Positions 1 through 64,000 of a stretch of DNA of 64,000 bases are shown here, in pieces. The notes under the pieces are model-generated. The model was not told the DNA's origin, made no database searches, and saw only the letters and a list, made by a program, of their open reading frames with translations. The stretch spans positions 62,001 through 126,000 of the forward strand of contig JAUIGE010000021.1 of NCBI GenBank assembly GCA_030430205.1. The letters run 5' to 3'. Each line of letters opens with the position of its first letter. The stretch's first letter is position 1. The stretch is from Bacteroidia bacterium (GTDB lineage Bacteria > Bacteroidota > Bacteroidia > J057). The position numbers were made by a program, and so were the translations under genes.

Positions 1-629
1 ATCGGCAACAGATCGTCTTTGATGACTTCAGGTAAAATGTCTCCTTCTTCCAGGCCTACCCGTAGGCATTCCAGCACAGGAAAGCAGTAGCTGCTTTTTT
101 CGACCAGCGCCAATGCCGCCGGAAATAGCACACTGCTATGCGCAGGTTCTGTTATGATAGGAGTGAAAAAATGATCAGCATAGGCTGCCATATTTTTGGG
201 ATCAAGAAGAAGAAGTTCGATAAATGCTGCAAGAGAGCCTTCTGTATTGATGTTGCACAGGGTTTGCAAAGCCGTTCGCTTCATGAAGTAGTTGGTTTCC
301 CAAAGCATAAACTGCTCCTTCAGGAAAGCAGGAGTACTTTCATCATTGACGCTTTCCAGCAGGCCGATCAGCCTTGCCTTGCTGCTGCGCTCCCGCAGGC
401 TGTCGTCAGGGTAATTGAGGCGTATGCCCGCATAGAGGGTCGGGAGGTCTTTTTGAAGCAGCATGCTTCGGTCCAGGGCCTGAAAGATGGAATCTTTCTG
501 TGAGTTGGAAGCCCGATCCAACCGTTGGATCAAAGATTCTACATTGCGCCCTTCATTGCCACCCATATTGCAACTAAGGATGAGGACTGTCAGGAAGGTA
601 AAAAGGAATATTCTGCTTATCAGCTTCAT
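1..629 (-). CDS. Lipoprotein of unknown function (3' part beyond the window)
   Basis: Reading the minus strand from an ATG at 629 gives an open frame with no stop to the window edge, so about 209 residues are visible and the C-terminus is missing. The protein starts with a short basic and hydrophobic stretch ending in LILSCN, a good lipobox, so it should be a lipoprotein anchored at Cys20. The rest is soluble and helical, with repeated leucine-rich helices suggestive of TPR or HEAT-type repeats, but I recognise no family. The first intergenic stretch (630-691) separates it from a divergently transcribed oxidoreductase. Confidence 0.75.
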   Translation of the reverse strand, partial: MKLISRIFLFTFLTVLILSCNMGGNEGRNVESLIQRLDRASNSQKDSIFQALDRSMLLQKDLPTLYAGIRLNYPDDSLRERSSKARLIGLLESVNDESTPAFLKEQFMLWETNYFMKRTALQTLCNINTEGSLAAFIELLLLDPKNMAAYADHFFTPIITEPAHSSVLFPAALALVEKSSYCFPVLECLRVGLEEGDILPEVIKDDLLP

Positions 630-691
630 CTTTTAATTCAAATTTTGCTCAAAATTAAGCGCAATTTAGGACTATTTCCTATTTTGTCGCC

Positions 692-1672
692 ATGCTCAAA
701 GTAGGACTCGTAGGAGCAGGTCATTTAGGGAAAATCCATTTGCGCCTGCTACAAGAAATCCCAACCATTGAATTGGTGGGATTTTATGATACAGATGAAA
801 AAGTTGCGGCGAAGGTAGCTGAGGAGTTTGGGGAAAAGGCATTTCCTACCATGGAATCGCTGATCGCTGAAATAGACGCCCTCGATATCGTCACCCCGAC
901 CATCAATCATTTTGTATGTGGACAAAAAGCCCTGCAGGCGGGGAAACATATTTTTGTGGAAAAACCGCTTGCCCATACACTCGAAGAAGCAGAAAAACTG
1001 CTTCAGATGGCGGAAGAAATAGGCGTTATCGCCCAGGTAGGGCATGTGGAGCGCTTCAATCCCGCCTTCCTGGCAGTAGACGGCAATACCCTCAATCCGA
1101 TGTTTATCGAAGGCCACCGCCTGGCTCAATACAACCCTCGCGGCACAGATGTGTCGGTTGTTTTGGATCTGATGATCCATGACCTGGATGTGGTGCTGAG
1201 TGTGGTAAATTCTCCCATCAGTCACATCAGCGCCTCCGGCGTCTCTGTGGTCAGTCAGTCACCTGACATCGCCAATGCCCGCATCGAGTTCGCCAACGGC
1301 TGCGTCGCCAACCTCACGGCAAGCCGTATCTCGCTCAAAAATATGCGCCGCCTGCGCTTCTTCCAGCAAAGCGCCTATGTAGCGGTCGATTTCCTCAAAA
1401 AGGAAACCGAGCTGGTGCGCCTCACCGACGATAAGCCCGCCTCGCCTATGGCATTCGAAGTGAATACCGGCGATCAAAAACGCTATTTGCTCTATGAAAA
1501 GCCCGCCTCACCGCCTGTCAATGCCATCAAAATGGAGCTGGAAGAATTTGCCAATTCTATCATGTCAGATGCGCCCGTGCGCGTATCGCTGCGCGATGGC
1601 TACAAGGCGCTGAAAGCGGCTTATGAGATTGTGGAGAAAATTGAGGCGCGGCGGGGGATGTTTGGGGAATGA
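692..1672 (+). CDS. Gfo/Idh/MocA family NAD(P)-dependent oxidoreductase
   Basis: The 326-residue protein opens with a Rossmann fingerprint (GAGHLG, residues 8-13) and has the family hallmark EKP at 90-92, followed by GHVERFNP (117-124) and a MIHDLD segment near 161-166 where the family places its catalytic His. Such enzymes oxidise or reduce a sugar hydroxyl using bound NAD(P). The GHVERFNP signature resembles UDP-GlcNAc 3-dehydrogenase (GnnA) of lipid A 2,3-diamino-sugar synthesis, but the usual aminotransferase partner is not next to it, so the substrate is left open. A TATTTTG box at 680-686 lies only a few bases before the ATG, which could mean a very short or absent leader. Confidence 0.88.
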   Translation: MLKVGLVGAGHLGKIHLRLLQEIPTIELVGFYDTDEKVAAKVAEEFGEKAFPTMESLIAEIDALDIVTPTINHFVCGQKALQAGKHIFVEKPLAHTLEEAEKLLQMAEEIGVIAQVGHVERFNPAFLAVDGNTLNPMFIEGHRLAQYNPRGTDVSVVLDLMIHDLDVVLSVVNSPISHISASGVSVVSQSPDIANARIEFANGCVANLTASRISLKNMRRLRFFQQSAYVAVDFLKKETELVRLTDDKPASPMAFEVNTGDQKRYLLYEKPASPPVNAIKMELEEFANSIMSDAPVRVSLRDGYKALKAAYEIVEKIEARRGMFGE

Positions 1673-1676
1673 TTTT

Positions 1677-1776
1677 TTCTCTATTCTCTCCTCTCTATTC
1701 TCTCCTCTCTATTCTCTCCTCTCTATTCTCTCCTCTCTATTCTCTCCTCTCTATTCTCTATCCTCTCCTCTCCCCA
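1677..1776. repeat. 14-bp (2 x 7) pyrimidine-rich tandem array
   Basis: About six head-to-tail copies of CTCTATTCTCTCCT fill the space between the stop of the oxidoreductase and the stop of the converging epimerase gene. The unit is two heptamers (CTCTATT, CTCTCCT). The last copies, which degenerate, encode the final residues and stop codon of the epimerase on the other strand. Confidence 0.9.
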
Positions 1777-2731
1777 AAAACGCCTTCCCCGTTTCCTCAA
1801 TCACCTCATCAATAGGCGTATAGCTCAGGCCCAGCTGATGTGCTTTTTCTCCATGGTAAAAAGTCTGCTGATGGGAGCTGCGAAGGGTTTCGCGGGTGAT
1901 GAGGGCTGTCCTGCCTCGCAGGTATGCGAGCATTTCGGAAGCCCAGCCGAGGGGCTGGAGGAGGAATGGCGGAAAGAGAATGCCCGGCGGTTTTTTGCCG
2001 AGGGACTTTGCCACCTTGCCAAAAAATTCTTTTTGGCTGAGATTGGCCGCTGAAAGGATAAACCTTTCCCCTTTTTCAAAATCACTCTCCAGCGCAAGGC
2101 GCAGGGCCCTGGCGACATCGCGTGCCGCGACATAGCCCGAGACGCCCCGGTTGTAAAAAGGCAGGCCTTTGTAAAGGGTCGCAAATATCCTGGACGTATT
2201 TTCCGTCCAATCGCCGGGGCCCAGCACCATCACGGGATTGAGGATGACTGCCGGAAGGCCTTCCGCCAGGCCTCGATAGACCTCCATTTCGGCAGCGCGC
2301 TTGCTGCGTCCGTAGTTGTGATGCTTTTCCTTATCCTGCCATTTGCTTTCTTCATCTACCCATTCGCCCTTTCCCGCACGCCCCGTCGCACTGGACGAAC
2401 TCAGGTGCACCAGCTTTTTGATGCCTTTTTCCAAAGCTACATTTACGACATTGGCGGTGCCTCCCACATTGATTTCCTTCATCTGCCTGCGCTGAGGTTT
2501 GCTGAAACTGACCATGGCGGCTGCATGGATGACATAGTCTACGCCTTCCATGGCCCGTTCCAGGGAGTAGAGGTCGAGGACATCGCCCTCCACGATTTCT
2601 ACCATGGATTGCCAGGGAAATTTTCTGCCTTCGGGATTGCGCACCAGCAGGCGCAACTCATGACCTGCTTCGAGCAGTTCATTTACGATATAGTGGCCGA
2701 TAAAGCCTGTGCCGCCTGTGATGAGTATCAA
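1751..2731 (-). CDS. NAD-dependent epimerase/dehydratase family (extended SDR)
   Basis: An extended short-chain dehydrogenase of about 326 residues. The nucleotide-binding motif GGTGFIG is at residues 6-12, and the catalytic pair is YGRSK (Tyr140, Lys144) preceded by a Ser-rich segment (SSSSATG, 111-117). It is closest in feel to dihydroflavonol-4-reductase-like or hopanoid-associated sugar epimerases. No ATG fits the N-terminus: the frame extends upstream to 2812, but a TTG at 2731 places the Rossmann strand (ILITGG) at the correct distance from the start, so I chose it. The C-terminal residues and TAG stop lie inside the heptamer repeat array. Confidence 0.85.
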   Translation of the reverse strand: MILITGGTGFIGHYIVNELLEAGHELRLLVRNPEGRKFPWQSMVEIVEGDVLDLYSLERAMEGVDYVIHAAAMVSFSKPQRRQMKEINVGGTANVVNVALEKGIKKLVHLSSSSATGRAGKGEWVDEESKWQDKEKHHNYGRSKRAAEMEVYRGLAEGLPAVILNPVMVLGPGDWTENTSRIFATLYKGLPFYNRGVSGYVAARDVARALRLALESDFEKGERFILSAANLSQKEFFGKVAKSLGKKPPGILFPPFLLQPLGWASEMLAYLRGRTALITRETLRSSHQQTFYHGEKAHQLGLSYTPIDEVIEETGKAFLGRGEDRE

Positions 2732-2868
2732 GAGAATGTGGAAAGTTGAAGAGTGGAAATTTGTAATTGAAAAAGAGGAACTTTGATTAAATTCGCAGGC
2801 GCAAAATAGCAATTACTAAGAAAAATCATTCTCTAATTTCCTCATTTCAACCTTTCCAATTTCTTTCC

Positions 2869-4023
2869 ATGGATTTATCTGTATTCTTTGATCCTGTTTC
2901 ATCGGTTTTGTTTGAAGGTATAAAAGGCAACCAACTGGGCAGCCGCGCCTGGACAGTGGGAAGTACATTCCCGGACTGGTCACAGGCCGATATCGTGATT
3001 TTGGGGGTGAAAGAGGAGGGGAAAAAGCAGAGCATGGCTCAGGCCGTACGGCCTTTTCTCTATAGCCTGAGCCTGCCACATGAAAATCTGGCCCTGGCTG
3101 ATTTGGGGGATTTGAAGCTGAAAGACAGCCCTGAGGCTACCTATGATGTGCTTGCCTATGTCCTGGAGCAGCTAAAAGCTGCGGGCAAAACCGTGATGCT
3201 GCTGTCAGACAGCCCTGAAGCAAGCTATGCGCAATACCTGTCATTTGCGAGCCAGGAAAACTGGATCAACTATGTTCACATAGGCCATCAGTTTCATCTG
3301 CATGAACCTGATACTGCTCCGCCTCATAAGACTTTCAACCGGCAGATTTTTTTGCACGAACCCAATTGCCTTTTTTCCTATACCAACCTGGGCTTTCAGC
3401 GCTATTTCGTTGGAGAGGAGGAAATAGAGGGTTTGCGCGATCTGCATTTCAACTATCGCCGATATGGCGAACTGGCTGATAAACTGGCGCTGGCAGAGCC
3501 CTATCTGCGCGAAGCGCAGATGCTCAGCTTTGAGATGAGCGCCATCCGCCAGACCGCCTGTCCGGCGGCCCTGATGCCTTCTCCCGGCGGATTTTCCGCC
3601 CTGGAAGCCTGCCAGCTCGCCCGCTATGCGGGCAATAGCCCCCAGCTGCACAGCAGCTGTTTCAATGGCCTAAGCCTCGACCGCGACCTCAATGGACAAA
3701 GTGTCCATCTGCTGGCCACCATGATGTGGTATTTTATGGAAGGCTTTTACCATCGCCCCAAAAACATCCAGCCCACCGACCTCAAGCAATTGAGGCGATA
3801 CAATGTGCAGCTAAGAGCTGCTATCGAGCAGATCAATTTTTACTACGATGCTGCCAATCAGCATTGGTGGATGGAGGTGTCCCTTCCCAATGAGATTGGG
3901 AAAACGCATCCCAAATCCAGGCTGATTGCCTGTTCAGAAGATGACTACCAGACGGCTCGTCATGACGAGATTCCGGAGCGCTGGTGGAAGACTTTTCATA
4001 AGCTTGAAAAGCTGGAGGGCTAG
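2869..4023 (+). CDS. Ureohydrolase (arginase/formimidoylglutamase)-like protein, probably metal-site deficient
   Basis: The 384-residue protein aligns by eye to the Bacteroidota formimidoylglutamase-like branch of the arginase superfamily. It has a YTNLGFQRYFV block (171-181), EPYLREAQMLSFEMSAIRQ (210-228) and GGFSALEACQLARYAG (240-255). The residues that bind the two Mn ions in real ureohydrolases look lost: the GGxH position reads LLSDSPE (111-117), the DAHxD position reads HIGHQFH (137-143), and the SFDxD position reads SFEMS (220-224). A catalytic arginase role is therefore unlikely; a regulatory or pseudoenzyme role is inference. The gene stands alone, after a short spacer from the divergent epimerase. 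Confidence 0.8.
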   Translation: MDLSVFFDPVSSVLFEGIKGNQLGSRAWTVGSTFPDWSQADIVILGVKEEGKKQSMAQAVRPFLYSLSLPHENLALADLGDLKLKDSPEATYDVLAYVLEQLKAAGKTVMLLSDSPEASYAQYLSFASQENWINYVHIGHQFHLHEPDTAPPHKTFNRQIFLHEPNCLFSYTNLGFQRYFVGEEEIEGLRDLHFNYRRYGELADKLALAEPYLREAQMLSFEMSAIRQTACPAALMPSPGGFSALEACQLARYAGNSPQLHSSCFNGLSLDRDLNGQSVHLLATMMWYFMEGFYHRPKNIQPTDLKQLRRYNVQLRAAIEQINFYYDAANQHWWMEVSLPNEIGKTHPKSRLIACSEDDYQTARHDEIPERWWKTFHKLEKLEG

Positions 4024-4025
4024 GT

Positions 4026-4140
4026 AAGAGGGGACGCTGATTTACGCAGATCGTTATGATTTTTTATGATAAGAAAAGGGTATTAAGGGATTAAGCATAA
4101 CAGATCATAATAACCAGCGAAAATCTGCGTCAAATTCTTC
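4026..4140. repeat. Imperfect palindromic intergenic element
   Basis: The spacer between two converging genes holds an imperfect inverted repeat: GACGCTGATTTACGCAGAT and TTATGAT on the left are matched by ATCATAA and AATCTGCGTC on the right. A related left arm (GAGGGGACGCAGATTGTAAATCAG) recurs at about 52116-52139 upstream of the TetR gene, so this looks like a dispersed short element that may act as a bidirectional terminator here. Confidence 0.5.
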
Positions 4141-4142
4141 TC

Positions 4143-5429
4143 TCAGGAGCGATACTTCTCCCCCCACTGCGCCTCCAGAAAGCGTTTGATCTTCACCTCC
4201 GAGCCGATCTCCTTCGGTTCATAAAAAACCGTGCCTTCCAGCCCAACGGGCAGGAATTCCTGGTTCCCTGAACCTCCCTGAAAATCATGAGAGTACTTAT
4301 AGTCCTTGCCGTAGTCCAGGTTTTTCATAAACTGGGTGGGGGCGTTGCGGAGGTGGAGAGGCACGGGCCGCGGCGGGTCCTGCTTGACAAGGCTCATGGC
4401 CTTGTTGATAGAGGCGTAGGCCGCATTGCTTTTGGCGGAGGTCGCCAGGTAGGTGGTGCATTGGGCGAGGATGATCCTCGCTTCGGGCATGCCGATCACG
4501 TTGATCGACTGGAAGGTCGCGTTAGCGATGAGGATGGCGTTGGGATTGGCATTGCCGATGTCCTCGGAAGCGAGGATGATGAGGCGTCTTGCGATGAATT
4601 TGATGTCTTCGCCACCGTCGAGCATGCGCGCCAGCCAGTAGATGGCGGCGTTGGGATCGCTGCCGCGCACGGATTTGATAAAAGCCGATATGATGTCGTA
4701 ATGCTGTTCGCCGGATTTGTCATACAAAGCCACATGCTCCTGGGCTGCGGCCATGAGCGCTTCATCCGTCACCACGATTTTTTCCTCCCCTGTATGCGTA
4801 TTGATAAAAATTTCCAGCAAACTCAGGCTCTTGCGCGCATCTCCTCCTGCAATCCTGTAAATGGCATTTGTCTCCTTTAACTCAATGTCATAATCGCTCA
4901 GAATTTCATCGTTTTTGATGGCAAAAGCGAGCAATTCATCCACTTCCTCCGGCCCCAGGGGCTCCAGCTTATATACCTGGGAGCGAGAAAGCAAGGCGGC
5001 ATTCACTTCGAAGGAAGGATTTTCTGTGGTCGCGCCGATAAGGGTGACGAGGCCTTTTTCGACTGCGCCGAGCAGGGAATCCTGCTGGGATTTGTTGAAG
5101 CGATGGATCTCATCGATGAAGAGAATGGTTCCCGGAAAACGGCGCGCATGCGCGATGACTTCCCGCACGTCTTTGACGCCAGCCGCCACAGCGCTGAGTT
5201 GTTTGAAAGGCCTATCGGCCATCTGGGCCAGGATTTGTGCCAAAGTGGTTTTACCTACCCCCGGAGGACCCCAGAAGATAAGAGAAGGAATGCGCTTGCT
5301 ACGCACGATATGCATGAAAGGCGAATTTTCTTTCAGCAAATGCTTCTGGCCGATGACTTCTTCCAGTTTTTTCGGTCTAATGCGTTCAGCAAGTGGGGGC
5401 AAATGTGCCGTTTGATTGAAGAGATCCAT
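4143..5429 (-). CDS. rarA: Replication-associated recombination protein A (RarA/MgsA) AAA+ ATPase
   Basis: A 428-residue clamp-loader-like ATPase acting at stalled replication forks. Visible motifs are Walker A GPPGVGKTT (54-62), Walker B LFIDEIHR (103-110) and sensor 1 GATTENPSF (132-140), followed by the helical C-terminal region typical of RarA/WRNIP1 (YWLARMLDGGED, EDIGNANP, GYKYSHDF-like end). The start is the ATG at 5429 giving MDLFNQTAHLPPLAERIRP; the frame stays open upstream only because it reads through a heptamer repeat array, which yields an artefactual SIIHCPLSI-type extension. Length and motif order are normal for the family. Confidence 0.95.
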   Translation of the reverse strand: MDLFNQTAHLPPLAERIRPKKLEEVIGQKHLLKENSPFMHIVRSKRIPSLIFWGPPGVGKTTLAQILAQMADRPFKQLSAVAAGVKDVREVIAHARRFPGTILFIDEIHRFNKSQQDSLLGAVEKGLVTLIGATTENPSFEVNAALLSRSQVYKLEPLGPEEVDELLAFAIKNDEILSDYDIELKETNAIYRIAGGDARKSLSLLEIFINTHTGEEKIVVTDEALMAAAQEHVALYDKSGEQHYDIISAFIKSVRGSDPNAAIYWLARMLDGGEDIKFIARRLIILASEDIGNANPNAILIANATFQSINVIGMPEARIILAQCTTYLATSAKSNAAYASINKAMSLVKQDPPRPVPLHLRNAPTQFMKNLDYGKDYKYSHDFQGGSGNQEFLPVGLEGTVFYEPKEIGSEVKIKRFLEAQWGEKYRS

Positions 5430-5570
5430 AGGAATGGAAAATTGACGGTGGAAAATTGACAGTGGATAATGGATAATGGACAATTGACGATGGATAATGG
5501 ATAATGGACAATGGATAATGGACAATGGATAATGGACAATGGATAATGGATAATTGACAGTGGAAAAGTA
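5430..5570. repeat. Heptanucleotide tandem array (GGATAAT/GGACAAT family)
   Basis: Roughly twenty 7-nt units run directly up to the rarA start codon: mostly GGATAAT and GGACAAT, with TGACGAT, TGACAGT and GGAAAAT variants. The array occupies most of the space between the divergently transcribed rarA and the saccharopine dehydrogenase-like gene, so it sits in what should be both promoters. Confidence 0.9.
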
Positions 5571-5637
5571 AGAACTTAAAAAGAAAATCTTTGGCTATAT
5601 TCGCCCCAAATTATCGAATTAATTACCAACGATCATT

Positions 5638-6831
5638 ATGTCAAAAGTACTCATCATTGGAGCGGGAGGTGTAAGCCGTGTTGTCGTGCAAAAATGCGCA
5701 TCTTTACCACATGTTTTCTCTGAAATCATGCTCGCAAGTCGCACAAAATCCAAATGCGATGTCATCGCACGTGAAGTAGGACAGGGCCGTGTGCAAACCG
5801 CACAGGTAGATGCAGAGAATGTTCCCGAGCTTACCGCTCTGATTCGCTCTTTTGGGCCCAAATTGGTCATCCATGTGGCTTTGCCTTACCAGGATCTGAC
5901 GATCATGGATGCATGCCTGGAGGCGGGCGTTCACTATCTGGACACAGCTAACTATGAGCCGAAAGAGGAGGCAAAATTTGAATATAGCTGGCAGTGGGCC
6001 TACCAGGACCGATTTAAGGAAAAAGGGCTTACCGCACTTTTGGGCTGCGGATTTGATCCTGGCGTGACCAGCATTTTTACTGCCTATGCAGCCAAGCATT
6101 ATTTCGATGAAATCCATTACCTCGACATCGTCGATTGCAATGGCGGCGATCACGGCAAAGCCTTTGCCACCAACTTCAACCCCGAAATCAACATCCGGGA
6201 GATCACCCAAAATGGCCGATACTGGAAAGATGGCGCCTGGGTAGAAACAGCCCCCTTTGAAATCCGCAAGGATTTAAATTATCCAAATATCGGCGCAAGA
6301 CCTTCTTATGTCCTTTACCATGAGGAATTGGAGTCTTTGGTTAAAAATTTCCCCACGATCAAGCAAGCTCGCTTTTGGATGACTTTTGGAGACGAATACC
6401 TCACGCACCTGCGTGTGATTCAGAATATCGGCATGGCACGGATCGATCCGGTCATGTACAAAGGCGTGGAGATCATCCCCCTTCAGTTCCTGAAGGAAGT
6501 ATTGCCCGATCCGGGCGATCTGGGTGAAAACTACTCTGGAGAGACCTCCATCGGCTGCCGCATACGCGGTATCAAAGATGGCAAAGAAAAGACCTACTAC
6601 ATCTGGAACAACTGCAGCCACCAGGCTGCCTATGATGAAACCGGTGCGCAGGGCGTGTCATACACTACCGGTGTTCCAGCGATGATCGGTGCCAAAATGT
6701 TGCTGGAAGGACATTGGAGCGGTGCGGGTGTGTTTAATGTTGAAGAATTCAATCCTGATCCTTTCCTGAAAGACCTGGCTACCTATGGTCTGCCATGGCA
6801 TGAGGAGTTTGATGGGGATCTGGAACTGTAG
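5638..6831 (+). CDS. Saccharopine dehydrogenase family protein, likely carboxynorspermidine synthase
   Basis: The 397-residue protein begins with a Rossmann motif (VLIIGAGGVSRVV, residues 4-16) and carries the saccharopine dehydrogenase core: LVIHVALPYQDLTIMDACLEAG, YLDTANYEP, and LLGCGFDPGVTSIFTAY. Among Bacteroidota this architecture is usually the carboxynorspermidine/carboxyspermidine dehydrogenase of the alternative polyamine pathway, which condenses aspartate semialdehyde with a diamine using NADPH. Lysine-pathway saccharopine dehydrogenase is the alternative. No decarboxylase partner is adjacent, so the polyamine assignment rests on family resemblance only. A TATATTCG segment near 5595 may be its -7 box. 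Confidence 0.85.
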   Translation: MSKVLIIGAGGVSRVVVQKCASLPHVFSEIMLASRTKSKCDVIAREVGQGRVQTAQVDAENVPELTALIRSFGPKLVIHVALPYQDLTIMDACLEAGVHYLDTANYEPKEEAKFEYSWQWAYQDRFKEKGLTALLGCGFDPGVTSIFTAYAAKHYFDEIHYLDIVDCNGGDHGKAFATNFNPEINIREITQNGRYWKDGAWVETAPFEIRKDLNYPNIGARPSYVLYHEELESLVKNFPTIKQARFWMTFGDEYLTHLRVIQNIGMARIDPVMYKGVEIIPLQFLKEVLPDPGDLGENYSGETSIGCRIRGIKDGKEKTYYIWNNCSHQAAYDETGAQGVSYTTGVPAMIGAKMLLEGHWSGAGVFNVEEFNPDPFLKDLATYGLPWHEEFDGDLEL

Positions 6832-6911
6832 AAGCTTGCTGCATGTTAATTTGAAAGAGATGGTTCTTCTAACATGTTAGTGGAGTTCAAAAAACGAAGC
6901 TTTTGAGTTGT

Positions 6912-7026
6912 AACACCCCTTGCGCAAAATCGCCCCCTCAAGGGGGCTAGCGCTACCCAGAAGGCGTTTTTACGCCTTTTAATCAACGTCAGCCCCCTTG
7001 AGGGGGCGTCTAGGACGAGGGGTGTT
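6912..7026. repeat. Compound palindromic element with three hairpins
   Basis: Two exact inverse copies of an 18-bp arm (6931-6948 and 6991-7008) are each hairpins on their own (CCCCCT-CA-AGGGGG). Between them is a third hairpin, AAGGCG-TTTTTA-CGCCTT (6961-6976), followed by a T-run. Outer arms AACACCCCT (6912-6920) and GAGGGGTGTTT (7017-7027) close the whole unit. It follows the stop of the dehydrogenase gene and could serve as its terminator. The fold is of REP or MITE type, but I see no terminal duplication or second full copy in the window. Confidence 0.7.
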
Positions 7027-7107
7027 TCATGCGCAAGAACACTGCTCCACTAAAGATCTCAATAAACCAAATCTTTTACGCAAGGATTTTTGAAGTATTG
7101 TGAAACC

Positions 7108-9333
7108 ATGAAATACCGGATCATATTCCTCCTCCTGCTTTGTGGCAGCCAGGTTTTGACAGCACAGGATGTCCTGTTTCAGGCCTGGTATTGGGATTAT
7201 CCCATTCGCCAGAATGGCAAACTATGGGTGGAAGTGCTGGAAGATCGTGCAGATGAAATGGCAGAGGCGGGATTTACCTATGTGTGGCTTCCGCCGCTTT
7301 CCAAAGCCGCTTCCGGCATTCAATCCATGGGATACGATCCACGGGATCTCTTTGACCTCGGGCAATTTGGCGCTGCGCGCTGGGGCGCCAGAACGCACCT
7401 CAATGCCTTGATGGCAAAGCTGGACAGCAAAAATATCCAGGTCGTGGCCGACCTGGTCTATAACCACCGGGACGGTGGCAGGCCCGAGCCAAACCCAGCT
7501 GTGGAGGGTTGGGTGGAAAACTATGATGCCAACAAAGTAAATGCTGGCGACCTGCCTTTTCCCACGGATCGCTATCGCTATATTTTGCCCATAGGTGGAA
7601 CTACCGGCAGGGGAGCAGGCGACTATTATTTCAAAATAAAATCCGCTTCCGCTCACAGCAATTTCCATGGAAAAGCCTATGGCATGTATATCAATTCCAA
7701 CCGGGTCACAAACACCGGTGGAACCCTGGCCGAAAGCGAGCCCAATGGCGGCGGAGATTGCGGCGAAGCCTTCAATACGATCCCTTTGGGTCGTTTTCTG
7801 ACCGCAAATGTAGACAATGGCGGTTGTGGGGTGGATGAATTCAAATTGACCCTGACTTCGAATGACTTCCATGCCTCCGGGGATTTCCTCTACATCACCA
7901 TCAACAACCAAAATGTGGGTGGATTTGGTGATTATTCCGACCACTACATCTATGGTCTGTGGGATGGGACCCAGATGCTGGACATACAATCAGACCTGAT
8001 TTTTCAGACCTATACTGATTTTACACAGGTGGCCAGTGGTCGGGGCGGTATGAATTGGGAAAACTTTAAGCCCAATGGAAATCCGACGCAATTGAGCGGG
8101 GATTACGATGGCATGTGGTTTTTTTATGACTATGATCAGGACAATCCCGAAACGAGAGACAGCCTTTTTGCCTTTACAAAATGGATGTTTGAAGAAGTAG
8201 GCATAGGTGGCATCCGCGCAGATGCAATCAAGCACTTCAAGCCTTCCTTTATGGGCGATCTGATGGACTATCTATATGATGAAGGCATCAGTCCGGGCCT
8301 GGTTGTAGGGGAATTTTTTGATTCAAATGCCGGCACCCTCAAATGGTGGCTGGATGAGGCGAATAACAGCATGGATGCTGATACCAAAGCGGCTATTGAT
8401 ATGCGGGTATTCGATTTCAGCCTGCGACAGGCCCTCAGGGACGCCTGTGACGCCTTTGGCTACGATGCCCGAAATGTCTTTGGCGCGGGCCTGGTCGATG
8501 GGGTAGGGGCAAGCGCTTTTAGTTCCGTAACCTTTGTCGATAACCACGATCTGGATCATCAGGGAAACAGTATTTCCAATGATCCCCTGCTGGCATACGC
8601 CTACATTTTGACCAATAACCAGATCGGTTTGCCCTCAGTCTTTTACAAAGACTATTACGAGCCGCTCTACCTCAAGCCCGCCATCGACGGGCTGATGAAG
8701 GTAAACCGGAAATACATCGCTGGTGCGACCAGCCGTTCTTACCTAAACGCCTTCAATACGCCTTATGCGGCGAATTTTATAGAAGGTGGCAGCAATTCCA
8801 GCCTGATCTATCAGCTGAGTGACGCGCCCTCCGGGCGCGAGGTTATCGTCGCAATCAACTTCGCAGGCACACGCCTGAAAGTAGACCAAACCATCAACAC
8901 GGCGAATGCGCCGCAGGGGACGGAATTCACCGATATATTCGGTGCTTCGGCCTTCGCGAAAGCGAATGTGAATGCCAGCAATCAGCTGTACATTGACCTG
9001 CCGCCAAGAAGCTTTGGCGTGTGGGTGGAAGGAGAGCTGGGCGATAGCCTGATTTCGCTGACGACAGCCTTGCCTGAACATCTGGATGTTTCTTCTGATA
9101 TACAGCTTTTTGCAAAAGATGAAATTCACATTCGCATGCAAACAAATTTCCCCCAAACAGCTGATATTGAACTGTTTGACTTACAGGGAAAAGGACTTTT
9201 TCGGGAGCAATATCCTTTGTCGCCGGGCGAAAATCAGCTAAGCCTGCCTTCACTCAAACTGCCTTCTGGCATGTATTTAATCACCATAGGCCTTTCCGGA
9301 AAATCCTTTTCCCAAAAGGTCCTCATCCATTAA
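7108..9333 (+). CDS. Secreted GH13 alpha-amylase with T9SS sorting domain
   Basis: A 741-residue exported alpha-amylase. The start is the ATG at 7108, giving a signal peptide (MKYRIIFLLLLCGSQVLTA); a TTG 18 bases earlier would spoil it. GH13 signatures are intact: region I DLVYNH (115-120), region II GIRADAIKH with nucleophile Asp372, region III VVGEFF with acid/base Glu402, and region IV FVDNHD with Asp481. An inserted segment rich in Gly and Asn (about 170-300) is unusual next to minimal amylases. The last ~80 residues form a T9SS type A sorting domain (ELFDLQGKGLF ... LPSGMYLITI ... QKVLIH), so the enzyme should be secreted or surface-bound and degrade external alpha-glucans. The next gene starts one base after its stop. 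Confidence 0.93.
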   Translation: MKYRIIFLLLLCGSQVLTAQDVLFQAWYWDYPIRQNGKLWVEVLEDRADEMAEAGFTYVWLPPLSKAASGIQSMGYDPRDLFDLGQFGAARWGARTHLNALMAKLDSKNIQVVADLVYNHRDGGRPEPNPAVEGWVENYDANKVNAGDLPFPTDRYRYILPIGGTTGRGAGDYYFKIKSASAHSNFHGKAYGMYINSNRVTNTGGTLAESEPNGGGDCGEAFNTIPLGRFLTANVDNGGCGVDEFKLTLTSNDFHASGDFLYITINNQNVGGFGDYSDHYIYGLWDGTQMLDIQSDLIFQTYTDFTQVASGRGGMNWENFKPNGNPTQLSGDYDGMWFFYDYDQDNPETRDSLFAFTKWMFEEVGIGGIRADAIKHFKPSFMGDLMDYLYDEGISPGLVVGEFFDSNAGTLKWWLDEANNSMDADTKAAIDMRVFDFSLRQALRDACDAFGYDARNVFGAGLVDGVGASAFSSVTFVDNHDLDHQGNSISNDPLLAYAYILTNNQIGLPSVFYKDYYEPLYLKPAIDGLMKVNRKYIAGATSRSYLNAFNTPYAANFIEGGSNSSLIYQLSDAPSGREVIVAINFAGTRLKVDQTINTANAPQGTEFTDIFGASAFAKANVNASNQLYIDLPPRSFGVWVEGELGDSLISLTTALPEHLDVSSDIQLFAKDEIHIRMQTNFPQTADIELFDLQGKGLFREQYPLSPGENQLSLPSLKLPSGMYLITIGLSGKSFSQKVLIH

Positions 9334-9334
9334 C

Positions 9335-9613
9335 ATGAACGATACCAAACGTCTCCGTCTCTCCGGAATGATGGAAGGAATCTCCTTTCTTGTTCTCCTG
9401 GGCATCGCTATGCCGCTCAAATATTTCGCAGGCATGCCTGAGGCTGTCAAATATGTGGGCTGGGCCCATGGCGTGCTATTTATGCTTTTTGTAGGCCTGG
9501 CTTTTCTCTATATGATCAAGCACAAACAACCGCTTCGGTGGTTTATCCTGGCCTTTTTGGCGGCTTTTTTGCCGCTGGGGCCCTTTATTTGGGAGCGGAG
9601 GTATTTGGATTAG
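9335..9613 (+). CDS. DUF3817 family small membrane protein
   Basis: A 92-residue protein with three predicted membrane helices, matching the DUF3817 pattern: an early LSGMMEGISFLVLLGIAMPLKY block, a central GWAHGVLFMLFVGLAF helix and a final PLGPFIWERR end. The function of the family is unknown. It follows the amylase by a single base, so it is probably co-transcribed, but a functional link is not implied: DUF3817 genes occur in many contexts. Confidence 0.85.
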   Translation: MNDTKRLRLSGMMEGISFLVLLGIAMPLKYFAGMPEAVKYVGWAHGVLFMLFVGLAFLYMIKHKQPLRWFILAFLAAFLPLGPFIWERRYLD

Positions 9614-9704
9614 GGAGCAGAGAGGCGAGAGCAGAGAGCAGAGAGCAGAGAGCAGAGAGGCGAGAGCAGAGAGGCGAGAGCAGAGAGGCGAGAATAGGGA
9701 GCAG
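9613..9704. repeat. Heptanucleotide tandem array (GAGCAGA/GAGGCGA family)
   Basis: About thirteen 7-nt units, GAGCAGA alternating irregularly with GAGGCGA and ending in GAATAGG, begin at the stop codon of the DUF3817 gene and end about 50 bases before the next gene. The sequence differs from the other arrays, but the period is the same. Confidence 0.9.
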
Positions 9705-9756
9705 GGTGAATTGAAAAAAAGTTTATATTGAGGTTTACCATTAACCCGAATCAAAG

Positions 9757-10758
9757 ATGAAATGCTTCCCATCCGCCTTCTTTGCGAAAACCTTGGTTTT
9801 TTTTTCCGTTTTCTCGTTTCTTGTTTCTTTCACTTTTGCCCAATCCAAGCCCGAAAGTTATGATCCCTTAGTTGCTAAGGCAGATTCCCTCTACAAAATC
9901 GGTGAATACCAAGGCTCAGCAGAGGCCTATGCGCAAGCATTTGCGGATTGGGGAAGTGGATTTGTGAGCGACCGCTACAATGCGGCCTGCTCCTGGTCTT
10001 TGGCCGGGAATGCCGATTCGGCTTTTATCCAATTATTCAAGATCGCCAAAAAGGCGGGTTACAAAAACTACCTCGACCTGATCGATGATCCGGATTTGAA
10101 GCCGATTCATGAAGATGATCGCTGGGCAGAATTGTGCCAAATTGTTAAGGCAAATAAAGAAGAGGCAGAAAAAGACCTGATAAAGCCTTTGGTAGAAATG
10201 CTGGACTCCGTCTATGTGGATGACCAGCGGGAGCGGAGGGAGCTTGCGGATTTAGGGAAAGAATATGGTTGGGATTCGCCGGAAATGAAAGCCAAATGGG
10301 CTGTGATCCATCATTTTGATTCAATAAACCTGCTGAAGGTAAGCTATATTTTAGATGAATATGGTTGGCTGGGTGCCGACAAAGTCGGCGGAAGGGGCAG
10401 TACTGCCATCTTCCTTGTCATTCAGCACGCTGAATTGGATGTGCAGCTCAAATACCTCCCGCTGATGCGGGAGGCCGTCAAAAAGGGCGATGCCCGCGGC
10501 AGCAGCCTCGCGATGCTCGAAGACCGCGTAGCGTTCAGACAAGGCAAACGCCAGATTTATGGCAGCCAGATAGGCCGCGATCCCGATACCAACGAGCACT
10601 ATGTGCTCCCTCTCGATGATCCCGATCATGTAGACGAGCGGCGTGCCGCCGTCGGCCTGCCGCCTTTGGCGGACTATGTCAAAAACTGGGACATCATCTG
10701 GGATGTCGAAGTGTATAAGAAGATGCTTCCTGAACTGGAAGCGAAGCAGAAGAACTAA
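9757..10758 (+). CDS. Exported TPR-like protein with C-terminal DUF6624-type domain
   Basis: A 333-residue protein with a signal peptide ending near TFAQS (residues 1-24). The N-terminal half has TPR-like helices (ADSLYKIGEYQGSAEAYAQAF, then a Cys-containing NAACSWSLAG helix). The C-terminal half carries the conserved pattern I associate with DUF6624: LAMLEDRVAFRQGKRQIYGSQ, then LPLDDPDHVDERRAAVGLPPL. The role is unknown; the family is common in Bacteroidota as exported or periplasmic proteins. The start is the only ATG compatible with a signal peptide. It is followed by a heptamer array and a lipoprotein esterase gene. Confidence 0.78.
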   Translation: MKCFPSAFFAKTLVFFSVFSFLVSFTFAQSKPESYDPLVAKADSLYKIGEYQGSAEAYAQAFADWGSGFVSDRYNAACSWSLAGNADSAFIQLFKIAKKAGYKNYLDLIDDPDLKPIHEDDRWAELCQIVKANKEEAEKDLIKPLVEMLDSVYVDDQRERRELADLGKEYGWDSPEMKAKWAVIHHFDSINLLKVSYILDEYGWLGADKVGGRGSTAIFLVIQHAELDVQLKYLPLMREAVKKGDARGSSLAMLEDRVAFRQGKRQIYGSQIGRDPDTNEHYVLPLDDPDHVDERRAAVGLPPLADYVKNWDIIWDVEVYKKMLPELEAKQKN

Positions 10759-10765
10759 GAATTGT

Positions 10766-10856
10766 TTCGGGTTTGGGGTTTCGAGTTCCGAGAACCATCC
10801 GAAACCCCAAACCCCAAACCCAAAACCCGAAACCCAAAACCCAAAACCCAAAACTT
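10766..10856. repeat. CCCAAAA/CCCGAAA heptamer array with a 12-bp hairpin
   Basis: TTTGGGGTTTCG (10772-10783) is exactly complementary to CGAAACCCCAAA (10800-10811) across a 16-base loop, forming a stem. It is followed by head-to-tail heptamers CCCAAAA, CCCGAAA, CCCAAAA up to eight bases before the next ATG. The hairpin could act as a terminator for the upstream gene; the tail has the same sequence family as arrays at 45363 and 53616. Confidence 0.8.
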
Positions 10857-10864
10857 CCCCCCTC

Positions 10865-12595
10865 ATGAGAAAACTCCATTTTTCCCTCCTCCTGCCCCTG
10901 GCAATCCTGCTTTTTTCCTGCCAACCACAGCCAGAAAATCGCAGCTATTTTGAAGTCAGCTTTGAGGTAGATTCTTTGAATCAAGCGCTGGACGGACGAT
11001 TATTACTTTTACTTTCCAACAATAAGCAGGCGGAACCCCGCTTTCAGATCGGTGATGGACCCACTACCCAACTTGTTTTTGGAATAGATGTAGAAGGCTG
11101 GAAAAAGGGCGAAAAGCAAGCTTTTGATGGAAGCGTATTTGGGTATCCACTGGAAAGTCTGAAAGATCTTCCTGCTGGCAAATACTATGTGCAGGCATTG
11201 CTGCATCGCTATGAGACCTTCAATCTGTCGACGGGTCATACCGTCAAATTGCCCATGGACAATGGCGAAGGACAGCAGTGGAATACATCTCCGGGCAATC
11301 TGTATTCAACGCCTGTTGAAATTCAATTTGATCCGCAAAAATCAGTTGCCATCAGCCTGAAGATGGATCAGGCGATCCCTCCGATTGTGCCGCCCGAAGA
11401 CAGCAAATACATCAGGCATATCCGCATGAAAAGCGAATTGCTGAGTGAATTTTGGGGCAGGCCCATGTATCTGGGCGCGCATATATTATTGCCCGAAGGT
11501 TTTGATGAACATCCGGAAGCCAAATATCCTTTGGCTGTCTTCCACGGTCATTTTCCCGCTGATTTTGGCGGCTGGCGCACGACGCCTCCCGATCCGAATC
11601 TGGTGCCTGACTCCAGTGCGCGCTTCAGCCTGAAAGGCTACAACATCATCCAGCAGCAGGAATTCTACGATTTCTACAAGCTCTGGACAGGTCCTGACTT
11701 TCCACGATTTTTGGCAATCGAAATCCAGCACCCTACGCCCTATTATGACGACTCCTATGCCGTCAATTCTGCTTCACAGGGCCCCTGGGGCGATGCGCTG
11801 ACGTATGAGTTGATCCCTTTTATAGAAAAGCAATTTCGGGGATTGGGCGAAGGCTGGGCCCGTTTTCTCTACGGTGGTTCCACCGGCGGCTGGGAAGCAC
11901 TGGCCGTGCAGGTCTTTTATCCCGATGAATACAATGGCTGTTTCGCAGCTTGTCCCGATCCGATTGATTTCAGCGCCTATACGACCATTGATATTTACAA
12001 GGATAAAAACGCCTATTTCCTGGAAAGCGATTTCAAAAAGACGGAACGCCCCATGCACCGGGACTACCTGGGCCATGTCAGTTCTACAGCCAAAGACGCC
12101 AATCACCTGGAGCTTGTGCTCGGCACCCACAGCCGTTCCGGCCAGCAATTTGACATCTGGGAGGCGACTTATTCGCCTCAGGGCAAGGACGGATACCCCC
12201 GCCGTCTTTGGGACAAATACAGCGGTGAAATCGACCATGAGGTCGCTGCCTATTGGCGCGAAAACTACGACCTGAATCATATCATGAAGCGGGACTGGGC
12301 CACCCTCGGGCCCAAACTTCGCGGGAAAATCCACATTTACTGTGGCGATATGGACAATTATTACCTCAATAATGCTGTCTACAAAACGGAAGATTTCCTA
12401 AAATCTACGAACAATCCGCCTTATGAAGGCGAGGTAGACTATGGAGATCGTGCGGAGCACTGCTGGAATGGCGATCACAGCCAGCCCAATGCCATCTCCC
12501 GCCTGCGATACCATCGCATGTTTATTCCGCGCAGCGCGGAGCGATTGTTGAAAAGCGCGCCTCCTGGCGCGGATGTGGCTAGCTGGCGCTATTAG
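10865..12595 (+). CDS. Lipoprotein esterase-like alpha/beta hydrolase
   Basis: The 576-residue protein starts at the ATG at 10865 with a lipoprotein signal (LLPLAILLFSCQP). The frame extends upstream only through the repeat and the previous gene. The central fold is an alpha/beta hydrolase of the esterase D / enterochelin-esterase type: LAVFHGHFPADFG, then the nucleophile elbow YGGSTGGWEAL with Ser339, and a late DRAEHCWNGDH segment likely to bring the catalytic His. An N-terminal region (about 25-200) has no recognised domain and may be beta-rich. The substrate is unknown. Its 3' end overlaps the end of the converging small membrane protein by 17 bases. Confidence 0.82.
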   Translation: MRKLHFSLLLPLAILLFSCQPQPENRSYFEVSFEVDSLNQALDGRLLLLLSNNKQAEPRFQIGDGPTTQLVFGIDVEGWKKGEKQAFDGSVFGYPLESLKDLPAGKYYVQALLHRYETFNLSTGHTVKLPMDNGEGQQWNTSPGNLYSTPVEIQFDPQKSVAISLKMDQAIPPIVPPEDSKYIRHIRMKSELLSEFWGRPMYLGAHILLPEGFDEHPEAKYPLAVFHGHFPADFGGWRTTPPDPNLVPDSSARFSLKGYNIIQQQEFYDFYKLWTGPDFPRFLAIEIQHPTPYYDDSYAVNSASQGPWGDALTYELIPFIEKQFRGLGEGWARFLYGGSTGGWEALAVQVFYPDEYNGCFAACPDPIDFSAYTTIDIYKDKNAYFLESDFKKTERPMHRDYLGHVSSTAKDANHLELVLGTHSRSGQQFDIWEATYSPQGKDGYPRRLWDKYSGEIDHEVAAYWRENYDLNHIMKRDWATLGPKLRGKIHIYCGDMDNYYLNNAVYKTEDFLKSTNNPPYEGEVDYGDRAEHCWNGDHSQPNAISRLRYHRMFIPRSAERLLKSAPPGADVASWRY

Positions 12596-12824
12596 CCTTT
12601 TTGCTGCGTGCACCCAGCCAGATTCCCACAGTTACGAGCAATCCCACAAAGGGAAAAGCGTGCAGCAGCAGGTCAAACCAGTCCATCATCTGCATGCCTT
12701 CGGCTCCACCTGCGACCCAGCGCAGCTTGCCAAAGAGGTGAGGTTCGGGCGTAAATGGTGCGAGGCCCAGCGTAAGGCTGAGGATTAACCAGAGGAGGGG
12801 GGATTTTATGGTTAGATTTTTCAT
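12579..12824 (-). CDS. Small two-helix membrane protein
   Basis: An 81-residue protein starting at the ATG at 12824 (MKNLTIKSPLLWLILSLTLGL). It has two hydrophobic helices (about 10-24 and 53-72) separated by a conserved-looking PEPHLFGKLRWVAGGAEGMQMMDWFD segment. Proteins with this GKxRWxxGGAxGMxxMDWFD pattern are widespread hypothetical proteins in Bacteroidota; the function is unknown. The gene converges on the esterase and overlaps its 3' end by 17 bases. Confidence 0.7.
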   Translation of the reverse strand: MKNLTIKSPLLWLILSLTLGLAPFTPEPHLFGKLRWVAGGAEGMQMMDWFDLLLHAFPFVGLLVTVGIWLGARSKKANSAS

Positions 12825-12843
12825 GGGTTGAATTATTTTTGGG

Positions 12844-12920
12844 AACCATATAAGAGCATAAAAGGTCATATAAGGCTATTCCGTATTTTCCTAACATGAC
12901 CTTCTATTCCTTTTATGGTT
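12844..12920. repeat. Nested inverted repeat in intergenic spacer
   Basis: Outer arms AACCATA (12844-12850) and TATGGTT (12914-12920) enclose inner arms AAGGTCAT (12862-12869) and ATGACCTT (12896-12903). The element lies between the glycosyltransferase stop and the start of the small membrane gene, both on the minus strand, so it is placed as a terminator for the former or a leader structure for the latter. Confidence 0.5.
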
Positions 12921-12932
12921 TTAAAGAAAAGC

Positions 12933-14207
12933 CTATTTGATGCCTTTTCCCACGATTGCTTCTGCGTAATTTTCCCAACTCATGTTGGAGGCTGTCACCG
13001 CGACATTGTCGCGGGAGATGGGCTGCTCCACAAAGCGCAGCATCTGCTGCGCCATGGAGTCAATATCCTCTGGCTCAGCCAGATAGCCGTTGAAACCGTC
13101 TTTGACGGTTTCGGGGAAGTGGCCGACCCTGGTGGCCAGTACCGGCATGTGAAAATTGTAGGCGAGAGACTCGACCCCTGATGGGGTGGCTGTCAGGTAA
13201 TAGGTGACGATGGCGTCACTCACCTGGAAGTATTTGTGTACATCTTCGTTGGGAACGAATCCGATTTTCTGAACGACATGCTCTTCGATCCCCAATTCCT
13301 TGATTTGGGCAAGGGGATTGTAATTGCGTTCGTCATCGCTTTTGCGGAGGAGGATTTTTTTCAGCAGGCCAAAAGTGGCGCTTTTGATGCGGGTAGAAAG
13401 CTTTTTGTTATCCAAAGTATTCCAGAACATTTCGCCGGCGATGATCAGCGAAAGGTCTTTTCTGCTTTCCAGGGCTTTGGCAAAAGCGGGAATGACATTG
13501 TGCAGGCCCTTGTATTTGCGGATAAATCCGAAAAAGAGAAAAACGTGTTCATTCAAGCCTAACTCCTTTTTGACCGCCTCTTTATCCAGATTCGGATCAG
13601 GCTGGAAGAGATCGTAGATCGGGTGATACAGCTTGATGATGGTGCGCTTGTTGGGATCCCGTTTCCCATCTTCATTGACCGTGAAGGAAAGGTCCGGAAA
13701 AACGGCTTTCAGCTCATCGGCTGTTTTGTAGGCATGTGCGATATAGGTATCGGCTGCTTTGAGGCCCTTTTTGGTAAAATATTTATCAATGACGCTCGCC
13801 TCTTTTTGTACCAAAACATGCACGTCAAAGATGACTTCGATATCGGTATGTCGCTTCAGCTTGCGGGCGATCCAGCCCAGGGGCAGGCCCTGCAAGGCGA
13901 TGGCCCACTGAAAGATGACCATATCAGGCTTGAGGTCGCGGATCAGGCGATAGGTCTGCGCCCAGCTCCGGGGGTTGTTGTAGTTGGTTAAATATGTTAA
14001 TTTAATGTCTGTATTTTCCAGTAGGTCAGATTTGCTGCTCCTGTCTTTGAAGTCCCGGGGAATGATCGCGGGGTATTGCTGGGTCCAGGAAACGATATGC
14101 ACTTCGCAATCCTCCCTTCTGTCAAGGGCCTTGGCAAGGGCCGTGTTGTAGTTGGAAATGCCGCCCTTGAAAGCGGGGCCCGGACCGAAACAGACAATTT
14201 TTTTCAT
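12933..14207 (-). CDS. Glycosyltransferase family 4-like protein
   Basis: A 424-residue GT-B fold glycosyltransferase. The start at ATG 14207 gives MKKIVCFGPGPAFKGGISNYN, with the Gly-rich N-terminal loop that contacts the acceptor. The C-terminal half shows the GT4 pattern: HVFLFFGFIRKYKGLHNVIPAF, SLIIAGE, then PSGVESLAYNFHMPVLATRVGHFPETVKDG with the conserved donor-binding Glu, and NGYLAEPEDIDSM. It probably adds a sugar from a nucleotide donor to an envelope glycan. No polysaccharide cluster surrounds it, so the acceptor cannot be inferred. Confidence 0.88.
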   Translation of the reverse strand: MKKIVCFGPGPAFKGGISNYNTALAKALDRREDCEVHIVSWTQQYPAIIPRDFKDRSSKSDLLENTDIKLTYLTNYNNPRSWAQTYRLIRDLKPDMVIFQWAIALQGLPLGWIARKLKRHTDIEVIFDVHVLVQKEASVIDKYFTKKGLKAADTYIAHAYKTADELKAVFPDLSFTVNEDGKRDPNKRTIIKLYHPIYDLFQPDPNLDKEAVKKELGLNEHVFLFFGFIRKYKGLHNVIPAFAKALESRKDLSLIIAGEMFWNTLDNKKLSTRIKSATFGLLKKILLRKSDDERNYNPLAQIKELGIEEHVVQKIGFVPNEDVHKYFQVSDAIVTYYLTATPSGVESLAYNFHMPVLATRVGHFPETVKDGFNGYLAEPEDIDSMAQQMLRFVEQPISRDNVAVTASNMSWENYAEAIVGKGIK

Positions 14208-14390
14208 GCTCAATTTTTTAAGGAAGGCAAATATAAGGCTTTTCTCAGAAGGGCAAAAAAGGGCGAATAAACGCATTTTGGCCAGATTGCAACATAGTTC
14301 CTAGCCTTTGCAACATGAGTGATAGGTGGTGCCAGGCTGGAAATCCTTTCTTTGGAGAATAGATTCAACATGTACCAAACTGTATAAATC

Positions 14391-17300
14391 ATGAAAAGCG
14401 TTACCGTCATTTTGGGAGGAATTATTTTTTCTCTTTTTATGGGTTCATTTCAGTTACAGGCCAAAAGCCCTCCACCCATCATGGCTGGAACCTACACCAT
14501 AGGCGGAACGAATCCGGATTATGCCACTTTTACGGCAGCAGTCAGCGCGCTGACGAGCCAGGGGATCAGCGGTGCTGTTGTCTTTGACGTTCGCAATGGC
14601 ACCTATAACGAGCAAATCTCCATTGATACGATTTCGGGGGCCTCGCCTGCGAATACCATCACCTTTCGCTCCGAAAGTCGGGATAGTAGCCTGGTCACCC
14701 TGGCTTTTGCCTGCACCACCAGTACGGATAATTTCGTGTTGCGGCTGTTTGGCGCGGATTATATGCGCTTTGAGCATTTGACCATCCAGGCTACGGGCTC
14801 CATCTATTTTAGAGCGGTTCAGTTGGCTCAGGGCGCGAGTTACAATGTTTTTACCCATTGTCGCTTTAGTGTCCCGAGCGCCAGCGGGAGCTCATTTGCT
14901 CAAAATGTTTTCAGCTCTTTTAATGGACAGAGCGCTGCCGAAAATGATAATTACAATACCCTTTCCCACAACCGATTTGAAAATGGCACACACGGTCTGT
15001 TGGTTTTTGGTTATGGGGTCAATGCAGGGGAGAGAGAAATGGGCTGGCAGGTGATTAACAATGTATTTGTCAATTCTGCTTACAGAGCTATGTATTTTCA
15101 TTTGCAGGAAAACTGCCAGATAAAAGGAAATACCCTCGAATGTACCAACACCACCAATGCAGCATTATACCTCACAAATTGTTATGATTCAGTCGCTATT
15201 GAGCAAAATATCATCGATGCGCCAGGTGCAAATGTCAATGGGATACAAATTTCTACTTCTCAGACAGACACGCTCAGCAAGATTCGAATAGTAAATAATT
15301 TCATTACAGCAGGTTATAGAGGGATTTATGCCTTTGCCGTTGATCGGCTCAGCATCTTGCACAATAGCGTGGTGATGGTAGGAAATCAGGCCGCCTCCAT
15401 GGCCTTGCTTGTTGATAACACCGCTGATTGTCGTATTCTCAACAATGTGTTGGTAAATTATGCGAGTGGCTATGCCATATACCTGATTGGATATTTAGGG
15501 CCAGGATTTGAGGTGGATTACAATAATTTATATACAAATGGCAACAACTTCGGCAGAGCGGGGCAATTATATACTGATTTTCTTTCCTGGCAATCCAATA
15601 CAGCTTTTGATTCGCATTCCTTTTCCCTTGATCCTGGCTTTAGTAGCCCCCCTAATCTTCACACGCTCTTCCCCGCTTTAAGTGGTGCAGCCAGCTCCTT
15701 ACCGGATGTTACGGTAGATATTGATGGGGAAAACCGTTCCAATCCTCCGGATATAGGCGCGGATGAGTTTAGCCTTATGGGCTCTAATGCTGCTTTGGTA
15801 GCTTTTCTTCATCCTCAACCGCCTTTTGCGGCGGGCAACTATCCCTTACAGGCGATTATTGAAAATCGCGGCTCCGATAGCCTCGTCAACTACCAGATGA
15901 ACTGGAGCCTGAATGGCGTCAGCCAGACTCCTATTCTCCGTGCAGGACCCTTGCCTGCCAACCAGCGGGATACCATTTTACTGCTAAATCAACTCCTTAT
16001 GGGAGGTTCAATCTATCAACTGGATGGATGGGTGAGTTTGGCTACAAATCAAACGGATATTTTCCCACAAAATGACAGCCTGACTTCTTCTCTTTTTGCT
16101 CCACAAATGGCGGGTAGCTATACTTTAGGAGGCAGCAGCCCGGATTTTGCAGATTTCAATTCTGTGGTACAGGCCCTGCAAGTGGGGGGCATAGCAGACA
16201 CGACGACCATCTTTGTTCGTCCCGGCACCTACAATGAGCAGTTCAGGCTGGAAGCCATTGATGGGGTAAGCTGTCAGACTCCTTTGATTTTTGAAGGCGA
16301 AAGCGGCGATAGCTCCGATGTGATTATCACTTTTGACAGCAATTTTTCTGATAATTATGTTTGTCTGATCAAAGGACTTTCCGGGCTCAGCTTTCGCTAT
16401 CTGACCTTTGAATCGACAGATATCACCTATACACGGGTAATCAGCCTGGAAGATACAACCGACTGCCTGAGTTGGGAAAATTGTCATTTGATAGCACCTT
16501 CAAAAAACGCTACAGGAAACAGCCTTATCGTCTTTTACTACAACAATGGTTACCACAGCGGGATTCATTTTGTGAAAAATCGGGTAGAAAATGGTTCAAT
16601 TGGGATGAACCTCACCCAGCAGCATTTTGATGGGCAGTATCATATCGTGGGAAATACTTTTATCAATCAATACCAGGGAGGGATCGAAACGCTCAATGGA
16701 GGGACTTATTTTTTGGCAGAAAACTATATCACAACAAATAAAACCTACAGTGCCTATCAGGCCATTTACCTTCGGACTCCCAGGAAAAAAGCCATCGTGG
16801 AGAAAAACAAAATCATTCAGGAAAATGGCGTTGGGATTTATGTGATTTCTTCATTCAGACCTGTTCACATTCAAAATAACTTCGTGAGTGTATTGGGTAC
16901 CGCCAACAACGAAGGGATTTTTCTGGATAATGTAGATTCTGTCTACCTCTACCACAACAATGTGCTGATGAAAAACAGCGGAGTAGCCACCCTTGCCCTA
17001 TGGGTTAAAGACGCGAGGTCCAGGGTGAAAATTTCAGGGAATATTTTTGTCAATGAAGGTCCCGGAAGGTTATTCATAACAGAGAGCCTGCAAAACCTTG
17101 AGCTTTTTGACAACAATGCCTACTATGGCCCGGGAAATGAGCTGTTTTGTCTCGGCAATCCTATCCTTACTTCTACCTTCCTCACCTACGGTGATCTCCC
17201 TGCCTGGCAGCAGGCCAGCAATCTTGACAGCGCTTCGCTTTTCGTCAATCCCGAATTTTATTCGGACAGCAATCTGCATGTGCAGAAAGCGGCCCTCAAC

Positions 17301-20300
17301 GCTACCGGCAAGGCCGGTCTGGGCATCGTCGATGATATCGACGGGGAGTTGCGCAACAGTCCGCCGGATATCGGCGCTGACGAATTCATGCCGACAGGCA
17401 TGGACGTGCAGTTGGTAGAGCTGATCCTGCCGCAGGCACCCTTTGTGGCGGGGACTTACCCCTTATCGGCCGTGGTCCGCAACCACGGCACGCAGCCATT
17501 GAGCAACCTCCAAATTGTATTTGAAGTGAATGGCGCAACGCCTGACACTTTCGCCTGGAGCACTTCCCTGGCTGTGGGCCAGCAAGATACCCTAACATTT
17601 GCCAACCAATTGTTCAACCCATTGGTCAGATATGATTTCAAGGTCTGGACACAGCAACCCAATGGTCAGCAGGATGTCATTACAAATGACGATAGCCTGG
17701 AAAAAAGGGACGTTTGGGTTTCACTCGCAGGTGGCTATACGGTGGGTGGGACGAGTCCTGACCTCCCGGATATCAGCACGATGTCTTCTGTGCTAAGCGC
17801 GGCTGGAATCATCGATACGGTTTGGTTCAACATCCGAACCGGAACCTATACCGAGCAGGTGACTTTCAACGCGTATCCGGGCATGAGTTGTGAAACGCCT
17901 GTTTATATTCAATCCGAAAGTGGCGACAAAGCGGATGTTATATGGCAATATGGTTCGGGTTCAAACAATAATTTTCGCGCCCGCCTGGACGGCGTGAGTG
18001 GATTGGTTTTTCGTAATCTTACGATTCAGACGACCAATTCCTATGGTCGGGTAATCGAAATCAGCAATGGTTCCCATTGCAATCAGTTTATCAACAATCA
18101 TTTGATTGGCTGGAATATCAACAATGCCACGGACCGCTTTGCGGTCATTTATAGCCCCGCAGGAAGCGGCCCGAAGGAAGGCGATACGGCCAATGTTTTC
18201 ATGAATAACCATATTCAACATGGCAGTTATGGGATGATCATGGCAGGTTATAACCAGGCCAACCCGGAACGGGGCACCCGGATCATTGGCAACTATTTTG
18301 ACAATACCCGCTACCGCGCAGCGGCCCTCAATTACCAGGAATCCATAGAGGTCAGAGACAATATTTTCGAAACCAACAACAACAGCCAGAATGGCCGTGC
18401 GATCAGTCTGTATCAGAATACGGGCGCTCCGGTCATTATCCGAAATAAGGTAAATATGCCCAGGGGCTTTGGGATCACCCTAGAAGACATACAAACAGCG
18501 GTGGGGGATACGGGGCTGATCGCCAACAATATGATCTATATCGAAGGCACCCAAAATGCCAAAGGCATTTATATAGATGGCTCCCGCCAAAAAGTACTGT
18601 ACAACAGTGTTTGGATCACAAGTACAGACGCGGCCGACGGCCGGGCCTTTGAATTGTTCAATGGGCAGGGGATCATTCTCAAAAACAATATCCTCGTCAA
18701 TACAGGGACCGGATATGCCATTTATGTGGCGTGTAATAAAGGCCTGGAATCCGACTATAACGATCTGTATGCCACCGGCACCAATTGGGGCTACGACTGT
18801 GGAGCCGTGGCAGATCTGGCTGCCTGGCAGATGGGGGGCAGAGATGCCCACTCGATTTCCATCGACCCGGACTTTGTTTCCGTAACGGATTTGCATGTAA
18901 AAGCCACAGGCCTGAATCGGTCGGGCATTCCATTTCCAGAGGTACTGGATGACATAGACAGAGAGCTTCGGGACCCCCAAAACCCTGATATCGGCGCGGA
19001 TGAATTCACCCCTCCCTTGCGCAACGAGGCGGCTTTGCAAGCCTTATTTGTGCCGCAAAGGCCCTTTGCGGCGGGTAGCTATCCCCTCAGCATTGCGATT
19101 CGCAATGGAGGAACCGATACCCTGCGATCCCTCAGGATCGACTGGGAAGTGGATGGCGTTGCCCAGACAAGTTTCAACTGGAGCGGTAGCCTGCCAACAG
19201 CAGCTTCCGATACTTTTGCCTTCGGCACCTACCAATTTGTAGCAGGAGTCAACTCCCAGATAACTGCCTGGCTGAGCCTGCCCAATGGCACCCCAGACAG
19301 CCTGAACGTCAACGATACCCTGCGTAGCAGAGACCTTTTTGTGGCTTTGGCAGGTGTCTATACCGTGGGCGGTAATAATCCCGATTTTCTGAATTTTTCG
19401 ATAACAGCCGAAAACCTGAGCAAAGGCGGTTTGCTGGATTCGGTGGTCTTCCGGGTGCGTGATAGCGTCTATCACGAGTCGTTCAGCCTGGCGGCTGTGG
19501 CGGAGAGCAGCCCCGCGAACTTTGTTCGCTATGAGGCCGAGCGCGGCGATAGCGCGCAGGTGATCATCCGGTATGGAGGAGCAGCAGGAGCCGTCCTGCT
19601 TATCGATGGCATGGCGCATCTTCAGCTGCGCCATTTGACATTCGAAAGAATAAACGGAACAGGCAATGATCTGCATGCCCTGCAATTGAAAGGTGGAATA
19701 AATGCCTTGCATGTTCATGGCTGTCAATTTGTAGGCTTGCCTACGACCGATAATACCGCAGAAAAGGCTACCATCTTTCTGGATGAAACCAACCACAAAG
19801 GGCTTTATTTTACCCAAAATGAAATCTTCTACGGCAGCTATGGCTTTCGCGCTGAAACCTTTAGCAATTCTCCATCTGATAGCTTGCTTTTTTGGGGGAA
19901 TAGCTTTGATAATCAGGCTCTTTATGCATTGTATGTCAAGTATTACAATTCAGTAGAATTGGTGGGAAATATTGTACGAAATGGTGTTTTGTCCCAGGCC
20001 AATTATACCGGCTTATACCTTTTTCAATGCCATGGAAAATCCTTTTTGGAGGCCAACCAGGTCCTTGCACCGGGAGGTAGATATGGGATTTGGTTGCGAA
20101 CCATGAGTGGTCCGGATGGACGTGTGATAAACAACTTTGTGCAAACAGGTGGGAGCGGAATAGGTACAGGAATATATGTGGAGGATTTGTTTAACCAAAA
20201 AATCGCTCATAACAGCGTTTTATACCAGGGAAATAGCCTGACAGATGGCGCTGCCTGTCGGGTAGTTAGCGGAAATAACAATAACTTTGTCAACAATATT

Positions 20301-23300
20301 TTTGCCAATACAGGTGGGGGCTATGCCATCCGGGTGGATGGGAGCGGCAGCTATGCCTATACCCGAAACAATGACCTTTTTGCTACCGGCAACTACCTCG
20401 GTCGTTGGTTGACAACGGATATGGCGGACCTCAATGCCTGGCAAACAGGCACGGGCAGGGATATAGGTTCTATTTCTGTAGATCCCCTCTTTATCGCTCC
20501 CCATGATCCGCATGTATTGCAGGTGCAATTGGACAGTGCGGGCATTTTTGCCAGTTATGTTAGAACTGATATTGATGGGGAAAACAGAAATGCGGGCTAT
20601 CCCGATATAGGCGCGGATGAGTTTGATGTCTTTTTCAAAGACCTGAGCCTGGAAGCTGTGCTTTCTCCGAAGACAGGCTGTGGCCTGAGCAGCACCGAAA
20701 CAGTGACGATAAACATCGCTAATCCCGCCGTACAGGCGGTGGACAGCTTCCAGATTGGCTATGTGCTGGACAGCCTGCCGGCGGTTGTCGAATGGGTGTA
20801 CACCCGGATTCAACCCGCTCAGCAAAAGCTGATCAGCTTTCAGACAACAGCAGACCTGAGTCGGCTGGGGGTGCATCATTTGGATGTTTTTGTCATGCTG
20901 CCGGGAGATCAGTTTTTGGGAAATGACAGCCTTAGAGGCATTCAGCTAAACAATCTGCCGCTGGGGGGAGCCATCAGCAACCTGCTGCCGCCGGATAGCA
21001 CCCTGGGGCTTTCATCCCCTTTGACCTTTTCCTGGAATCCCGCAGCCAATGCCAGCAATTATGATTTTTATTTATGGAAAGCCAGCGATCCCAAACCCAC
21101 ACAACCTACAGATTCCAACATCTTCGCCACCAGCTACCTCTACACCGGCAATCTTGTCGGCAATGAGCATTTCAAATGGCAGGTCCTGCCCAACAATGCC
21201 TGCGCTCAGCAGCAGGCGAGCCCGGAATTGAATTTTTTCACGCCTCTCTTGCCGGATTTGGTTATAGATACGATCATCCTGCCTCTCACGGCATTCTCCG
21301 GTCAGAGCATCACCATCGGCTGGTCGATCAAAAATATAGGACAAGCAAGCACGGGTACCGCATTCTGGAGCGATGAAATATGGCTTTCCGTGGATACGGT
21401 CCTGAATCTTTTCACGAATACATTTGAAATATACCTGGGCACCGTAGGGCGCCCCGCCGCCCTGGCTCCGGGACAGAGCTATTCACAGACCGCCACTTTT
21501 TCACTCCCCCAAACGGCCATTGGCCCCTACCATGTATTTGTCAGAACAGCCAAACGGCAGGTTGTGAGAGAATCCATTTATACCAATAATATCGACTTTT
21601 CTCCCGATACAATAGACATCCAGCTCACGCCACCGCCAGACCTTCAGGTATCGCAGGTGATAGCTCCTCAGACTGTTTTTTCGGGAGACAAAGTGAATCT
21701 GAACTGGACGGTAAAAAATGAAGGCACGGGCCCCACGCTCTCTGGCGATTGGTACGACGAGGTCTACCTCAGCCAGGCATCCTTTTTGGATACCCGTACA
21801 GCCACGCGCCTGGGCCGATTCCGTATCCGCCGAAATCTGGATGCTGACAGCAGCTACCAGCAATTTCGCCAGATCACCCTGCCCAACGGCATTTATGGGG
21901 TTCATTACCTGCATGTGCTTACAGATGCTGACAATGATGAATTTGAATATGTTTTGGAACAAAACAATGAAGGCAGCAGTGACTCCATGACCATCGTTCT
22001 AAGTCCGCCGATAGATCTGGTGGTAGATTCTGTCTGGACAGCAGACAGTGTCAGTACCAGAGAAATGGTGACGGTTTTTTGGCGGGTGAAAAACCAGGGC
22101 GCAGCCGATGTGACAAGCCCTTTTGTGGATCAAATATATTTGTCCACCCTGCCTGACTCCAACCTGAATGCTGCCAACAAAGTTGGCAGTTTGACCAATG
22201 GAGTTGTTATCCCTGCCGGTGGCAGCCTGGTCAAAAGCAGGCTGGTGACCATGCCTGATGCGCCAGATGGGCCCTATTATTTTTATGTAAAAACGGATGA
22301 CAAAAACCAGGTCTACGAATATGTTTTCGAAAACAACAACATAGGCCGGACCCTGGGCCCGGTAGAAGTGCTGGCACCTGATCTTCAGGTAGTTGACTTT
22401 GAGCTGCCCGATTCCGCCGTCTCCAATCAGAATACATCCATCGGATGGACACTCTTCAATGCCGGTCCCGGCAAGGTGTACAACCGCAGCTGGAAAGACG
22501 AAGTCATGATCTCTCGTCATCCGGTTTTTGATCCGGATTCTACGGCCCTCTTAGGGCGCGTCAATCGCTACGGCCTGATCCAAAAGGGAGACTCCCTTGC
22601 CTGGCAGCAGGCTTTCCGCCTGCCCAATGGGCTTTCGGGAGATTATTATGTCTATGTCCGGACGGACTATGGCTCGGCCATTTTTGAAGGACAAGGTGAA
22701 ACGAACAACCTCGCCCGCAGCGTCGGGACGATCTATATCGACCTGCCTCAATGGCCGGATTTGCAGCTGGTCCAAAAGCAGCTTCCTGCCAGCATCATGG
22801 CAGGTGACAGCCTGCAAATGCAATTTGAAGTGAAAAATGCAGGGCAGGGCGACATCTTTGGAAAAAGATGGACAGACAAACTCTACGTGCAGTTGGATAC
22901 CCTATTCAACGCCAAAGATGCTTATTTGCTCAAAACGGCTTCCCGCGCCATCAGCCTTGCTGCGGACAGCAGTTATATCTTTACCTATGATGCTGCATTT
23001 CCCCGTATTCATCAGCTGAAAGGCGGTCAGGGGCTTGATTCTGCTCAGCTTTACCTCTTTTTTCAGATAGATGCTACGAATGCCATTTATGAGCATACAG
23101 GCGAAGCGGATAATCTCTGGCGCTCTGATTCGATTTTTGTCAAAGAAGCAGAACGGCCAGACCTGGTCTTGAGCGCTGCGACCTTTGGGCCCGATAGCCT
23201 GTGGTCCGGTCAGCAGACGAGCATCCATTGGACGGTGGAAAATGCAGGAAAAAGCACACGTTTTTGGAAAACGAATAGCTGGCTGGACCACGTGTACCTG

Positions 23301-25295
23301 TCTGCTGACAGCAGTTTTGATGCATCACAGGATGTGCAGCTTGTCAGCCGGGGCAATCTGAAAGCCCTGGATAAGGGCGAAAGCTATAGCCAGGTAAGAA
23401 CCTTCACGGTTCCCAACGGCATCTCGGGAGATTATTATCTCTTTTTGCTGGCAGATGCGCTGCAGGCTGTCCCCGAAGGCCAGCGCGCCAACAACCTCGC
23501 CTTGCTACGCAAGGCCAATGGCGCTGCCCGCAGCATCCATATTCGCCTTTCTCCCTCGCCAGATCTGGCGATCAAAAGCCTTCAAAACCCCCTTACCGGC
23601 ACAGCCGGCCAGCCGGTCGACATTCTGTGGACAGTCAAAAATGAAGGCGCAGCCGCCACCACCGGCACAGGCTGGATAGACAGGTTTTACCTTTCAGGCG
23701 ACTCTATCTGGGACAGTTCGGATTTGCTGATTGGCGGAAAAACCCATCTGGGCAATCTTCAGCCCGGACAGAGCTATAGCGATAGTGTAAGTCTCAATTT
23801 GCCAACCTCTGCGCAGGGAAATTATTACCTGATGGCCCGGGTGGACTATCGGGATGATGTATACGAGCATCAGGCAGAAGCCAATAACCAGGCCCTTCGC
23901 CTGATCACGGTAGATCAGCCCCTGCCGATCGATCTGGTCGTAACACAGGTGCTTGCACCTGACAGCGCCTTCCTGGGAGAAGAACTGACCATCGAATGGG
24001 ATGTGCTCAACCAGGGGATGAATCCTGCAAATGCTTTTATGACGGAAGCTGTCTATCTGTCAGCAGACACCCTTTGGGACCCGGGCGATGCCCTGCTGGG
24101 TACCATCCGGAGGCAGTTGAACCTGCCATCTCAGGCAACTACAAGACGTAGCCTCACAGCACTGTTGAAGATCAGTTCGCTTCAGGACTACCATGTGATC
24201 GTTCGGACAGACATCACCAACCGCTTTGTAGAACTGGACGAAACCAACAATACAGGCTTCAGGCAGGAGCTGATGGGCCTCCGCGCCCACGAGCTGCCGC
24301 TCGGCATCTGGCAGCGGGATACCCTTGCAGACCGCAGCGAGCTATACTACCGTATTCATATCCCTGACTCGCTTGTCGGCGAGGATATGTTGGTAGAATT
24401 ACTCGGCGATGCGAATATCGGCCAGGCAGAATTGTACCTCCGCTATGCCGATCTGCCCAGCCAGGCCGTGCAGGACTACGCTTCCCTGACACCTTACGTC
24501 AATCGTCAGGAAATCATCATTAGCTCCGTTCAGAAAGGCGATTACTACTTGATGGGCTTCGCCGATAATATGGGTCGCAGCAGCCAGCCGATCGAGCTAC
24601 GCGCGATGATCCTGCCCTTCGAAGTGCGGGAAGTAGACGCCAAACAGGGCGGCAATACGGGTTCTGTCACCATCAGGATCAAAGGTTCCCAATTCCAGTC
24701 ATACACGGATTTTGCGCTTCAGGACAGCGGCAGGACCCTCCTGGCAAGCCAGGTCTACTACTTGAGCCGTGTCGAAGTCTTCGCGACCTTCAACCTGCGG
24801 GGCGCAGCCCTGGGCGACTACGATGTAGTCGCGATCAACTCGCCGGGCGACAGCGCCCGGCTGGTCGACGGCTTTGCCGTCGTGACGGGATCGCTGGGCG
24901 CCGGCCTGGGACAGGGCGGCAGCGTGGGGAGTGGGACGGGCGGCCTGGGGGCCGCGGGGATTACTTGCAGTATTCAGAATGTGGGGATGAATAAGAATTT
25001 GAAGGTGTGGATCACCGGGCCGGGCCAGGTGCGGGATCGCCGACAAGTGGCCATCACCATTCATTTCCGAAATGAAGGAAATGTAGATCTGCCTGTGTTA
25101 AACAGGCCATTTATCAGCATTGGAGGTGCGCCTTTGGCGCATACTGCGCCGGAGTTGAAGCTGGATTTGCAGCAGATTCTGATTGAGATGAAAGAAGACG
25201 GCGGCCCGCCGGGGGTGCTGAGACCGGGGGCTCAGGGGACGATTACGGTCTATTCGCTGGGTATTCGTGAACTTGATTTTGTGCTATTACTCTAA
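14391..25295 (+). CDS. Giant secreted protein: four beta-helix modules, eight CARDB repeats, PPC/IPT-like end
   Basis: The 3634-residue protein opens with a signal peptide (MKSVTVILGGIIFSLFMGSF). Four modules of about 540 residues each start with a Y-T-[IVL]-G-G-x-x-PD motif (nt ~14481, 16110, 17730, 19350). Each continues as a right-handed parallel beta-helix and closes with DIDGExR-DIGADEF plus a CARDB-like segment. After an Fn3-like linker (~20950-21250) come eight CARDB-type repeats, each starting DLxVxxxxxP-x(4)-SG and containing WTVKNxG (21255-24270). A prepeptidase-C-terminal-like domain and an IPT-like domain follow, then a Gly-rich hinge (GSLGAGLGQGG) and a final beta domain. No T9SS tail is visible. 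It is probably a surface adhesin or cell-wall-length scaffold. The Rhs gene follows by 28 bases. Confidence 0.85.
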   Translation: MKSVTVILGGIIFSLFMGSFQLQAKSPPPIMAGTYTIGGTNPDYATFTAAVSALTSQGISGAVVFDVRNGTYNEQISIDTISGASPANTITFRSESRDSSLVTLAFACTTSTDNFVLRLFGADYMRFEHLTIQATGSIYFRAVQLAQGASYNVFTHCRFSVPSASGSSFAQNVFSSFNGQSAAENDNYNTLSHNRFENGTHGLLVFGYGVNAGEREMGWQVINNVFVNSAYRAMYFHLQENCQIKGNTLECTNTTNAALYLTNCYDSVAIEQNIIDAPGANVNGIQISTSQTDTLSKIRIVNNFITAGYRGIYAFAVDRLSILHNSVVMVGNQAASMALLVDNTADCRILNNVLVNYASGYAIYLIGYLGPGFEVDYNNLYTNGNNFGRAGQLYTDFLSWQSNTAFDSHSFSLDPGFSSPPNLHTLFPALSGAASSLPDVTVDIDGENRSNPPDIGADEFSLMGSNAALVAFLHPQPPFAAGNYPLQAIIENRGSDSLVNYQMNWSLNGVSQTPILRAGPLPANQRDTILLLNQLLMGGSIYQLDGWVSLATNQTDIFPQNDSLTSSLFAPQMAGSYTLGGSSPDFADFNSVVQALQVGGIADTTTIFVRPGTYNEQFRLEAIDGVSCQTPLIFEGESGDSSDVIITFDSNFSDNYVCLIKGLSGLSFRYLTFESTDITYTRVISLEDTTDCLSWENCHLIAPSKNATGNSLIVFYYNNGYHSGIHFVKNRVENGSIGMNLTQQHFDGQYHIVGNTFINQYQGGIETLNGGTYFLAENYITTNKTYSAYQAIYLRTPRKKAIVEKNKIIQENGVGIYVISSFRPVHIQNNFVSVLGTANNEGIFLDNVDSVYLYHNNVLMKNSGVATLALWVKDARSRVKISGNIFVNEGPGRLFITESLQNLELFDNNAYYGPGNELFCLGNPILTSTFLTYGDLPAWQQASNLDSASLFVNPEFYSDSNLHVQKAALNATGKAGLGIVDDIDGELRNSPPDIGADEFMPTGMDVQLVELILPQAPFVAGTYPLSAVVRNHGTQPLSNLQIVFEVNGATPDTFAWSTSLAVGQQDTLTFANQLFNPLVRYDFKVWTQQPNGQQDVITNDDSLEKRDVWVSLAGGYTVGGTSPDLPDISTMSSVLSAAGIIDTVWFNIRTGTYTEQVTFNAYPGMSCETPVYIQSESGDKADVIWQYGSGSNNNFRARLDGVSGLVFRNLTIQTTNSYGRVIEISNGSHCNQFINNHLIGWNINNATDRFAVIYSPAGSGPKEGDTANVFMNNHIQHGSYGMIMAGYNQANPERGTRIIGNYFDNTRYRAAALNYQESIEVRDNIFETNNNSQNGRAISLYQNTGAPVIIRNKVNMPRGFGITLEDIQTAVGDTGLIANNMIYIEGTQNAKGIYIDGSRQKVLYNSVWITSTDAADGRAFELFNGQGIILKNNILVNTGTGYAIYVACNKGLESDYNDLYATGTNWGYDCGAVADLAAWQMGGRDAHSISIDPDFVSVTDLHVKATGLNRSGIPFPEVLDDIDRELRDPQNPDIGADEFTPPLRNEAALQALFVPQRPFAAGSYPLSIAIRNGGTDTLRSLRIDWEVDGVAQTSFNWSGSLPTAASDTFAFGTYQFVAGVNSQITAWLSLPNGTPDSLNVNDTLRSRDLFVALAGVYTVGGNNPDFLNFSITAENLSKGGLLDSVVFRVRDSVYHESFSLAAVAESSPANFVRYEAERGDSAQVIIRYGGAAGAVLLIDGMAHLQLRHLTFERINGTGNDLHALQLKGGINALHVHGCQFVGLPTTDNTAEKATIFLDETNHKGLYFTQNEIFYGSYGFRAETFSNSPSDSLLFWGNSFDNQALYALYVKYYNSVELVGNIVRNGVLSQANYTGLYLFQCHGKSFLEANQVLAPGGRYGIWLRTMSGPDGRVINNFVQTGGSGIGTGIYVEDLFNQKIAHNSVLYQGNSLTDGAACRVVSGNNNNFVNNIFANTGGGYAIRVDGSGSYAYTRNNDLFATGNYLGRWLTTDMADLNAWQTGTGRDIGSISVDPLFIAPHDPHVLQVQLDSAGIFASYVRTDIDGENRNAGYPDIGADEFDVFFKDLSLEAVLSPKTGCGLSSTETVTINIANPAVQAVDSFQIGYVLDSLPAVVEWVYTRIQPAQQKLISFQTTADLSRLGVHHLDVFVMLPGDQFLGNDSLRGIQLNNLPLGGAISNLLPPDSTLGLSSPLTFSWNPAANASNYDFYLWKASDPKPTQPTDSNIFATSYLYTGNLVGNEHFKWQVLPNNACAQQQASPELNFFTPLLPDLVIDTIILPLTAFSGQSITIGWSIKNIGQASTGTAFWSDEIWLSVDTVLNLFTNTFEIYLGTVGRPAALAPGQSYSQTATFSLPQTAIGPYHVFVRTAKRQVVRESIYTNNIDFSPDTIDIQLTPPPDLQVSQVIAPQTVFSGDKVNLNWTVKNEGTGPTLSGDWYDEVYLSQASFLDTRTATRLGRFRIRRNLDADSSYQQFRQITLPNGIYGVHYLHVLTDADNDEFEYVLEQNNEGSSDSMTIVLSPPIDLVVDSVWTADSVSTREMVTVFWRVKNQGAADVTSPFVDQIYLSTLPDSNLNAANKVGSLTNGVVIPAGGSLVKSRLVTMPDAPDGPYYFYVKTDDKNQVYEYVFENNNIGRTLGPVEVLAPDLQVVDFELPDSAVSNQNTSIGWTLFNAGPGKVYNRSWKDEVMISRHPVFDPDSTALLGRVNRYGLIQKGDSLAWQQAFRLPNGLSGDYYVYVRTDYGSAIFEGQGETNNLARSVGTIYIDLPQWPDLQLVQKQLPASIMAGDSLQMQFEVKNAGQGDIFGKRWTDKLYVQLDTLFNAKDAYLLKTASRAISLAADSSYIFTYDAAFPRIHQLKGGQGLDSAQLYLFFQIDATNAIYEHTGEADNLWRSDSIFVKEAERPDLVLSAATFGPDSLWSGQQTSIHWTVENAGKSTRFWKTNSWLDHVYLSADSSFDASQDVQLVSRGNLKALDKGESYSQVRTFTVPNGISGDYYLFLLADALQAVPEGQRANNLALLRKANGAARSIHIRLSPSPDLAIKSLQNPLTGTAGQPVDILWTVKNEGAAATTGTGWIDRFYLSGDSIWDSSDLLIGGKTHLGNLQPGQSYSDSVSLNLPTSAQGNYYLMARVDYRDDVYEHQAEANNQALRLITVDQPLPIDLVVTQVLAPDSAFLGEELTIEWDVLNQGMNPANAFMTEAVYLSADTLWDPGDALLGTIRRQLNLPSQATTRRSLTALLKISSLQDYHVIVRTDITNRFVELDETNNTGFRQELMGLRAHELPLGIWQRDTLADRSELYYRIHIPDSLVGEDMLVELLGDANIGQAELYLRYADLPSQAVQDYASLTPYVNRQEIIISSVQKGDYYLMGFADNMGRSSQPIELRAMILPFEVREVDAKQGGNTGSVTIRIKGSQFQSYTDFALQDSGRTLLASQVYYLSRVEVFATFNLRGAALGDYDVVAINSPGDSARLVDGFAVVTGSLGAGLGQGGSVGSGTGGLGAAGITCSIQNVGMNKNLKVWITGPGQVRDRRQVAITIHFRNEGNVDLPVLNRPFISIGGAPLAHTAPELKLDLQQILIEMKEDGGPPGVLRPGAQGTITVYSLGIRELDFVLLL

Positions 25296-25323
25296 AACCA
25301 AACTATCTCAAACGACCACAATC

Positions 25324-28300
25324 ATGAAAAAAATAATTATATATAAACCTCTCATTGCCATTTTATGGGTGCTGTTATTGGGCGCTCAGATGCAGGCGAA
25401 TAATGTGACCCGCCCCAACATTAGCTTTTATGGAGGGCTGGCTGTCAACAGTTATTCTGGAAATCTTTTCTTTCAACGAAATGATCTAAAGCTTGCGGGT
25501 TCAGGGCCATCCGTTGATTTGACCTTTGCTTTTAATAGCTCACACAGACATGATGATCAAGGTTTTGGATTAGGTTGGACATTCAGTCATAATATGTACT
25601 ATTTCCCGGACAGCCAGGGAGTCTGGCTTTCTATGTCAACGGGAAAGCGTCATCTATTTGTTGAAAATGCAGGGGCCTATGCAGCTCCTCCCGGAGTATT
25701 TGACTGTTTTGAAACCTATGGGCCTGGCTTATGGCGATTAAGCACCCCTTCAGGTATGATCTATTATTTCGAAGATAGTACCCACAAGCACCTGACCAGA
25801 ATCAAGGACCCCAGTGGAAACGAAGTTTCTCTTAGTTATCAAAATGGAAAAGTCACAGAAATCGTCAATGCCACAGGTCGAAAAATTCGTTTTGTTTGGC
25901 AAAATAACCACCTGCTTCGGGTTCAGGATATCAGCAGTTTACCTGCCCGGAACTGGGAATATTCATATAGCAATTCCGGACAGCTCCTTTCCGTTAAGAA
26001 TCCGCTTGCACATATTCAAAATTATGGCTACGATCAGGATGGGAAATTGATTTCCATTCGCTTATATGATGATAATCAGTTGTTTATCGGATACCATAAA
26101 GGGGAGGTGGTAGCAGAAATCGCTTCCTGTGATTTTCATGATTATTTCACCTATGAAAGAGAAGCCAACAAGACTTTTCACATCAAGGAAACGGATGATG
26201 GGAGCATCATAGATACCTATGTATTTGATGAAGATGGGAATTTGATTCAGAAGAAAGGGAGTTGCTGTGGTTATGATATGGGATATACCTATGATGGGGA
26301 CCTGAATATTACGGAGATTGTGAATGGGGAGGGGAAGGTGGTGAGTTATTCTTTTGATGCTTTGGGGAATCGGACTTCTACCACAGATCCATCGGGGAAT
26401 ACTTCATTTACGACTTATGTTTCCGGCACGACACGGATCGCTTCCATTCAGGACAGAAGGGGAAATACCAAAGCGTTTACCTACGATTCGGATGGAAATG
26501 TTGTGCGTATAGACTATCCTCTGGGTATCCAGGAAAATTTCAGCTATGATAGCAGGGGCTTATTGAAAAGCCATACTGACGGGGAAGGAAATACCCGATA
26601 TTTTGAATATGATAGTTTAGGAAATTTGCTTTGTGTCAAAGCACCTTTGGGGGTTAGCATGAGGCGGATTTATGATACAAGGGGGAATAAAATTGAAGAG
26701 ATTGATGCAAGGGGGCATTCCGTTTATTATGAATATGATTTGCTTGATAGGCTTATCAAATTAACAGATCACTTAGGGTATAGTTACCGCTATCGATATG
26801 ATAGTAATGGTCGTTTGTTAAGTGAAATCAATCCCTTGGGAGATAGTGTCAACTATACCTATGATCCTCTTGGGCGACTATTGGCAGAGAGCTATCCCCA
26901 GGGGGTGACTTATCGCTTTAAATACAATAAACGTGGCAATCTGATTGCCAGAATAGATCCTATGGGGAGAGAATGGCGATATCGCTACAACAGCCGCAAT
27001 CAAAAGGTAGCAGAAATCGATCCTTTGGGAAATACAACCAGGTTTGCTTACAATGGGATAGGCAAACAAATCAATGAAATTGATCCTTTGGGCAATGTTT
27101 CTTCATTTGTTTACGATGATGCTGGCCGGCAAATTCAAAGCACGAATTCGGTTGGGGAACTTTTTCAATCTTCTTTCAATGAAGTAGGGCAGAAAATAAG
27201 CACAACTGACCCATTAGGAAATATTACGCAGTTTGAATATGACGCCCTGGGGCGATTAATCAAAAAGACCGATCCTTTGGGTAATGTTAGCCATACTTTT
27301 TATAATAAAAATCACAAACCCATCATCAAACTGGATCCCTTAGGAAGAAAAACAGAGTATCTGTATGATTCTCTTATGCGGGTTGTTGCGATTATCGATC
27401 CTGCAGGAGATTCGGTAAGGTTCAAATATGATAAGATGGATAATCTTATTGCCTGGATTTTGCCAAATGGTGATAGTACCTCATGGGAATATAATGAACA
27501 GGATCTTCCCATTATTGAGAGGAATATGCAGGGCTATGAAACAAAGGCTTTTTACAATCCTCTTCAGTGGCAAGTCAGATCAGAAACTGCCGGCGGAAAT
27601 AGAAAGCACTATGTCTACGATAAACTTGGTCGATTGATTGAGATGAGGGATACCCTGGGGGTATTGGAAAAAAGGTCTTATGACCTAAATGGCAATCTTA
27701 TTCAGCAGGAAACACAATGGGGGCAAGTATATACCTACTCTTATGATGTGTTAAATCGGAAGGTTCGGATGATTGATCCCGAAGGAGAGGAGCAACGCTA
27801 TATGTATGACGCTTTGGGTAAGATTATTGCCATTATTGATAGAAGAGGAAACAGCCAACAGTTTTCTTATGATTCAGAAGGTCGGGTTCTTGAAGAAATA
27901 GATGAACTGGGGAATAAAGTATCTTATTCCTACAACACAAGAGGAGAAATCAGCCAAATTGTTGACCCATCAGGCAGATCTACCAGATTTAATTACGACG
28001 CTGCCGGAAGGAAAATTTCAGAAGTATTGCCTGATAACAGCCAGGCAATATTTAGTTATGATGTCGCTGGACAACTGAGCTCAACTACAACAAGGAACGG
28101 CCAAAAAATTCAATTTGATTATGATTTAAAAGGACAATTAATTAAGAAAAGCTATCCAAATAATAGGGAAGATTTTTTCCAATATGATCAAAACGGTAGC
28201 CTGATTTCTGCTATAAACCCATGGGCTACTGTAAGCTACACTTATGATGAATTAGGAAGAAAGAAATCAGAAAGTTGTAGGAATAAAACAACAAACATTG

Positions 28301-30336
28301 ATTTTGGGGCAGGTACCAGAAGTACAGAGATAATTTACCCCAGCGGAAGAAAAATAGTAGAAAACTCAGATATAAGAGGAAGGCTTGAAAATATTCAGGA
28401 AGGGGCAAATACCCTCGCCAGCTTTACCTATAATCAAAATGATCGACCGACCTCTATCGTTTTTGGGAATGGATTGGAGGAAAAAATTTCTTACAATAAT
28501 TTTACTAAAATCCGTGAAATTGAGCAGGATTCTCTATTCACACTCAAATACGATTATGATTCGGAAGGCTATATTCTTTCAGAAGAAAACCTTCGGTGGG
28601 GGGCTTTCTCCAGAACTTTTTCTTATGACCCATCAGGCAGTATAACCGCTGCTAAACGTGGAACCATAACTAATGGTCAAATCAACCTTCCTACTGATAC
28701 CTGGCAATACAGCCACGATGCAAATGGTAATCGAACCCATTCTCAGTTCAATGGCGCGAGCACCAGTTATCAGGTTGATTTTAAAAATGCATATACACGT
28801 GTTGGTACCCAAAATATGAGTCTTGATATGCAGGGAAATTTGCTCAACGATGGTACTTACCAGTATGATTATGATGCAGATAATAAACTCATAGAGGTTA
28901 AACAAAGCGGAAATAGCCTGATTTCCTATCGGTATGATGCATTGGGGAGACGCACCCAAAGAATGAGTCCGACAGATACGGTTTATTATTATTATTGCCT
29001 GAATGAAATCATAGAAGAGCGGGATGCACGGGATAGTGTTATTGCTACTTACGTATATGGAATTGGGATTGATGACATCATTCAAGCTGAAATTCAAGGA
29101 CAAAACTACTATTACCATAGAGACTGGCAGGGTTCAGTAAGAGCGATATCAAACGATCAGGGCCAGGCTGTTGAATATTATGAATACGATCCTTTTGGAA
29201 AGCAATCTGTCTTCAATGCGCAGCATCAGCAGATAGTTTCCAGTCAGATAGGTAATCCCTACGGATTTACAGGTCGTCGCCATGAATCAGGAAGCCATCT
29301 GATTTATTACAGAAGCAGAACCTATCATGCAGATTTGGGAAGGTTTCTTCAACCAGACCCTGCGGGTTATATCGATGGCCCCAACATGTACCGCTATGCG
29401 TTAAATTCACCCACCAACCACCGGGATCCTTTCGGCCTTTTTATTGATAATTTCCCCGAAGGATTTAATGTAAAAGAATGGTGGGATAATCTCTTCAAGT
29501 TAAGGTTTGCCCCTTCGGTGAGCCTGGAAGGATTGAGTGTGACGTTCTTATCCATTCCTTTGGGGCCAGGCATCTTTTCTATAACAGCAGCCCTCCATGG
29601 TACCATAGGCCCCTGTTGTGACCCTTATTATAATGAAATAAATGTGGATGTAAATGCCGGATTTAGCATTGGGGTTGAATATGCGTTAGGGTTAGGGCAG
29701 GATTTCAGGGAAAAGAAAGACGCTCTGGATCAAATAAAGAAGGCAAGGAAAAAAAAGGAACATAATGATAGAGATGACATCAAAAGGGAGTTAAGGAGGG
29801 AAAAGTATCAGGGAGATCACAATGAGTTACAGAAGAAAATCCAGGACCTGGACACAGAACATCCCAATCTGGGGAAAAAGGATCGAAGGCAAAAAATCAA
29901 CAAACTGAAAAGAGAACAATTTTGGGACAAGGTTGATAATATTTATGATGAAGCCAATCCAAATAAGGCATTTAAAGAGTATATGGAAGATTTCAAAAAA
30001 AATAATGTAAAGAGTGATGTAGAACTCTATGCAGATATAGATATTTTGGCAGTAGACCTGCCCACATGTCCAATAGTCCAGGATTACCTTTTAGATTGGT
30101 CTGGCAGTTTTCGACTGGATCTTGATTTTACTGCAGGATTTGCCGGGTTTGGAGCTGAACTAAAACTTTCTGCCACTTTTGATGCCAATGAGCCATTTTA
30201 CTTTAAACGAAGTGCCACATTTAATTATGGTTTGATCAGTTATGTCGGACTTAAAGTAGCACTATCTGCAACAGGGAGGTTTAATATTCGAGGTGTATAT
30301 GCATCCAGGATTAAGCCTGGAACCTTCCCCTTTTAA
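25324..30336 (+). CDS. Rhs/YD-repeat protein with uncharacterised C-terminal region
   Basis: The start is the ATG at 25324 (MKKIIIYKPLIAILWVLLL, signal peptide), not the in-frame upstream codon; length 1670 residues. An N-terminal beta domain (SGNLFFQRNDLKL ... GFGLGWTFSHN) precedes about thirty YD repeats of the form YDxxGRLI / DPLGN. The repeat cage ends with the Rhs core signature RSRTYHADLGRFLQPDPAGYIDGPNMYRYALNSP (read in parts), then DPFGL near residue 1370. The last ~300 residues are unlike known Rhs toxins to my eye: a WW-containing start, a highly charged Lys/Glu coiled segment, then a beta-rich tail. No immunity-like gene follows. The gene is visibly AT-richer than both neighbours. 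Confidence 0.88.
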   Translation: MKKIIIYKPLIAILWVLLLGAQMQANNVTRPNISFYGGLAVNSYSGNLFFQRNDLKLAGSGPSVDLTFAFNSSHRHDDQGFGLGWTFSHNMYYFPDSQGVWLSMSTGKRHLFVENAGAYAAPPGVFDCFETYGPGLWRLSTPSGMIYYFEDSTHKHLTRIKDPSGNEVSLSYQNGKVTEIVNATGRKIRFVWQNNHLLRVQDISSLPARNWEYSYSNSGQLLSVKNPLAHIQNYGYDQDGKLISIRLYDDNQLFIGYHKGEVVAEIASCDFHDYFTYEREANKTFHIKETDDGSIIDTYVFDEDGNLIQKKGSCCGYDMGYTYDGDLNITEIVNGEGKVVSYSFDALGNRTSTTDPSGNTSFTTYVSGTTRIASIQDRRGNTKAFTYDSDGNVVRIDYPLGIQENFSYDSRGLLKSHTDGEGNTRYFEYDSLGNLLCVKAPLGVSMRRIYDTRGNKIEEIDARGHSVYYEYDLLDRLIKLTDHLGYSYRYRYDSNGRLLSEINPLGDSVNYTYDPLGRLLAESYPQGVTYRFKYNKRGNLIARIDPMGREWRYRYNSRNQKVAEIDPLGNTTRFAYNGIGKQINEIDPLGNVSSFVYDDAGRQIQSTNSVGELFQSSFNEVGQKISTTDPLGNITQFEYDALGRLIKKTDPLGNVSHTFYNKNHKPIIKLDPLGRKTEYLYDSLMRVVAIIDPAGDSVRFKYDKMDNLIAWILPNGDSTSWEYNEQDLPIIERNMQGYETKAFYNPLQWQVRSETAGGNRKHYVYDKLGRLIEMRDTLGVLEKRSYDLNGNLIQQETQWGQVYTYSYDVLNRKVRMIDPEGEEQRYMYDALGKIIAIIDRRGNSQQFSYDSEGRVLEEIDELGNKVSYSYNTRGEISQIVDPSGRSTRFNYDAAGRKISEVLPDNSQAIFSYDVAGQLSSTTTRNGQKIQFDYDLKGQLIKKSYPNNREDFFQYDQNGSLISAINPWATVSYTYDELGRKKSESCRNKTTNIDFGAGTRSTEIIYPSGRKIVENSDIRGRLENIQEGANTLASFTYNQNDRPTSIVFGNGLEEKISYNNFTKIREIEQDSLFTLKYDYDSEGYILSEENLRWGAFSRTFSYDPSGSITAAKRGTITNGQINLPTDTWQYSHDANGNRTHSQFNGASTSYQVDFKNAYTRVGTQNMSLDMQGNLLNDGTYQYDYDADNKLIEVKQSGNSLISYRYDALGRRTQRMSPTDTVYYYYCLNEIIEERDARDSVIATYVYGIGIDDIIQAEIQGQNYYYHRDWQGSVRAISNDQGQAVEYYEYDPFGKQSVFNAQHQQIVSSQIGNPYGFTGRRHESGSHLIYYRSRTYHADLGRFLQPDPAGYIDGPNMYRYALNSPTNHRDPFGLFIDNFPEGFNVKEWWDNLFKLRFAPSVSLEGLSVTFLSIPLGPGIFSITAALHGTIGPCCDPYYNEINVDVNAGFSIGVEYALGLGQDFREKKDALDQIKKARKKKEHNDRDDIKRELRREKYQGDHNELQKKIQDLDTEHPNLGKKDRRQKINKLKREQFWDKVDNIYDEANPNKAFKEYMEDFKKNNVKSDVELYADIDILAVDLPTCPIVQDYLLDWSGSFRLDLDFTAGFAGFGAELKLSATFDANEPFYFKRSATFNYGLISYVGLKVALSATGRFNIRGVYASRIKPGTFPF

Positions 30337-30356
30337 TCATTAATAGAAGAATAGTC

Positions 30357-32408
30357 ATGAGATATTTTAATCCTATTTATATTGCAATCTTCCTGGGATT
30401 CACATGTTTATGCTTTTTTTCAGCTAATGTATATGGCCAGCAGGAACCTTCGAGAGGTCCCCGCAGCTGCACCACCGAGGCCGAGGACTCCCCCGACTTC
30501 GTCGGCCCTCCCGACCCCAACAGAGTCCGCTGGCTCTCCCCCATCAACGCCTCCCACGACCCCAACGACATCGCCGGCCCTGCCGGCTACGACTCCCTCC
30601 GATGGGTCGCGAAGCGCGACATCCTCAGCTACACCATCCGCTTCGAAAACGACCCGAAGTTCGCCGAGGCACCCGCACAGCGGGTGGAGGTGCGCCTGCC
30701 GCTGGACGCGCAGCTTGATCCGCTCAGATTTCGCCTCGGAAGCTTCGGCTTTGGTCAATACATTTTCAATGTCCCTGCCAACAAAAGCTATTATAGCACC
30801 AGGATTGATGTCTCTGACTCCCTGGGCGTTTTTGTGGACTTCACGGCGGGAGTAGACTATGTGACCAAAGAAGCTTTCTGGATTTTCCTTTCGATTGACC
30901 CCGCTACGGGCTTAAACAGTACCGTTTCGCCGCTTTTGGGCTTCCTGCCCGTCAATGATTCGACCCTGGCGGATTCGACCACCGGGCCGGGTGAAGGCTT
31001 TGTCACCTTCAATATCAGCCCAGGCACACAGGCCGCCACTGGCGACACCATCCACGCCATGGCCAACATCGTCTTCGACTTCAATCCCCCCATCTTCACC
31101 AATACCTGGACCAACATCATCGACGCTGTCGCGCCCATCTCCCGGCCTATGGTCGTGCAACTCACCGGAGACACCACGCTGAAAATCAGCGCACTATCTC
31201 AGGACGACCCCGCTGGGGTAGGCGTGGCGACTTACGATATCTACGTCTCTGAAGACGGAGATCCCTACTACCTGCTGGCGGATAATCTGCACAAAGACTC
31301 TTCCTTCTTTTTTCCCGGCAGCGCCAGCATCAACTATTGCTTCCAGACGCTCGCCACCGACTGGGTCAACAACCGCGAAGCGGTCAAGCCCAGGGCAGAC
31401 TCCTGCTTCACGCCTGTGGGCCTCGGCCAACTGGCCTGGTTGCTGCCACAGCCCGGCAACAGCTATTGCCACGGAGATACGGTGGACCTGTTGTGGTCCG
31501 CCTCGGGGGTGATGGATGTGGATCTGTTTTATTCCGCGGATAGCGGCAAGAGCTATTTGCCGATTGAAGATAAGCTGCGCGCTGAGGACAGCCTGTATCG
31601 TTGGGCTTTGCCAGACAGCCTGCTGGCGGGTGCATATCAGTTTCACCTGAAATCGAGCGCTGGACGGCCCGTAGCTACCTCCGATGGATACATCATCCTC
31701 CTTCCCAGACCGGCCCAGCCGGTGATCAGTCCGGCAGGACCCCTCGCTTTTTGCGAGGGAGACAGCGCGCAGCTGAGCGCGCCTGTGGGGCTGGCGTCAT
31801 ACGCCTGGTCGACAACTGCCGGCACCCGGCAAATCTGGGTGAAGCAAGGCGGCATGTATGCCGTCAGGGTGACAGATCAAAATGGCTGCCGAAGCCTGCC
31901 TTCGGATAGTGTCCTGGTGATGGAATTACCCCATCCGCCGCAGCCGCAAGTGCAGCGTATCGGCAAAGACAGCCTCTTTTGCTCCATCGCGGGAGATCGC
32001 TACCAGTGGTTTTTGGATGGCTTGAGCATCCCCGACAGTACGCAGCAGATCTCCATTGGGCAGGATGGTGTCTACTCGGTGGTCGTCTATTTTGGCGATT
32101 GTGCTTCTGAGCCTGCCGTTGGCGTGCCTACGCCATTGGAAAACCTGCTTTCCGAAACGCATTTGGAGATTTACCCCAATCCCACGCCGGGGCCTTTTAT
32201 CATCCAGGCAAGCCTGGAAAGAGGCAGTCTGGTGACGCTGACGCTCTTTTCCCTGGACGGGCGTCCCGTCTTTGAGCAGGAGCTTTTTGCTCCTGAAGGA
32301 GAGCTGGATGAGCTGCTCATGCCCAAAGGGCTTGCAGATGGCTTGTATCTGTTGCGGATTCGGGTGAATGATAGGTTTGCTTATCGGAAGTTGGAGATAT
32401 TTAGGTGA
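30357..32408 (+). CDS. T9SS-exported protein with DPNDI-type domain and Ig-like domains
   Basis: A 683-residue protein with signal peptide (residues 1-27, ending VYGQQ). After a Pro-rich segment comes a domain starting SHDPNDIAGPAGYD, with LSYTIRFENDP, RVEVRLPLDAQLDPLRFRLG, GFLPVND and NIVFDFNPPIFTN. I know this pattern as a module near the C-terminus of very large secreted proteins. It is followed by Fn3- and Ig-like domains (FCEGDSAQLSAP, YAVRVTDQNGC) and a T9SS type A tail (LEIYPNPTPGPF ... LADGLYLLRI ... YRKLEIF). It lies 20 bases after the Rhs gene in the same direction, so the three genes look like one transcription unit. Confidence 0.87.
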   Translation: MRYFNPIYIAIFLGFTCLCFFSANVYGQQEPSRGPRSCTTEAEDSPDFVGPPDPNRVRWLSPINASHDPNDIAGPAGYDSLRWVAKRDILSYTIRFENDPKFAEAPAQRVEVRLPLDAQLDPLRFRLGSFGFGQYIFNVPANKSYYSTRIDVSDSLGVFVDFTAGVDYVTKEAFWIFLSIDPATGLNSTVSPLLGFLPVNDSTLADSTTGPGEGFVTFNISPGTQAATGDTIHAMANIVFDFNPPIFTNTWTNIIDAVAPISRPMVVQLTGDTTLKISALSQDDPAGVGVATYDIYVSEDGDPYYLLADNLHKDSSFFFPGSASINYCFQTLATDWVNNREAVKPRADSCFTPVGLGQLAWLLPQPGNSYCHGDTVDLLWSASGVMDVDLFYSADSGKSYLPIEDKLRAEDSLYRWALPDSLLAGAYQFHLKSSAGRPVATSDGYIILLPRPAQPVISPAGPLAFCEGDSAQLSAPVGLASYAWSTTAGTRQIWVKQGGMYAVRVTDQNGCRSLPSDSVLVMELPHPPQPQVQRIGKDSLFCSIAGDRYQWFLDGLSIPDSTQQISIGQDGVYSVVVYFGDCASEPAVGVPTPLENLLSETHLEIYPNPTPGPFIIQASLERGSLVTLTLFSLDGRPVFEQELFAPEGELDELLMPKGLADGLYLLRIRVNDRFAYRKLEIFR

Positions 32409-33905
32409 TCACCAGAATTTCCACCAGGGCTTCTGTGCCTTTTTCTCACGCGCGAGGCGCTCGGCTTCCCGGGCTCTTTGTGCCTGAGAAGGGTGGCGGA
32501 TTTCATGACGAAAGACATGTGTGAACAATAATTGTTCTGTGCGTTGAATGAACTGTGCACCTTTCGTCGGATCTACCATGGCTACGTAGTGTGCGAAACC
32601 GCGAACCGTTGCCAGGAGGTGAGGACTCTGATTCCAGTGCTTGCCTTGCAGGCCATCTTTTTCCAATTGGAAAAGGAGCGCCCTAAAACGCCTGAGCGTT
32701 TTGCGGTCAAGGCTAAGTTTGTCATTCACAACGATGCCCGTTACTTCCTGCCTTTCTCCCATGCGCATGATCCGCTCCTTTTCAGGATGAATGGTAAAGC
32801 CCTCATCTTCAACAATTTTTTTAGCCTGCCAAAGCATTTTTTGGATGGCAGCTTCTCCTTTTTCCTTTGACGAAAAAGTCAGATCATCTGCATATCGCGT
32901 ATAGGCAAATCCATGTAATTGCGCTGCGCCTCGCAGTCGTTTATCCATGCGAATGCAGAGGATATTACTCAGGGCCGGACTGCTGGGCGCACCCTGGGGC
33001 AAGTGCCGTTCGGAAGCCATGAGGTGAAATGTTTCCCCATTTACCTCAACAAGCTCGACTTCCGCTTCTGTGCAAATCAAAGCAAGGATAATGGCAATTT
33101 GCTCAGAATACCCCATGGACCGAAAAAGGCCCTTTATGCGCGGGAAAGTAATGCCTGGAAAAAAATCTTTCAGGTCGAGATTGATGACCACTGATGCTCC
33201 TACATGAGGCCTGGCATTGGTAACGATAGACTTTCCTGGTACAAAACCATGAGCATCCGGATGCAAAGGAACCTGGTAAAGAATATGTTGGAGAATCCAG
33301 TTTTGCACATTCTTTAATCTGGGCATGGGTGCTGAAATCTGGCGATGCCCTCCACGTTTTTTCGGAATCAGAAAACGCTTGTAATGATTGATTTTGCTTA
33401 CCTTTCTTTGAAAGGCAAGAAATCGCAATTCCCCAACACTTATGCCCATTTGTTGAGCCAGAGATTTTACGTCTTTAAAAACAGGGAGCTTTTTCTCCTG
33501 TAGTTTCCCTTCCTGAAAATCCTGTTGATGTAAACCTGCTGAAACATCTTCCCCCAAATAGAGGATTTCGGTTTCTTTTCGCTTCTTCCAGGCTTCTGCT
33601 TTCGCAAGTTTTTCTGTTTCTCGTTTTCTTTTAAGTTCCAGCCTTTTGGCTTTGGAAGCTTGCATCCGCTCCTTGCGGATTTTGTTGAGCAGCCGGGCTT
33701 TATCCTTATATAGTTTATCCTGTTTGTTGAGTGCCTTTAGTTCCTGGATCAGCTCTTTCTCCCGTTCAATTATTTCTTCCACAACACCTGGACGATCCTT
33801 GTTTTTAGGCCAAAAACCGAGACGCTGCATTTCATTCAGGATGAAAGACTCCCTGGAGGAGGCGGCGATTCTGGCTAATATGGCTGTGCGGCGCAGGGAA
33901 GACAT
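32409..33905 (-). CDS. Retron reverse transcriptase
   Basis: The 498-residue protein has a long N-terminal extension (1-145) that is strongly charged and probably coiled-coil, then a reverse transcriptase core. Visible RT motifs are HRQISAP (187-193), the retron region-X motif NAxxH (NARPH, 230-234), LDLKDFFP (243-250), QGAPSSP (304-310), the catalytic YADD (338-341) and the retron region-Y motif VTG (388-390). NAxxH plus VTG separates retron RTs from group II intron and DGR enzymes. The structured RNA lies directly upstream, as in known retrons. It should prime from that RNA to make the msDNA. Its stop abuts the stop of the converging gene with no gap. Confidence 0.95.
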   Translation of the reverse strand: MSSLRRTAILARIAASSRESFILNEMQRLGFWPKNKDRPGVVEEIIEREKELIQELKALNKQDKLYKDKARLLNKIRKERMQASKAKRLELKRKRETEKLAKAEAWKKRKETEILYLGEDVSAGLHQQDFQEGKLQEKKLPVFKDVKSLAQQMGISVGELRFLAFQRKVSKINHYKRFLIPKKRGGHRQISAPMPRLKNVQNWILQHILYQVPLHPDAHGFVPGKSIVTNARPHVGASVVINLDLKDFFPGITFPRIKGLFRSMGYSEQIAIILALICTEAEVELVEVNGETFHLMASERHLPQGAPSSPALSNILCIRMDKRLRGAAQLHGFAYTRYADDLTFSSKEKGEAAIQKMLWQAKKIVEDEGFTIHPEKERIMRMGERQEVTGIVVNDKLSLDRKTLRRFRALLFQLEKDGLQGKHWNQSPHLLATVRGFAHYVAMVDPTKGAQFIQRTEQLLFTHVFRHEIRHPSQAQRAREAERLAREKKAQKPWWKFW

Positions 33906-33952
33906 GGAGAATTTTCTGTTTGTTTTACAGTAGGTGTTTTACAGGAGAAAAA

Positions 33953-34186
33953 GAAAAGAGGAGGGCCGGACGAATCCCTTCGTACATGCTGAGGACTGGT
34001 TCAGTCAACTCAAGCGGCCCGCATAGTATACGCTATTTCACATCTCCGATGTGACACCGGAAATGGCGTATACTATGATGGGCCGCACCGTGAAGACTGC
34101 GCCAGTGAAGCGTTAGTAGTCTGTAAGCAGGGACGGCGATCCACCGCCCAAAATGCAAGGTACATGCCCGGCCACTCCTCTCTTCC
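33953..34186 (-). ncRNA. Retron msr-msd non-coding RNA
   Basis: Read on the minus strand, the 234-nt segment starts with a1 (34186-34168) and ends with a2 (33969-33953). All 17 bases of a2 pair with a1, with one G-U pair and one unpaired base in a1. The msr half holds small hairpins: GGGCGG closing with CCG-T-CCC near 34150-34131, and AGACT/AGTCT around an inner CGC/GCG (about 34122-34092). The msd half holds a long hairpin at 34086-34014 with a 7-bp base (GCGGCCC/GGGCCGC), an 11-bp stem (ATAGTATACGC/GCGTATACTAT) and a 6-bp tip (CACATC-GGA-GATGTG), then hairpins TGAG-TT-GACTG/CAGTC-CTCA and ACGAA-GGGA-TTCGT. The order and position are those of a retron RNA. The priming guanosine is not assigned. 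Confidence 0.9.
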
Positions 34187-34227
34187 ATCTTTATGTCAAA
34201 AGAACAATCCTAATAAGCCTGAAGAAC

Positions 34228-35862
34228 TTAGCTGAGATAATGCATCCGCAGGGCTAAGATATGGGCGCAAGGCCCTTTTCGCAATTTATTTTGTTGATAA
34301 TGGTTGCAGAGACATGAAGCCTGGGTGATGCGGGTATCTGCGTCCATTTGGATCATGGTCGAAAAAGCTTTGCCATCGATTTTCACGCTTCCGGATATGC
34401 GCACAAGCTCATTCCTTTCTGGTTCCTGTGAATGAATACTGATATTTCCTTCTCTCAATAGGCGACTGGCCATTTCTTCCTGCTTGCTTGCAAAGCGCAA
34501 AGCATCTATCGGCAAAGGATCTTTGCTTAATTCGCGCAAGCGATAAAGCCCTTTGTTCAGGTCATAGACCACCCGCCCGGCCTGGGTATAGGCTGTTAAG
34601 CAACTGCTCACAATATCTTCATCAAGTCCGAGAGAAAGTCCGAGGCTTTCTGATGAGGAGAATTGTTTGGCTTTTAAAGCCTGGAAAACCCGCGAATGGG
34701 TGGCCTCATCTGTTTGCAGCCGTGCTGCCAAAAGGTCGAAATGTGAACCCTGAGACCAGTTGTTGGCCGTCCAACCCGAGAGCCCCAGGGTAAATATCAT
34801 GTCTCCTAAATCCGCTTCAAAGAAGGAAGGCATACCTGAGCTCAGGAGTGTTACCGTGATAGATTTGGCAAGGGGAATTAATCTTTCCAAAACCAAGAGC
34901 CTTCTCCTTCCCCAAAGTCGAATGCTTCTTTCACTTTCCCCTTCGTAAACGGATTTCCAGCAGATTATTTTATGTTCCCAGGGTTCAAATACGATCGACA
35001 CCGGCTGTCCGGGCTTGAGTTCAAATCGCATGGAACGAGGACTCTTTTTTGCCTGATTTTGTCGTAAAAACTGGCAAATATTGAACAAATCCATGGGATT
35101 CAGCTGGAAGCGGATATGCGGCAGGGTCATGGCCGTGCTTACCTGGAGAAAGCCTCTCACCCAGCTTTCCGGCAGATCAATTTTTACCTCTTTATAGTGA
35201 TCTTCATCTGTTGTTTGGACTTCAAAACCACTGGGATCTATTCTGAAATCTGTCTCTTTATAGTCCCGGATTTTTTGAAATTCATGATAGAGTGATTGCG
35301 AGTAATCTACATTCGTAGTCCCGTAGGCAAACTCGCTGATGTTGTCAAAAACCTCATATCCGCAGCTAAGTTTGCCATAAGTAGATTCATCCTGGCTAAA
35401 ACACTCAAAAAATACTTCATCTGGATGAACCGTGATAACGGGATCTAGCACATACCAGCTGTCCATGTCAACTTTTTGCAAATAGTCGAAATAACGCGAT
35501 TGGGCATGGTAGAAAGGCTGCATGATTTGGGCCCGCTGATTACGGAGCATGTCCAGCTCTTTTTGAATCACTTCTATTTTTTCGCCGACCTTCTCTGCTC
35601 CTGCCATCTCGCGGTTGAGCCAAACTTCCTCCTGCTGCGCAAGCCAGGCCTTGTAGGCCGTCGTGTCGCGTGGCTTCCAGCGCAAGTCAGATGAAACGAC
35701 CGCATGAAGGGCAGAGATAGCTTCCCTAAAAGGAATCTTCTTATTCAACTGCCCCACGAAGAAAGTAGGTTCCCGATAGGTATCGGGGGAGAAGTGCATA
35801 CCGGTGGCCCGGGACGAACTCCTGACCTCACTTTTTCCTGCATATCGGTAATTAAATTCCAT
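34228..35862 (-). CDS. SWIM zinc-finger protein of the retron system
   Basis: A 544-residue protein ending in a SWIM-type zinc finger, CxC-x(12)-CxH: Cys517, Cys519, Cys532 and His534 (CLC ... CAH). The region before it contains a possible winged-helix-like part (SSSESLGLSLGLDEDIVSSCLTAY, then LNKGLYRLREL), consistent with the WHSWIM label used for one partner of type XIII retrons. The remaining ~350 residues are of unknown fold. I chose the ATG at 35862, two bases after the stop of the upstream gene; a TTG at 35880 would overlap that gene. The retron RNA starts about 40 bases downstream. SWIM fingers bind DNA or protein; the role as effector or regulator is inference from context. Confidence 0.88.
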   Translation of the reverse strand: MEFNYRYAGKSEVRSSSRATGMHFSPDTYREPTFFVGQLNKKIPFREAISALHAVVSSDLRWKPRDTTAYKAWLAQQEEVWLNREMAGAEKVGEKIEVIQKELDMLRNQRAQIMQPFYHAQSRYFDYLQKVDMDSWYVLDPVITVHPDEVFFECFSQDESTYGKLSCGYEVFDNISEFAYGTTNVDYSQSLYHEFQKIRDYKETDFRIDPSGFEVQTTDEDHYKEVKIDLPESWVRGFLQVSTAMTLPHIRFQLNPMDLFNICQFLRQNQAKKSPRSMRFELKPGQPVSIVFEPWEHKIICWKSVYEGESERSIRLWGRRRLLVLERLIPLAKSITVTLLSSGMPSFFEADLGDMIFTLGLSGWTANNWSQGSHFDLLAARLQTDEATHSRVFQALKAKQFSSSESLGLSLGLDEDIVSSCLTAYTQAGRVVYDLNKGLYRLRELSKDPLPIDALRFASKQEEMASRLLREGNISIHSQEPERNELVRISGSVKIDGKAFSTMIQMDADTRITQASCLCNHYQQNKLRKGPCAHILALRMHYLS

Positions 35863-35864
35863 AC

Positions 35865-38765
35865 TTAGTGTCTTTTCCAAATGCTTACAGGCTGGGTATT
35901 CCAGACTTTATCGAGATGCGGAAACTGCTTATAAATGGCCATTAAGAGCAGCAAATATTCACTTTTATCTCCCTTGCTGGCGGTTCCCAACAGGCGATCC
36001 ATGATTTGATGCACAATCATGGCTGCCTCCGGGCTGTTTGTGGCCTGCTTTTTTAGAAAAGCAAGGACCCGCACTTTTGCCGCCCGATTTTGGTTAACCG
36101 TTGAAAGAACGGTAATAAAAAAAGGCTTGAGCGATTCGAGTCGATCTATATGCTGATCCGCGTAGCGGTCCAGAAAATTGCTGGCAAAAAGCTGCATAGC
36201 CGGCGCAGGATGCTCGCTGAGTTTGAGCAGATACTCGGGTCCATCTTTTTCCTCGAAAAAGTGCGTGATCATTTTCTGGCCAAACGCCTGTACTTCAGGC
36301 CTTACGCTATCACACAGGCTTATTAAAAGATCTGTGGTCCAATCTTTGGCTTCAAATTCTTTTTGGAAAAAGTCAAAAGCAAACTGTTGGGTATCAGGCC
36401 AATCTGTGTCAAGGATATTCAGCGCAATTTCACGCTCGTATTTGATTCGGGCGACATGATTTCGAAAATAAGCCTGGCAAAACTGTCTTAAACTCAGGAG
36501 CTCATGTTTTCCAAAAGCAATGATCTGCTCCATGCTTTGGCTGGAGATATCCAGGTTTTCGATTAAATAGGTAGCTCCTATTTCCTGCGAAGAGCTATAG
36601 GCTAGCTCCAGCAGCTGGAAGGCAAGCCTTTTGGCTTCAGGGCTTTTCTCTGCCAGCAAGCTGGCGGTTAATTCCTGCGCACTGGCGCGTATTTCCGCTT
36701 CCTCAGCTTCGCAAAGCTGCAACAGCAATGTCTGTTTGGTGGCCAGTTGCGCTTTGTCCAGTTTGCTGAAAAGGCGAATCCCCCATACCCTGAGTGCTGA
36801 AGAGTCCGACCCTAACAGGCTTTGAAAGATGCTTTCAGGAAGGGAGGAAGCAGGGATATCTGTATGGATCAGGATACTGGCTCCCAGAATCTTTAATTTT
36901 TCATCATCCCGGTCAAGGAATTGCTGAATAAGTTCGAGGGAAATGTGGGATAGCGCTTTATCGAAAATTGCTTTTAGACTTTCTATGATGAGAGAGGGTT
37001 CCTCATTTCCCCTAAACTCAAGCAATACTTTTTGAAAAAGTCTTTCACAGATCGAAATCGCCCGCTTATCTGAGAAAATCTGATCAGCAAGGCTATCCCT
37101 GAGCCAGCTGTGAAGGGCTGCTTCAGGAAGGAGCAATAAATCAATAAGGAAATCGTCATCTGAAAAATAGGCTTGAGGCTCCTCGTTTACCCATGCTCTG
37201 GCCTGAAGCCAGGCCGCTTCAAGTTGACAAGACATCATGGCCAGGACGAGTTCGGTAGAGGGCTGATCAGGCCGATATATCCTTTTTGCGAAGCCCAAGG
37301 CCAGTTCCTGTATGTCTGCGAAGCTGCTTGCAAATAATGCCTTAACATTTGTCAGTGTCAGTAAACTATCCAGTGCAGGATTGGCCAGGATCGCCTTGGT
37401 TGCAAAGGCATGAACCTGCGCAGCCTTGGCTTTTTGAAGCAATTGCATCAGGATGTCTCCTGCCTGATCCCATAGTTCAGGGAAGGCTTCTTCCCTTTCG
37501 GGAGGAGGTTCTGCACCCGGGATATATCCCTCTGTACATATCCAGGCTGTTTGTTGAGCATTCAATTCATAGCGCGAACTATGAGCAAACAGGATATAAA
37601 AAAAACTGAGGTATCGTGCATTTTTGTCAAAATGAATCCGTTGAGTATGGGGCGTAAACCGCCTGCTGGACTGATCAAATGAATAGCTAAGCCGCTCGAT
37701 GACATCTGGTTTTTGTGCATCTAACTCATCATCAAAGCTGAGCAAAAGATGGCTGGCAAGCTGAACATAATTGGGGTCTGCCGCTCCACCCAGCCTTTCA
37801 AGCTTTCTGATCAATCGCCGAAGCAAATAACTTCTGGTTCGCTTACCATATGCCCGAGGCGCATTTTCTGTCTTCAGGTCTGCCGCCCGCTCCAGCTTAT
37901 GGGCTATCAATGCCCAAAAGGGGGCATCATCCTGCCATTCAGCCAATTTGAAAATATACCTGAAACTTGTCCTGTAGGGAGGGGATTGGAGGGATAATTC
38001 GCTCAATAGCTCATAGAGTCCCAAAGCGTATTCTTCCTTTCTGTCTTTAAGTAAATACCTGATAAGCAATGCCTGGGGATGAGGCTGTTGGCTAAGTATC
38101 TGCTTTTGTGAAAAGATAGAAAGCTGAGAGCTCAGCTGATCCTCAATGGCTTTCCGGATGTCTTCCCTGCCAGTCTTTAAGAGCGCCGCCGATGCAAGCC
38201 TGTGAATATGAGAAGGAAGTCCCGGATCATCTTTCCATTTTAGGTAAAAAGCTTCTGCTTGTTGGGACGCTAACCTGCTCAGGGTCCATATCAGGCTATA
38301 AATCAAGGTTTCGTCAACCGTTGAGCAAAGTTGCAGCAATGCTTTTTCCGCAGACTGCAATTTCAATTCTCCTGCCCGCCAAACAACCCTCGAAAGCGAC
38401 CAATCGCTTTTCATTTCTTCGCCATGTATGGCAGCGTTTAAGCGTTTTAGAATAGCCTTTTCACGCGCATCTTCTCCCTCTTTTGCGGGGAACAAAGTTT
38501 CTCCTTGTGAGGAAGTATTGCTTTCAGGTAATTCTCTATAGCCTTTTTGACTTTTCTCCCTGAGTAAGGTCGTGAAAATGCGATCAGCTTTTTCTTTGCT
38601 TACGGGTAAGGGGGTTTTGGTGCCTTCCCGAAGCGTTAAACCCCTTCTTCCAAATCTAAAATTTACGATAAACTGATCTTCCCCTACCTTATATTGCTCT
38701 ATTATATAGACTTTGTCTGAGTTTTCAGTTTGATAATAAAGTGATATGGATTGGGTTATTTTCAC
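35865..38765 (-). CDS. WGR-domain and HEAT/ARM-like repeat protein of the retron system
   Basis: The 966-residue protein begins with a WGR domain (about 1-80: YYQTENSDKVYIIEQY, then FRFGRRGLTLREGTK with FGRRG at 38-42 in the place of WGRxG). The rest is almost entirely short amphipathic helix pairs (for example LRVWGIRLFSKLDKAQLATKQ, ILGASILIHTDIP), as in HEAT/ARM solenoids. It starts with GTG at 38765; no in-frame ATG is nearby. WGR domains occur in PARPs and in bacterial defence and DNA-repair proteins, where they sense nucleic acid ends. Being first in the operon with the SWIM protein, RNA and RT, it matches the ARM partner of type XIII retrons. Confidence 0.87.
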   Translation of the reverse strand: MKITQSISLYYQTENSDKVYIIEQYKVGEDQFIVNFRFGRRGLTLREGTKTPLPVSKEKADRIFTTLLREKSQKGYRELPESNTSSQGETLFPAKEGEDAREKAILKRLNAAIHGEEMKSDWSLSRVVWRAGELKLQSAEKALLQLCSTVDETLIYSLIWTLSRLASQQAEAFYLKWKDDPGLPSHIHRLASAALLKTGREDIRKAIEDQLSSQLSIFSQKQILSQQPHPQALLIRYLLKDRKEEYALGLYELLSELSLQSPPYRTSFRYIFKLAEWQDDAPFWALIAHKLERAADLKTENAPRAYGKRTRSYLLRRLIRKLERLGGAADPNYVQLASHLLLSFDDELDAQKPDVIERLSYSFDQSSRRFTPHTQRIHFDKNARYLSFFYILFAHSSRYELNAQQTAWICTEGYIPGAEPPPEREEAFPELWDQAGDILMQLLQKAKAAQVHAFATKAILANPALDSLLTLTNVKALFASSFADIQELALGFAKRIYRPDQPSTELVLAMMSCQLEAAWLQARAWVNEEPQAYFSDDDFLIDLLLLPEAALHSWLRDSLADQIFSDKRAISICERLFQKVLLEFRGNEEPSLIIESLKAIFDKALSHISLELIQQFLDRDDEKLKILGASILIHTDIPASSLPESIFQSLLGSDSSALRVWGIRLFSKLDKAQLATKQTLLLQLCEAEEAEIRASAQELTASLLAEKSPEAKRLAFQLLELAYSSSQEIGATYLIENLDISSQSMEQIIAFGKHELLSLRQFCQAYFRNHVARIKYEREIALNILDTDWPDTQQFAFDFFQKEFEAKDWTTDLLISLCDSVRPEVQAFGQKMITHFFEEKDGPEYLLKLSEHPAPAMQLFASNFLDRYADQHIDRLESLKPFFITVLSTVNQNRAAKVRVLAFLKKQATNSPEAAMIVHQIMDRLLGTASKGDKSEYLLLLMAIYKQFPHLDKVWNTQPVSIWKRH

Positions 38766-38933
38766 ACATGCAAGATGTGAATAATTATCTTAAAGTCAAA
38801 TATGATGGTTAATTATTTTTTTATCTTACTTTTAAGTTGTTGTTTTTGATTCTTGTCTGATCATGTGAATGTGTGATTCTTTTTTTAGCTGTTTCTCGCT
38901 CCGGCTATTTTTTTAGTTTGAGGAAAACTTGCC

Positions 38934-38943
38934 TACTTTGCGC
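38934..38943 (+). promoter_or_regulatory. Possible -7 promoter element for the TPR gene
   Basis: CTACTTTGCG resembles the Bacteroidota -7 box TAnnTTTG with one spacer base missing, and is followed by GCGCC as at other starts in this window. It lies about 32 bases before the ATG of the TPR gene. I see no convincing -33 element at the right distance. The 209-bp divergent region (38766-38974) must also hold the promoter of the retron operon, which I could not place. Confidence 0.3.
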
Positions 38944-38974
38944 CATCAAGCAATACTCCAGATTCTAATTTCCT

Positions 38975-39937
38975 ATGAAAGCAAAGCTCTTGTTATCATC
39001 TTTTTTCCTCCTCATGGGTTTTTCCACTTTTGCGCAATCTCGCCTGGATTCCTTGCAGGAAGTGCTGGCAGATATGCCGGCGGATACGGCCAAGGTGAAG
39101 TTGCTCCTGGAAATCAGTCAGGAATATTTGGGCGATGATATAGAAGCGGCCACCGCTTACCTGGATGAAGCCTACCAGCTGGCTGATCGGCTTGATGAAA
39201 GATCAGCGCTGAATGAAGTAGGCATGGCCTACAACCTGCTCGCAGCCGCTTATGGCGACGGGCAAAATATTGCCAGAAGCAAATGGTATTACCAAAAGGC
39301 CCTGCGCATCTTTAGCAGCATCGAAAACAGCTATGCCGTGGCGACCCTTTCAGCCAACATTGGAGATATCTACCTGGGCCAGGATAGCAACCAGCTGGCG
39401 GAGCGATACTATCAGCAGGCTTTGCCTGTGCTGGAAGCCGCGGGCGAGCGCGGAAGTTACCTACAGGTCCAACTGAAAAGGGCGATCAATCTGGGGCAGC
39501 AGAGGAAATTCCGGGCGCTATGCGCCTTGTTGGAACCCCTTGAAAAGGAGATGATAGCTTCAGGGGACATCTATATGCGACAGACTGTTTATGCTGTTTT
39601 GAGTGATGCGAATGCAGAAAGGACAAAATTTCAATCCGCCTATCGTTATTCTGTCAAGGCGGCCATGATTACAGATAGCATCTGTGGCCTTGAATTGCGG
39701 GATAGCCGGGAATCCCTTGCAGAAATGGATTCGATTTTTAGGCAAAAATTGACAGAGGCGGAAGCAGTCAAACCTAAAGTCGCGGGTGGCCATACTTTTG
39801 AATATATCAAAAGAACGGATGCTTACCGGGGATTCATTTTTGGAGGAATCCTTGTTTTGGCCCTGCTGATCGTGCTGGGGATTCAGGCGGGGAAGATTAG
39901 GCGGCAGCGGCGCCATATTGCGGATTTGGAGGCTTAG
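38975..39937 (+). CDS. TPR-repeat protein with C-terminal membrane helix
   Basis: A 320-residue protein with a signal peptide (MKAKLLLSSFFLLMGFSTFAQ), tetratricopeptide helices (about 40-230; NLLAAAYGDGQNIARSKWYYQKALRIF is a clear TPR) and one membrane helix near 285-305 followed by a short basic tail (GKIRRQRRHIADLEA). This is the layout of the sensor half of Bacteroidota TPR histidine kinases or LuxR/LytTR regulators, where the tail continues into a coiled coil and an output domain. Here the frame stops right after the tail, so it may be a truncated sensor or a stand-alone membrane TPR protein. A degenerate copy of its last codons occurs at 41141. Confidence 0.75.
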   Translation: MKAKLLLSSFFLLMGFSTFAQSRLDSLQEVLADMPADTAKVKLLLEISQEYLGDDIEAATAYLDEAYQLADRLDERSALNEVGMAYNLLAAAYGDGQNIARSKWYYQKALRIFSSIENSYAVATLSANIGDIYLGQDSNQLAERYYQQALPVLEAAGERGSYLQVQLKRAINLGQQRKFRALCALLEPLEKEMIASGDIYMRQTVYAVLSDANAERTKFQSAYRYSVKAAMITDSICGLELRDSRESLAEMDSIFRQKLTEAEAVKPKVAGGHTFEYIKRTDAYRGFIFGGILVLALLIVLGIQAGKIRRQRRHIADLEA

Positions 39938-40135
39938 GCAAAAAGGGAAGCAGTAATCATCCTTTGATTATAAAAACGAGTTTTTAGAACAATATAGTTT
40001 GTTATTTTAAACTTTTAATGATAAGCGTAATTGCTTAGTTAAACACTAATATCCATGCCTAAAACAAGCCAGGAAATATTTCAATTTTCAGAATAGACTA
40101 CCTTAAATTCATATTTAATTATCAAATTAAATAAT

Positions 40136-41134
40136 ATGAAAAATATAATTTATGTTGGATTAATCTTAATGGTTCAAATCTCGACTGCTTTTAATTGTTT
40201 TGGTCAAAGTTACGAACCAATGGTGGTAGAAGGAGCAAGGTGGCGAGTTTTTTTAATAACCCCTAACGCCATTCCCTCTTATCCTTATACTAGTGTATAT
40301 GAGTACTTTATTGATGCGGACACAACTATTAATGCTGTAGAGTATAAAAAAGTTTTTTATAGAGAACTTGAGTCAGCAAATCAAAACTATAAAGCTCCTT
40401 TTCTTCCTAAAAGTGAATCAATGATAATTGGTTATTTACGTGAAGATACACTTCAAAAAAAGGTTTATGCCATAGTTTTGGGTAATTCATTTAGTTGTCC
40501 GTTAGAGCAAGAGACTCTATTATTTGATTTTAGTTTGACCATTGGAGACACATTAAGGTCGTGTTTGATTTTTTCTGGAGAAAGCTCCTTGTTAGATACT
40601 TCATATGCATATAAACCAGGTGGATTAACTACACCTACTTTTCACTTTACAGATCATGTAAAAGTCATGTCATATAATACGACTTTTGGAGATTTGTTTT
40701 TAATAGAAGGTATTGGTTCATCATGGGGATTATTTGAGTCTCTATTTAGTTTTGATTATCAATATAAGCTGGATTATTACTGCAGAGGGACAGAAGGAGA
40801 ATGTGAGATTGTAACTGGTATTTCTTCAACAGATTTTATTAATAAAAAAATCAAGCTTTGGGTTCAGGATGAAAAGCTTTACTTAAAAGTTCCTGATTTC
40901 CTTATGACTTCTGATATAATTATTGAATTGTATGATATAAATGGCCAGAAAATAATAAGTAAAAATGAAATCGATAATAGGGGGCTAGACCACATACAAG
41001 AAGAAAACATAAATTATTTTCCTGATATTACTCAAGAACTTGACCTTGGAAATTTGCCATCAGGTGTGTATATATTAAGGCTAATAGGAGAAGGTGGAGA
41101 GGAGCATACCAAGAAATTTATAGTCCAAAGGTAA
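40136..41134 (+). CDS. AT-rich secreted protein with T9SS sorting domain
   Basis: A 332-residue protein with an N-terminal signal peptide (MKNIIYVGLILMVQIS ... FGQS) and a C-terminal T9SS type A sorting domain (KLYLKVPDF ... IIIELYDINGQKII ... LPSGVYILRLIG ... TKKFIVQR). The middle, about 200 residues, has no family I recognise. Similar small exported proteins with YEYFIDADTTINAVEYKKVFY-type starts are common in Bacteroidota, often in paralogous sets. The gene is much AT-richer than its neighbours, and a relic of the preceding TPR gene's end lies just after its stop, so recent insertion into this place is plausible. Confidence 0.8.
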   Translation: MKNIIYVGLILMVQISTAFNCFGQSYEPMVVEGARWRVFLITPNAIPSYPYTSVYEYFIDADTTINAVEYKKVFYRELESANQNYKAPFLPKSESMIIGYLREDTLQKKVYAIVLGNSFSCPLEQETLLFDFSLTIGDTLRSCLIFSGESSLLDTSYAYKPGGLTTPTFHFTDHVKVMSYNTTFGDLFLIEGIGSSWGLFESLFSFDYQYKLDYYCRGTEGECEIVTGISSTDFINKKIKLWVQDEKLYLKVPDFLMTSDIIIELYDINGQKIISKNEIDNRGLDHIQEENINYFPDITQELDLGNLPSGVYILRLIGEGGEEHTKKFIVQR

Positions 41135-41137
41135 TGG

Positions 41138-41185
41138 CTTTTCAGGCGGGAAAAATCAAAAGGCAGAGCCCCCATATTGAGGACC
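41138..41185 (+). pseudogene. Relic of a TPR-sensor gene 3' end
   Basis: Reading the frame that contains 41141 gives FQAGKIKRQSPHIEDP, clearly related to the IQAGKIRRQRRHIADL end of the TPR protein that stops at 39937. At the DNA level 33 of 45 bases match (39882-39926 against 41141-41185). No longer open frame is attached, so this is a fragment left by duplication or by the event that placed the AT-rich gene between the two copies. Confidence 0.6.
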
Positions 41186-41290
41186 CCATTACCAAAAATC
41201 ACCCCATTCCTTAACATAAAATTGTTTGAGAGATAAGCGGATAAGGTTAATTTCATATTCGTTTTACATTTCCTCAAAATCCTCTCAATC

Positions 41291-42136
41291 ATGAAAAAAA
41301 TCCTTTTTCCCACCGACTTTTCAGAGACCGCTGACCGCGCTTTTATCTATGCCCTGAATCTGGCCGATAAGATCGGCGCAAGCATCGTCACCCTGCACGT
41401 TTGGCAACCCGTTGCCATGGACGATATGTATTCCTCCTTGCCTTATGACAAGATATATGAGATGCTTGACCTCGCCAATTTTGAAAATTACCGCGATGTA
41501 ATCCCGCATTTGCGCGAGTTGGCGGAGCAACACGGCCTTCAGCATATCCAGCTGAGCCATGTACTGGAAAGCGGCCTGACAGATGATACCATCCTGGAAG
41601 TAGCAAAAAAAGAATCAGCAGACATGATCATCATGGGCACCCAGGGAGCTTCCGGTTTGAAGGAATTTTTTATTGGGAGCATTACAGCAGAAATCATGGA
41701 AAATGCCCATTGTCCTGTGATAGGCGTGCCCATCAAAGGAGAGTTTAAGGATAGCATGAAGGACATAGCTTTTACGGTGAATTTCGAAGAGGAAGAAGCC
41801 AAAGCGCTAAGAGCTGTGATGGATTTTGCAGGATTATTTGGGGCCAATGTGCATTGTCTTCATGTCGACGTCAGTCATACACATGAGATGACGCATAAGA
41901 TGGATAATTGGAAAGCACAATTTACAGCAGATAAAAACGTACAGTTTGAAGTTGTTGATGGAACAAATGTCGTGAAAGCGGTGTTGGACTATGTTGACCG
42001 CAACGACATTGACATGCTGGCAATGCTGACACACAAGCGCAATTTTTTTCAGGAACTATTTACCTTTAGTTACACCAAAAAATTGGCGTATCATGCTCAT
42101 AAACCTTTGTTAGCTTTGCAGGCGAAAAATTTATAA
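41291..42136 (+). CDS. Tandem universal stress protein (UspA x 2)
   Basis: A 281-residue cytoplasmic protein made of two UspA domains. The first (1-150) starts KILFPTDFSETADRAFIYAL and has the ATP-binding loop IMGTQGASGLKEFFIGS, then AHCPVIGVP. The second (150-281) starts DIAFTVNFEEEEAKALRAV and ends LAMLTHKRNFFQELFTFSYTKKLAYHAHKPLLAL; its nucleotide loop is less canonical, so perhaps only the first binds ATP. USP proteins of this double form respond to stress and energy state. The next gene starts 3 bases after its stop. Confidence 0.92.
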   Translation: MKKILFPTDFSETADRAFIYALNLADKIGASIVTLHVWQPVAMDDMYSSLPYDKIYEMLDLANFENYRDVIPHLRELAEQHGLQHIQLSHVLESGLTDDTILEVAKKESADMIIMGTQGASGLKEFFIGSITAEIMENAHCPVIGVPIKGEFKDSMKDIAFTVNFEEEEAKALRAVMDFAGLFGANVHCLHVDVSHTHEMTHKMDNWKAQFTADKNVQFEVVDGTNVVKAVLDYVDRNDIDMLAMLTHKRNFFQELFTFSYTKKLAYHAHKPLLALQAKNL

Positions 42137-42139
42137 CAG

Positions 42140-42580
42140 ATGCTGAAAAATACAATTCTGACCCTGCTGCTTTCTTTGGGAATAAGCGCATTCGCTCAAA
42201 ATGATCCGACCCCCAATTTATGGCGAACACTCGCAGATGTGAGCTTTACCAAAATCCTGGATCAGGAATATGGCTACCAGGTGAGCTACCCTGTTTTTTC
42301 GGATGAAATACAAGCACTTGACGGGAAAGAAGTCATTGTAAAAGGCTATATCATTCCGATGGAGGAAGATTTGGGCTACTTTGCCCTTTCGGCTTTTCCT
42401 TACCAAAACTGTTTTTTTTGTGGAAATGCAGGTATGGAAACTGTCATGGAGGTTTATCCCAAAAAGGAATTGGACTATACGCCAAAGGCGGTCCGTATCA
42501 AGGGCCGCCTTAAGCTGAATAAAGAAGATATGCTCGACCACCTCATGTACATCCTCGAGGATGCCGAGGTGGTAGATTAA
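42140..42580 (+). CDS. Exported DUF3299-like protein
   Basis: A 146-residue protein with a signal peptide (MLKNTILTLLLSLGISAFAQ). Its mature part has the pattern YPVFSDEIQALDGKEVIVKGYIIPMEEDLGYFALSAFPYQNCFFCGNAG (read in parts), which fits DUF3299-type small exported proteins with an OB-like fold and a CxxCG motif (CFFCG). The Cys pair may bind metal or form a disulphide. It follows the UspA gene by 3 bases and overlaps the 3' end of the converging hydroxylase gene by 4 bases. Function unknown. Confidence 0.75.
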   Translation: MLKNTILTLLLSLGISAFAQNDPTPNLWRTLADVSFTKILDQEYGYQVSYPVFSDEIQALDGKEVIVKGYIIPMEEDLGYFALSAFPYQNCFFCGNAGMETVMEVYPKKELDYTPKAVRIKGRLKLNKEDMLDHLMYILEDAEVVD

Positions 42581-44799
42581 CCCAATTGAGTTCCAATCGG
42601 GAATGACCGAATCCGCTTGCCTGTGGCAGCAAAAACGGCATTCGCCAGCGCAGCTGGCGTAGGGGGATAAGACATCTCACCCAGGCCTTCCGGCTTTTCA
42701 TCACTCGACACAAAATGTGTCTCTATCTCATCGGGTGCCAGCGACTGGCGGGCGAGTTGAAAGTCGTGAAAATTGCTTTGCAATATTTTCCCATCCTTCA
42801 AAGTCACACCGCCATACATGGCCGCGCCTATACCATCTACGATGCCGCCTTCTACCTGCGCTTTCGCGCCCAGCTGATTGACCACCGTACCGCAGTGCAC
42901 AGCGGCTGTCACCTTATGTATTTTTACTTCAGTTGCCGAAGGCATGGATATTTCCATCACCATGGCTACATAGCCACCAAAGGTGAAATGGACTGAAAAG
43001 CCCTGGAATCTGCCTGCCGGCGCTTTTCCCCAATTCCCTTTCTCCGCCGCCAGCTCGATGACCGCTTTCAGCTTTTTGCCTGAGATGGTCGGGCCACCAT
43101 GGCCATCGTAGGGAAATTCTCCGGGATTTTCTCCCAAAATCTCCAGCCTCAATTGCACCGGATCTTTGCCCATGGCATGGGCGACTTCGTCCATAAAGAC
43201 GCTATCAACGGTAGCGTTGGCATTGTGATAAGGCGCGCGCAGCGCGCCGTTGGGGATGTTGTGCTCCCGTATGGGAGCAAAATCCACCTGGTAATTGGCA
43301 ATGAAATTTGCCGGATAGTTGTGCGCGCCAAAACTTTGGCCAGGCTCATAGTTGGTATTCAGGGAACTGATTTTTTCATGCCAGCCGGTGACCTGTCCGT
43401 CTTTGATGGCGGCTTTTAGCTCATGGCGGGAAGCCATGCGGTAGGGATCATTGCGGATGCCATCTTCGCGGGACCATATCACCTGAACGGTTTTTTGGGT
43501 TGCTTTCGCCAAATAAACAGCATCTGCCACATAGTCTGCATAAAGCCTGCGGCCAAATCCACCGCCTATGCGGGTAATGTGGAAAGTGACTTTTTCCTCA
43601 ACTTCTTCGCTTTTAAAACCCATGATCCTGCCGGCATAATTGGCACCCCGGGCAGGCACCTGGCAAGGCGACCATATCTCAACACGATCTTCGGAGACCC
43701 TGGCCGTGGTATTCATGGGCTCCATGGGCGCATGTGCAAGGAGCGGAATTTCATAAACTGCTTCTACTACCTGGCTGGCATTGGCCATGGCTCCATCTGT
43801 GCTTCCATCGGTTCTCAAGGGTTTCGAAACCCTTTGAATCGCCTCAGCAAACATGCTTTGCATCTCCTCGGTGCTGCCAATCATGTTGTCCACTTCCGTC
43901 CACTCAATTTTGAGTTTGTGCCTGGCCTGCATAGCCGCCCAGCTGTTTTGGGCGATCACGGCGACGCCTGCCTTGAGCATGGAAGGCTCAAAATCGCCCG
44001 GATCCACGGTGATCACATCGATCACACCCGGGACTTTGCGGGCTTCGCTATCGTCAACTGACTTGACGCGCGCGTTGAAAACGGGCGCTTTGGAGATGGA
44101 GGCGAATACCATTCCTTCCACGCGGGTATCTATCCCGAAGTCCTGTTTTCCTGTGACTATTTTGGGGGTATCTATATTGCCACGGCCTTTTCCAATGATC
44201 TTCCAATCTTTGGGATCTTTGAGCTGAATGCTCTCCATATCGGGTGCTTCGAGCCCAGCGGCGGCTTCCGCCAGTTCTCCATAGCCGAGTTGACGGCCGG
44301 AGGCCGTATGTTTGACGATGCCCTTTTCAGCGATACATTCGCTGGCGTCTACCTGCCATTGGCTGGCAGCGGCGGCGACCAGCATGCTGCGCGCTGCAGC
44401 GCCTATTTTGCGTAGGGGTTCCCAGGCACGAGCGATAGCGGTGCTTCCTCCCGTCCACTGTTCTCCATATTTTTTATCCAAATCCCCCTGCTCCACTTTC
44501 ACATCCTTCCAATCCACTTCCAACTCCTCTGCGATAAGCATCGGCAGGGAAGTCTTCACGCCTTGTCCAATCTCTGGATTGGCAGAGATGATGGAAACTT
44601 TGCCATTGCTGCTGATTTGCAGAAAAGTATCTATCTCATGATAGATGGCGTTGGGGTCTTCTGCTTCAGGCAGGATAGAAGGTAGCTTGAGCGCCGCAGG
44701 CGCTGTCTGGCAGCCATAAAAGCTGAAACCCAATACCAGTCCGCCACCTGCGAGGCTGGATACTTTGAGAAAATCTCTTCTGTTTATTTGCTTTTTCAT
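42577..44799 (-). CDS. Molybdopterin-dependent aldehyde/isoquinoline oxidoreductase, large subunit (IorB-like)
   Basis: The 740-residue protein has a twin-arginine signal (RRDFLK, 7-12) followed by a hydrophobic stretch and YGCQ, so it is exported folded with its cofactor and may be lipid-anchored. It shows the xanthine oxidase family pattern for molybdopterin binding ([52 protein letters not shown]) and the active-site Glu708 in GLGEMSYPP. Isoquinoline 1-oxidoreductase-type enzymes are the best match, with the small iron-sulphur subunit encoded just upstream and overlapping by 4 bases. The substrate is unknown. No XdhC-like maturation gene is adjacent. Confidence 0.92.
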
Positions 44800-45266
44800 G
44801 ATGGGGTTCCTCCTTTCTCTGCTGCGTTTTTGATGGCTTTGCGGATGCGGTTATAGGTGCCACAGCGGCAGAGGTTGCCTTCCATGGCTGTGATGATTTC
44901 CTGATCTGTAGGATGAGGATTTTTCTGGAGCAATGCTGCTGCATTCATGACCTGTCCGGCCTGGCAGTAGCCACATTGGGGAACGTCTTCTTCCACCCAG
45001 GCTACTTGCAAAGGGTGATTGCCTTCAGGGGAAAGGCCTTCTATGGTCGTGACTTTTTTCCCTTTTACCTGAGAAATCGGGGTGATACAGGAGCGAATCG
45101 CTTCGCCATCCAGGTGAACGGTGCAGCAGCCACATTGCGCCATGCCACAGCCAAACTTGGTGCCTGTAAGGCCCAGGATATCACGGATTACCCATAATAA
45201 GGGCATTTTGGGATCTGCATCCAGCTCCCGTGTTTCTTGATTGATGTTGAGGGTGTATTTTGCCAT
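44796..45266 (-). CDS. [2Fe-2S] small subunit of molybdenum hydroxylase (IorA-like)
   Basis: A 156-residue protein with the two cluster-binding motifs of the family: CGMAQCGCC with a later Cys (plant-type ferredoxin domain, residues ~40-62), and [10 protein letters not shown] plus CRCGTY (helical domain, residues ~99-140). It passes electrons from the molybdenum site of the adjacent large subunit. The two genes overlap by 4 bases (ATGA), indicating translational coupling. It has no export signal, so it would have to be carried across the membrane by the large subunit's Tat signal. Confidence 0.95.
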
Positions 45267-45362
45267 TTCTAAAGCTTTTCAATTGAGAGTCAAAAGATAA
45301 TAAATCTGGGGCGTACTTGCTAGGGGGAGGCGAGAGGCGAGACTGGGAGCAGGACCTGGATA

Positions 45363-45413
45363 CCCAAAACCCGAAACCCGAAACCCGAAACCCGAAACTC
45401 AAAACCCAAAACC
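45363..45413. repeat. CCCGAAA/CCCAAAA heptamer array
   Basis: About seven heptamers (CCCAAAA, CCCGAAA x 4, CTCAAAA, CCCAAAA) lie downstream of the aminotransferase gene. The array encodes the last three residues of that protein (GFGF with the stop TGA on the minus strand), so the array has entered the 3' end of the gene. Confidence 0.9.
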
Positions 45414-46304
45414 AATCTTTTCTCCTTCTACTTCTGTTTTCCTGCGAAAGGCTTCCCGGACTATTCCAAAAATACCTGAGCTTTTGCTGATGATGGCGCG
45501 GCCATCTATCTCATAGACGGGCGTCAACTCGCCCATGGTGCCTGTTACGAAGACTTCGTCTGCGGTGTAAAACTCCGTGAGGCTCAGGTTTTTTTCAACT
45601 GCTGTGATGCGCATGTTGTTGCATAGCTCCAGGATGAGGCCGCGGGTAATGCCCGGCAGACAGCTGTCGGCATAGGGCGTATAGAGCACGCCCCTGCGGG
45701 TCATGAAAATATTGGTGGCATTGGTCTCAGACACAAAGCCCTGACTATCAAGCATGATGGCATCATCAGCGCCCGCGATATTGGCTTCTATCTTTGCGAG
45801 GATATTGTTGAGCAAATTGTTGTGATGGATTTTGGAGTCCAAAAACTGGGGGTTGTTGCGGCGCACCGAGCAGGTGATGAGCTTGATTCCCTGGCTGTCA
45901 TAGACAGGGGCTTTCCACTCTGCGAGCACGATCAGGCAGCAGCCTTGCTGGTTCAATCGGGGATCCATGCCTGAGGTGATTTTTTCACCTCGGGTCAGCG
46001 TCAGCCGGATGTGTACACCATCTGTCATGCCATTGGCCTGAAGGGTGGCAAAAATTGCTTTTTTGATTTCCTGCTTGCCAGGGACATTTTCAAATGCCAA
46101 AGCATGCGCTGAATCGGCCATCCGCTGCAGGTGTTTGTCCAGACAAAAAATCCGGCCATTATACACCCGGAGACCCTCCCAGACCGCATCTCCGCCTTGA
46201 ACCACGCTGTCAAAGACAGAGATTTTGGCATCTTTTCGATCCAGTAACTGGCCTCCTATATATATTTTGATGTTTTCGTTTTGGGAATTGAATGTTTGCA
46301 GCAT
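45399..46304 (-). CDS. PLP-dependent class IV aminotransferase (branched-chain type)
   Basis: A 301-residue fold-type IV aminotransferase. Lys158 (SKIHHNNLLNNI, 157-168) is the likely Schiff-base lysine and Glu193 (VSETNATNIF, 191-200) the conserved pyridine-nitrogen contact; GTMGELTPV is the late loop near the active site. These enzymes transfer the amino group of branched-chain amino acids or D-alanine, or act as lyases; this one resembles the branched-chain type. The sulfotransferase-like gene starts upstream in the same direction, with an 18-base gap. The C-terminus reads into the heptamer array. Confidence 0.9.
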   Translation of the reverse strand: MLQTFNSQNENIKIYIGGQLLDRKDAKISVFDSVVQGGDAVWEGLRVYNGRIFCLDKHLQRMADSAHALAFENVPGKQEIKKAIFATLQANGMTDGVHIRLTLTRGEKITSGMDPRLNQQGCCLIVLAEWKAPVYDSQGIKLITCSVRRNNPQFLDSKIHHNNLLNNILAKIEANIAGADDAIMLDSQGFVSETNATNIFMTRRGVLYTPYADSCLPGITRGLILELCNNMRITAVEKNLSLTEFYTADEVFVTGTMGELTPVYEIDGRAIISKSSGIFGIVREAFRRKTEVEGEKIGFGF

Positions 46305-46322
46305 AAAAATTTCAGATATGAG

Positions 46323-47039
46323 TTAAGCCATAATCGCTAGTGGAAATAATTTTTGATAGAAAAAATCTGCTTCTGCCACCAGATCCTGAAGATGTGACGG
46401 GATGCTGATTTCCTTTTCCTGATAGGGTTGAAAGCCGGTGGAGGAATGTACATTTTTGTACCAATGTGGCGCCCAGACACCATCCTGGGCCAGGGGACCG
46501 GGCTGCCAATGCAGCATATTTTGTTGAAAGGGAATAGCTAACCGCTCGCATAATTGTGTCAAAACGGCTTGCGGATCAAGCAGGATCTGGCGGGCGTCCA
46601 GGACAGCCGTCAGGCTGTCGGTGGCCTGCAATTGCTGACAGAGGTTCCATTGCTCTTCGATGCCAATATCAGCCATCCGGGGGTGGGGGATGACCTTGGC
46701 GTAAGAGCTGATAAAGGAAGCCGGGTCCCGGATGAGCAGGACATTTTTGCAGGAGGCCATAAAATGGCGGTCCAACTCCAGCAGATGATGAGTCATCTGC
46801 TTGAAAAAAGCCACAGGCTTTGGGTGAGGTCCGAGTATAAGTTCGCGGACGACTTTTTCGCCCTCCTTTTCCTGGCTTGCCAGGATCTCCTCCCGGCCGG
46901 GATGAATCGCTCCCGAAACGCGCAAATAATGCGCATAAAGCGGCTCATCAAACACCTGCGTATCGCTACGCTGCGCAAAGCTGTACATCAAAGCTGTAGA
47001 CAGGTTGCGGGGGCTGGCCCATAAATTGATGCGAATCAT
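46323..47039 (-). CDS. Sulfotransferase-like P-loop protein
   Basis: A 238-residue protein with the 5'-phosphosulphate loop of sulfotransferases at the very N-terminus (SPRNLSTAL, 9-17) and a 3'-phosphate-binding-like segment [13 protein letters not shown] (about 100-112). The family uses PAPS, or may have lost that activity. It lies between the aminotransferase IV gene and a sugar kinase-like gene with gaps of 18 bases and 1 base. Plants have proteins in which a similar P-loop domain is fused to a class IV aminotransferase, so the pairing with the adjacent gene is probably meaningful. Confidence 0.82.
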
Positions 47040-47040
47040 C

Positions 47041-47799
47041 TTATTTTTTGTTCAAATGCTCAGCAGACAAAGCCGCTCCTACTATTCCTGCCTGGTTGAG
47101 GAGCTGGGCCGGAAGTACCGGAACGGGCACAGTGATAAATGCCTCAAATTTGTCAAATTTTTTGCTGGCTCCGCCTCCAATAACAAATCGATCGGGATAA
47201 AATAGGTGGTAAACGTAATTGAGGTATTGGTCAAATCTTTTTCCCCAGGCAGACCAGCTAAGATCCCCTCTTTTGCGGGCGGCATCTGAGGCAAAATATT
47301 CTGCATCCTGTTTGTTGCCGGGTAAATGAAGATGTCCAAGCTCGGTATTGGGAAGGAGTTTATCTTCCAGAAAAAGGGCAGTGCCTATGCCCGTACCGAT
47401 GGTTATCAGGAAAGTTACTCCCTTTTTGCCTTTTCCAGCACCATAACGCATCTCGGCCAGTGCAGCCGCATCTGCATCATTGAGGACAGCGAAAGGAAGG
47501 TCGGTGGTCTCATGAAAAAGCTCTTCGGCATTTGTGCCTATCCATTTGCGGGAGATATTGGCGGCAGTAAGTGCCACACCATGCCTGACTACCGCAGGAA
47601 AACCGCAGCCTACGGGCCCATCCCAGGCAAAATGCTCTACCAATTCCCTGACCACATGAGCCACTGCCATGGGGGTGGAGGGCTTAGGCGTTTCGATCCG
47701 GTGTCGTTCTGTGAGTAATTTCCCTTTTTTGATATCAACGATGGCTCCTTTTATACCAGAACCTCCGATATCAATTCCCAGTAATTTGTGTTTTTCCAT
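47041..47799 (-). CDS. ROK-family / polyphosphate glucokinase-like kinase
   Basis: A 252-residue sugar kinase with the phosphate-1 loop [11 protein letters not shown] (10-20), [17 protein letters not shown] around the catalytic Asp, the adenosine-type loop [12 protein letters not shown] and ELGHLHLPG, the ROK metal-binding-like His segment without the full Cys cluster. The order and short length resemble polyphosphate glucokinase (PpgK), which phosphorylates glucose from polyphosphate or ATP. It is the first gene of the three-gene minus-strand run. Confidence 0.9.
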
Positions 47800-47848
47800 T
47801 CTCCGAATTACTGAAAAAAGATGTGGATTACCAACGCAGGGCTAGTGT

Positions 47849-48442
47849 CTAGCGGAATTTCACGGGGAATGCGTCATAGTCCTGATCTACGAAATAGTCC
47901 AGGGTCCATTTAAAGTCGGGAGTCCGCTCTATGGGATTGTGCAAAAGGGTGAGAACCTGATAGCCACCACCGGTCTGCTTGACGTAGAATTTGTGTTGGA
48001 CAGAAATATTTTGAAGTTTGGAAAGATCTGGTCGGTTTTGTAATTCAATTTGAATTGCTGAAGTAATTTTTTTGCCCGCTTCTCCATTAAAAGAATCCTG
48101 ATCTGAGACAAGTGCAGCGCCATTATAGCCTCTGTTTTTTACCTCATTCAGGAATTTTTCGGCCGTATTTTTACCGAGGTATATACCCAAATATACGTGT
48201 GTAAGCCCATCCCCTGAATTTGTCTTTTTTTGGATGCACTCCGTGGTGAGGATTCCGAGGTCTTGTAGGTTATTGAAGTCAGACAACAGGACATTGCCTG
48301 AAAATCCACCCAGGTGGACCTGGTACTGTGTCCCGAGGTCAGTATGCGTATCCTGCCCTAGCATAAGCAAAGGCAGAAGTAACATCCCCAGGAGTCCAGG
48401 AGAAAGATACTTTGCTACAAACTTCTTCAAATAATGACGCAT
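47849..48442 (-). CDS. Exported SPOR-like domain protein
   Basis: A 197-residue protein with a signal peptide (LLGMLLLPLLMLGQD near residue 30). The first mature half follows a SPOR-like pattern: YQVHLGGFSGNVLLSDFNNLQDLG, then THVYLGIYLGKNTAEKFLNEVKNRGYNGAALV. SPOR domains bind denuded peptidoglycan. The C-terminal ~70 residues are unassigned. The gene is alone on its strand, and nothing in the context suggests a specific partner. Confidence 0.65.
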   Translation of the reverse strand: MRHYLKKFVAKYLSPGLLGMLLLPLLMLGQDTHTDLGTQYQVHLGGFSGNVLLSDFNNLQDLGILTTECIQKKTNSGDGLTHVYLGIYLGKNTAEKFLNEVKNRGYNGAALVSDQDSFNGEAGKKITSAIQIELQNRPDLSKLQNISVQHKFYVKQTGGGYQVLTLLHNPIERTPDFKWTLDYFVDQDYDAFPVKFR

Positions 48443-48779
48443 GAAAGGCTAATTTAGGTGGCTTTGTTATTCTCATTTCTGACAAGAATCAAAAACCAGG
48501 AGGCATAAATTGAATTGCTGGATTTTGCTTATTCTTATCTTAACAACAGGGAGCATCAAACATTATGCCTTCTAAAATACGTCAAACAGGCCATTTGATC
48601 CTTCTAAGTAAGGTTTTAGTCGTTTTTATCAAAAAAGTAAAATTGAGAGAAATATGGGCGTTTTTTCACTCAATATGCCATTCTTTCATCATGGAGGAAG
48701 TACATGTGTTGTTGATTTTGGAAAATTACGTAAAGGGGAATTGTTTTTTTGAAAGAGCTTCCCTTTTCATTTTTATCCA
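48443..48779. other. Intergenic region, nothing recognised
   Basis: This 337-base AT-rich stretch lies between the start of the SPOR-like gene and the end of the MORN gene. A 95-codon open frame crosses it on the plus strand but overlaps the MORN gene and has no protein-like composition. I see no hairpin, tandem repeat or RNA signature. It should contain the promoter of the SPOR-like gene. Confidence 0.5.
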
Positions 48780-50459
48780 TCAGGCACTCATAAATAAGCC
48801 ATTTTCGAATTTTCCTGCCTTTTTCAAAAGCTTAAAATCATCGAGCAATTGAATTTGGCTGGGCCTTCCTTTCCAGTATCCGCGGATGTCCTCGCGGTAC
48901 TTATTTAAAAAGATACCTTTTCCCAAAATACTGTCAGCTTGCCAGACTCCATCGAAATAGCTGTTGTCCGGCCAGCTCATTTTCCCTTCGCCCTGGCGGG
49001 CGCCTTTCTGCCAGCTACCCTGGTAGATTGAGCCATCGGCATAGCGCATAGTTCCTATGCCATGTGGCTTGCCGGCAAGCCAGCCTCCGGAGAAATTTTC
49101 TCCTGCCTCCCATTGCCTGCCGAAGACTTCGGCAGCTTCATCGCCTGCGGCGAATGTCCCCTGCCCGGAGGGCAGGCCCTCCTTCCAACTGCCGAGGTAT
49201 TTGCCCCCATGGGCAAGGAGCAGGCTCCCCTGGCCGTCTTTGCGGCCATTTTTCCAGTCGCCTGTATATATGCTGCCATCGGCAGCCTGAAAGGTTCCAC
49301 TACCGTGGTAGAGGCCTGCTTCCCATGCTCCCTCATAGCTGCTGCCGCCCTGGAGGCTCATCTTGCCTTGACCCCAAAAGCTACCGGCTTTCCATTCGCC
49401 ATTGTAGCGATCGCCATTGTCAAATGTGGCCAGGCCCTGGCCATGTGGCCGACCGGCATCGAGCTCACCTTCATAGGTGTACACCCGGCCATCATCGGTG
49501 ATGATGTTTTCAATTTTACCAAAATCCAGCAAAAGCTGCCTTTCCTTTGCCAAAGCGCGGTATTTTCCCTCCGGATAATCCTTGAGGTACTGCTGGTAGG
49601 CTGTCCAACTGTCGCTTTGCAGGCTTTGCTCCCATACTTTTTCTTCATCCAGGTAACGCGCCCATTCAGGCGCCTTCCAGGCAGCAAGCGCTACCAAAAC
49701 CACACTCAGGGCGACCAGCGCATAGCCTTTTACATTGCCGCTTTTGATGCGCCTGCGGATTTTGGCTTGTAAAGCTTCAAATTCTGTTTTGCTCATGGGC
49801 TGATTTTCAGCCTGCCTGAGCCATTTTTGAAATCGTTTTCTTCCTTTTGTAAAAAGGAACATTCCCTGAAAAGCGGCTTCGCGCTCCGCTATGGCGGCTT
49901 TTACTCCCTGATCTGGCCATTGCCAGATATTGGCATCCGGTATGTGTTCTTCGCCTGGGAGTGTCAGCAAAAGCTGCTTCAGTTCTTCATATTTTTCGCG
50001 CCAGACGCGCGTTTCAATTTGACTTAACTTTTCCGCATAATCCTTTTGCGCCTGCTGAAAATGGCCATAATCCTGAACTGCTTTATTCAGGTTTTCTGCC
50101 AAAGCCAAAATCTGGCTTTCGGCTGCTGCATTCTCATCATAGCTATGTGAACTGACATTCACTTCCAGGGTGTGCAAATGCTCCTGCAATTGTTTGAAAA
50201 TGGCGGGATGCACATGGGCTTTCTGCCTTTCTACTTCAGCTTGTAAAGCCTGAAAGGCCTGTAAGTTTGCCAGGTAATCCTGGCGGTATCTCTCGCGATT
50301 TTCGCGGAGGAGGGCTTCCAGCTCTTCGAGGAGGTCACGGTTGCTGGCGTAGGCGATAAAGCTGTTTTCAGCTTCGATGGCTGTCAGCCTTTGCTGTAGC
50401 GCCTCCAGGCGCTGGCGGTAGGCGGGATCACGAAATGTGCTTTTGTCTATCGTAATCAT
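48780..50459 (-). CDS. MORN-repeat membrane protein
   Basis: A 559-residue protein starting at the ATG at 50459, whose ATGA overlaps the stop of the upstream gene. Residues 10-165 are Glu/Gln-rich helices (likely coiled coil). A single membrane helix is at about 245-262 (GYALVALSVVLVALAAW). The C-terminal third carries about eight MORN repeats (YEGELDAGRPHGQGLATFDNGD and similar, 328-535). The expected topology is a cytosolic coiled coil and an outside or periplasmic MORN plate, or the reverse. MORN repeats bind lipids or scaffold membranes. It is co-transcribed with a TPR protein and a TetR regulator. Confidence 0.85.
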   Translation of the reverse strand: MITIDKSTFRDPAYRQRLEALQQRLTAIEAENSFIAYASNRDLLEELEALLRENRERYRQDYLANLQAFQALQAEVERQKAHVHPAIFKQLQEHLHTLEVNVSSHSYDENAAAESQILALAENLNKAVQDYGHFQQAQKDYAEKLSQIETRVWREKYEELKQLLLTLPGEEHIPDANIWQWPDQGVKAAIAEREAAFQGMFLFTKGRKRFQKWLRQAENQPMSKTEFEALQAKIRRRIKSGNVKGYALVALSVVLVALAAWKAPEWARYLDEEKVWEQSLQSDSWTAYQQYLKDYPEGKYRALAKERQLLLDFGKIENIITDDGRVYTYEGELDAGRPHGQGLATFDNGDRYNGEWKAGSFWGQGKMSLQGGSSYEGAWEAGLYHGSGTFQAADGSIYTGDWKNGRKDGQGSLLLAHGGKYLGSWKEGLPSGQGTFAAGDEAAEVFGRQWEAGENFSGGWLAGKPHGIGTMRYADGSIYQGSWQKGARQGEGKMSWPDNSYFDGVWQADSILGKGIFLNKYREDIRGYWKGRPSQIQLLDDFKLLKKAGKFENGLFMSA

Positions 50460-51457
50460 GCTTTCAGAGCCTTCAATCTTTCTGTCCAATGGCTGATTTC
50501 TTCTTCTTTTATTTTTTCGAAAAAAGCATCTCTGGCTGGCTGTATATTCTCAAAATCGGGATCGAGATTCGCCTTCAGGGCGTAGTAGGGATCAAAATCG
50601 CGAATGGCTTTTCCGAGATACAGCAAAGCGGGTTCCGCTTCTTCCTGATGCGCGTGGTATTTGGCGAGGTTGTAAAAGGCCTCGGGTATATCTCCCGGCG
50701 CATATTCGATGCTTTTTTCGCCCAGTTCAATGGCTTTTTCCACATCACCTCTGACATAACTGACCCATGCCGCCAAAAAATAGCCCATGGCCGTGAGGGA
50801 ATCGTTTTGAATGCCTTTGGCATAGGTGGCGCATAGCTGGTAGTGTTCCTGGGCTTTTTCCAGGTCGTAGGGTTTTTCTGCCTTTTGGTAAATATGGCCC
50901 AGATGCAGGTGGCAAAAGGGATTGCCTCGGTAAGCTTCCAGACTTTCTGTAAAATAGGCCAGAGCATCGATCAAAAACTGACTTTCGTCAGGATGCTGGA
51001 GGTAGCGCTCGTATTCGAGCTTGCCGTCGAGGTAGCGCTCCTGAGCGCGTGTTTTCAATTGATTTTCAAGCAATTGGCTCATCTCGCTGAAGCCTTGCTT
51101 CAGCTCTTCCCGCTGCAAGGCAGCCTGCGCAACGATATGGGCCATGCCCATGTCTAGGGAGGCCTTGACATCCGAAAAGCCTTCTTTGAAGGCTATCTTT
51201 AGCTCATCCAAATCCTGATGGATTTGCTCGCTCTGACTCAAAAGGGCATGATGAATGGCCTGCTGGCCCAGGTTGAGCTGGGTGAAGCCCTGCTTCACGC
51301 TCTGATTCAGCTCGCTGATCTGCTTCACCCCCGCATTCAGCACAGCCAGAAACTGATGCCCCAATTGGTGGTTTTGGTAACGTAACTCCAGTTCTTCTTT
51401 GCTCAGATCTGGCTCTTTGGGCAAGGCATAGGGAATCATCAATTGATTTTTTCTCAT
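50456..51457 (-). CDS. Coiled-coil and TPR protein
   Basis: A 333-residue soluble protein. Residues 20-150 are long heptad-like helices (VKQISELNQSVKQGFTQLN, then DELKIAFKEGFSDVKASLD); residues 165-300 are TPR-like pairs (FCHLHLGHIYQKAEKPYDLEKAQEHYQ; EKAIELGEKSIEYAPGDIPEAFYNLAKYH). It has no signal peptide. Its start and stop overlap the TetR stop and MORN start by 4 bases each, so the three products are likely made together. I do not recognise a family. It is probably a scaffold partner of the MORN protein. Confidence 0.75.
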   Translation of the reverse strand: MRKNQLMIPYALPKEPDLSKEELELRYQNHQLGHQFLAVLNAGVKQISELNQSVKQGFTQLNLGQQAIHHALLSQSEQIHQDLDELKIAFKEGFSDVKASLDMGMAHIVAQAALQREELKQGFSEMSQLLENQLKTRAQERYLDGKLEYERYLQHPDESQFLIDALAYFTESLEAYRGNPFCHLHLGHIYQKAEKPYDLEKAQEHYQLCATYAKGIQNDSLTAMGYFLAAWVSYVRGDVEKAIELGEKSIEYAPGDIPEAFYNLAKYHAHQEEAEPALLYLGKAIRDFDPYYALKANLDPDFENIQPARDAFFEKIKEEEISHWTERLKALKA

Positions 51458-52086
51458 TGGCCGGCGCTGTATTTAACATAACTCAAAAAGCGGGTGATGG
51501 CATGTCGCAGGTAGGTTTCCTTCTGCGCTTTGTCTTCCTGCTCCTGTGGGCTGCCCGGCGGCAGGCGTTGCGACATGGTGATGGAGATAAAGCCATGCAC
51601 GATGGCGCACCAGTTGAAGAAAACTTCTTCCAGTTCACTGGGCGAAGCCGTCATGTGAAACAGGATGTCATAGGCGGGTTTTCCCGCCCGGCGGAGTTGC
51701 GCATTGGTATTGCGGCCACTCACATAAACGCCTTCCAGGTTAAACATCACCTGGTACAATTCCGGATAGGCCAGCGAAAACTGCCAGTAGGCCTGGGAGA
51801 TATTGACAAGTTGCAATTCACGCTGAAAAGCGGTGTTTTTGCCCTTTTCGATCATTTTGGCAAGCTTTTCAAAGCCTTCGTCCTGCAGGGTTTTGAGCAC
51901 ATGCTCTTTGTTTTCAAAGTGCTGGTAGATGACCGGCGGGCTGTACTCGATGGCCTTGGCCATTTTCCGAATGGAAACAGAGCGCCAGCCGTTTTCGACG
52001 GCGAGTTTGCGAGCTGCTTCCAGTATGCCCCGCTTGATGCCGGCATTGTGGCGGGCCTTGCGGCGGACGATGTATTCTTCGGGCAT
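51454..52086 (-). CDS. TetR/AcrR family transcriptional regulator
   Basis: A 210-residue regulator with a helix-turn-helix near residues 25-60 (KLAVENGWRSVSIRKMAKAI and YSPPVIYQHFENKEHVLKTL, the typical TetR recognition helix with the YxxFxxKexL signature). The C-terminal helices have the TetR_C WAIVHG-like hydrophobic core (FFNWCAIVHGFISITMSQ). It is first in the TetR-TPR-MORN operon and probably represses its own operon; a palindromic site upstream (52231-52248) is a good candidate operator. Confidence 0.92.
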   Translation of the reverse strand: MPEEYIVRRKARHNAGIKRGILEAARKLAVENGWRSVSIRKMAKAIEYSPPVIYQHFENKEHVLKTLQDEGFEKLAKMIEKGKNTAFQRELQLVNISQAYWQFSLAYPELYQVMFNLEGVYVSGRNTNAQLRRAGKPAYDILFHMTASPSELEEVFFNWCAIVHGFISITMSQRLPPGSPQEQEDKAQKETYLRHAITRFLSYVKYSAGQ

Positions 52087-52230
52087 AAGATGAAGAGGTT
52101 TTGGGTTTCGGGTTAAGAGGGGACGCAGATTGTAAATCAGGTTAATCAGTGAAAATATGGCTCAAACTCCTTTCCATAAAGCTAAAAGCATCACCGAAAT
52201 CAACAACAATTTAGCGCTTTGTTAACAATA

Positions 52231-52248
52231 ATGCTAAAAACTTAGCAT
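52231..52248. promoter_or_regulatory. Candidate TetR operator palindrome
   Basis: ATGCTAA-AAAC-TTAGCAT is a perfect 7-bp inverted repeat with a 4-base spacer, 145 bases upstream of the tetR start. A second palindrome, TTGTTAACAA (52220-52229), lies just beside it. Autorepressing TetR proteins usually bind such 15-20 bp palindromes next to their own promoter. Binding is inferred from position and symmetry only. Confidence 0.45.
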
Positions 52249-52342
52249 AAATGTTTTGGATTGTATAAAATATAACAGTGTTAATCGGCGGGATTGAAGG
52301 CTTGAGCAGAGCTCAGAGGTACATGTGCCTGGAAATGCCTTT

Positions 52343-52397
52343 TACGCCAAAGGCGTATGGAGATTTGATTAGGGCTTAGAAAAGCGCTTTGCGCTTA
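52343..52397. repeat. Pair of tight triloop hairpins in the tetR-ychF spacer
   Basis: TACGCC-AAA-GGCGTA (52343-52357) and AAGCGC-TTT-GCGCTT (52383-52397) are perfect 6-bp stems with 3-base loops, 25 bases apart. They lie between the tetR operator region and the ychF promoter in a 431-base spacer with no gene. The rest of the spacer (52087-52230) holds a short TTTTGGG-TTTCGGG heptamer remnant (52093-52106) and the GACGCAGAT element related to 4026. Confidence 0.5.
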
Positions 52398-52449
52398 GGC
52401 TTGGGCCGTAATCTTAACGATTTGTGATGAGCCCTTATGAAATCAATAT

Positions 52450-52479
52450 TGAATCTCCACTCAAATTCCCTAAATTTGC
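52450..52479 (+). promoter_or_regulatory. Bacteroidota-type promoter of ychF
   Basis: TTG (52450-52452) and TAAATTTG (52472-52479) are 19 bases apart, an exact match to the Bacteroidota housekeeping consensus (TTG at -33, TAnnTTTG at -7). Transcription would start near 52486, about 30 bases before the ychF ATG. Confidence 0.7.
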
Positions 52480-52517
52480 GCCCTGATAAAAAATAACAAA
52501 CAAATAACCAACGATAT

Positions 52518-53612
52518 ATGGGCTTTCAAGCAGGCATTGTAGGACTTCCCAATGTGGGCAAATCTACCTTGTTCAACTCCCTTTCCAACGCCAGGGCCGA
52601 AGCGGCCAACTATCCTTTCTGTACGATTGAGCCCAATGTGGGCATGATCCCGGTGCCGGATCCCCGCCTGGACAAACTGACAGAGATCGTCAAACCCAAA
52701 AACACCTTGCACACGCTGGTGAAAATCGTGGACATTGCCGGCCTTGTAAAAGGTGCAAGCAAAGGCGAAGGTCTGGGCAATAAATTTTTGGGAAATATCC
52801 GGGAATGTGATGCCATTTTACATATCCTTCGCTGCTTTGAGGATGATAACATTGTGCATGTAGAAGGCAGTGTAGACCCTATCCGCGATAAGGAGATCAT
52901 TGATACAGAGCTGCAATTTGCAGATTTGGAGAACCTGGAGAAGCGCCTGGAAAAGGCGAAAAAGCTTGCTAAAAGTGCAAAGCGCGAAGATAAATTTCGC
53001 GTTGAAGTACTCGAAAAAGCCATTGCTCACCTGGAACAGGGCAAGAATGCCCGTTCGCTTGAGTTCAATGAGCCCGAGCAATTGATCGCCAAAGAGTGGG
53101 GCCTGCTGACCGCCAAGAAGGTCATGTATGTCTGCAATGTGGACGAAGGCAGCTTGCCCGATGGCAACAAATATGTTGAGATGGTAAAAGAGGCCATCAA
53201 GGATGAGGATGCGGAGTACATCGTGATTTCTGCGGGTTTTGAGGAGCAATTGATTGATTTTGAAGCGGAGGAAAGGCAGGAATTGCTGGAATCTGCCGGC
53301 CTGACAGAGCCGGGCCTCAATGCCTTGATCCACAAGGCATATTATCTGCTGGATTTGCAGACCTACTTTACCGCTGGGGTAAAGGAAGTTCGCGCATGGA
53401 CCGTCCCCGTAGGCGCTACAGCGCCTCAGGCTGCCGGTGTGATCCACACCGATTTTGAGCGCGGATTTATCCGCGCTGAGGTCATCAAATACGATGACTT
53501 CACCACATTCGGTTCTGAAGCTGCCGTCAAAGAAGCCGGCAAAATGTCCGTCGAAGGCAAGGAATATATCGTGCAGGATGGCGATATCATGCATTTTCGA
53601 TTTAATGTGTAA
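52518..53612 (+). CDS. ychF: Ribosome-binding GTPase/ATPase YchF
   Basis: A 364-residue Obg-family GTPase of normal length. Motifs are G1 GLPNVGKS (9-16), DIAGLVKGASKGEGLGN around G3, and NVDEG in place of the usual NKxD G4, as is typical of YchF, which prefers ATP. The C-terminus is the TGS domain with VGATAPQAAGVIHTDFERGFIRAEVI. It binds ribosomes and affects translation start and stress responses. It has a well-formed promoter of its own and is followed by a heptamer array. Confidence 0.97.
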   Translation: MGFQAGIVGLPNVGKSTLFNSLSNARAEAANYPFCTIEPNVGMIPVPDPRLDKLTEIVKPKNTLHTLVKIVDIAGLVKGASKGEGLGNKFLGNIRECDAILHILRCFEDDNIVHVEGSVDPIRDKEIIDTELQFADLENLEKRLEKAKKLAKSAKREDKFRVEVLEKAIAHLEQGKNARSLEFNEPEQLIAKEWGLLTAKKVMYVCNVDEGSLPDGNKYVEMVKEAIKDEDAEYIVISAGFEEQLIDFEAEERQELLESAGLTEPGLNALIHKAYYLLDLQTYFTAGVKEVRAWTVPVGATAPQAAGVIHTDFERGFIRAEVIKYDDFTTFGSEAAVKEAGKMSVEGKEYIVQDGDIMHFRFNV

Positions 53613-53615
53613 TTT

Positions 53616-53699
53616 CAAAACCCGAAACCCGAAACCCGAAACCCGAAACCCGAAACCCAAAACTCGAAACCCGAAACCCAAAACTCAAAACTCTCAAAC
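53616..53699. repeat. CCCGAAA/CCCAAAA heptamer array
   Basis: Nine or more heptamers (CCCGAAA, CCCAAAA and CTCGAAA variants) begin 5 bases after the ychF stop and run to within 10 bases of the rhodanese start. It is the longest copy of this sequence family in the window and shows the same placement at a gene 3' end. Confidence 0.92.
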
Positions 53700-53708
53700 T
53701 ATCCCCCC

Positions 53709-54038
53709 ATGGAAGATATCTCAGTTCAGGAACTCAACGACCGCATCGCCAAAGGCGATGCTCCCCTCATGATAGACGTGCGTGAGCCGCACGAGTGGAA
53801 TACCCAGGCACTCGACGGTGTCGAGAAGGTGTCCCTGGGTCGCTTTGGCGATCCCGATGTGCAGATGCAGATGCGTGGCTATGGCGACAAAGAAGTCGTC
53901 TTTATCTGCCGCTCAGGCGGACGCAGTGGCCGCGCTGCGGCCTTTGCACGTCAGCTCGGGCTGACCAATGCCCGCAACCTCACAGGCGGCATGCTCGCCT
54001 GGAAAGAGTATATTGACCCTACATTTGATGTAGTTTAG
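53709..54038 (+). CDS. Single-domain rhodanese
   Basis: A 109-residue rhodanese with MIDVREPHEW (21-30) and the active-site loop CRSGGRS with catalytic Cys67, followed by the LTGGMLAW signature. Single-domain forms of this type carry persulfide on the cysteine for sulphur trafficking or detoxification. It has no signal peptide, so it is cytoplasmic. The thioesterase gene begins one base after its stop. Confidence 0.92.
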   Translation: MEDISVQELNDRIAKGDAPLMIDVREPHEWNTQALDGVEKVSLGRFGDPDVQMQMRGYGDKEVVFICRSGGRSGRAAAFARQLGLTNARNLTGGMLAWKEYIDPTFDVV

Positions 54039-54039
54039 C

Positions 54040-54465
54040 ATGCTGACGCATGAAACGACGGTAAGGGTACGTTATGCTGATACAGATCAGATGGGTTATG
54101 TCTATCATGCCCGATATTTGGAATATCTGGAGGTAGGGAGAACGGATTTGGTGCGCCACATAGGGCTTCCCTATGCCGAGGTAGAGGAAATGGGCATACT
54201 GATGCCTGTGATTGACCTGAGTATCAGGTATAAGCAACCGGCTTATTATGACAATGTCTTAAGAATCAAAACAACGGTTCCCTCCATGCCCCAGGCCAGT
54301 TTTCCCTTCGAATACGAAGTCTACAACGAGCAAGATCAACTGATCCTGACCGCAGAATTGCGGCTGGCATTTATAGACAAGGCGCGCAAGCGCCCGGTGC
54401 GGGTACCGGATTTTATCCGCGAAGCAATAGTAAAGAAATTAGAGGATGAGGAAGTTAGCAGATGA
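54040..54465 (+). CDS. YbgC/FadM-type acyl-CoA thioesterase
   Basis: A 141-residue hot-dog fold protein with the family motif YADTDQMGYVYHARYLEY (12-29), where Asp16 is the likely catalytic residue, and later LSIRYKQPAYYDN. These enzymes hydrolyse short or medium acyl-CoA. In gamma-proteobacteria the homologue belongs to the Tol-Pal operon; here it is paired with a rhodanese, so the context is different. Confidence 0.9.
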   Translation: MLTHETTVRVRYADTDQMGYVYHARYLEYLEVGRTDLVRHIGLPYAEVEEMGILMPVIDLSIRYKQPAYYDNVLRIKTTVPSMPQASFPFEYEVYNEQDQLILTAELRLAFIDKARKRPVRVPDFIREAIVKKLEDEEVSR

Positions 54466-54525
54466 GAAAATTAGCCAAATGGAGTTTTCATCCTCTAATC
54501 TACTCATCTGCTCATCTACACATCA
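54442..54525. repeat. Crossing inverted repeats between thioesterase and YihY genes
   Basis: ATTAGAGGATGA and TCATCCTCTAAT are a perfect 12-bp inverted pair. GCAGATGAG and CTCATCTGC are a perfect 9-bp pair. Their order is A, B, A', B', so they cannot form nested hairpins together; only one stem or a pseudoknot is possible. The right side is also a degenerate 8-base repeat (ATCTACTC ATCTGCTC ATCTACAC). It overlaps the 3' end of the thioesterase gene. Confidence 0.6.
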
Positions 54526-54528
54526 AAA

Positions 54529-55617
54529 GTGAGTGCTTTTTGGCAAACAAAATGGGGAGCTAAACTTCAGCCGATATACCTGAAGATGATGCTCAAGATG
54601 CGGAAAACGGCGCTGCCGGGCTTCCGGGGGATGGGTATGTACGATGTGTTTAAGTTTTTTTTCAAAAACCTGTCTGATACGCGCTTTTCGCTGGCTGCCT
54701 CAGCCATGGCTTTTAACTTTTTCTTTTCCTTTTTTCCTACACTGCTTTTGTTGGTCATGGTGATTTCCTGGCTACCGGACGCCGGCCTGGATGAGTATAT
54801 CAGCGAGTTTCTGCTTGAGATTCTCCCTTCCGAAGCTTCCAGCATCGTGGATATAGAGAAAATTGTGGATGTAAAGAATGTGCGCAAAGCACTCAGGAAA
54901 AGCGTAGATCCGGGTCGCGGTTATAGCATGTTTTTTATTGGCCTGATCATCTTTTTCGCCTTGCGGGGAGCGCTCAAAGGGATCATTACCATGACGCAGG
55001 CTTTTACCAAGGATGATGATGCCTTTCGAAAGCGGAATATTTTCCAGACCTACAGCACTGCGATCATTATCTTTTTTGTGTTGGGCGGGCTTTTTCTGTT
55101 TTCTATTATCGTGCTGGTTTTTGGTAAATGGCTGGTTTTGTATTTGCTGAAACAAGGCCTCATTTCCCGGGGAATAAATGCTTTTTTGTTTAATACCCTG
55201 AACTATATAATCTCTTTGGGGCTGCTGATACTTTCTGTATCTACAGTGTATTACCTCGCGCCAGCGACCCACCAAAGGTGGAAATTTTTCTCCCCGGGAG
55301 CTATCGTAGCCAGTTTTCTTATCCTGATTACCGTGGTCGGTTTTGGCTGGTTTTTTAGCAACCTCAACAATTTCCAAACGGTCTACGGCAGCCTCGCTGC
55401 CATCATTTTATTGATGCTTTGGTTCTATTACCTTTCTATGGTTTTATTGGTGGGCTTTGAGCTCAATGCGGCTATAGATCAGGCAAGCTTTCATATTGAA
55501 AGCAAGATGGCTATCCGCAAGGCGGAGCGGGAAATCCAGAAAGCAGAGGAGAAATTGGAGCAATTGGCAGAAGAACCAACAGGGTCGGAGGAAGGGGGAA
55601 ATATTACCCATGAATGA
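54529..55617 (+). CDS. YihY/virulence factor BrkB family membrane protein
   Basis: A 362-residue protein with about six membrane helices and the family pattern: an early LAASAMAFNFFFSFFPTLLLLVMVISWLPD region (read in parts), SRGINAFLFNTLNYIISLGLL, and the late YGSLAAIILLMLWFYYLSMVLLVGFELNAAID. The extreme C-terminus is a charged helix. It starts with GTG at 54529; an ATG at 54586 is the alternative. The family was once called ribonuclease BN, but its real function is unknown. Confidence 0.9.
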   Translation: MSAFWQTKWGAKLQPIYLKMMLKMRKTALPGFRGMGMYDVFKFFFKNLSDTRFSLAASAMAFNFFFSFFPTLLLLVMVISWLPDAGLDEYISEFLLEILPSEASSIVDIEKIVDVKNVRKALRKSVDPGRGYSMFFIGLIIFFALRGALKGIITMTQAFTKDDDAFRKRNIFQTYSTAIIIFFVLGGLFLFSIIVLVFGKWLVLYLLKQGLISRGINAFLFNTLNYIISLGLLILSVSTVYYLAPATHQRWKFFSPGAIVASFLILITVVGFGWFFSNLNNFQTVYGSLAAIILLMLWFYYLSMVLLVGFELNAAIDQASFHIESKMAIRKAEREIQKAEEKLEQLAEEPTGSEEGGNITHE

Positions 55618-55715
55618 CGAAATTCCCGATTAGGTAGAAGGTTTGTGTGGGTAAATTTTTTGCATGATTTCGGATATATTTCGATATTATCGCCCTTCAC
55701 CAATAACTGTTCGTC

Positions 55716-56885
55716 ATGCAAACAAAGCCTCCCCTCACTCGAGTTAAGTATGCCAAGCCTGAAGAAGAATTTTGCAGCGTATTGAAAGAGCGCGTATTCG
55801 GTTATTTTAAAGAAAAAGGAATAAGCCGATATGCCAACCGCGAAATGCATATCAAAACCTTTGTCTTATTGGGCATCATGTATGGCTCCTATGCCCTGAT
55901 GCTGTCCAATTGGTTTCACAGCTGGGACCTTGTCCTGATTCAATGTATTTTCTATTTAATGAGCTTTATTGTTTGGGTAGGTATTTCCCATGATGCGCAT
56001 CACCGCGCATATACCCCTAATGCCAAACTGAATAAAGTCTTGATTTTTATTGGAGATTTGATGGGCGTTTCTTCCTATATGATGGACTATAATCATGTGA
56101 GAGCTCACCATTCGGCCGTCAATGTCCCCCACCATGATGTCTCGATTGACTCCTTTGGTGTCATGCGCTTTCATCCCGATGTGCCCCACAGGTGGTTTCA
56201 CCGGTTTCAGCCGATCTATATCGTGCTCCTCTATGGGGTAGCCACTGTTTTTAAGCTTTTTGCTTTTGACTTTTTCTCCTTGAGGCGCAAGCAAATTGGC
56301 GCGATTAAGATCGAAAAACACCCCTGGAAGGAAATCGTCTATATGGTTTTTATGAAAGCATTGGTCATCTTTTATACCCTGATTATTCCCATACTTGTGA
56401 TTGATGCACCTCTGTGGATCATCCTGACAGGCTTTTTTGTAGGGCACTTCGTAAGCGGTGTATTTTTGAGTATGATCTTTCAGGTGACTCACCTCTGCGA
56501 CTACAGCCGCATGACGAGTCCCGATGACGATCAACGCATCCACAATGAATTTCCCCTGCATGTGATGGAAAATACTTCCAGTTTTTCGATTCATAGCAAA
56601 TGGATGAACTGGTTTTCAGGAGGATTGAATAACCATACCATTCACCATATTTTCCCTGGAATCTGCCAGATTCATTTCCCTGAACTGACTTTGATTCTCA
56701 AAGAAACAGCCAAAGAATATGGCATTCCCTTCAAGGAATATCCTTCCATCTGGGCGGCCACCCAATCGCATTTCCGGATGCTATATAAACTCAGCAAACC
56801 TGAGCCATATCAGCCTGAACCTTTCACCGAATACCCCTTAAACAGCCGCTATGCAGAAATGCAGAAATTTTCTCCTTCTTTTTAA
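55716..56885 (+). CDS. Membrane fatty acid desaturase (first of tandem pair)
   Basis: A 389-residue integral membrane desaturase with three His boxes: SHDAHH (91-96, His92/95/96), HVRAHH (127-132), and NHTIHH (306-311) near the C-terminus. It has paired hydrophobic stretches near 48-90 and 165-250. These boxes bind the di-iron centre used to insert a double bond into an acyl chain. It has a basic N-terminal tail and no signal peptide. A second desaturase gene begins 30 bases after it, in the same direction. Confidence 0.92.
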   Translation: MQTKPPLTRVKYAKPEEEFCSVLKERVFGYFKEKGISRYANREMHIKTFVLLGIMYGSYALMLSNWFHSWDLVLIQCIFYLMSFIVWVGISHDAHHRAYTPNAKLNKVLIFIGDLMGVSSYMMDYNHVRAHHSAVNVPHHDVSIDSFGVMRFHPDVPHRWFHRFQPIYIVLLYGVATVFKLFAFDFFSLRRKQIGAIKIEKHPWKEIVYMVFMKALVIFYTLIIPILVIDAPLWIILTGFFVGHFVSGVFLSMIFQVTHLCDYSRMTSPDDDQRIHNEFPLHVMENTSSFSIHSKWMNWFSGGLNNHTIHHIFPGICQIHFPELTLILKETAKEYGIPFKEYPSIWAATQSHFRMLYKLSKPEPYQPEPFTEYPLNSRYAEMQKFSPSF

Positions 56886-56915
56886 TGGTTTTTAGCACCT
56901 ATTTTTCCCCAATTC

Positions 56916-58004
56916 ATGAGCACTTTCATTCTCCCTCAGAATCCGATTAAATTCAGAAACGACAAGGATAAAGATTTTTTAAAAATCTTGATTAAGCGAA
57001 TCACTGAGCATTTCAAGGAAACACAAACGAGCAAACATGCCGATAGGCGCATGTGGAGCAAAATCATCTTTTGGTTGGCTAGTTGGTCCATCAGTCTGGT
57101 TTTGATGTATTCAGGCCTATTGACGGGCTGGGGGCTTTTTGCCATAGCCGTTTACCATGGCCTGACCCATCTTTTCATTGCCTTTAATATCAGCCATGAC
57201 GCCAACCATTTTTCGATCAGTCCCAAACGCAAGGTCAATCTGTGGTTATCCTATACCCTGGATCTGATCGGGGTAAGTTCCCGCCTTTGGCGTGTTCTGC
57301 ACAATGACAACCATCACTCCTATGTGAATGTGGAAGGGATAGATAACAGCATCGAAGGATTTGGCATTTTTCGCTTTTCTCCCAATGCCCCCAGGAAAAA
57401 AATCTACCGTTTCCAGTACCTCTACTGGCCATTTGTATACGCTGTCTCTACCCTCAATTATGTCCTCATGAAGGACTACATCTATTGTTATGCGCTGGTG
57501 AAAAACAAGGACAAGCGCATCAAAACGAAAGATGTTATAGCATTGATTTTAGGGAAATTGCTGTACTATTCCTATACGATCATAGGTCCCATCTTTATCA
57601 TAGGTATTGTATGGTGGAAAGTAGCTTTGGTCTTTGTTGGGGTTCATTTTTTATTGGGCATCACTTTGGCACTCATCTTTCAGATGGGCCACCTGACAGA
57701 GGAGACAGGCTATTCCAATCCCGGAATCGGGGGCACAGTGGAGAACAATTGGGCCATTCACATCCTGGCTTCGACAGGGGATTTTGCGGGACGTAACCCC
57801 ATCGTTAACTGGCTTTTTGGAGGGATCAATACGCATGTGATCCACCATTTATTACCCAAAATCTGCCATACACATTATCCCGATCTGGTGCCGATCGTAC
57901 GGCAAACCGCACATGACTTTGGTATACCCTATCGGGAGATCAGGCGGCTGGATACAGCGATTGTTTCGCATGTGAAGCATTTGAAGGAGATGGGGGAGGC
58001 CTAG
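56916..58004 (+). CDS. Membrane fatty acid desaturase (second of tandem pair)
   Basis: A 362-residue paralogue of the preceding protein, with His boxes HDANH (94-98), HNDNHH (about 124-129) and NTHVIHH (about 310-316). It keeps the first-box HxxxH ligands (His94, His98) but has Asn at the third intermediate position where its neighbour has His. It also has an inserted KNKDKRIKTK basic loop. Tandem copies suggest different positional or chain-length specificity. The end of the gene overlaps nothing; the next gene converges 9 bases away. Confidence 0.92.
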   Translation: MSTFILPQNPIKFRNDKDKDFLKILIKRITEHFKETQTSKHADRRMWSKIIFWLASWSISLVLMYSGLLTGWGLFAIAVYHGLTHLFIAFNISHDANHFSISPKRKVNLWLSYTLDLIGVSSRLWRVLHNDNHHSYVNVEGIDNSIEGFGIFRFSPNAPRKKIYRFQYLYWPFVYAVSTLNYVLMKDYIYCYALVKNKDKRIKTKDVIALILGKLLYYSYTIIGPIFIIGIVWWKVALVFVGVHFLLGITLALIFQMGHLTEETGYSNPGIGGTVENNWAIHILASTGDFAGRNPIVNWLFGGINTHVIHHLLPKICHTHYPDLVPIVRQTAHDFGIPYREIRRLDTAIVSHVKHLKEMGEA

Positions 58005-58013
58005 GGCGTTTCT

Positions 58014-58652
58014 TTATTCATTCACCATTTCATAGAGTAACAAAACTTTCACGAGAATCTGATCTTCTCCCTTTTCTGCCTTCCGCATCCATTTACGGAT
58101 TCCTTTTTCCACCAGTTTGGGGAAAGGAAACATCTTGTAGTAGCCCCAGCCGCTAAACTGCCTGATGATGTGTTGCATCATGGATTCCTGCCGCTCTGGC
58201 GGCGAGAGGAGCAGGTCAATGGCATAGGCGCGGCTTTCGAAGTAATAGCGGAAAGGGGAGGGCAGGGGCAATAAAAACAGCAGAAACAAGAACGCCCACC
58301 AGCCCAGCCATGGGAAACTAAAAAGTCCCAGGGCAAGCACTTGTGGGAAGATATAGGCCAATGAAAAGAAGGGCATACGCCAGCGCTCTGCATCCAAAAG
58401 ATGCACCGCTTCATGGGCCAGTGTCCGCATGGCGCGCTCCTCATTTTGCATCAGGGAAAAACGATCGGGGAAGTAAATCGTGCTACCGATCACAGTCGTA
58501 TAATTTTCCATAAAATCAGGCGAGAAAGGCTCTACAAAAGCCGCTATCACCTCCATTTCAGTGGCTTCATTCTTGAAGCGAATGCGGAAAGGCACATGCA
58601 CTTTCAGCTCTTCTACCAATTGCTCAAATTTTGTCAGACGGGACTCAGCCAT
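58014..58652 (-). CDS. Putative membrane metallopeptidase (HEAVH)
   Basis: A 212-residue protein with HEAVH at residues 80-84, the zincin pattern HExxH, followed by a hydrophobic region (about 95-130) and FESRAYAIDLL, whose Glu could be the third zinc ligand as in M48-type peptidases. The hydrophobic stretch suggests one or two membrane helices. I do not recognise the exact family. Its 5' end overlaps the 3' end of the M3 peptidase gene by 19 bases, so they are probably co-transcribed. Confidence 0.65.
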   Translation of the reverse strand: MAESRLTKFEQLVEELKVHVPFRIRFKNEATEMEVIAAFVEPFSPDFMENYTTVIGSTIYFPDRFSLMQNEERAMRTLAHEAVHLLDAERWRMPFFSLAYIFPQVLALGLFSFPWLGWWAFLFLLFLLPLPSPFRYYFESRAYAIDLLLSPPERQESMMQHIIRQFSGWGYYKMFPFPKLVEKGIRKWMRKAEKGEDQILVKVLLLYEMVNE

Positions 58653-60340
58653 TTTGTTGATTCTGTTTTGAGGTAGCTTTCCAGAGCAGCTACCACTTCT
58701 TTGACGGTTTTTTCCTCAAAAGGTGACTTCAGGCCCGCGGCTTTCACCAGATCAAGGAAAGGCTTGCTGCCTCCCAGGTCGCACAAATCGACATATTGTC
58801 TGAAGGCATTCTCATGCGAATCCTGTGCTTTGATCCAAAACTGAAAGGCACATACCTGCGCAAGCACATAGTCAATATAGTAAAAAGGCATGAGATAAAT
58901 ATGTCTTTGGGCCTGCCAAAGAGCACCGGCATCGAGATAGGCGTGCTCACCATAGTCGCGATGCGGCAGGTATTTCTGCTCCATCAGTCGCCAATGGGCA
59001 TTGCGCTCGGCAGGACTGGCCTGGGGATTGTCGTAGACAAAATGCTGAAATTCATCCACGGCACAGCCGTAGGGCAAAAACAAAATGGAACCTAAGAGGT
59101 GCCCATAGCGATATCGGTCTGCATTTTCTCCAAAGAAAAGATCCATATAAGGCCAGTTGAAATACTCCATGCTCATGCTATGAATCTCGCAGGCCTCCAG
59201 CGTCGGCCAGGTATATTCAGAGATGTCCTGCCCGCGGCTGCGGTAGACCTGGAAGGCATGGCCTGCCTCATGGGTAAGCACAAAGACGTCACCATCGGTG
59301 CCGTTGAAATTGGCGAAGATGTAGGGAGAAGCATATTTGCTGATATAGGTGCAATAGCCTCCGCCCGCTTTTCCCTTGCGAATTTCCAGGTCCATCAATT
59401 CCTTCTCGCGCATAAAGCGGTAAAATTCGTCCGTCTCGCTACTCAGCGATTCGTACATCTGCTGGCCCTGGGCGATGATCCATGCGGGATCGCCCTGCGG
59501 TTTGGCGTTGCCGTCTTTGAAAAAGAGGGATTCGTCATAGTATTTCAGGGCATCCAATCCCAGGCGGCCCGCCTGTTCGTTGCGCAGGCGCGTAGCCAGC
59601 GGCACCAGATGCTCCCGTACCATATCGCGAAACTTCGCGACCTCCTCCTTTCCATAGCCGCTGCGCGACATGCGGTCGTAGCCCAAATCTACAAAGTTGT
59701 GGTAGCCCAGTTGATGGGCGATAGATGTGCGGGTCTGCACCAGTTCATCGTAGATGCTGTCCAGTTTTTCATGATTGTCGTTGAGAAATTGCCATTTCGC
59801 TTCGCTGGCGCGCTTGCGCAATGCGCGATCCGGATCAATCTGGAAAGGCGTCATCTCCGCGAGTGTGCGGGATTTTCCCTCAAATTCTATTTGAGCGGAG
59901 GCGAGCAGCTGGATGTATTCGGTATTGAGGCGATTTTCTTTTTTGAGAAAATCCATGATGCTTTTGTCATGCGTTTTGATGGCCATTTCGGCCAGCTCAA
60001 AGATGAGTTTGCCGTATTTTTCGGTCAGTTGCTGACGGAAAGGCGAGGCCAGCAGGACTTTGTAAAAGTCCGATATCAGCCCTTCATAGATGGGCGATTG
60101 CTCGTCATAGAAGGCGTTTTGCGCCTGGTAGAATTCATCCGTGGTATCAATGGTATAGCGCACCTTGGCGATGTCGCGCATACTCTCAAAATCCTCGCGG
60201 AGCTGGTAGATTTCCTGTAAGCTCAGCTTTTGTTTTTCGAAGCTGTCTGCCGCTGCAAATTCCTTGATTTTGAGGGTAAATGCCTTTTTGAGTTGCTCAA
60301 TATCGGGCTGTTGGTAGGTATATTCAGAAAAAGTCTGCAT
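58634..60340 (-). CDS. M3 family oligoendopeptidase
   Basis: A 568-residue zinc peptidase with HEAGHAF (His357, Glu358, His361) and a downstream EACEIHSMSMEYF segment holding the third ligand Glu. The start is the ATG at 60340; an in-frame TTG three bases before would add one residue. The length and the SRSGYGKEEVAKFRD and FQHFVYDNPQASPAERN blocks fit the PepF-type M3 family that cleaves short peptides in the cytoplasm. No signal peptide. Confidence 0.95.
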   Translation of the reverse strand: MQTFSEYTYQQPDIEQLKKAFTLKIKEFAAADSFEKQKLSLQEIYQLREDFESMRDIAKVRYTIDTTDEFYQAQNAFYDEQSPIYEGLISDFYKVLLASPFRQQLTEKYGKLIFELAEMAIKTHDKSIMDFLKKENRLNTEYIQLLASAQIEFEGKSRTLAEMTPFQIDPDRALRKRASEAKWQFLNDNHEKLDSIYDELVQTRTSIAHQLGYHNFVDLGYDRMSRSGYGKEEVAKFRDMVREHLVPLATRLRNEQAGRLGLDALKYYDESLFFKDGNAKPQGDPAWIIAQGQQMYESLSSETDEFYRFMREKELMDLEIRKGKAGGGYCTYISKYASPYIFANFNGTDGDVFVLTHEAGHAFQVYRSRGQDISEYTWPTLEACEIHSMSMEYFNWPYMDLFFGENADRYRYGHLLGSILFLPYGCAVDEFQHFVYDNPQASPAERNAHWRLMEQKYLPHRDYGEHAYLDAGALWQAQRHIYLMPFYYIDYVLAQVCAFQFWIKAQDSHENAFRQYVDLCDLGGSKPFLDLVKAAGLKSPFEEKTVKEVVAALESYLKTESTKWLSPV

Positions 60341-60439
60341 CAATTGATTGTTAAAATTTGGTAAACTTAGCTAAATCTAGCCTTTTTTGTTTGAATGGAA
60401 AAAAGCAGATATTGCCTGCATTAAGTTACCCATTTCCCC

Positions 60440-61294
60440 ATGCAAAAACTCGCCACCTGGTTTCGTGATGCCCGCCACTTTCAGATACTGTATCTTTCGT
60501 TATTCCTGCTTTTTGGGATTTTCGCCCTGCAATGGGCGGGGCAGGACTTTAGCGGTTGGATCAATTATGCGATTGTAATCGCTGCATGTCTGCTCACCCA
60601 GGCCGTGGGCATCCACTTCACCACCAAGGACTACCGCTCGCTCAAAAGCGCGCTGATCTCCGGCCTCGGCCTCAGCCTGCTGATGCAGGCGGGCTCTGTA
60701 TGGAGCTTCGCCCTGGCGGGCGTCCTGGCCATCGGCTCCAAATACCTGATCCGCTACCACGGCAAGCATATCTTCAACCCCGCCAACTTCGGCCTGGTGG
60801 CCGCCATCCTGCTTACCGGCCTGATCGGCTATGCCGGTGGCGATAGCTTCCAGTCAGATGTCTGGGTCAACAATGGCAAATGGGGCAGCAGCCTCATCCT
60901 GTTTTTTATGCTGGGAGCAATGGGTTTTTTGGTCCTGGCCAAAGTAAAACGCATGGATACGAGCATCGCTTTTTTGCTGACTTTTGCCAGCCTGATTGTC
61001 TTCCGCGATCTCGTCTATTTTGGTGATCCCGACCCCAGGGTACCCCTGCACACCCTCACCAACGGTTCGCTGCTGCTTTTTACCTTCTTCATGATCACCG
61101 ATCCCATGACCACCCCCAACTCCCGCAAGGCGCGCATCCCCTGGGCGATCGCCATTGCGATAGGATCATTTATCCTGATCCAGCAGTTTAAGATATTTGC
61201 GGCTGCGCCGATCTATATTTTGTTCGCTTTTGCGCCGGTGACGGCGGTTTTGGATCGCTTTTTTAAAGCGAAGAAGTATAGTTGGTATGAGTGA
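60440..61294 (+). CDS. RnfD/NqrB-like membrane protein
   Basis: A 284-residue protein with about eight membrane helices (RHFQILYLSLFLLFGIFAL ... FALAGVLAIGSKYLIRYHGKHIFNPANFGL ... TNGSLLLFTFFMITDPMTTPNSRKAR). The HIFNPANFG and TDPMTTP motifs are those of the RnfD/NqrB subunit of Na+-translocating NADH or ferredoxin oxidoreductases. The FMN-attachment threonine of the family (an S/TxxT-like motif) is probably DPMTTP. No other Rnf/Nqr subunit is adjacent, so this is a lone homologue of unknown role. Confidence 0.85.
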   Translation: MQKLATWFRDARHFQILYLSLFLLFGIFALQWAGQDFSGWINYAIVIAACLLTQAVGIHFTTKDYRSLKSALISGLGLSLLMQAGSVWSFALAGVLAIGSKYLIRYHGKHIFNPANFGLVAAILLTGLIGYAGGDSFQSDVWVNNGKWGSSLILFFMLGAMGFLVLAKVKRMDTSIAFLLTFASLIVFRDLVYFGDPDPRVPLHTLTNGSLLLFTFFMITDPMTTPNSRKARIPWAIAIAIGSFILIQQFKIFAAAPIYILFAFAPVTAVLDRFFKAKKYSWYE

Positions 61295-61299
61295 GTAAA

Positions 61300-61782
61300 A
61301 TGAAAATCCTAAACTCCGCCCACATTTTTTCGTTATCTTTGCCCAACCATCACAAACACCATTTGATCCAAAAAATCCTCCATATCACCCTCGCAACTTT
61401 GATCCTGCTCAGCTCCTCCGGGCTGATCATCAATAAGCATTATTGCCTGGATCAACTCGTCAGCGTAGCTGTGATGCAGGAGGCGGAAAAATGTCATATC
61501 CCGCAGGATGATGGAGCTTCCGGGAAGGATGATCAGCAGGAAAGGCTGCAAAGAGCAGACTGCTGCAAGGATGTTTCTTCCTTCTACAAAGTCAGCCAGG
61601 AGCAAAAAGCGGAGACCACCACATTCAGCCTTTTCTCTCTTAGCGATATAGATTGTACGGTTTTGCCTCAGCAGGCACTCGCTCTGTCTTTGGTAGAAGC
61701 ATGTTTTCCTCCTTTTCAGCAATACAAACCGCCTTTACTTGTCTGGGACCTCCCGGTCCGTTTTCAGCGCTTTTTGTGTTAG
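61300..61782 (+). CDS. HYC_CC_PP family protein
   Basis: A protein of about 160 residues from the ATG at 61300. It has the three diagnostic motifs of this Bacteroidota family: NKHYC, CCKD and YKPP (order HYC, CC, PP). A signal anchor LHITLATLILLSSSGLIIN precedes HYC. A TATCTTTG -7-like box lies inside the reading frame at 61334-61341, so the true start may be the TTG at 61363, which places the hydrophobic segment near the N-terminus. Such genes commonly precede heavy-metal RND efflux genes, as here. The role may be in metal sensing or trafficking by the Cys residues. Confidence 0.8.
   Translation: MKILNSAHIFSLSLPNHHKHHLIQKILHITLATLILLSSSGLIINKHYCLDQLVSVAVMQEAEKCHIPQDDGASGKDDQQERLQRADCCKDVSSFYKVSQEQKAETTTFSLFSLSDIDCTVLPQQALALSLVEACFPPFQQYKPPLLVWDLPVRFQRFLC
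61334..61341 (+). promoter_or_regulatory. TAnnTTTG -7 box ahead of the metal efflux genes
   Basis: TATCTTTG exactly fits the Bacteroidota -7 consensus and is followed by GCCC. A matching -33 TTG at 19-21 bases is not visible. If real, transcription starts near 61348 and the HYC_CC_PP protein begins downstream of it. Confidence 0.4.
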
Positions 61783-61839
61783 AATCCATTCTTTTTTGAA
61801 TAAAAATTAAGAATTAAAGATTTTAACAGCCTGACAAAT

Positions 61840-64000
61840 ATGTTGGCAAAAACCATCAAATTTTTTCTCGAAAATAAACTCGTCACCTGGCTCCTGCTGC
61901 TCCTGCTTGTGGGCTGGGGCCTGGTTACGGCACCTTTCGACTTCGGGATAGATCGCCTCCCCCGCGACCCCGTCGCTGTGGACGCCATCCCCGACATAGG
62001 CGAAAACCAGCAAATCGTTTTCACCAAGTGGACGGGCCGCTCTCCACAGGATGTGGAGGATCAGATCTCCTATCCGATGACCACCGCCCTGCTGGGCATA
62101 CCCGGTGTCAAAAGCATTCGCTCCAACTCCATGTTTGGCTTTTCGAGCATCTACATCATCTTCAATGACGATATCGAATTTTACTGGAGCCGAAGTCGCA
62201 TACTCGAAAAACTCAATTCGCTGCCAGCCAATCTGCTGCCGGAAGGCGTACAGCCTACGTTGGGACCGGATGCGACTGCCCTGGGGCAGATTTTCTGGTA
62301 TACGCTCGAAGGGCGTGATCCTGAAGGCAATGCCACCGGCGGATGGAATCCGCAGGAGTTGAGAAGTCTGCAGGACTTCTATGTGCGCTACAGCCTCTCC
62401 GCCGCCGAAGGCGTGGCTGAAGTCGCCTCCATCGGCGGATACGTCAAGGAATACCAGGTAGACGTCAATCCTGACGCCATGAAGGCCTACGGTATCACAC
62501 TGGATCAGGTGATGCAGGCGATCCGCGAAAGCAACCTGGATGTGGGTGCACAGACGATTGAGATCAACCTGGCGGAGTATTTTGTGCGGGGGCTGGGCTA
62601 TGTCAAAAGGATAGAAGACATTGAAAAAAGCCCTATTCAGGCACCGAATAATGTTCCTGTCAGGATTGGCGATATTGCGAATGTGCATCTCGGCCCCGCC
62701 ACGCGCCGTGGCGTGCTGGACAAGTCCGGCACCGAAGCCGTCGGTGGGGTAGTGGTGGCCCGTTATGGGGCCAATCCCCTGGAGGTCATTGAGCATGTAA
62801 AAGCGAAAATCGCTGAGCTGGAACCGGGTTTGCCCAGCAAAACCCTGGCAGATGGCACGGTCTCTCAGGTCAAAATCATTCCCTTTTACGACAGAACCCA
62901 GCTCATCAAAGAAACCATCGGCACGCTGGAGGAAGCTCTCAGCCTGGAAATCCTCATCACCATCATCGTGGTGATCCTGATGTTGCTCAACCTCAAGTCT
63001 TCTTTGCTGGTGAGCAGCAGCCTGCCCGTGGCAGTCCTGATGTGTTTTATCGCCATGCGATACCTGGGCGTAGACGCCAATATCGTGGCCCTTTCGGGCA
63101 TTGCCATCGCCATCGGAACGATGGTGGACATGGGCATCGTGCTCACCGAAAGCATGCTCAAACGCATGGAGGAAGCCCCGCCGGGGGAAAGCCTGCTCAC
63201 CACCATTTATGAGGCGACCGTCGAAGTCGCCTCGGCGATCCTGACAGCTGTGGCTACCACGGTGATCAGCTTTTTGCCTGTTTTTACCATGGAAGCAGCG
63301 GAAGGAAAGCTTTTTCAGCCTTTGGCTTTTACCAAAACCTTTGCGCTGATTGCTTCTGTGATCGTGGCCATTACCATCCTGCCGGCCCTGGCGCATTCGC
63401 TTTTTTCCGTCAAAATCACCCGCAGCGTTTTTCGCTACGTCGGCAATTTTTTGCTGATCCTTGCCGGAGCCATTCCGGCGATTATCTATGACCAAAAGCT
63501 GAGTTTGTTGCTGATTCTGGTAGCTGGTCTCAGCATACTGGCTTTGTGGTTGGAGGAAAAGGAAATCGCACAGGCGAGCTATTTTAAAACCATCAAAGCC
63601 ATCGTCTATGCGGGCATTGTGGCATTTTTGCTCACGCGTGTCTGGATGCCTTTGGGGGTAAACAAAAGCCTGCTGGCAAATTATATTTTCGTTGCGGGGA
63701 TCATCGGCTCCCTGATCGGATTTTTCTACCTGATCATCCATTTTTATGAAAAAATCCTGCGCTTTCTGCTTCGCTTCAAATTCCTTTTTCTGGCTGCGGT
63801 AGGCTTTGTGGTTTACCTGGGGTTCCAGGTTTTTCAGGATACGGGAGAGGAGTTTATGCCTGCCCTCAATGAGGGCTCTTTTCTACTCATGCCTACGGCC
63901 ATGCCGCATGCAGGCATGCAGGAGAATATCAAAAACCTGCGCATGCTGGACATGGCGGTGACAGCGATACCCGAAGTGGACATGGTGGTCGGCAAGGCCG
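61840..64000 (+). CDS. CusA/CzcA heavy-metal efflux RND transporter (3' end beyond window)
   Basis: About 720 residues are visible before the window ends. The start is the ATG at 61840 (MLAKTIKFFLENKLVTWLLL). The N-terminal helix is followed by the porter domain (DAIPDIGENQQIVFTKWTG, TTALLGIPGVKSIRSNS), and the first helix bundle contains GTMVDMGIVLTESMLKRM, the helix-4 region where CusA/CzcA carry charged proton-relay residues, and ALNEGSFLLM before the second porter half. It expels Cu/Ag or Co/Zn/Cd across the envelope with a membrane-fusion protein and outer-membrane channel that should lie further downstream. Confidence 0.93.
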   Translation, partial: MLAKTIKFFLENKLVTWLLLLLLVGWGLVTAPFDFGIDRLPRDPVAVDAIPDIGENQQIVFTKWTGRSPQDVEDQISYPMTTALLGIPGVKSIRSNSMFGFSSIYIIFNDDIEFYWSRSRILEKLNSLPANLLPEGVQPTLGPDATALGQIFWYTLEGRDPEGNATGGWNPQELRSLQDFYVRYSLSAAEGVAEVASIGGYVKEYQVDVNPDAMKAYGITLDQVMQAIRESNLDVGAQTIEINLAEYFVRGLGYVKRIEDIEKSPIQAPNNVPVRIGDIANVHLGPATRRGVLDKSGTEAVGGVVVARYGANPLEVIEHVKAKIAELEPGLPSKTLADGTVSQVKIIPFYDRTQLIKETIGTLEEALSLEILITIIVVILMLLNLKSSLLVSSSLPVAVLMCFIAMRYLGVDANIVALSGIAIAIGTMVDMGIVLTESMLKRMEEAPPGESLLTTIYEATVEVASAILTAVATTVISFLPVFTMEAAEGKLFQPLAFTKTFALIASVIVAITILPALAHSLFSVKITRSVFRYVGNFLLILAGAIPAIIYDQKLSLLLILVAGLSILALWLEEKEIAQASYFKTIKAIVYAGIVAFLLTRVWMPLGVNKSLLANYIFVAGIIGSLIGFFYLIIHFYEKILRFLLRFKFLFLAAVGFVVYLGFQVFQDTGEEFMPALNEGSFLLMPTAMPHAGMQENIKNLRMLDMAVTAIPEVDMVVGKA

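What the first reader, a model, noticed from the sequence alone, without database searches (positions are those of the whole stretch)
33953..34186. Retron RNA with a 17-bp a1/a2 duplex and an 18-bp-plus msd hairpin, with no inspection-level ambiguity
All 17 bases of a2 pair with a1 (one wobble, one bulged base), and the order a1, msr hairpins, msd hairpin, a2, RT is exact for a retron. The msd tip (CACATC-GGA-GATGTG) and an asymmetric bulge in the middle of the stem are the likely places recognised by the partner proteins. The sequence GCATGTAC appears just after a1 and again before a2 as a direct repeat, which is not a standard retron feature.
Basis: seen in the sequence. Interest (0 to 1): 0.8.

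Follow-up and report, generated by a model that had tools for sequence, protein, structure and literature searches.

The report
Type XIII retron with clamp-like partner
This stretch encodes the RNA from which a bacterial anti-virus element (a retron) is expected to copy a small piece of DNA; the element is of a known type, but one of its partner proteins is predicted to have the shape of the ring-forming clamps that hold DNA polymerases on DNA, which sequence searches do not show.

Summary
On the minus strand (34186-33952) lies an RNA with the described a1/a2 duplex, an msr hairpin, a long msd hairpin, then the RT gene. It folds far better than shuffles (z -9.4). A covariance model of its core gives 95 matches over 86 sources, and covariation is strong: 379 double-change cells against 125 in shuffles. 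RT, SWIM and WGR proteins hit PADLOC's type XIII retron models at E 8e-188 to 2e-257: a new member of a known kind. The GCATGTAC direct repeat is real but occurs as a pair in 1 of 92 copies: chance.

In close groups the distal msd stem changes faster than the rest of the RNA core while staying paired. Fourteen of 85 loci carry 2-4 RNAs, and in five cyanobacterial genomes the RT lies far from RNA and partners. Mechanism is inferred.

The parts
34166..34186 (-). a1, outer arm of the a1/a2 duplex (12 + 8 bp, U34174 bulged)
   Evidence: flank duplex 0 of 2000 shuffles as strong
34157..34160 (-). a1 inner arm CCUU, pairs in the family consensus with AAGG 33980-33977
   Evidence: conserved 3 pairs formed in 92 of 92 copies with compensatory changes; the window's own minimum keeps only CCU/AGG
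34156..34156 (-). predicted priming (branching) guanosine, directly 3' of the a1/a2 duplex, in UUGC
   Evidence: G in 92 of 92 copies; position rule for retrons from PMC6868368 passages; inferred, no msDNA data
34131..34149 (-). msr hairpin GGGCGGTGGATCGCCGTCC
   Evidence: helix 3 of the consensus, 98.9% of cells paired, 5 of 7 pairs with changes on both sides
34095..34106 (-). 5' arm of basal helix (ACTGG, CAGTC), pairs with 34006-33995
   Evidence: helix 5, 93.6% paired, 9 of 11 pairs with double changes; window pairs
34014..34086 (-). msd hairpin (lower stem 34086-34080/34020-34014; distal stem 34077-34066/34033-34022)
   Evidence: helix 7, 80.6% paired, 17 of 17 pairs with double changes
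34054..34064 (-). conserved ATTTCCGGTGT: stem continuation (ATTTC) and one-sided bulge
   Evidence: alignment A4, helix 8; identical in L038, one base different in L087
34039..34053 (-). msd tip hairpin CACATC-GGA-GATGTG
   Evidence: helix 9, 92.6% paired, 5 of 5 pairs with double changes
33995..34006 (-). 3' arm of basal helix
33977..33982 (-). conserved CGAAGG: presumed template start and a2 inner arm
   Evidence: CGAAG in 81 of 92 copies; role inferred
33952..33971 (-). a2, outer arm
32409..33905 (-). retron reverse transcriptase, 498 aa; YADD, NAxxH and VTG motifs intact (motif names recalled)
   Evidence: RT_XIII E 8e-188; RVT_1; invariant columns among 6 sequences of A2
34228..35880 (-). 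SWIM_XIII partner: PCNA-like clamp fold (residues 34-367, with a coiled-coil insertion), wHTH-like part, SWIM zinc finger
   Evidence: SWIM_XIII E 1.6e-228; SWIM Pfam; AlphaFold2 model; Foldseek and VIA-align; zinc ligands 66 of 66
35865..38765 (-). WGR_XIII partner: N-terminal WGR domain and long HEAT-like solenoid, 966 aa
   Evidence: WGR_XIII E 2e-257; WGR Pfam; model pLDDT 89.4; general HEAT-type PDB matches

Best explanation
It is the msr-msd RNA of a type XIII retron, in the order WGR-HEAT gene, SWIM gene, RNA, RT gene, all on the minus strand. The RT recognises the folded RNA, primes from the 2'-OH of G34156 at the inner end of the a1/a2 duplex, and copies the strand from about G33981 through the msd hairpin into a branched msDNA. 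RT, msDNA and the two partner proteins are expected to form one complex that keeps the effector part silent until a phage product disturbs it, as reported for other retron types. Shown here: RNA fold and its covariation, gene content, intact RT motifs, predicted fold of the SWIM protein. Inferred: priming site, msDNA, complex, phage defence. Most likely division of labour (inferred): WGR-HEAT is the scaffold that reads the msDNA end or bulge, and the clamp-like SWIM protein is the DNA-acting part that on release interferes with replication.
For: PADLOC RT_XIII 623 bits against 343 for the next RT model, SWIM_XIII and WGR_XIII matched. Compensatory changes in 46 of 57 pairs, 88.2% of cells paired against 66.8% in shuffles. 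The core model has one match in the own genome, at this place (150 of 970 first-look candidates scored). A match upstream of the RT in 59 of 61 loci that hold an RT. a1 binds its own a2 at -21.6 kcal/mol on average against -10.5 for others' a2, in 80 distinct copies. Anatomy as in the general description of retrons (PMC6868368, passages).
Against: No transcript or msDNA data. The priming context is UUGC, not the AGC named in PMC6868368; only the 3 Nannocystis copies have UAGC. The window's own RNA minimum pairs the predicted priming G. Two small helices of the consensus are weak: helix 4 (73.1% paired) and helix 6 (no pair with a change on both sides). L025, a diverged locus, has RT and SWIM but no match to the RNA model even without filters; L095, whose RT is cut by the contig end, has none either. 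The cognate a2 is the best partner of its a1 in only 32 of 80 copies (top three in 51). No enzyme was found by Pfam in either partner, so the effector step is open. Against the DNA-acting role: the clamp part has a net negative charge (-7 in the window, mean -3.8).
Confidence: 0.9

Rival explanations
1. The locus is a decayed retron: the RNA and RT are remnants that no longer make msDNA.
For: No further defence gene was recognised in the window, but only 15 of its ORFs were scanned by Pfam and 5 by PADLOC.
Against: All three reading frames are open and match their models nearly end to end or, for WGR, over its first 720 residues; YADD, NAxxH and VTG are intact; the RNA scores 165 bits, 13th of 95.
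Confidence: 0.05
2. The structure is a terminator, attenuator or other regulatory RNA between the SWIM and RT genes, not a template.
For: It lies between two genes of one operon. In 16 loci where no RT was found the RNA still follows SWIM (or stands at the WGR-SWIM pair). Several relatives have T-rich stretches after a2 (sequences).
Against: In 13 loci with the order RT-WGR-SWIM the RNA is in front of the RT, not after SWIM. The invariant G next to the inner a1/a2 helix and the long msd hairpin are retron features. No Rfam family matches the window.
Confidence: 0.03
3. The GCATGTAC direct repeat is a functional element, for example for template switching or trimming of the cDNA.
For: An 8-base word shared exactly between the a1 loop and the template start, as stated; in the window's own RNA minimum the second copy takes part in a helix next to a1.
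Against: The pair is in 1 of 92 copies; some shared word of 8 or more between the two regions is in 5 of 92. L038 and L087, which share the window's tip, keep only GTGTAC in the second place.
Confidence: 0.03

Closest known systems
Type XIII retron (PADLOC models RT_XIII, SWIM_XIII, WGR_XIII/HEAT-ARM_XIII; classification of Mestre et al. 2020, paper not held, recalled)
   Same: All three proteins, RT in the right clade by HMM score, RNA upstream of the RT.
   Different: No difference in gene content was found. RNA consensus, priming context UUGC and clamp fold are described here; whether the RNA was described before could not be checked.
Retron-Eco1 (Ec86) and other classical retrons
   Same: a1/a2 duplex, msr hairpin(s), long msd hairpin, G at the inner end of a1/a2 (general description in PMC6868368, passages seen).
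   Different: UUGC instead of AGC around the predicted priming G; two partner proteins of other families.
MoxR-vWA-beta-propeller ternary system (Kaur et al. 2020, PMC7159879, passages seen)
   Same: In L027 a WGR-DUF6493 protein and a SWIM protein related to SWIM_XIII (E 3e-66) stand directly beside bpMoxR, bpX0, bpX1, bpX2 and bpX4.
   Different: No RT by tblastn in L026-L028; the retron RNA was not sought there. No MoxR among the window ORFs scanned. SWIM and WGR do not occur in the main text of that paper (0 occurrences).
PCNA / sliding clamps
   Same: Predicted fold of SWIM residues 34-367 covers a complete PCNA monomer, both domains: Z 18.8, rmsd 2.8, 232 of 244 residues of 2izo_B.
   Different: 7-13% identity, no clamp found by sequence in the PDB up to E 1; a coiled-coil insertion (about 60-140), and wHTH and SWIM parts after the clamp. 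Ring formation untested.

Membership tests
Retron | Reverse transcriptase of the retron group with intact catalytic motif | tested here: met
   RT_XIII E 8e-188, 623 bits; YADD, NAxxH, VTG columns invariant in A2, 6 sequences
Retron | a1/a2 inverted repeat flanking the RNA, kept by compensatory change | tested here: met
Retron | msr hairpin(s) followed by a long msd hairpin | tested here: met
Retron | Conserved guanosine at the inner end of the a1/a2 duplex (commonly, not always, in AGC) | tested here: met
   G in 92 of 92 copies; context is UUGC here, UAGC in 3 copies; that it primes is not shown
Retron | Production of branched RNA-DNA (msDNA) | not testable with these tools
   needs nucleic acid from cells
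Type XIII retron | RT of the type XIII clade | tested here: met
   best PADLOC model by 280 bits; no tree was built
Type XIII retron | Associated WGR/HEAT and SWIM genes | tested here: met
Type XIII retron | Match to a published type XIII msr-msd covariance model | not tested
   PADLOC says that it holds msr-msd models (PMC9252829 passages); they are not among the tools; no Rfam family matches the window
Sliding clamp (PCNA) | Two-domain clamp fold | tested here: met
   predicted structure only:
Sliding clamp (PCNA) | Sequence-detectable homology to PCNA | tested here: not met
   profile of 66 SWIM proteins against the PDB sequences: no clamp up to E 1; so it is called clamp-like, not a PCNA
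Sliding clamp (PCNA) | Closed ring around DNA | not testable with these tools
   no complex prediction. Conserved basic residues on the helices that by order match the channel helices (R46, K197, R199, K202, R315, R319-321, R327) are compatible with it; the net negative charge of the clamp part (-7, family mean -3.8) does not help it
MoxR-vWA-beta-propeller ternary system | bpMoxR and bpX genes beside the WGR/SWIM pair | tested here: inconclusive
   present in L027; none among 15 window ORFs scanned, other ORFs not scanned

The most novel reading that the evidence does not exclude
Type XIII is a clamp retron. The SWIM partner forms a PCNA-like ring or part-ring that holds double-stranded DNA. 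At rest it sits on the msd stem of the msDNA, which explains why about 10-12 bp of that stem must be paired but may have nearly any sequence, while the bulge, tip and foot are kept for RT and WGR-HEAT. When a phage protein takes the msDNA away or changes it, the clamp is freed for replicating DNA or for the phage's own clamp partners and stops replication. Tandem RNAs with different stems, and RNAs served by an RT elsewhere in the genome, would then be several baits for one shared clamp effector, which also works under MoxR control in the beta-propeller ternary systems.
Probability: 0.2. Interest if true: 0.85.

Novelty: new member of a known kind. Interest (0 to 1): 0.55.

Why it matters
The element itself adds one well-resolved example to a known type for which no study of mechanism came up in my searches. 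The clamp-like fold of its SWIM partner, if confirmed, gives a concrete idea of what the type XIII partner could act on, links retrons to the MoxR ternary conflict systems through a shared protein pair, and makes the effector question testable. The RNA consensus, with a working covariance model, lets RNAs, tandem arrays and split loci be found in other genomes.

Tried and rejected
Rfam search of the whole window: no family at gathering score. Viral contigs with SWIM: no pattern match with one sequence; 25 candidates but none confirmed with the alignment. Plasmids: 6 records with SWIM relatives, 1 near full length (Methylobacterium bullatum); not followed.

First, crude a1/a2 search in the 600 bases before the RT: 37 of 60 regions gave a repeat of the right spacing. 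Two of these (L039, L090) were msd arms taken for a1/a2. A third (L033, 11812-12050), which I also put into alignment A3, is not among the model's matches; by eye it may be a further, weaker copy. An anchor search by motif missed others. Both were superseded by the covariance model, which was built from A4, without L033.

Direct repeat as an element: rejected. L025 as a source of a diverged RNA: nothing found.

Word enrichment in the distal stems (TACTA in 27 of 79 non-redundant arms against 3.2 expected from shuffled arms; 3 of 66 control segments): real in the counts, but related species are not independent and some 'arms' run into the bulge (85 of 92 copies could be cut), so no site is claimed. 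Faster change of the distal stem (1.6 to 14.3 times the rest of the core in 10 groups that I chose) is not proof of positive selection: a stem free in sequence could drift this way, and copies may be homogenised elsewhere.

Papers: Mestre et al. 2020 is not held. Searches for type XIII retrons found no study of mechanism: (25 of 61 papers listed). Two papers turned up: PMC11953036, which names a type XIII retron found by PADLOC (passage seen), and PMC10653932 (listing only). PMC12548924 has no mention of XIII, SWIM or WGR in its main text. Searches for retron with PCNA or sliding clamp, and SWIM with sliding clamp: listings only, nothing on point by title and abstract start. SWIM, MoxR, WGR and conflict systems: listing only. 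Tandem or multiple retron RNAs: listing only, nothing on point. No claim is made that these things are unpublished beyond those searches.

Full report
What is there. The window lies on contig 13 of a 7.24-Mb genome in 80 contigs. On the minus strand stand, in order, a 966-aa WGR-HEAT gene (38765-35865), a 550-aa SWIM gene (35880-34228), the RNA (34186-33952) and a 498-aa reverse transcriptase (33905-32409). The three proteins hit PADLOC's WGR_XIII (2e-257), SWIM_XIII (1.6e-228) and RT_XIII (8e-188, 623 bits; next RT model 343 bits). Pfam adds WGR, SWIM and RVT_1. The RT keeps YADD, NAxxH and VTG (motif names recalled; columns invariant among six sequences).

The RNA. It folds at -122.6 kcal/mol against -78.4 +/- 4.7 in 200 shuffles. 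Helices in window coordinates are listed. The a1/a2 duplex is 12 + 8 bp with one bulged U, then a 5/5 internal loop, then CCUU/AAGG by the family consensus (the window's own minimum keeps CCU/AGG and pairs the next bases differently). After CCUU comes a G (34156). In the 92 complete copies of the family this G never changes and the three conserved inner pairs always form, with exchanges on both sides in several (CUU/AAG, UUU/AAA, CUA/UAG). In the description of retrons that I could read, the inner end of that duplex contains, or ends directly 5' of, the priming G, commonly in AGC (PMC6868368, passages). So G34156 is my predicted priming site, in the unusual context UUGC; the three Nannocystis copies have UAGC.

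Family evidence. From 27 RNA cores I built model R1. On that alignment 88.2% of cells pair (66.8% in shuffles, 37.8-45.5% when slid), 46 of 57 pairs have changes on both sides, and 379 cells have double changes against 125. The alignment was made by sequence (MAFFT), but the structure was derived from it, so the slid control leans towards it, as the tool says. Helices 4 and 6 are weak. R1 found 95 matches over 86 sources; 92 complete ones were used in what follows (three cut by contig ends dropped).

Place of the RNA. Of 85 loci tallied (window, 5 fetched, 79 of the 80 scanned; L045 dropped because it repeats L021), 75 have a match. Of the 61 with an RT in the locus, 59 have the RNA upstream of it: 46 in the order WGR-SWIM-RNA-RT, 13 as RNA-RT-WGR-SWIM (L023 is labelled 'other' there because its RNA overlaps the early start that I gave its RT). 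In 16 further loci there is an RNA but no RT, partly because contigs end; there the RNA stands with WGR-SWIM. The two RT loci without a match are L025 and L095.

Direct repeat. GCATGTAC twice is confirmed, but occurs as a pair in 1 of 92 copies, the window's own. The second copy overlaps the common TACGAAG (47 of 92). I take the pair as chance.

The msd hairpin in detail. The foot of the hairpin, ATTTCCGGT bulge and tip are largely kept in close relatives (L038 and L087 share the window's tip exactly), while the 10-12 bp distal stem differs on both arms and stays paired. In ten groups that I chose, the distal stem differs 1.6 to 14.3 times as much as the rest of the core; in L093's two tandem copies 13 of 58 positions against 2 of 128. 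All 17 pairs of this helix have double changes, with 80.6% of cells paired. Whether this is selection for difference or freedom of sequence is open.

Tandem and split loci. Fourteen of 85 loci hold 2-4 RNAs, for example four in L081 about 256 bases apart, each with its own a1/a2 (own a2 ranks first or second for each of the four among 80). The window has one, and no other was found in its genome. In five cyanobacterial loci with about 9 kb on both sides there is no RT match (L032, L034, L040, L075, L096). Their genomes each have a near full-length RT_XIII elsewhere (model positions about 5-437 of 469): on the same contig 1.1-1.2 Mb from the RNA in two (L034's and L096's genomes), on another contig in three. 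In Calothrix parasitica NIES-267 (L034) the RNAs are at 1.858 and 1.864 Mb and the RT at 3.055 Mb, with no RNA match beside the RT. L096 itself has no RNA match; the one in its genome is about 36 kb away.

The partner proteins. An AlphaFold2 model of SWIM from 66 aligned relatives has mean pLDDT 75.8 and pTM 0.66. The 50 PDB matches shown by Foldseek are PCNA-type clamps, some in clamp-loader complexes (E 1e-9 to 4e-8). VIA-align gives Z 18.8, rmsd 2.8 over 232 of 244 residues of 2izo_B and Z 18.6 for human PCNA, model residues 34-367. The part about 59-139 is an insertion of long helices with lower confidence. The same profile finds no clamp in PDB sequences up to E 1, so the likeness is one of fold. 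By order of elements, a conserved helix (232-244, with invariant W234, V235, R236, G237) stands where PCNA has its interdomain connector, and conserved basic residues lie on or beside the helices that would line the channel; the clamp part as a whole is acidic (-7; family mean -3.8) (assignment is mine, PCNA layout recalled, coordinates not available). After the clamp come a wHTH-like part and a SWIM zinc finger whose C-C-C-H ligands are kept in 66 of 66. WGR-HEAT is a confident solenoid (pLDDT 89.4) with only general HEAT-type matches.

A related system. SWIM_XIII also matches shorter SWIM proteins (about 440 aa) over positions 104-502. In L027 such a protein stands beside a WGR-DUF6493 protein and bpMoxR, bpX0, bpX1, bpX2, bpX4, the genes of the MoxR-vWA-beta-propeller ternary systems. 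The pair thus seems to serve under two different controllers.

How it probably works. Shown: RNA structure, gene content, intact RT. Reported for other retrons: RT with msDNA senses the phage and holds the effector until then (for type IX, PMC13405049, passages). Inferred: the clamp-like SWIM protein is the DNA-acting part and WGR-HEAT the scaffold. The bolder reading, that the clamp rests on the msd stem, would explain a stem that must pair but need not keep its sequence; I give it 0.2.

Verdict. The most surprising part is the clamp-like partner, which rests on a predicted structure and needs an experiment.

Noticed in passing
L081 10741-11694; L066 5114-6355; L090 3451-4152; L033 10730-11743; also L030, L034, L036, L040, L041, L048, L067, L074, L093, L104: Two to four retron RNAs in one type XIII locus, mostly in tandem, with different msd stems.
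   Followed up: partly
L034, L032, L040, L075, L096; RTs in L112-L116 (regions L119, L121-L124): Cyanobacterial type XIII loci without an RT match within about 9 kb; a near full-length RT_XIII lies elsewhere in the same genome (Calothrix NIES-267: 1.2 Mb away).
   Followed up: partly
L059 11493-13183; L120 7707-9529; L124 5010-5711: A ribonuclease III-like gene directly before the RT in some cyanobacteria, in L059 and L120 with a NYN-like gene before it (named by eye from the translations; no family search).
   Followed up: no
L027 1181-10655, L026 1897-6344: WGR-DUF6493 and SWIM proteins related to the retron partners, in L027 beside the genes of a MoxR-vWA-beta-propeller ternary system.
   Followed up: partly
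L052, L058, L068, L070, L071, L077, L092, L097, L101, L109, msd hairpins: In Chitinophaga-type copies the stretch after the msd bulge (GTAC or GTAG ... GCCCC) could pair instead with the lower msd stem (GGGGC.TAC), and seems to change with it: a possible two-state msd (by eye, sequences).
   Followed up: no
msd distal arms of 79 non-redundant copies: Words TACTA, GTACTA, TACTAT and GTAC are over-represented against shuffled arms; relatedness not controlled.
   Followed up: partly
   Followed up: partly
G000 contig 31, 30149-30586 (L002, L029): A second, short RT match in the own genome (76 bits, 166-aa frame); no SWIM or WGR match in the 12 kb around it.
   Followed up: no
window 25267-30336 and 14391-25295: Very long ORFs; the first shows RHS/YD-type repeats in its translation (by eye; no family search).
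   Followed up: no
NZ_LR743510.1 342394-344007 (Methylobacterium bullatum): A near full-length SWIM_XIII relative (49% identity) on a record of the plasmid collection.
   Followed up: no
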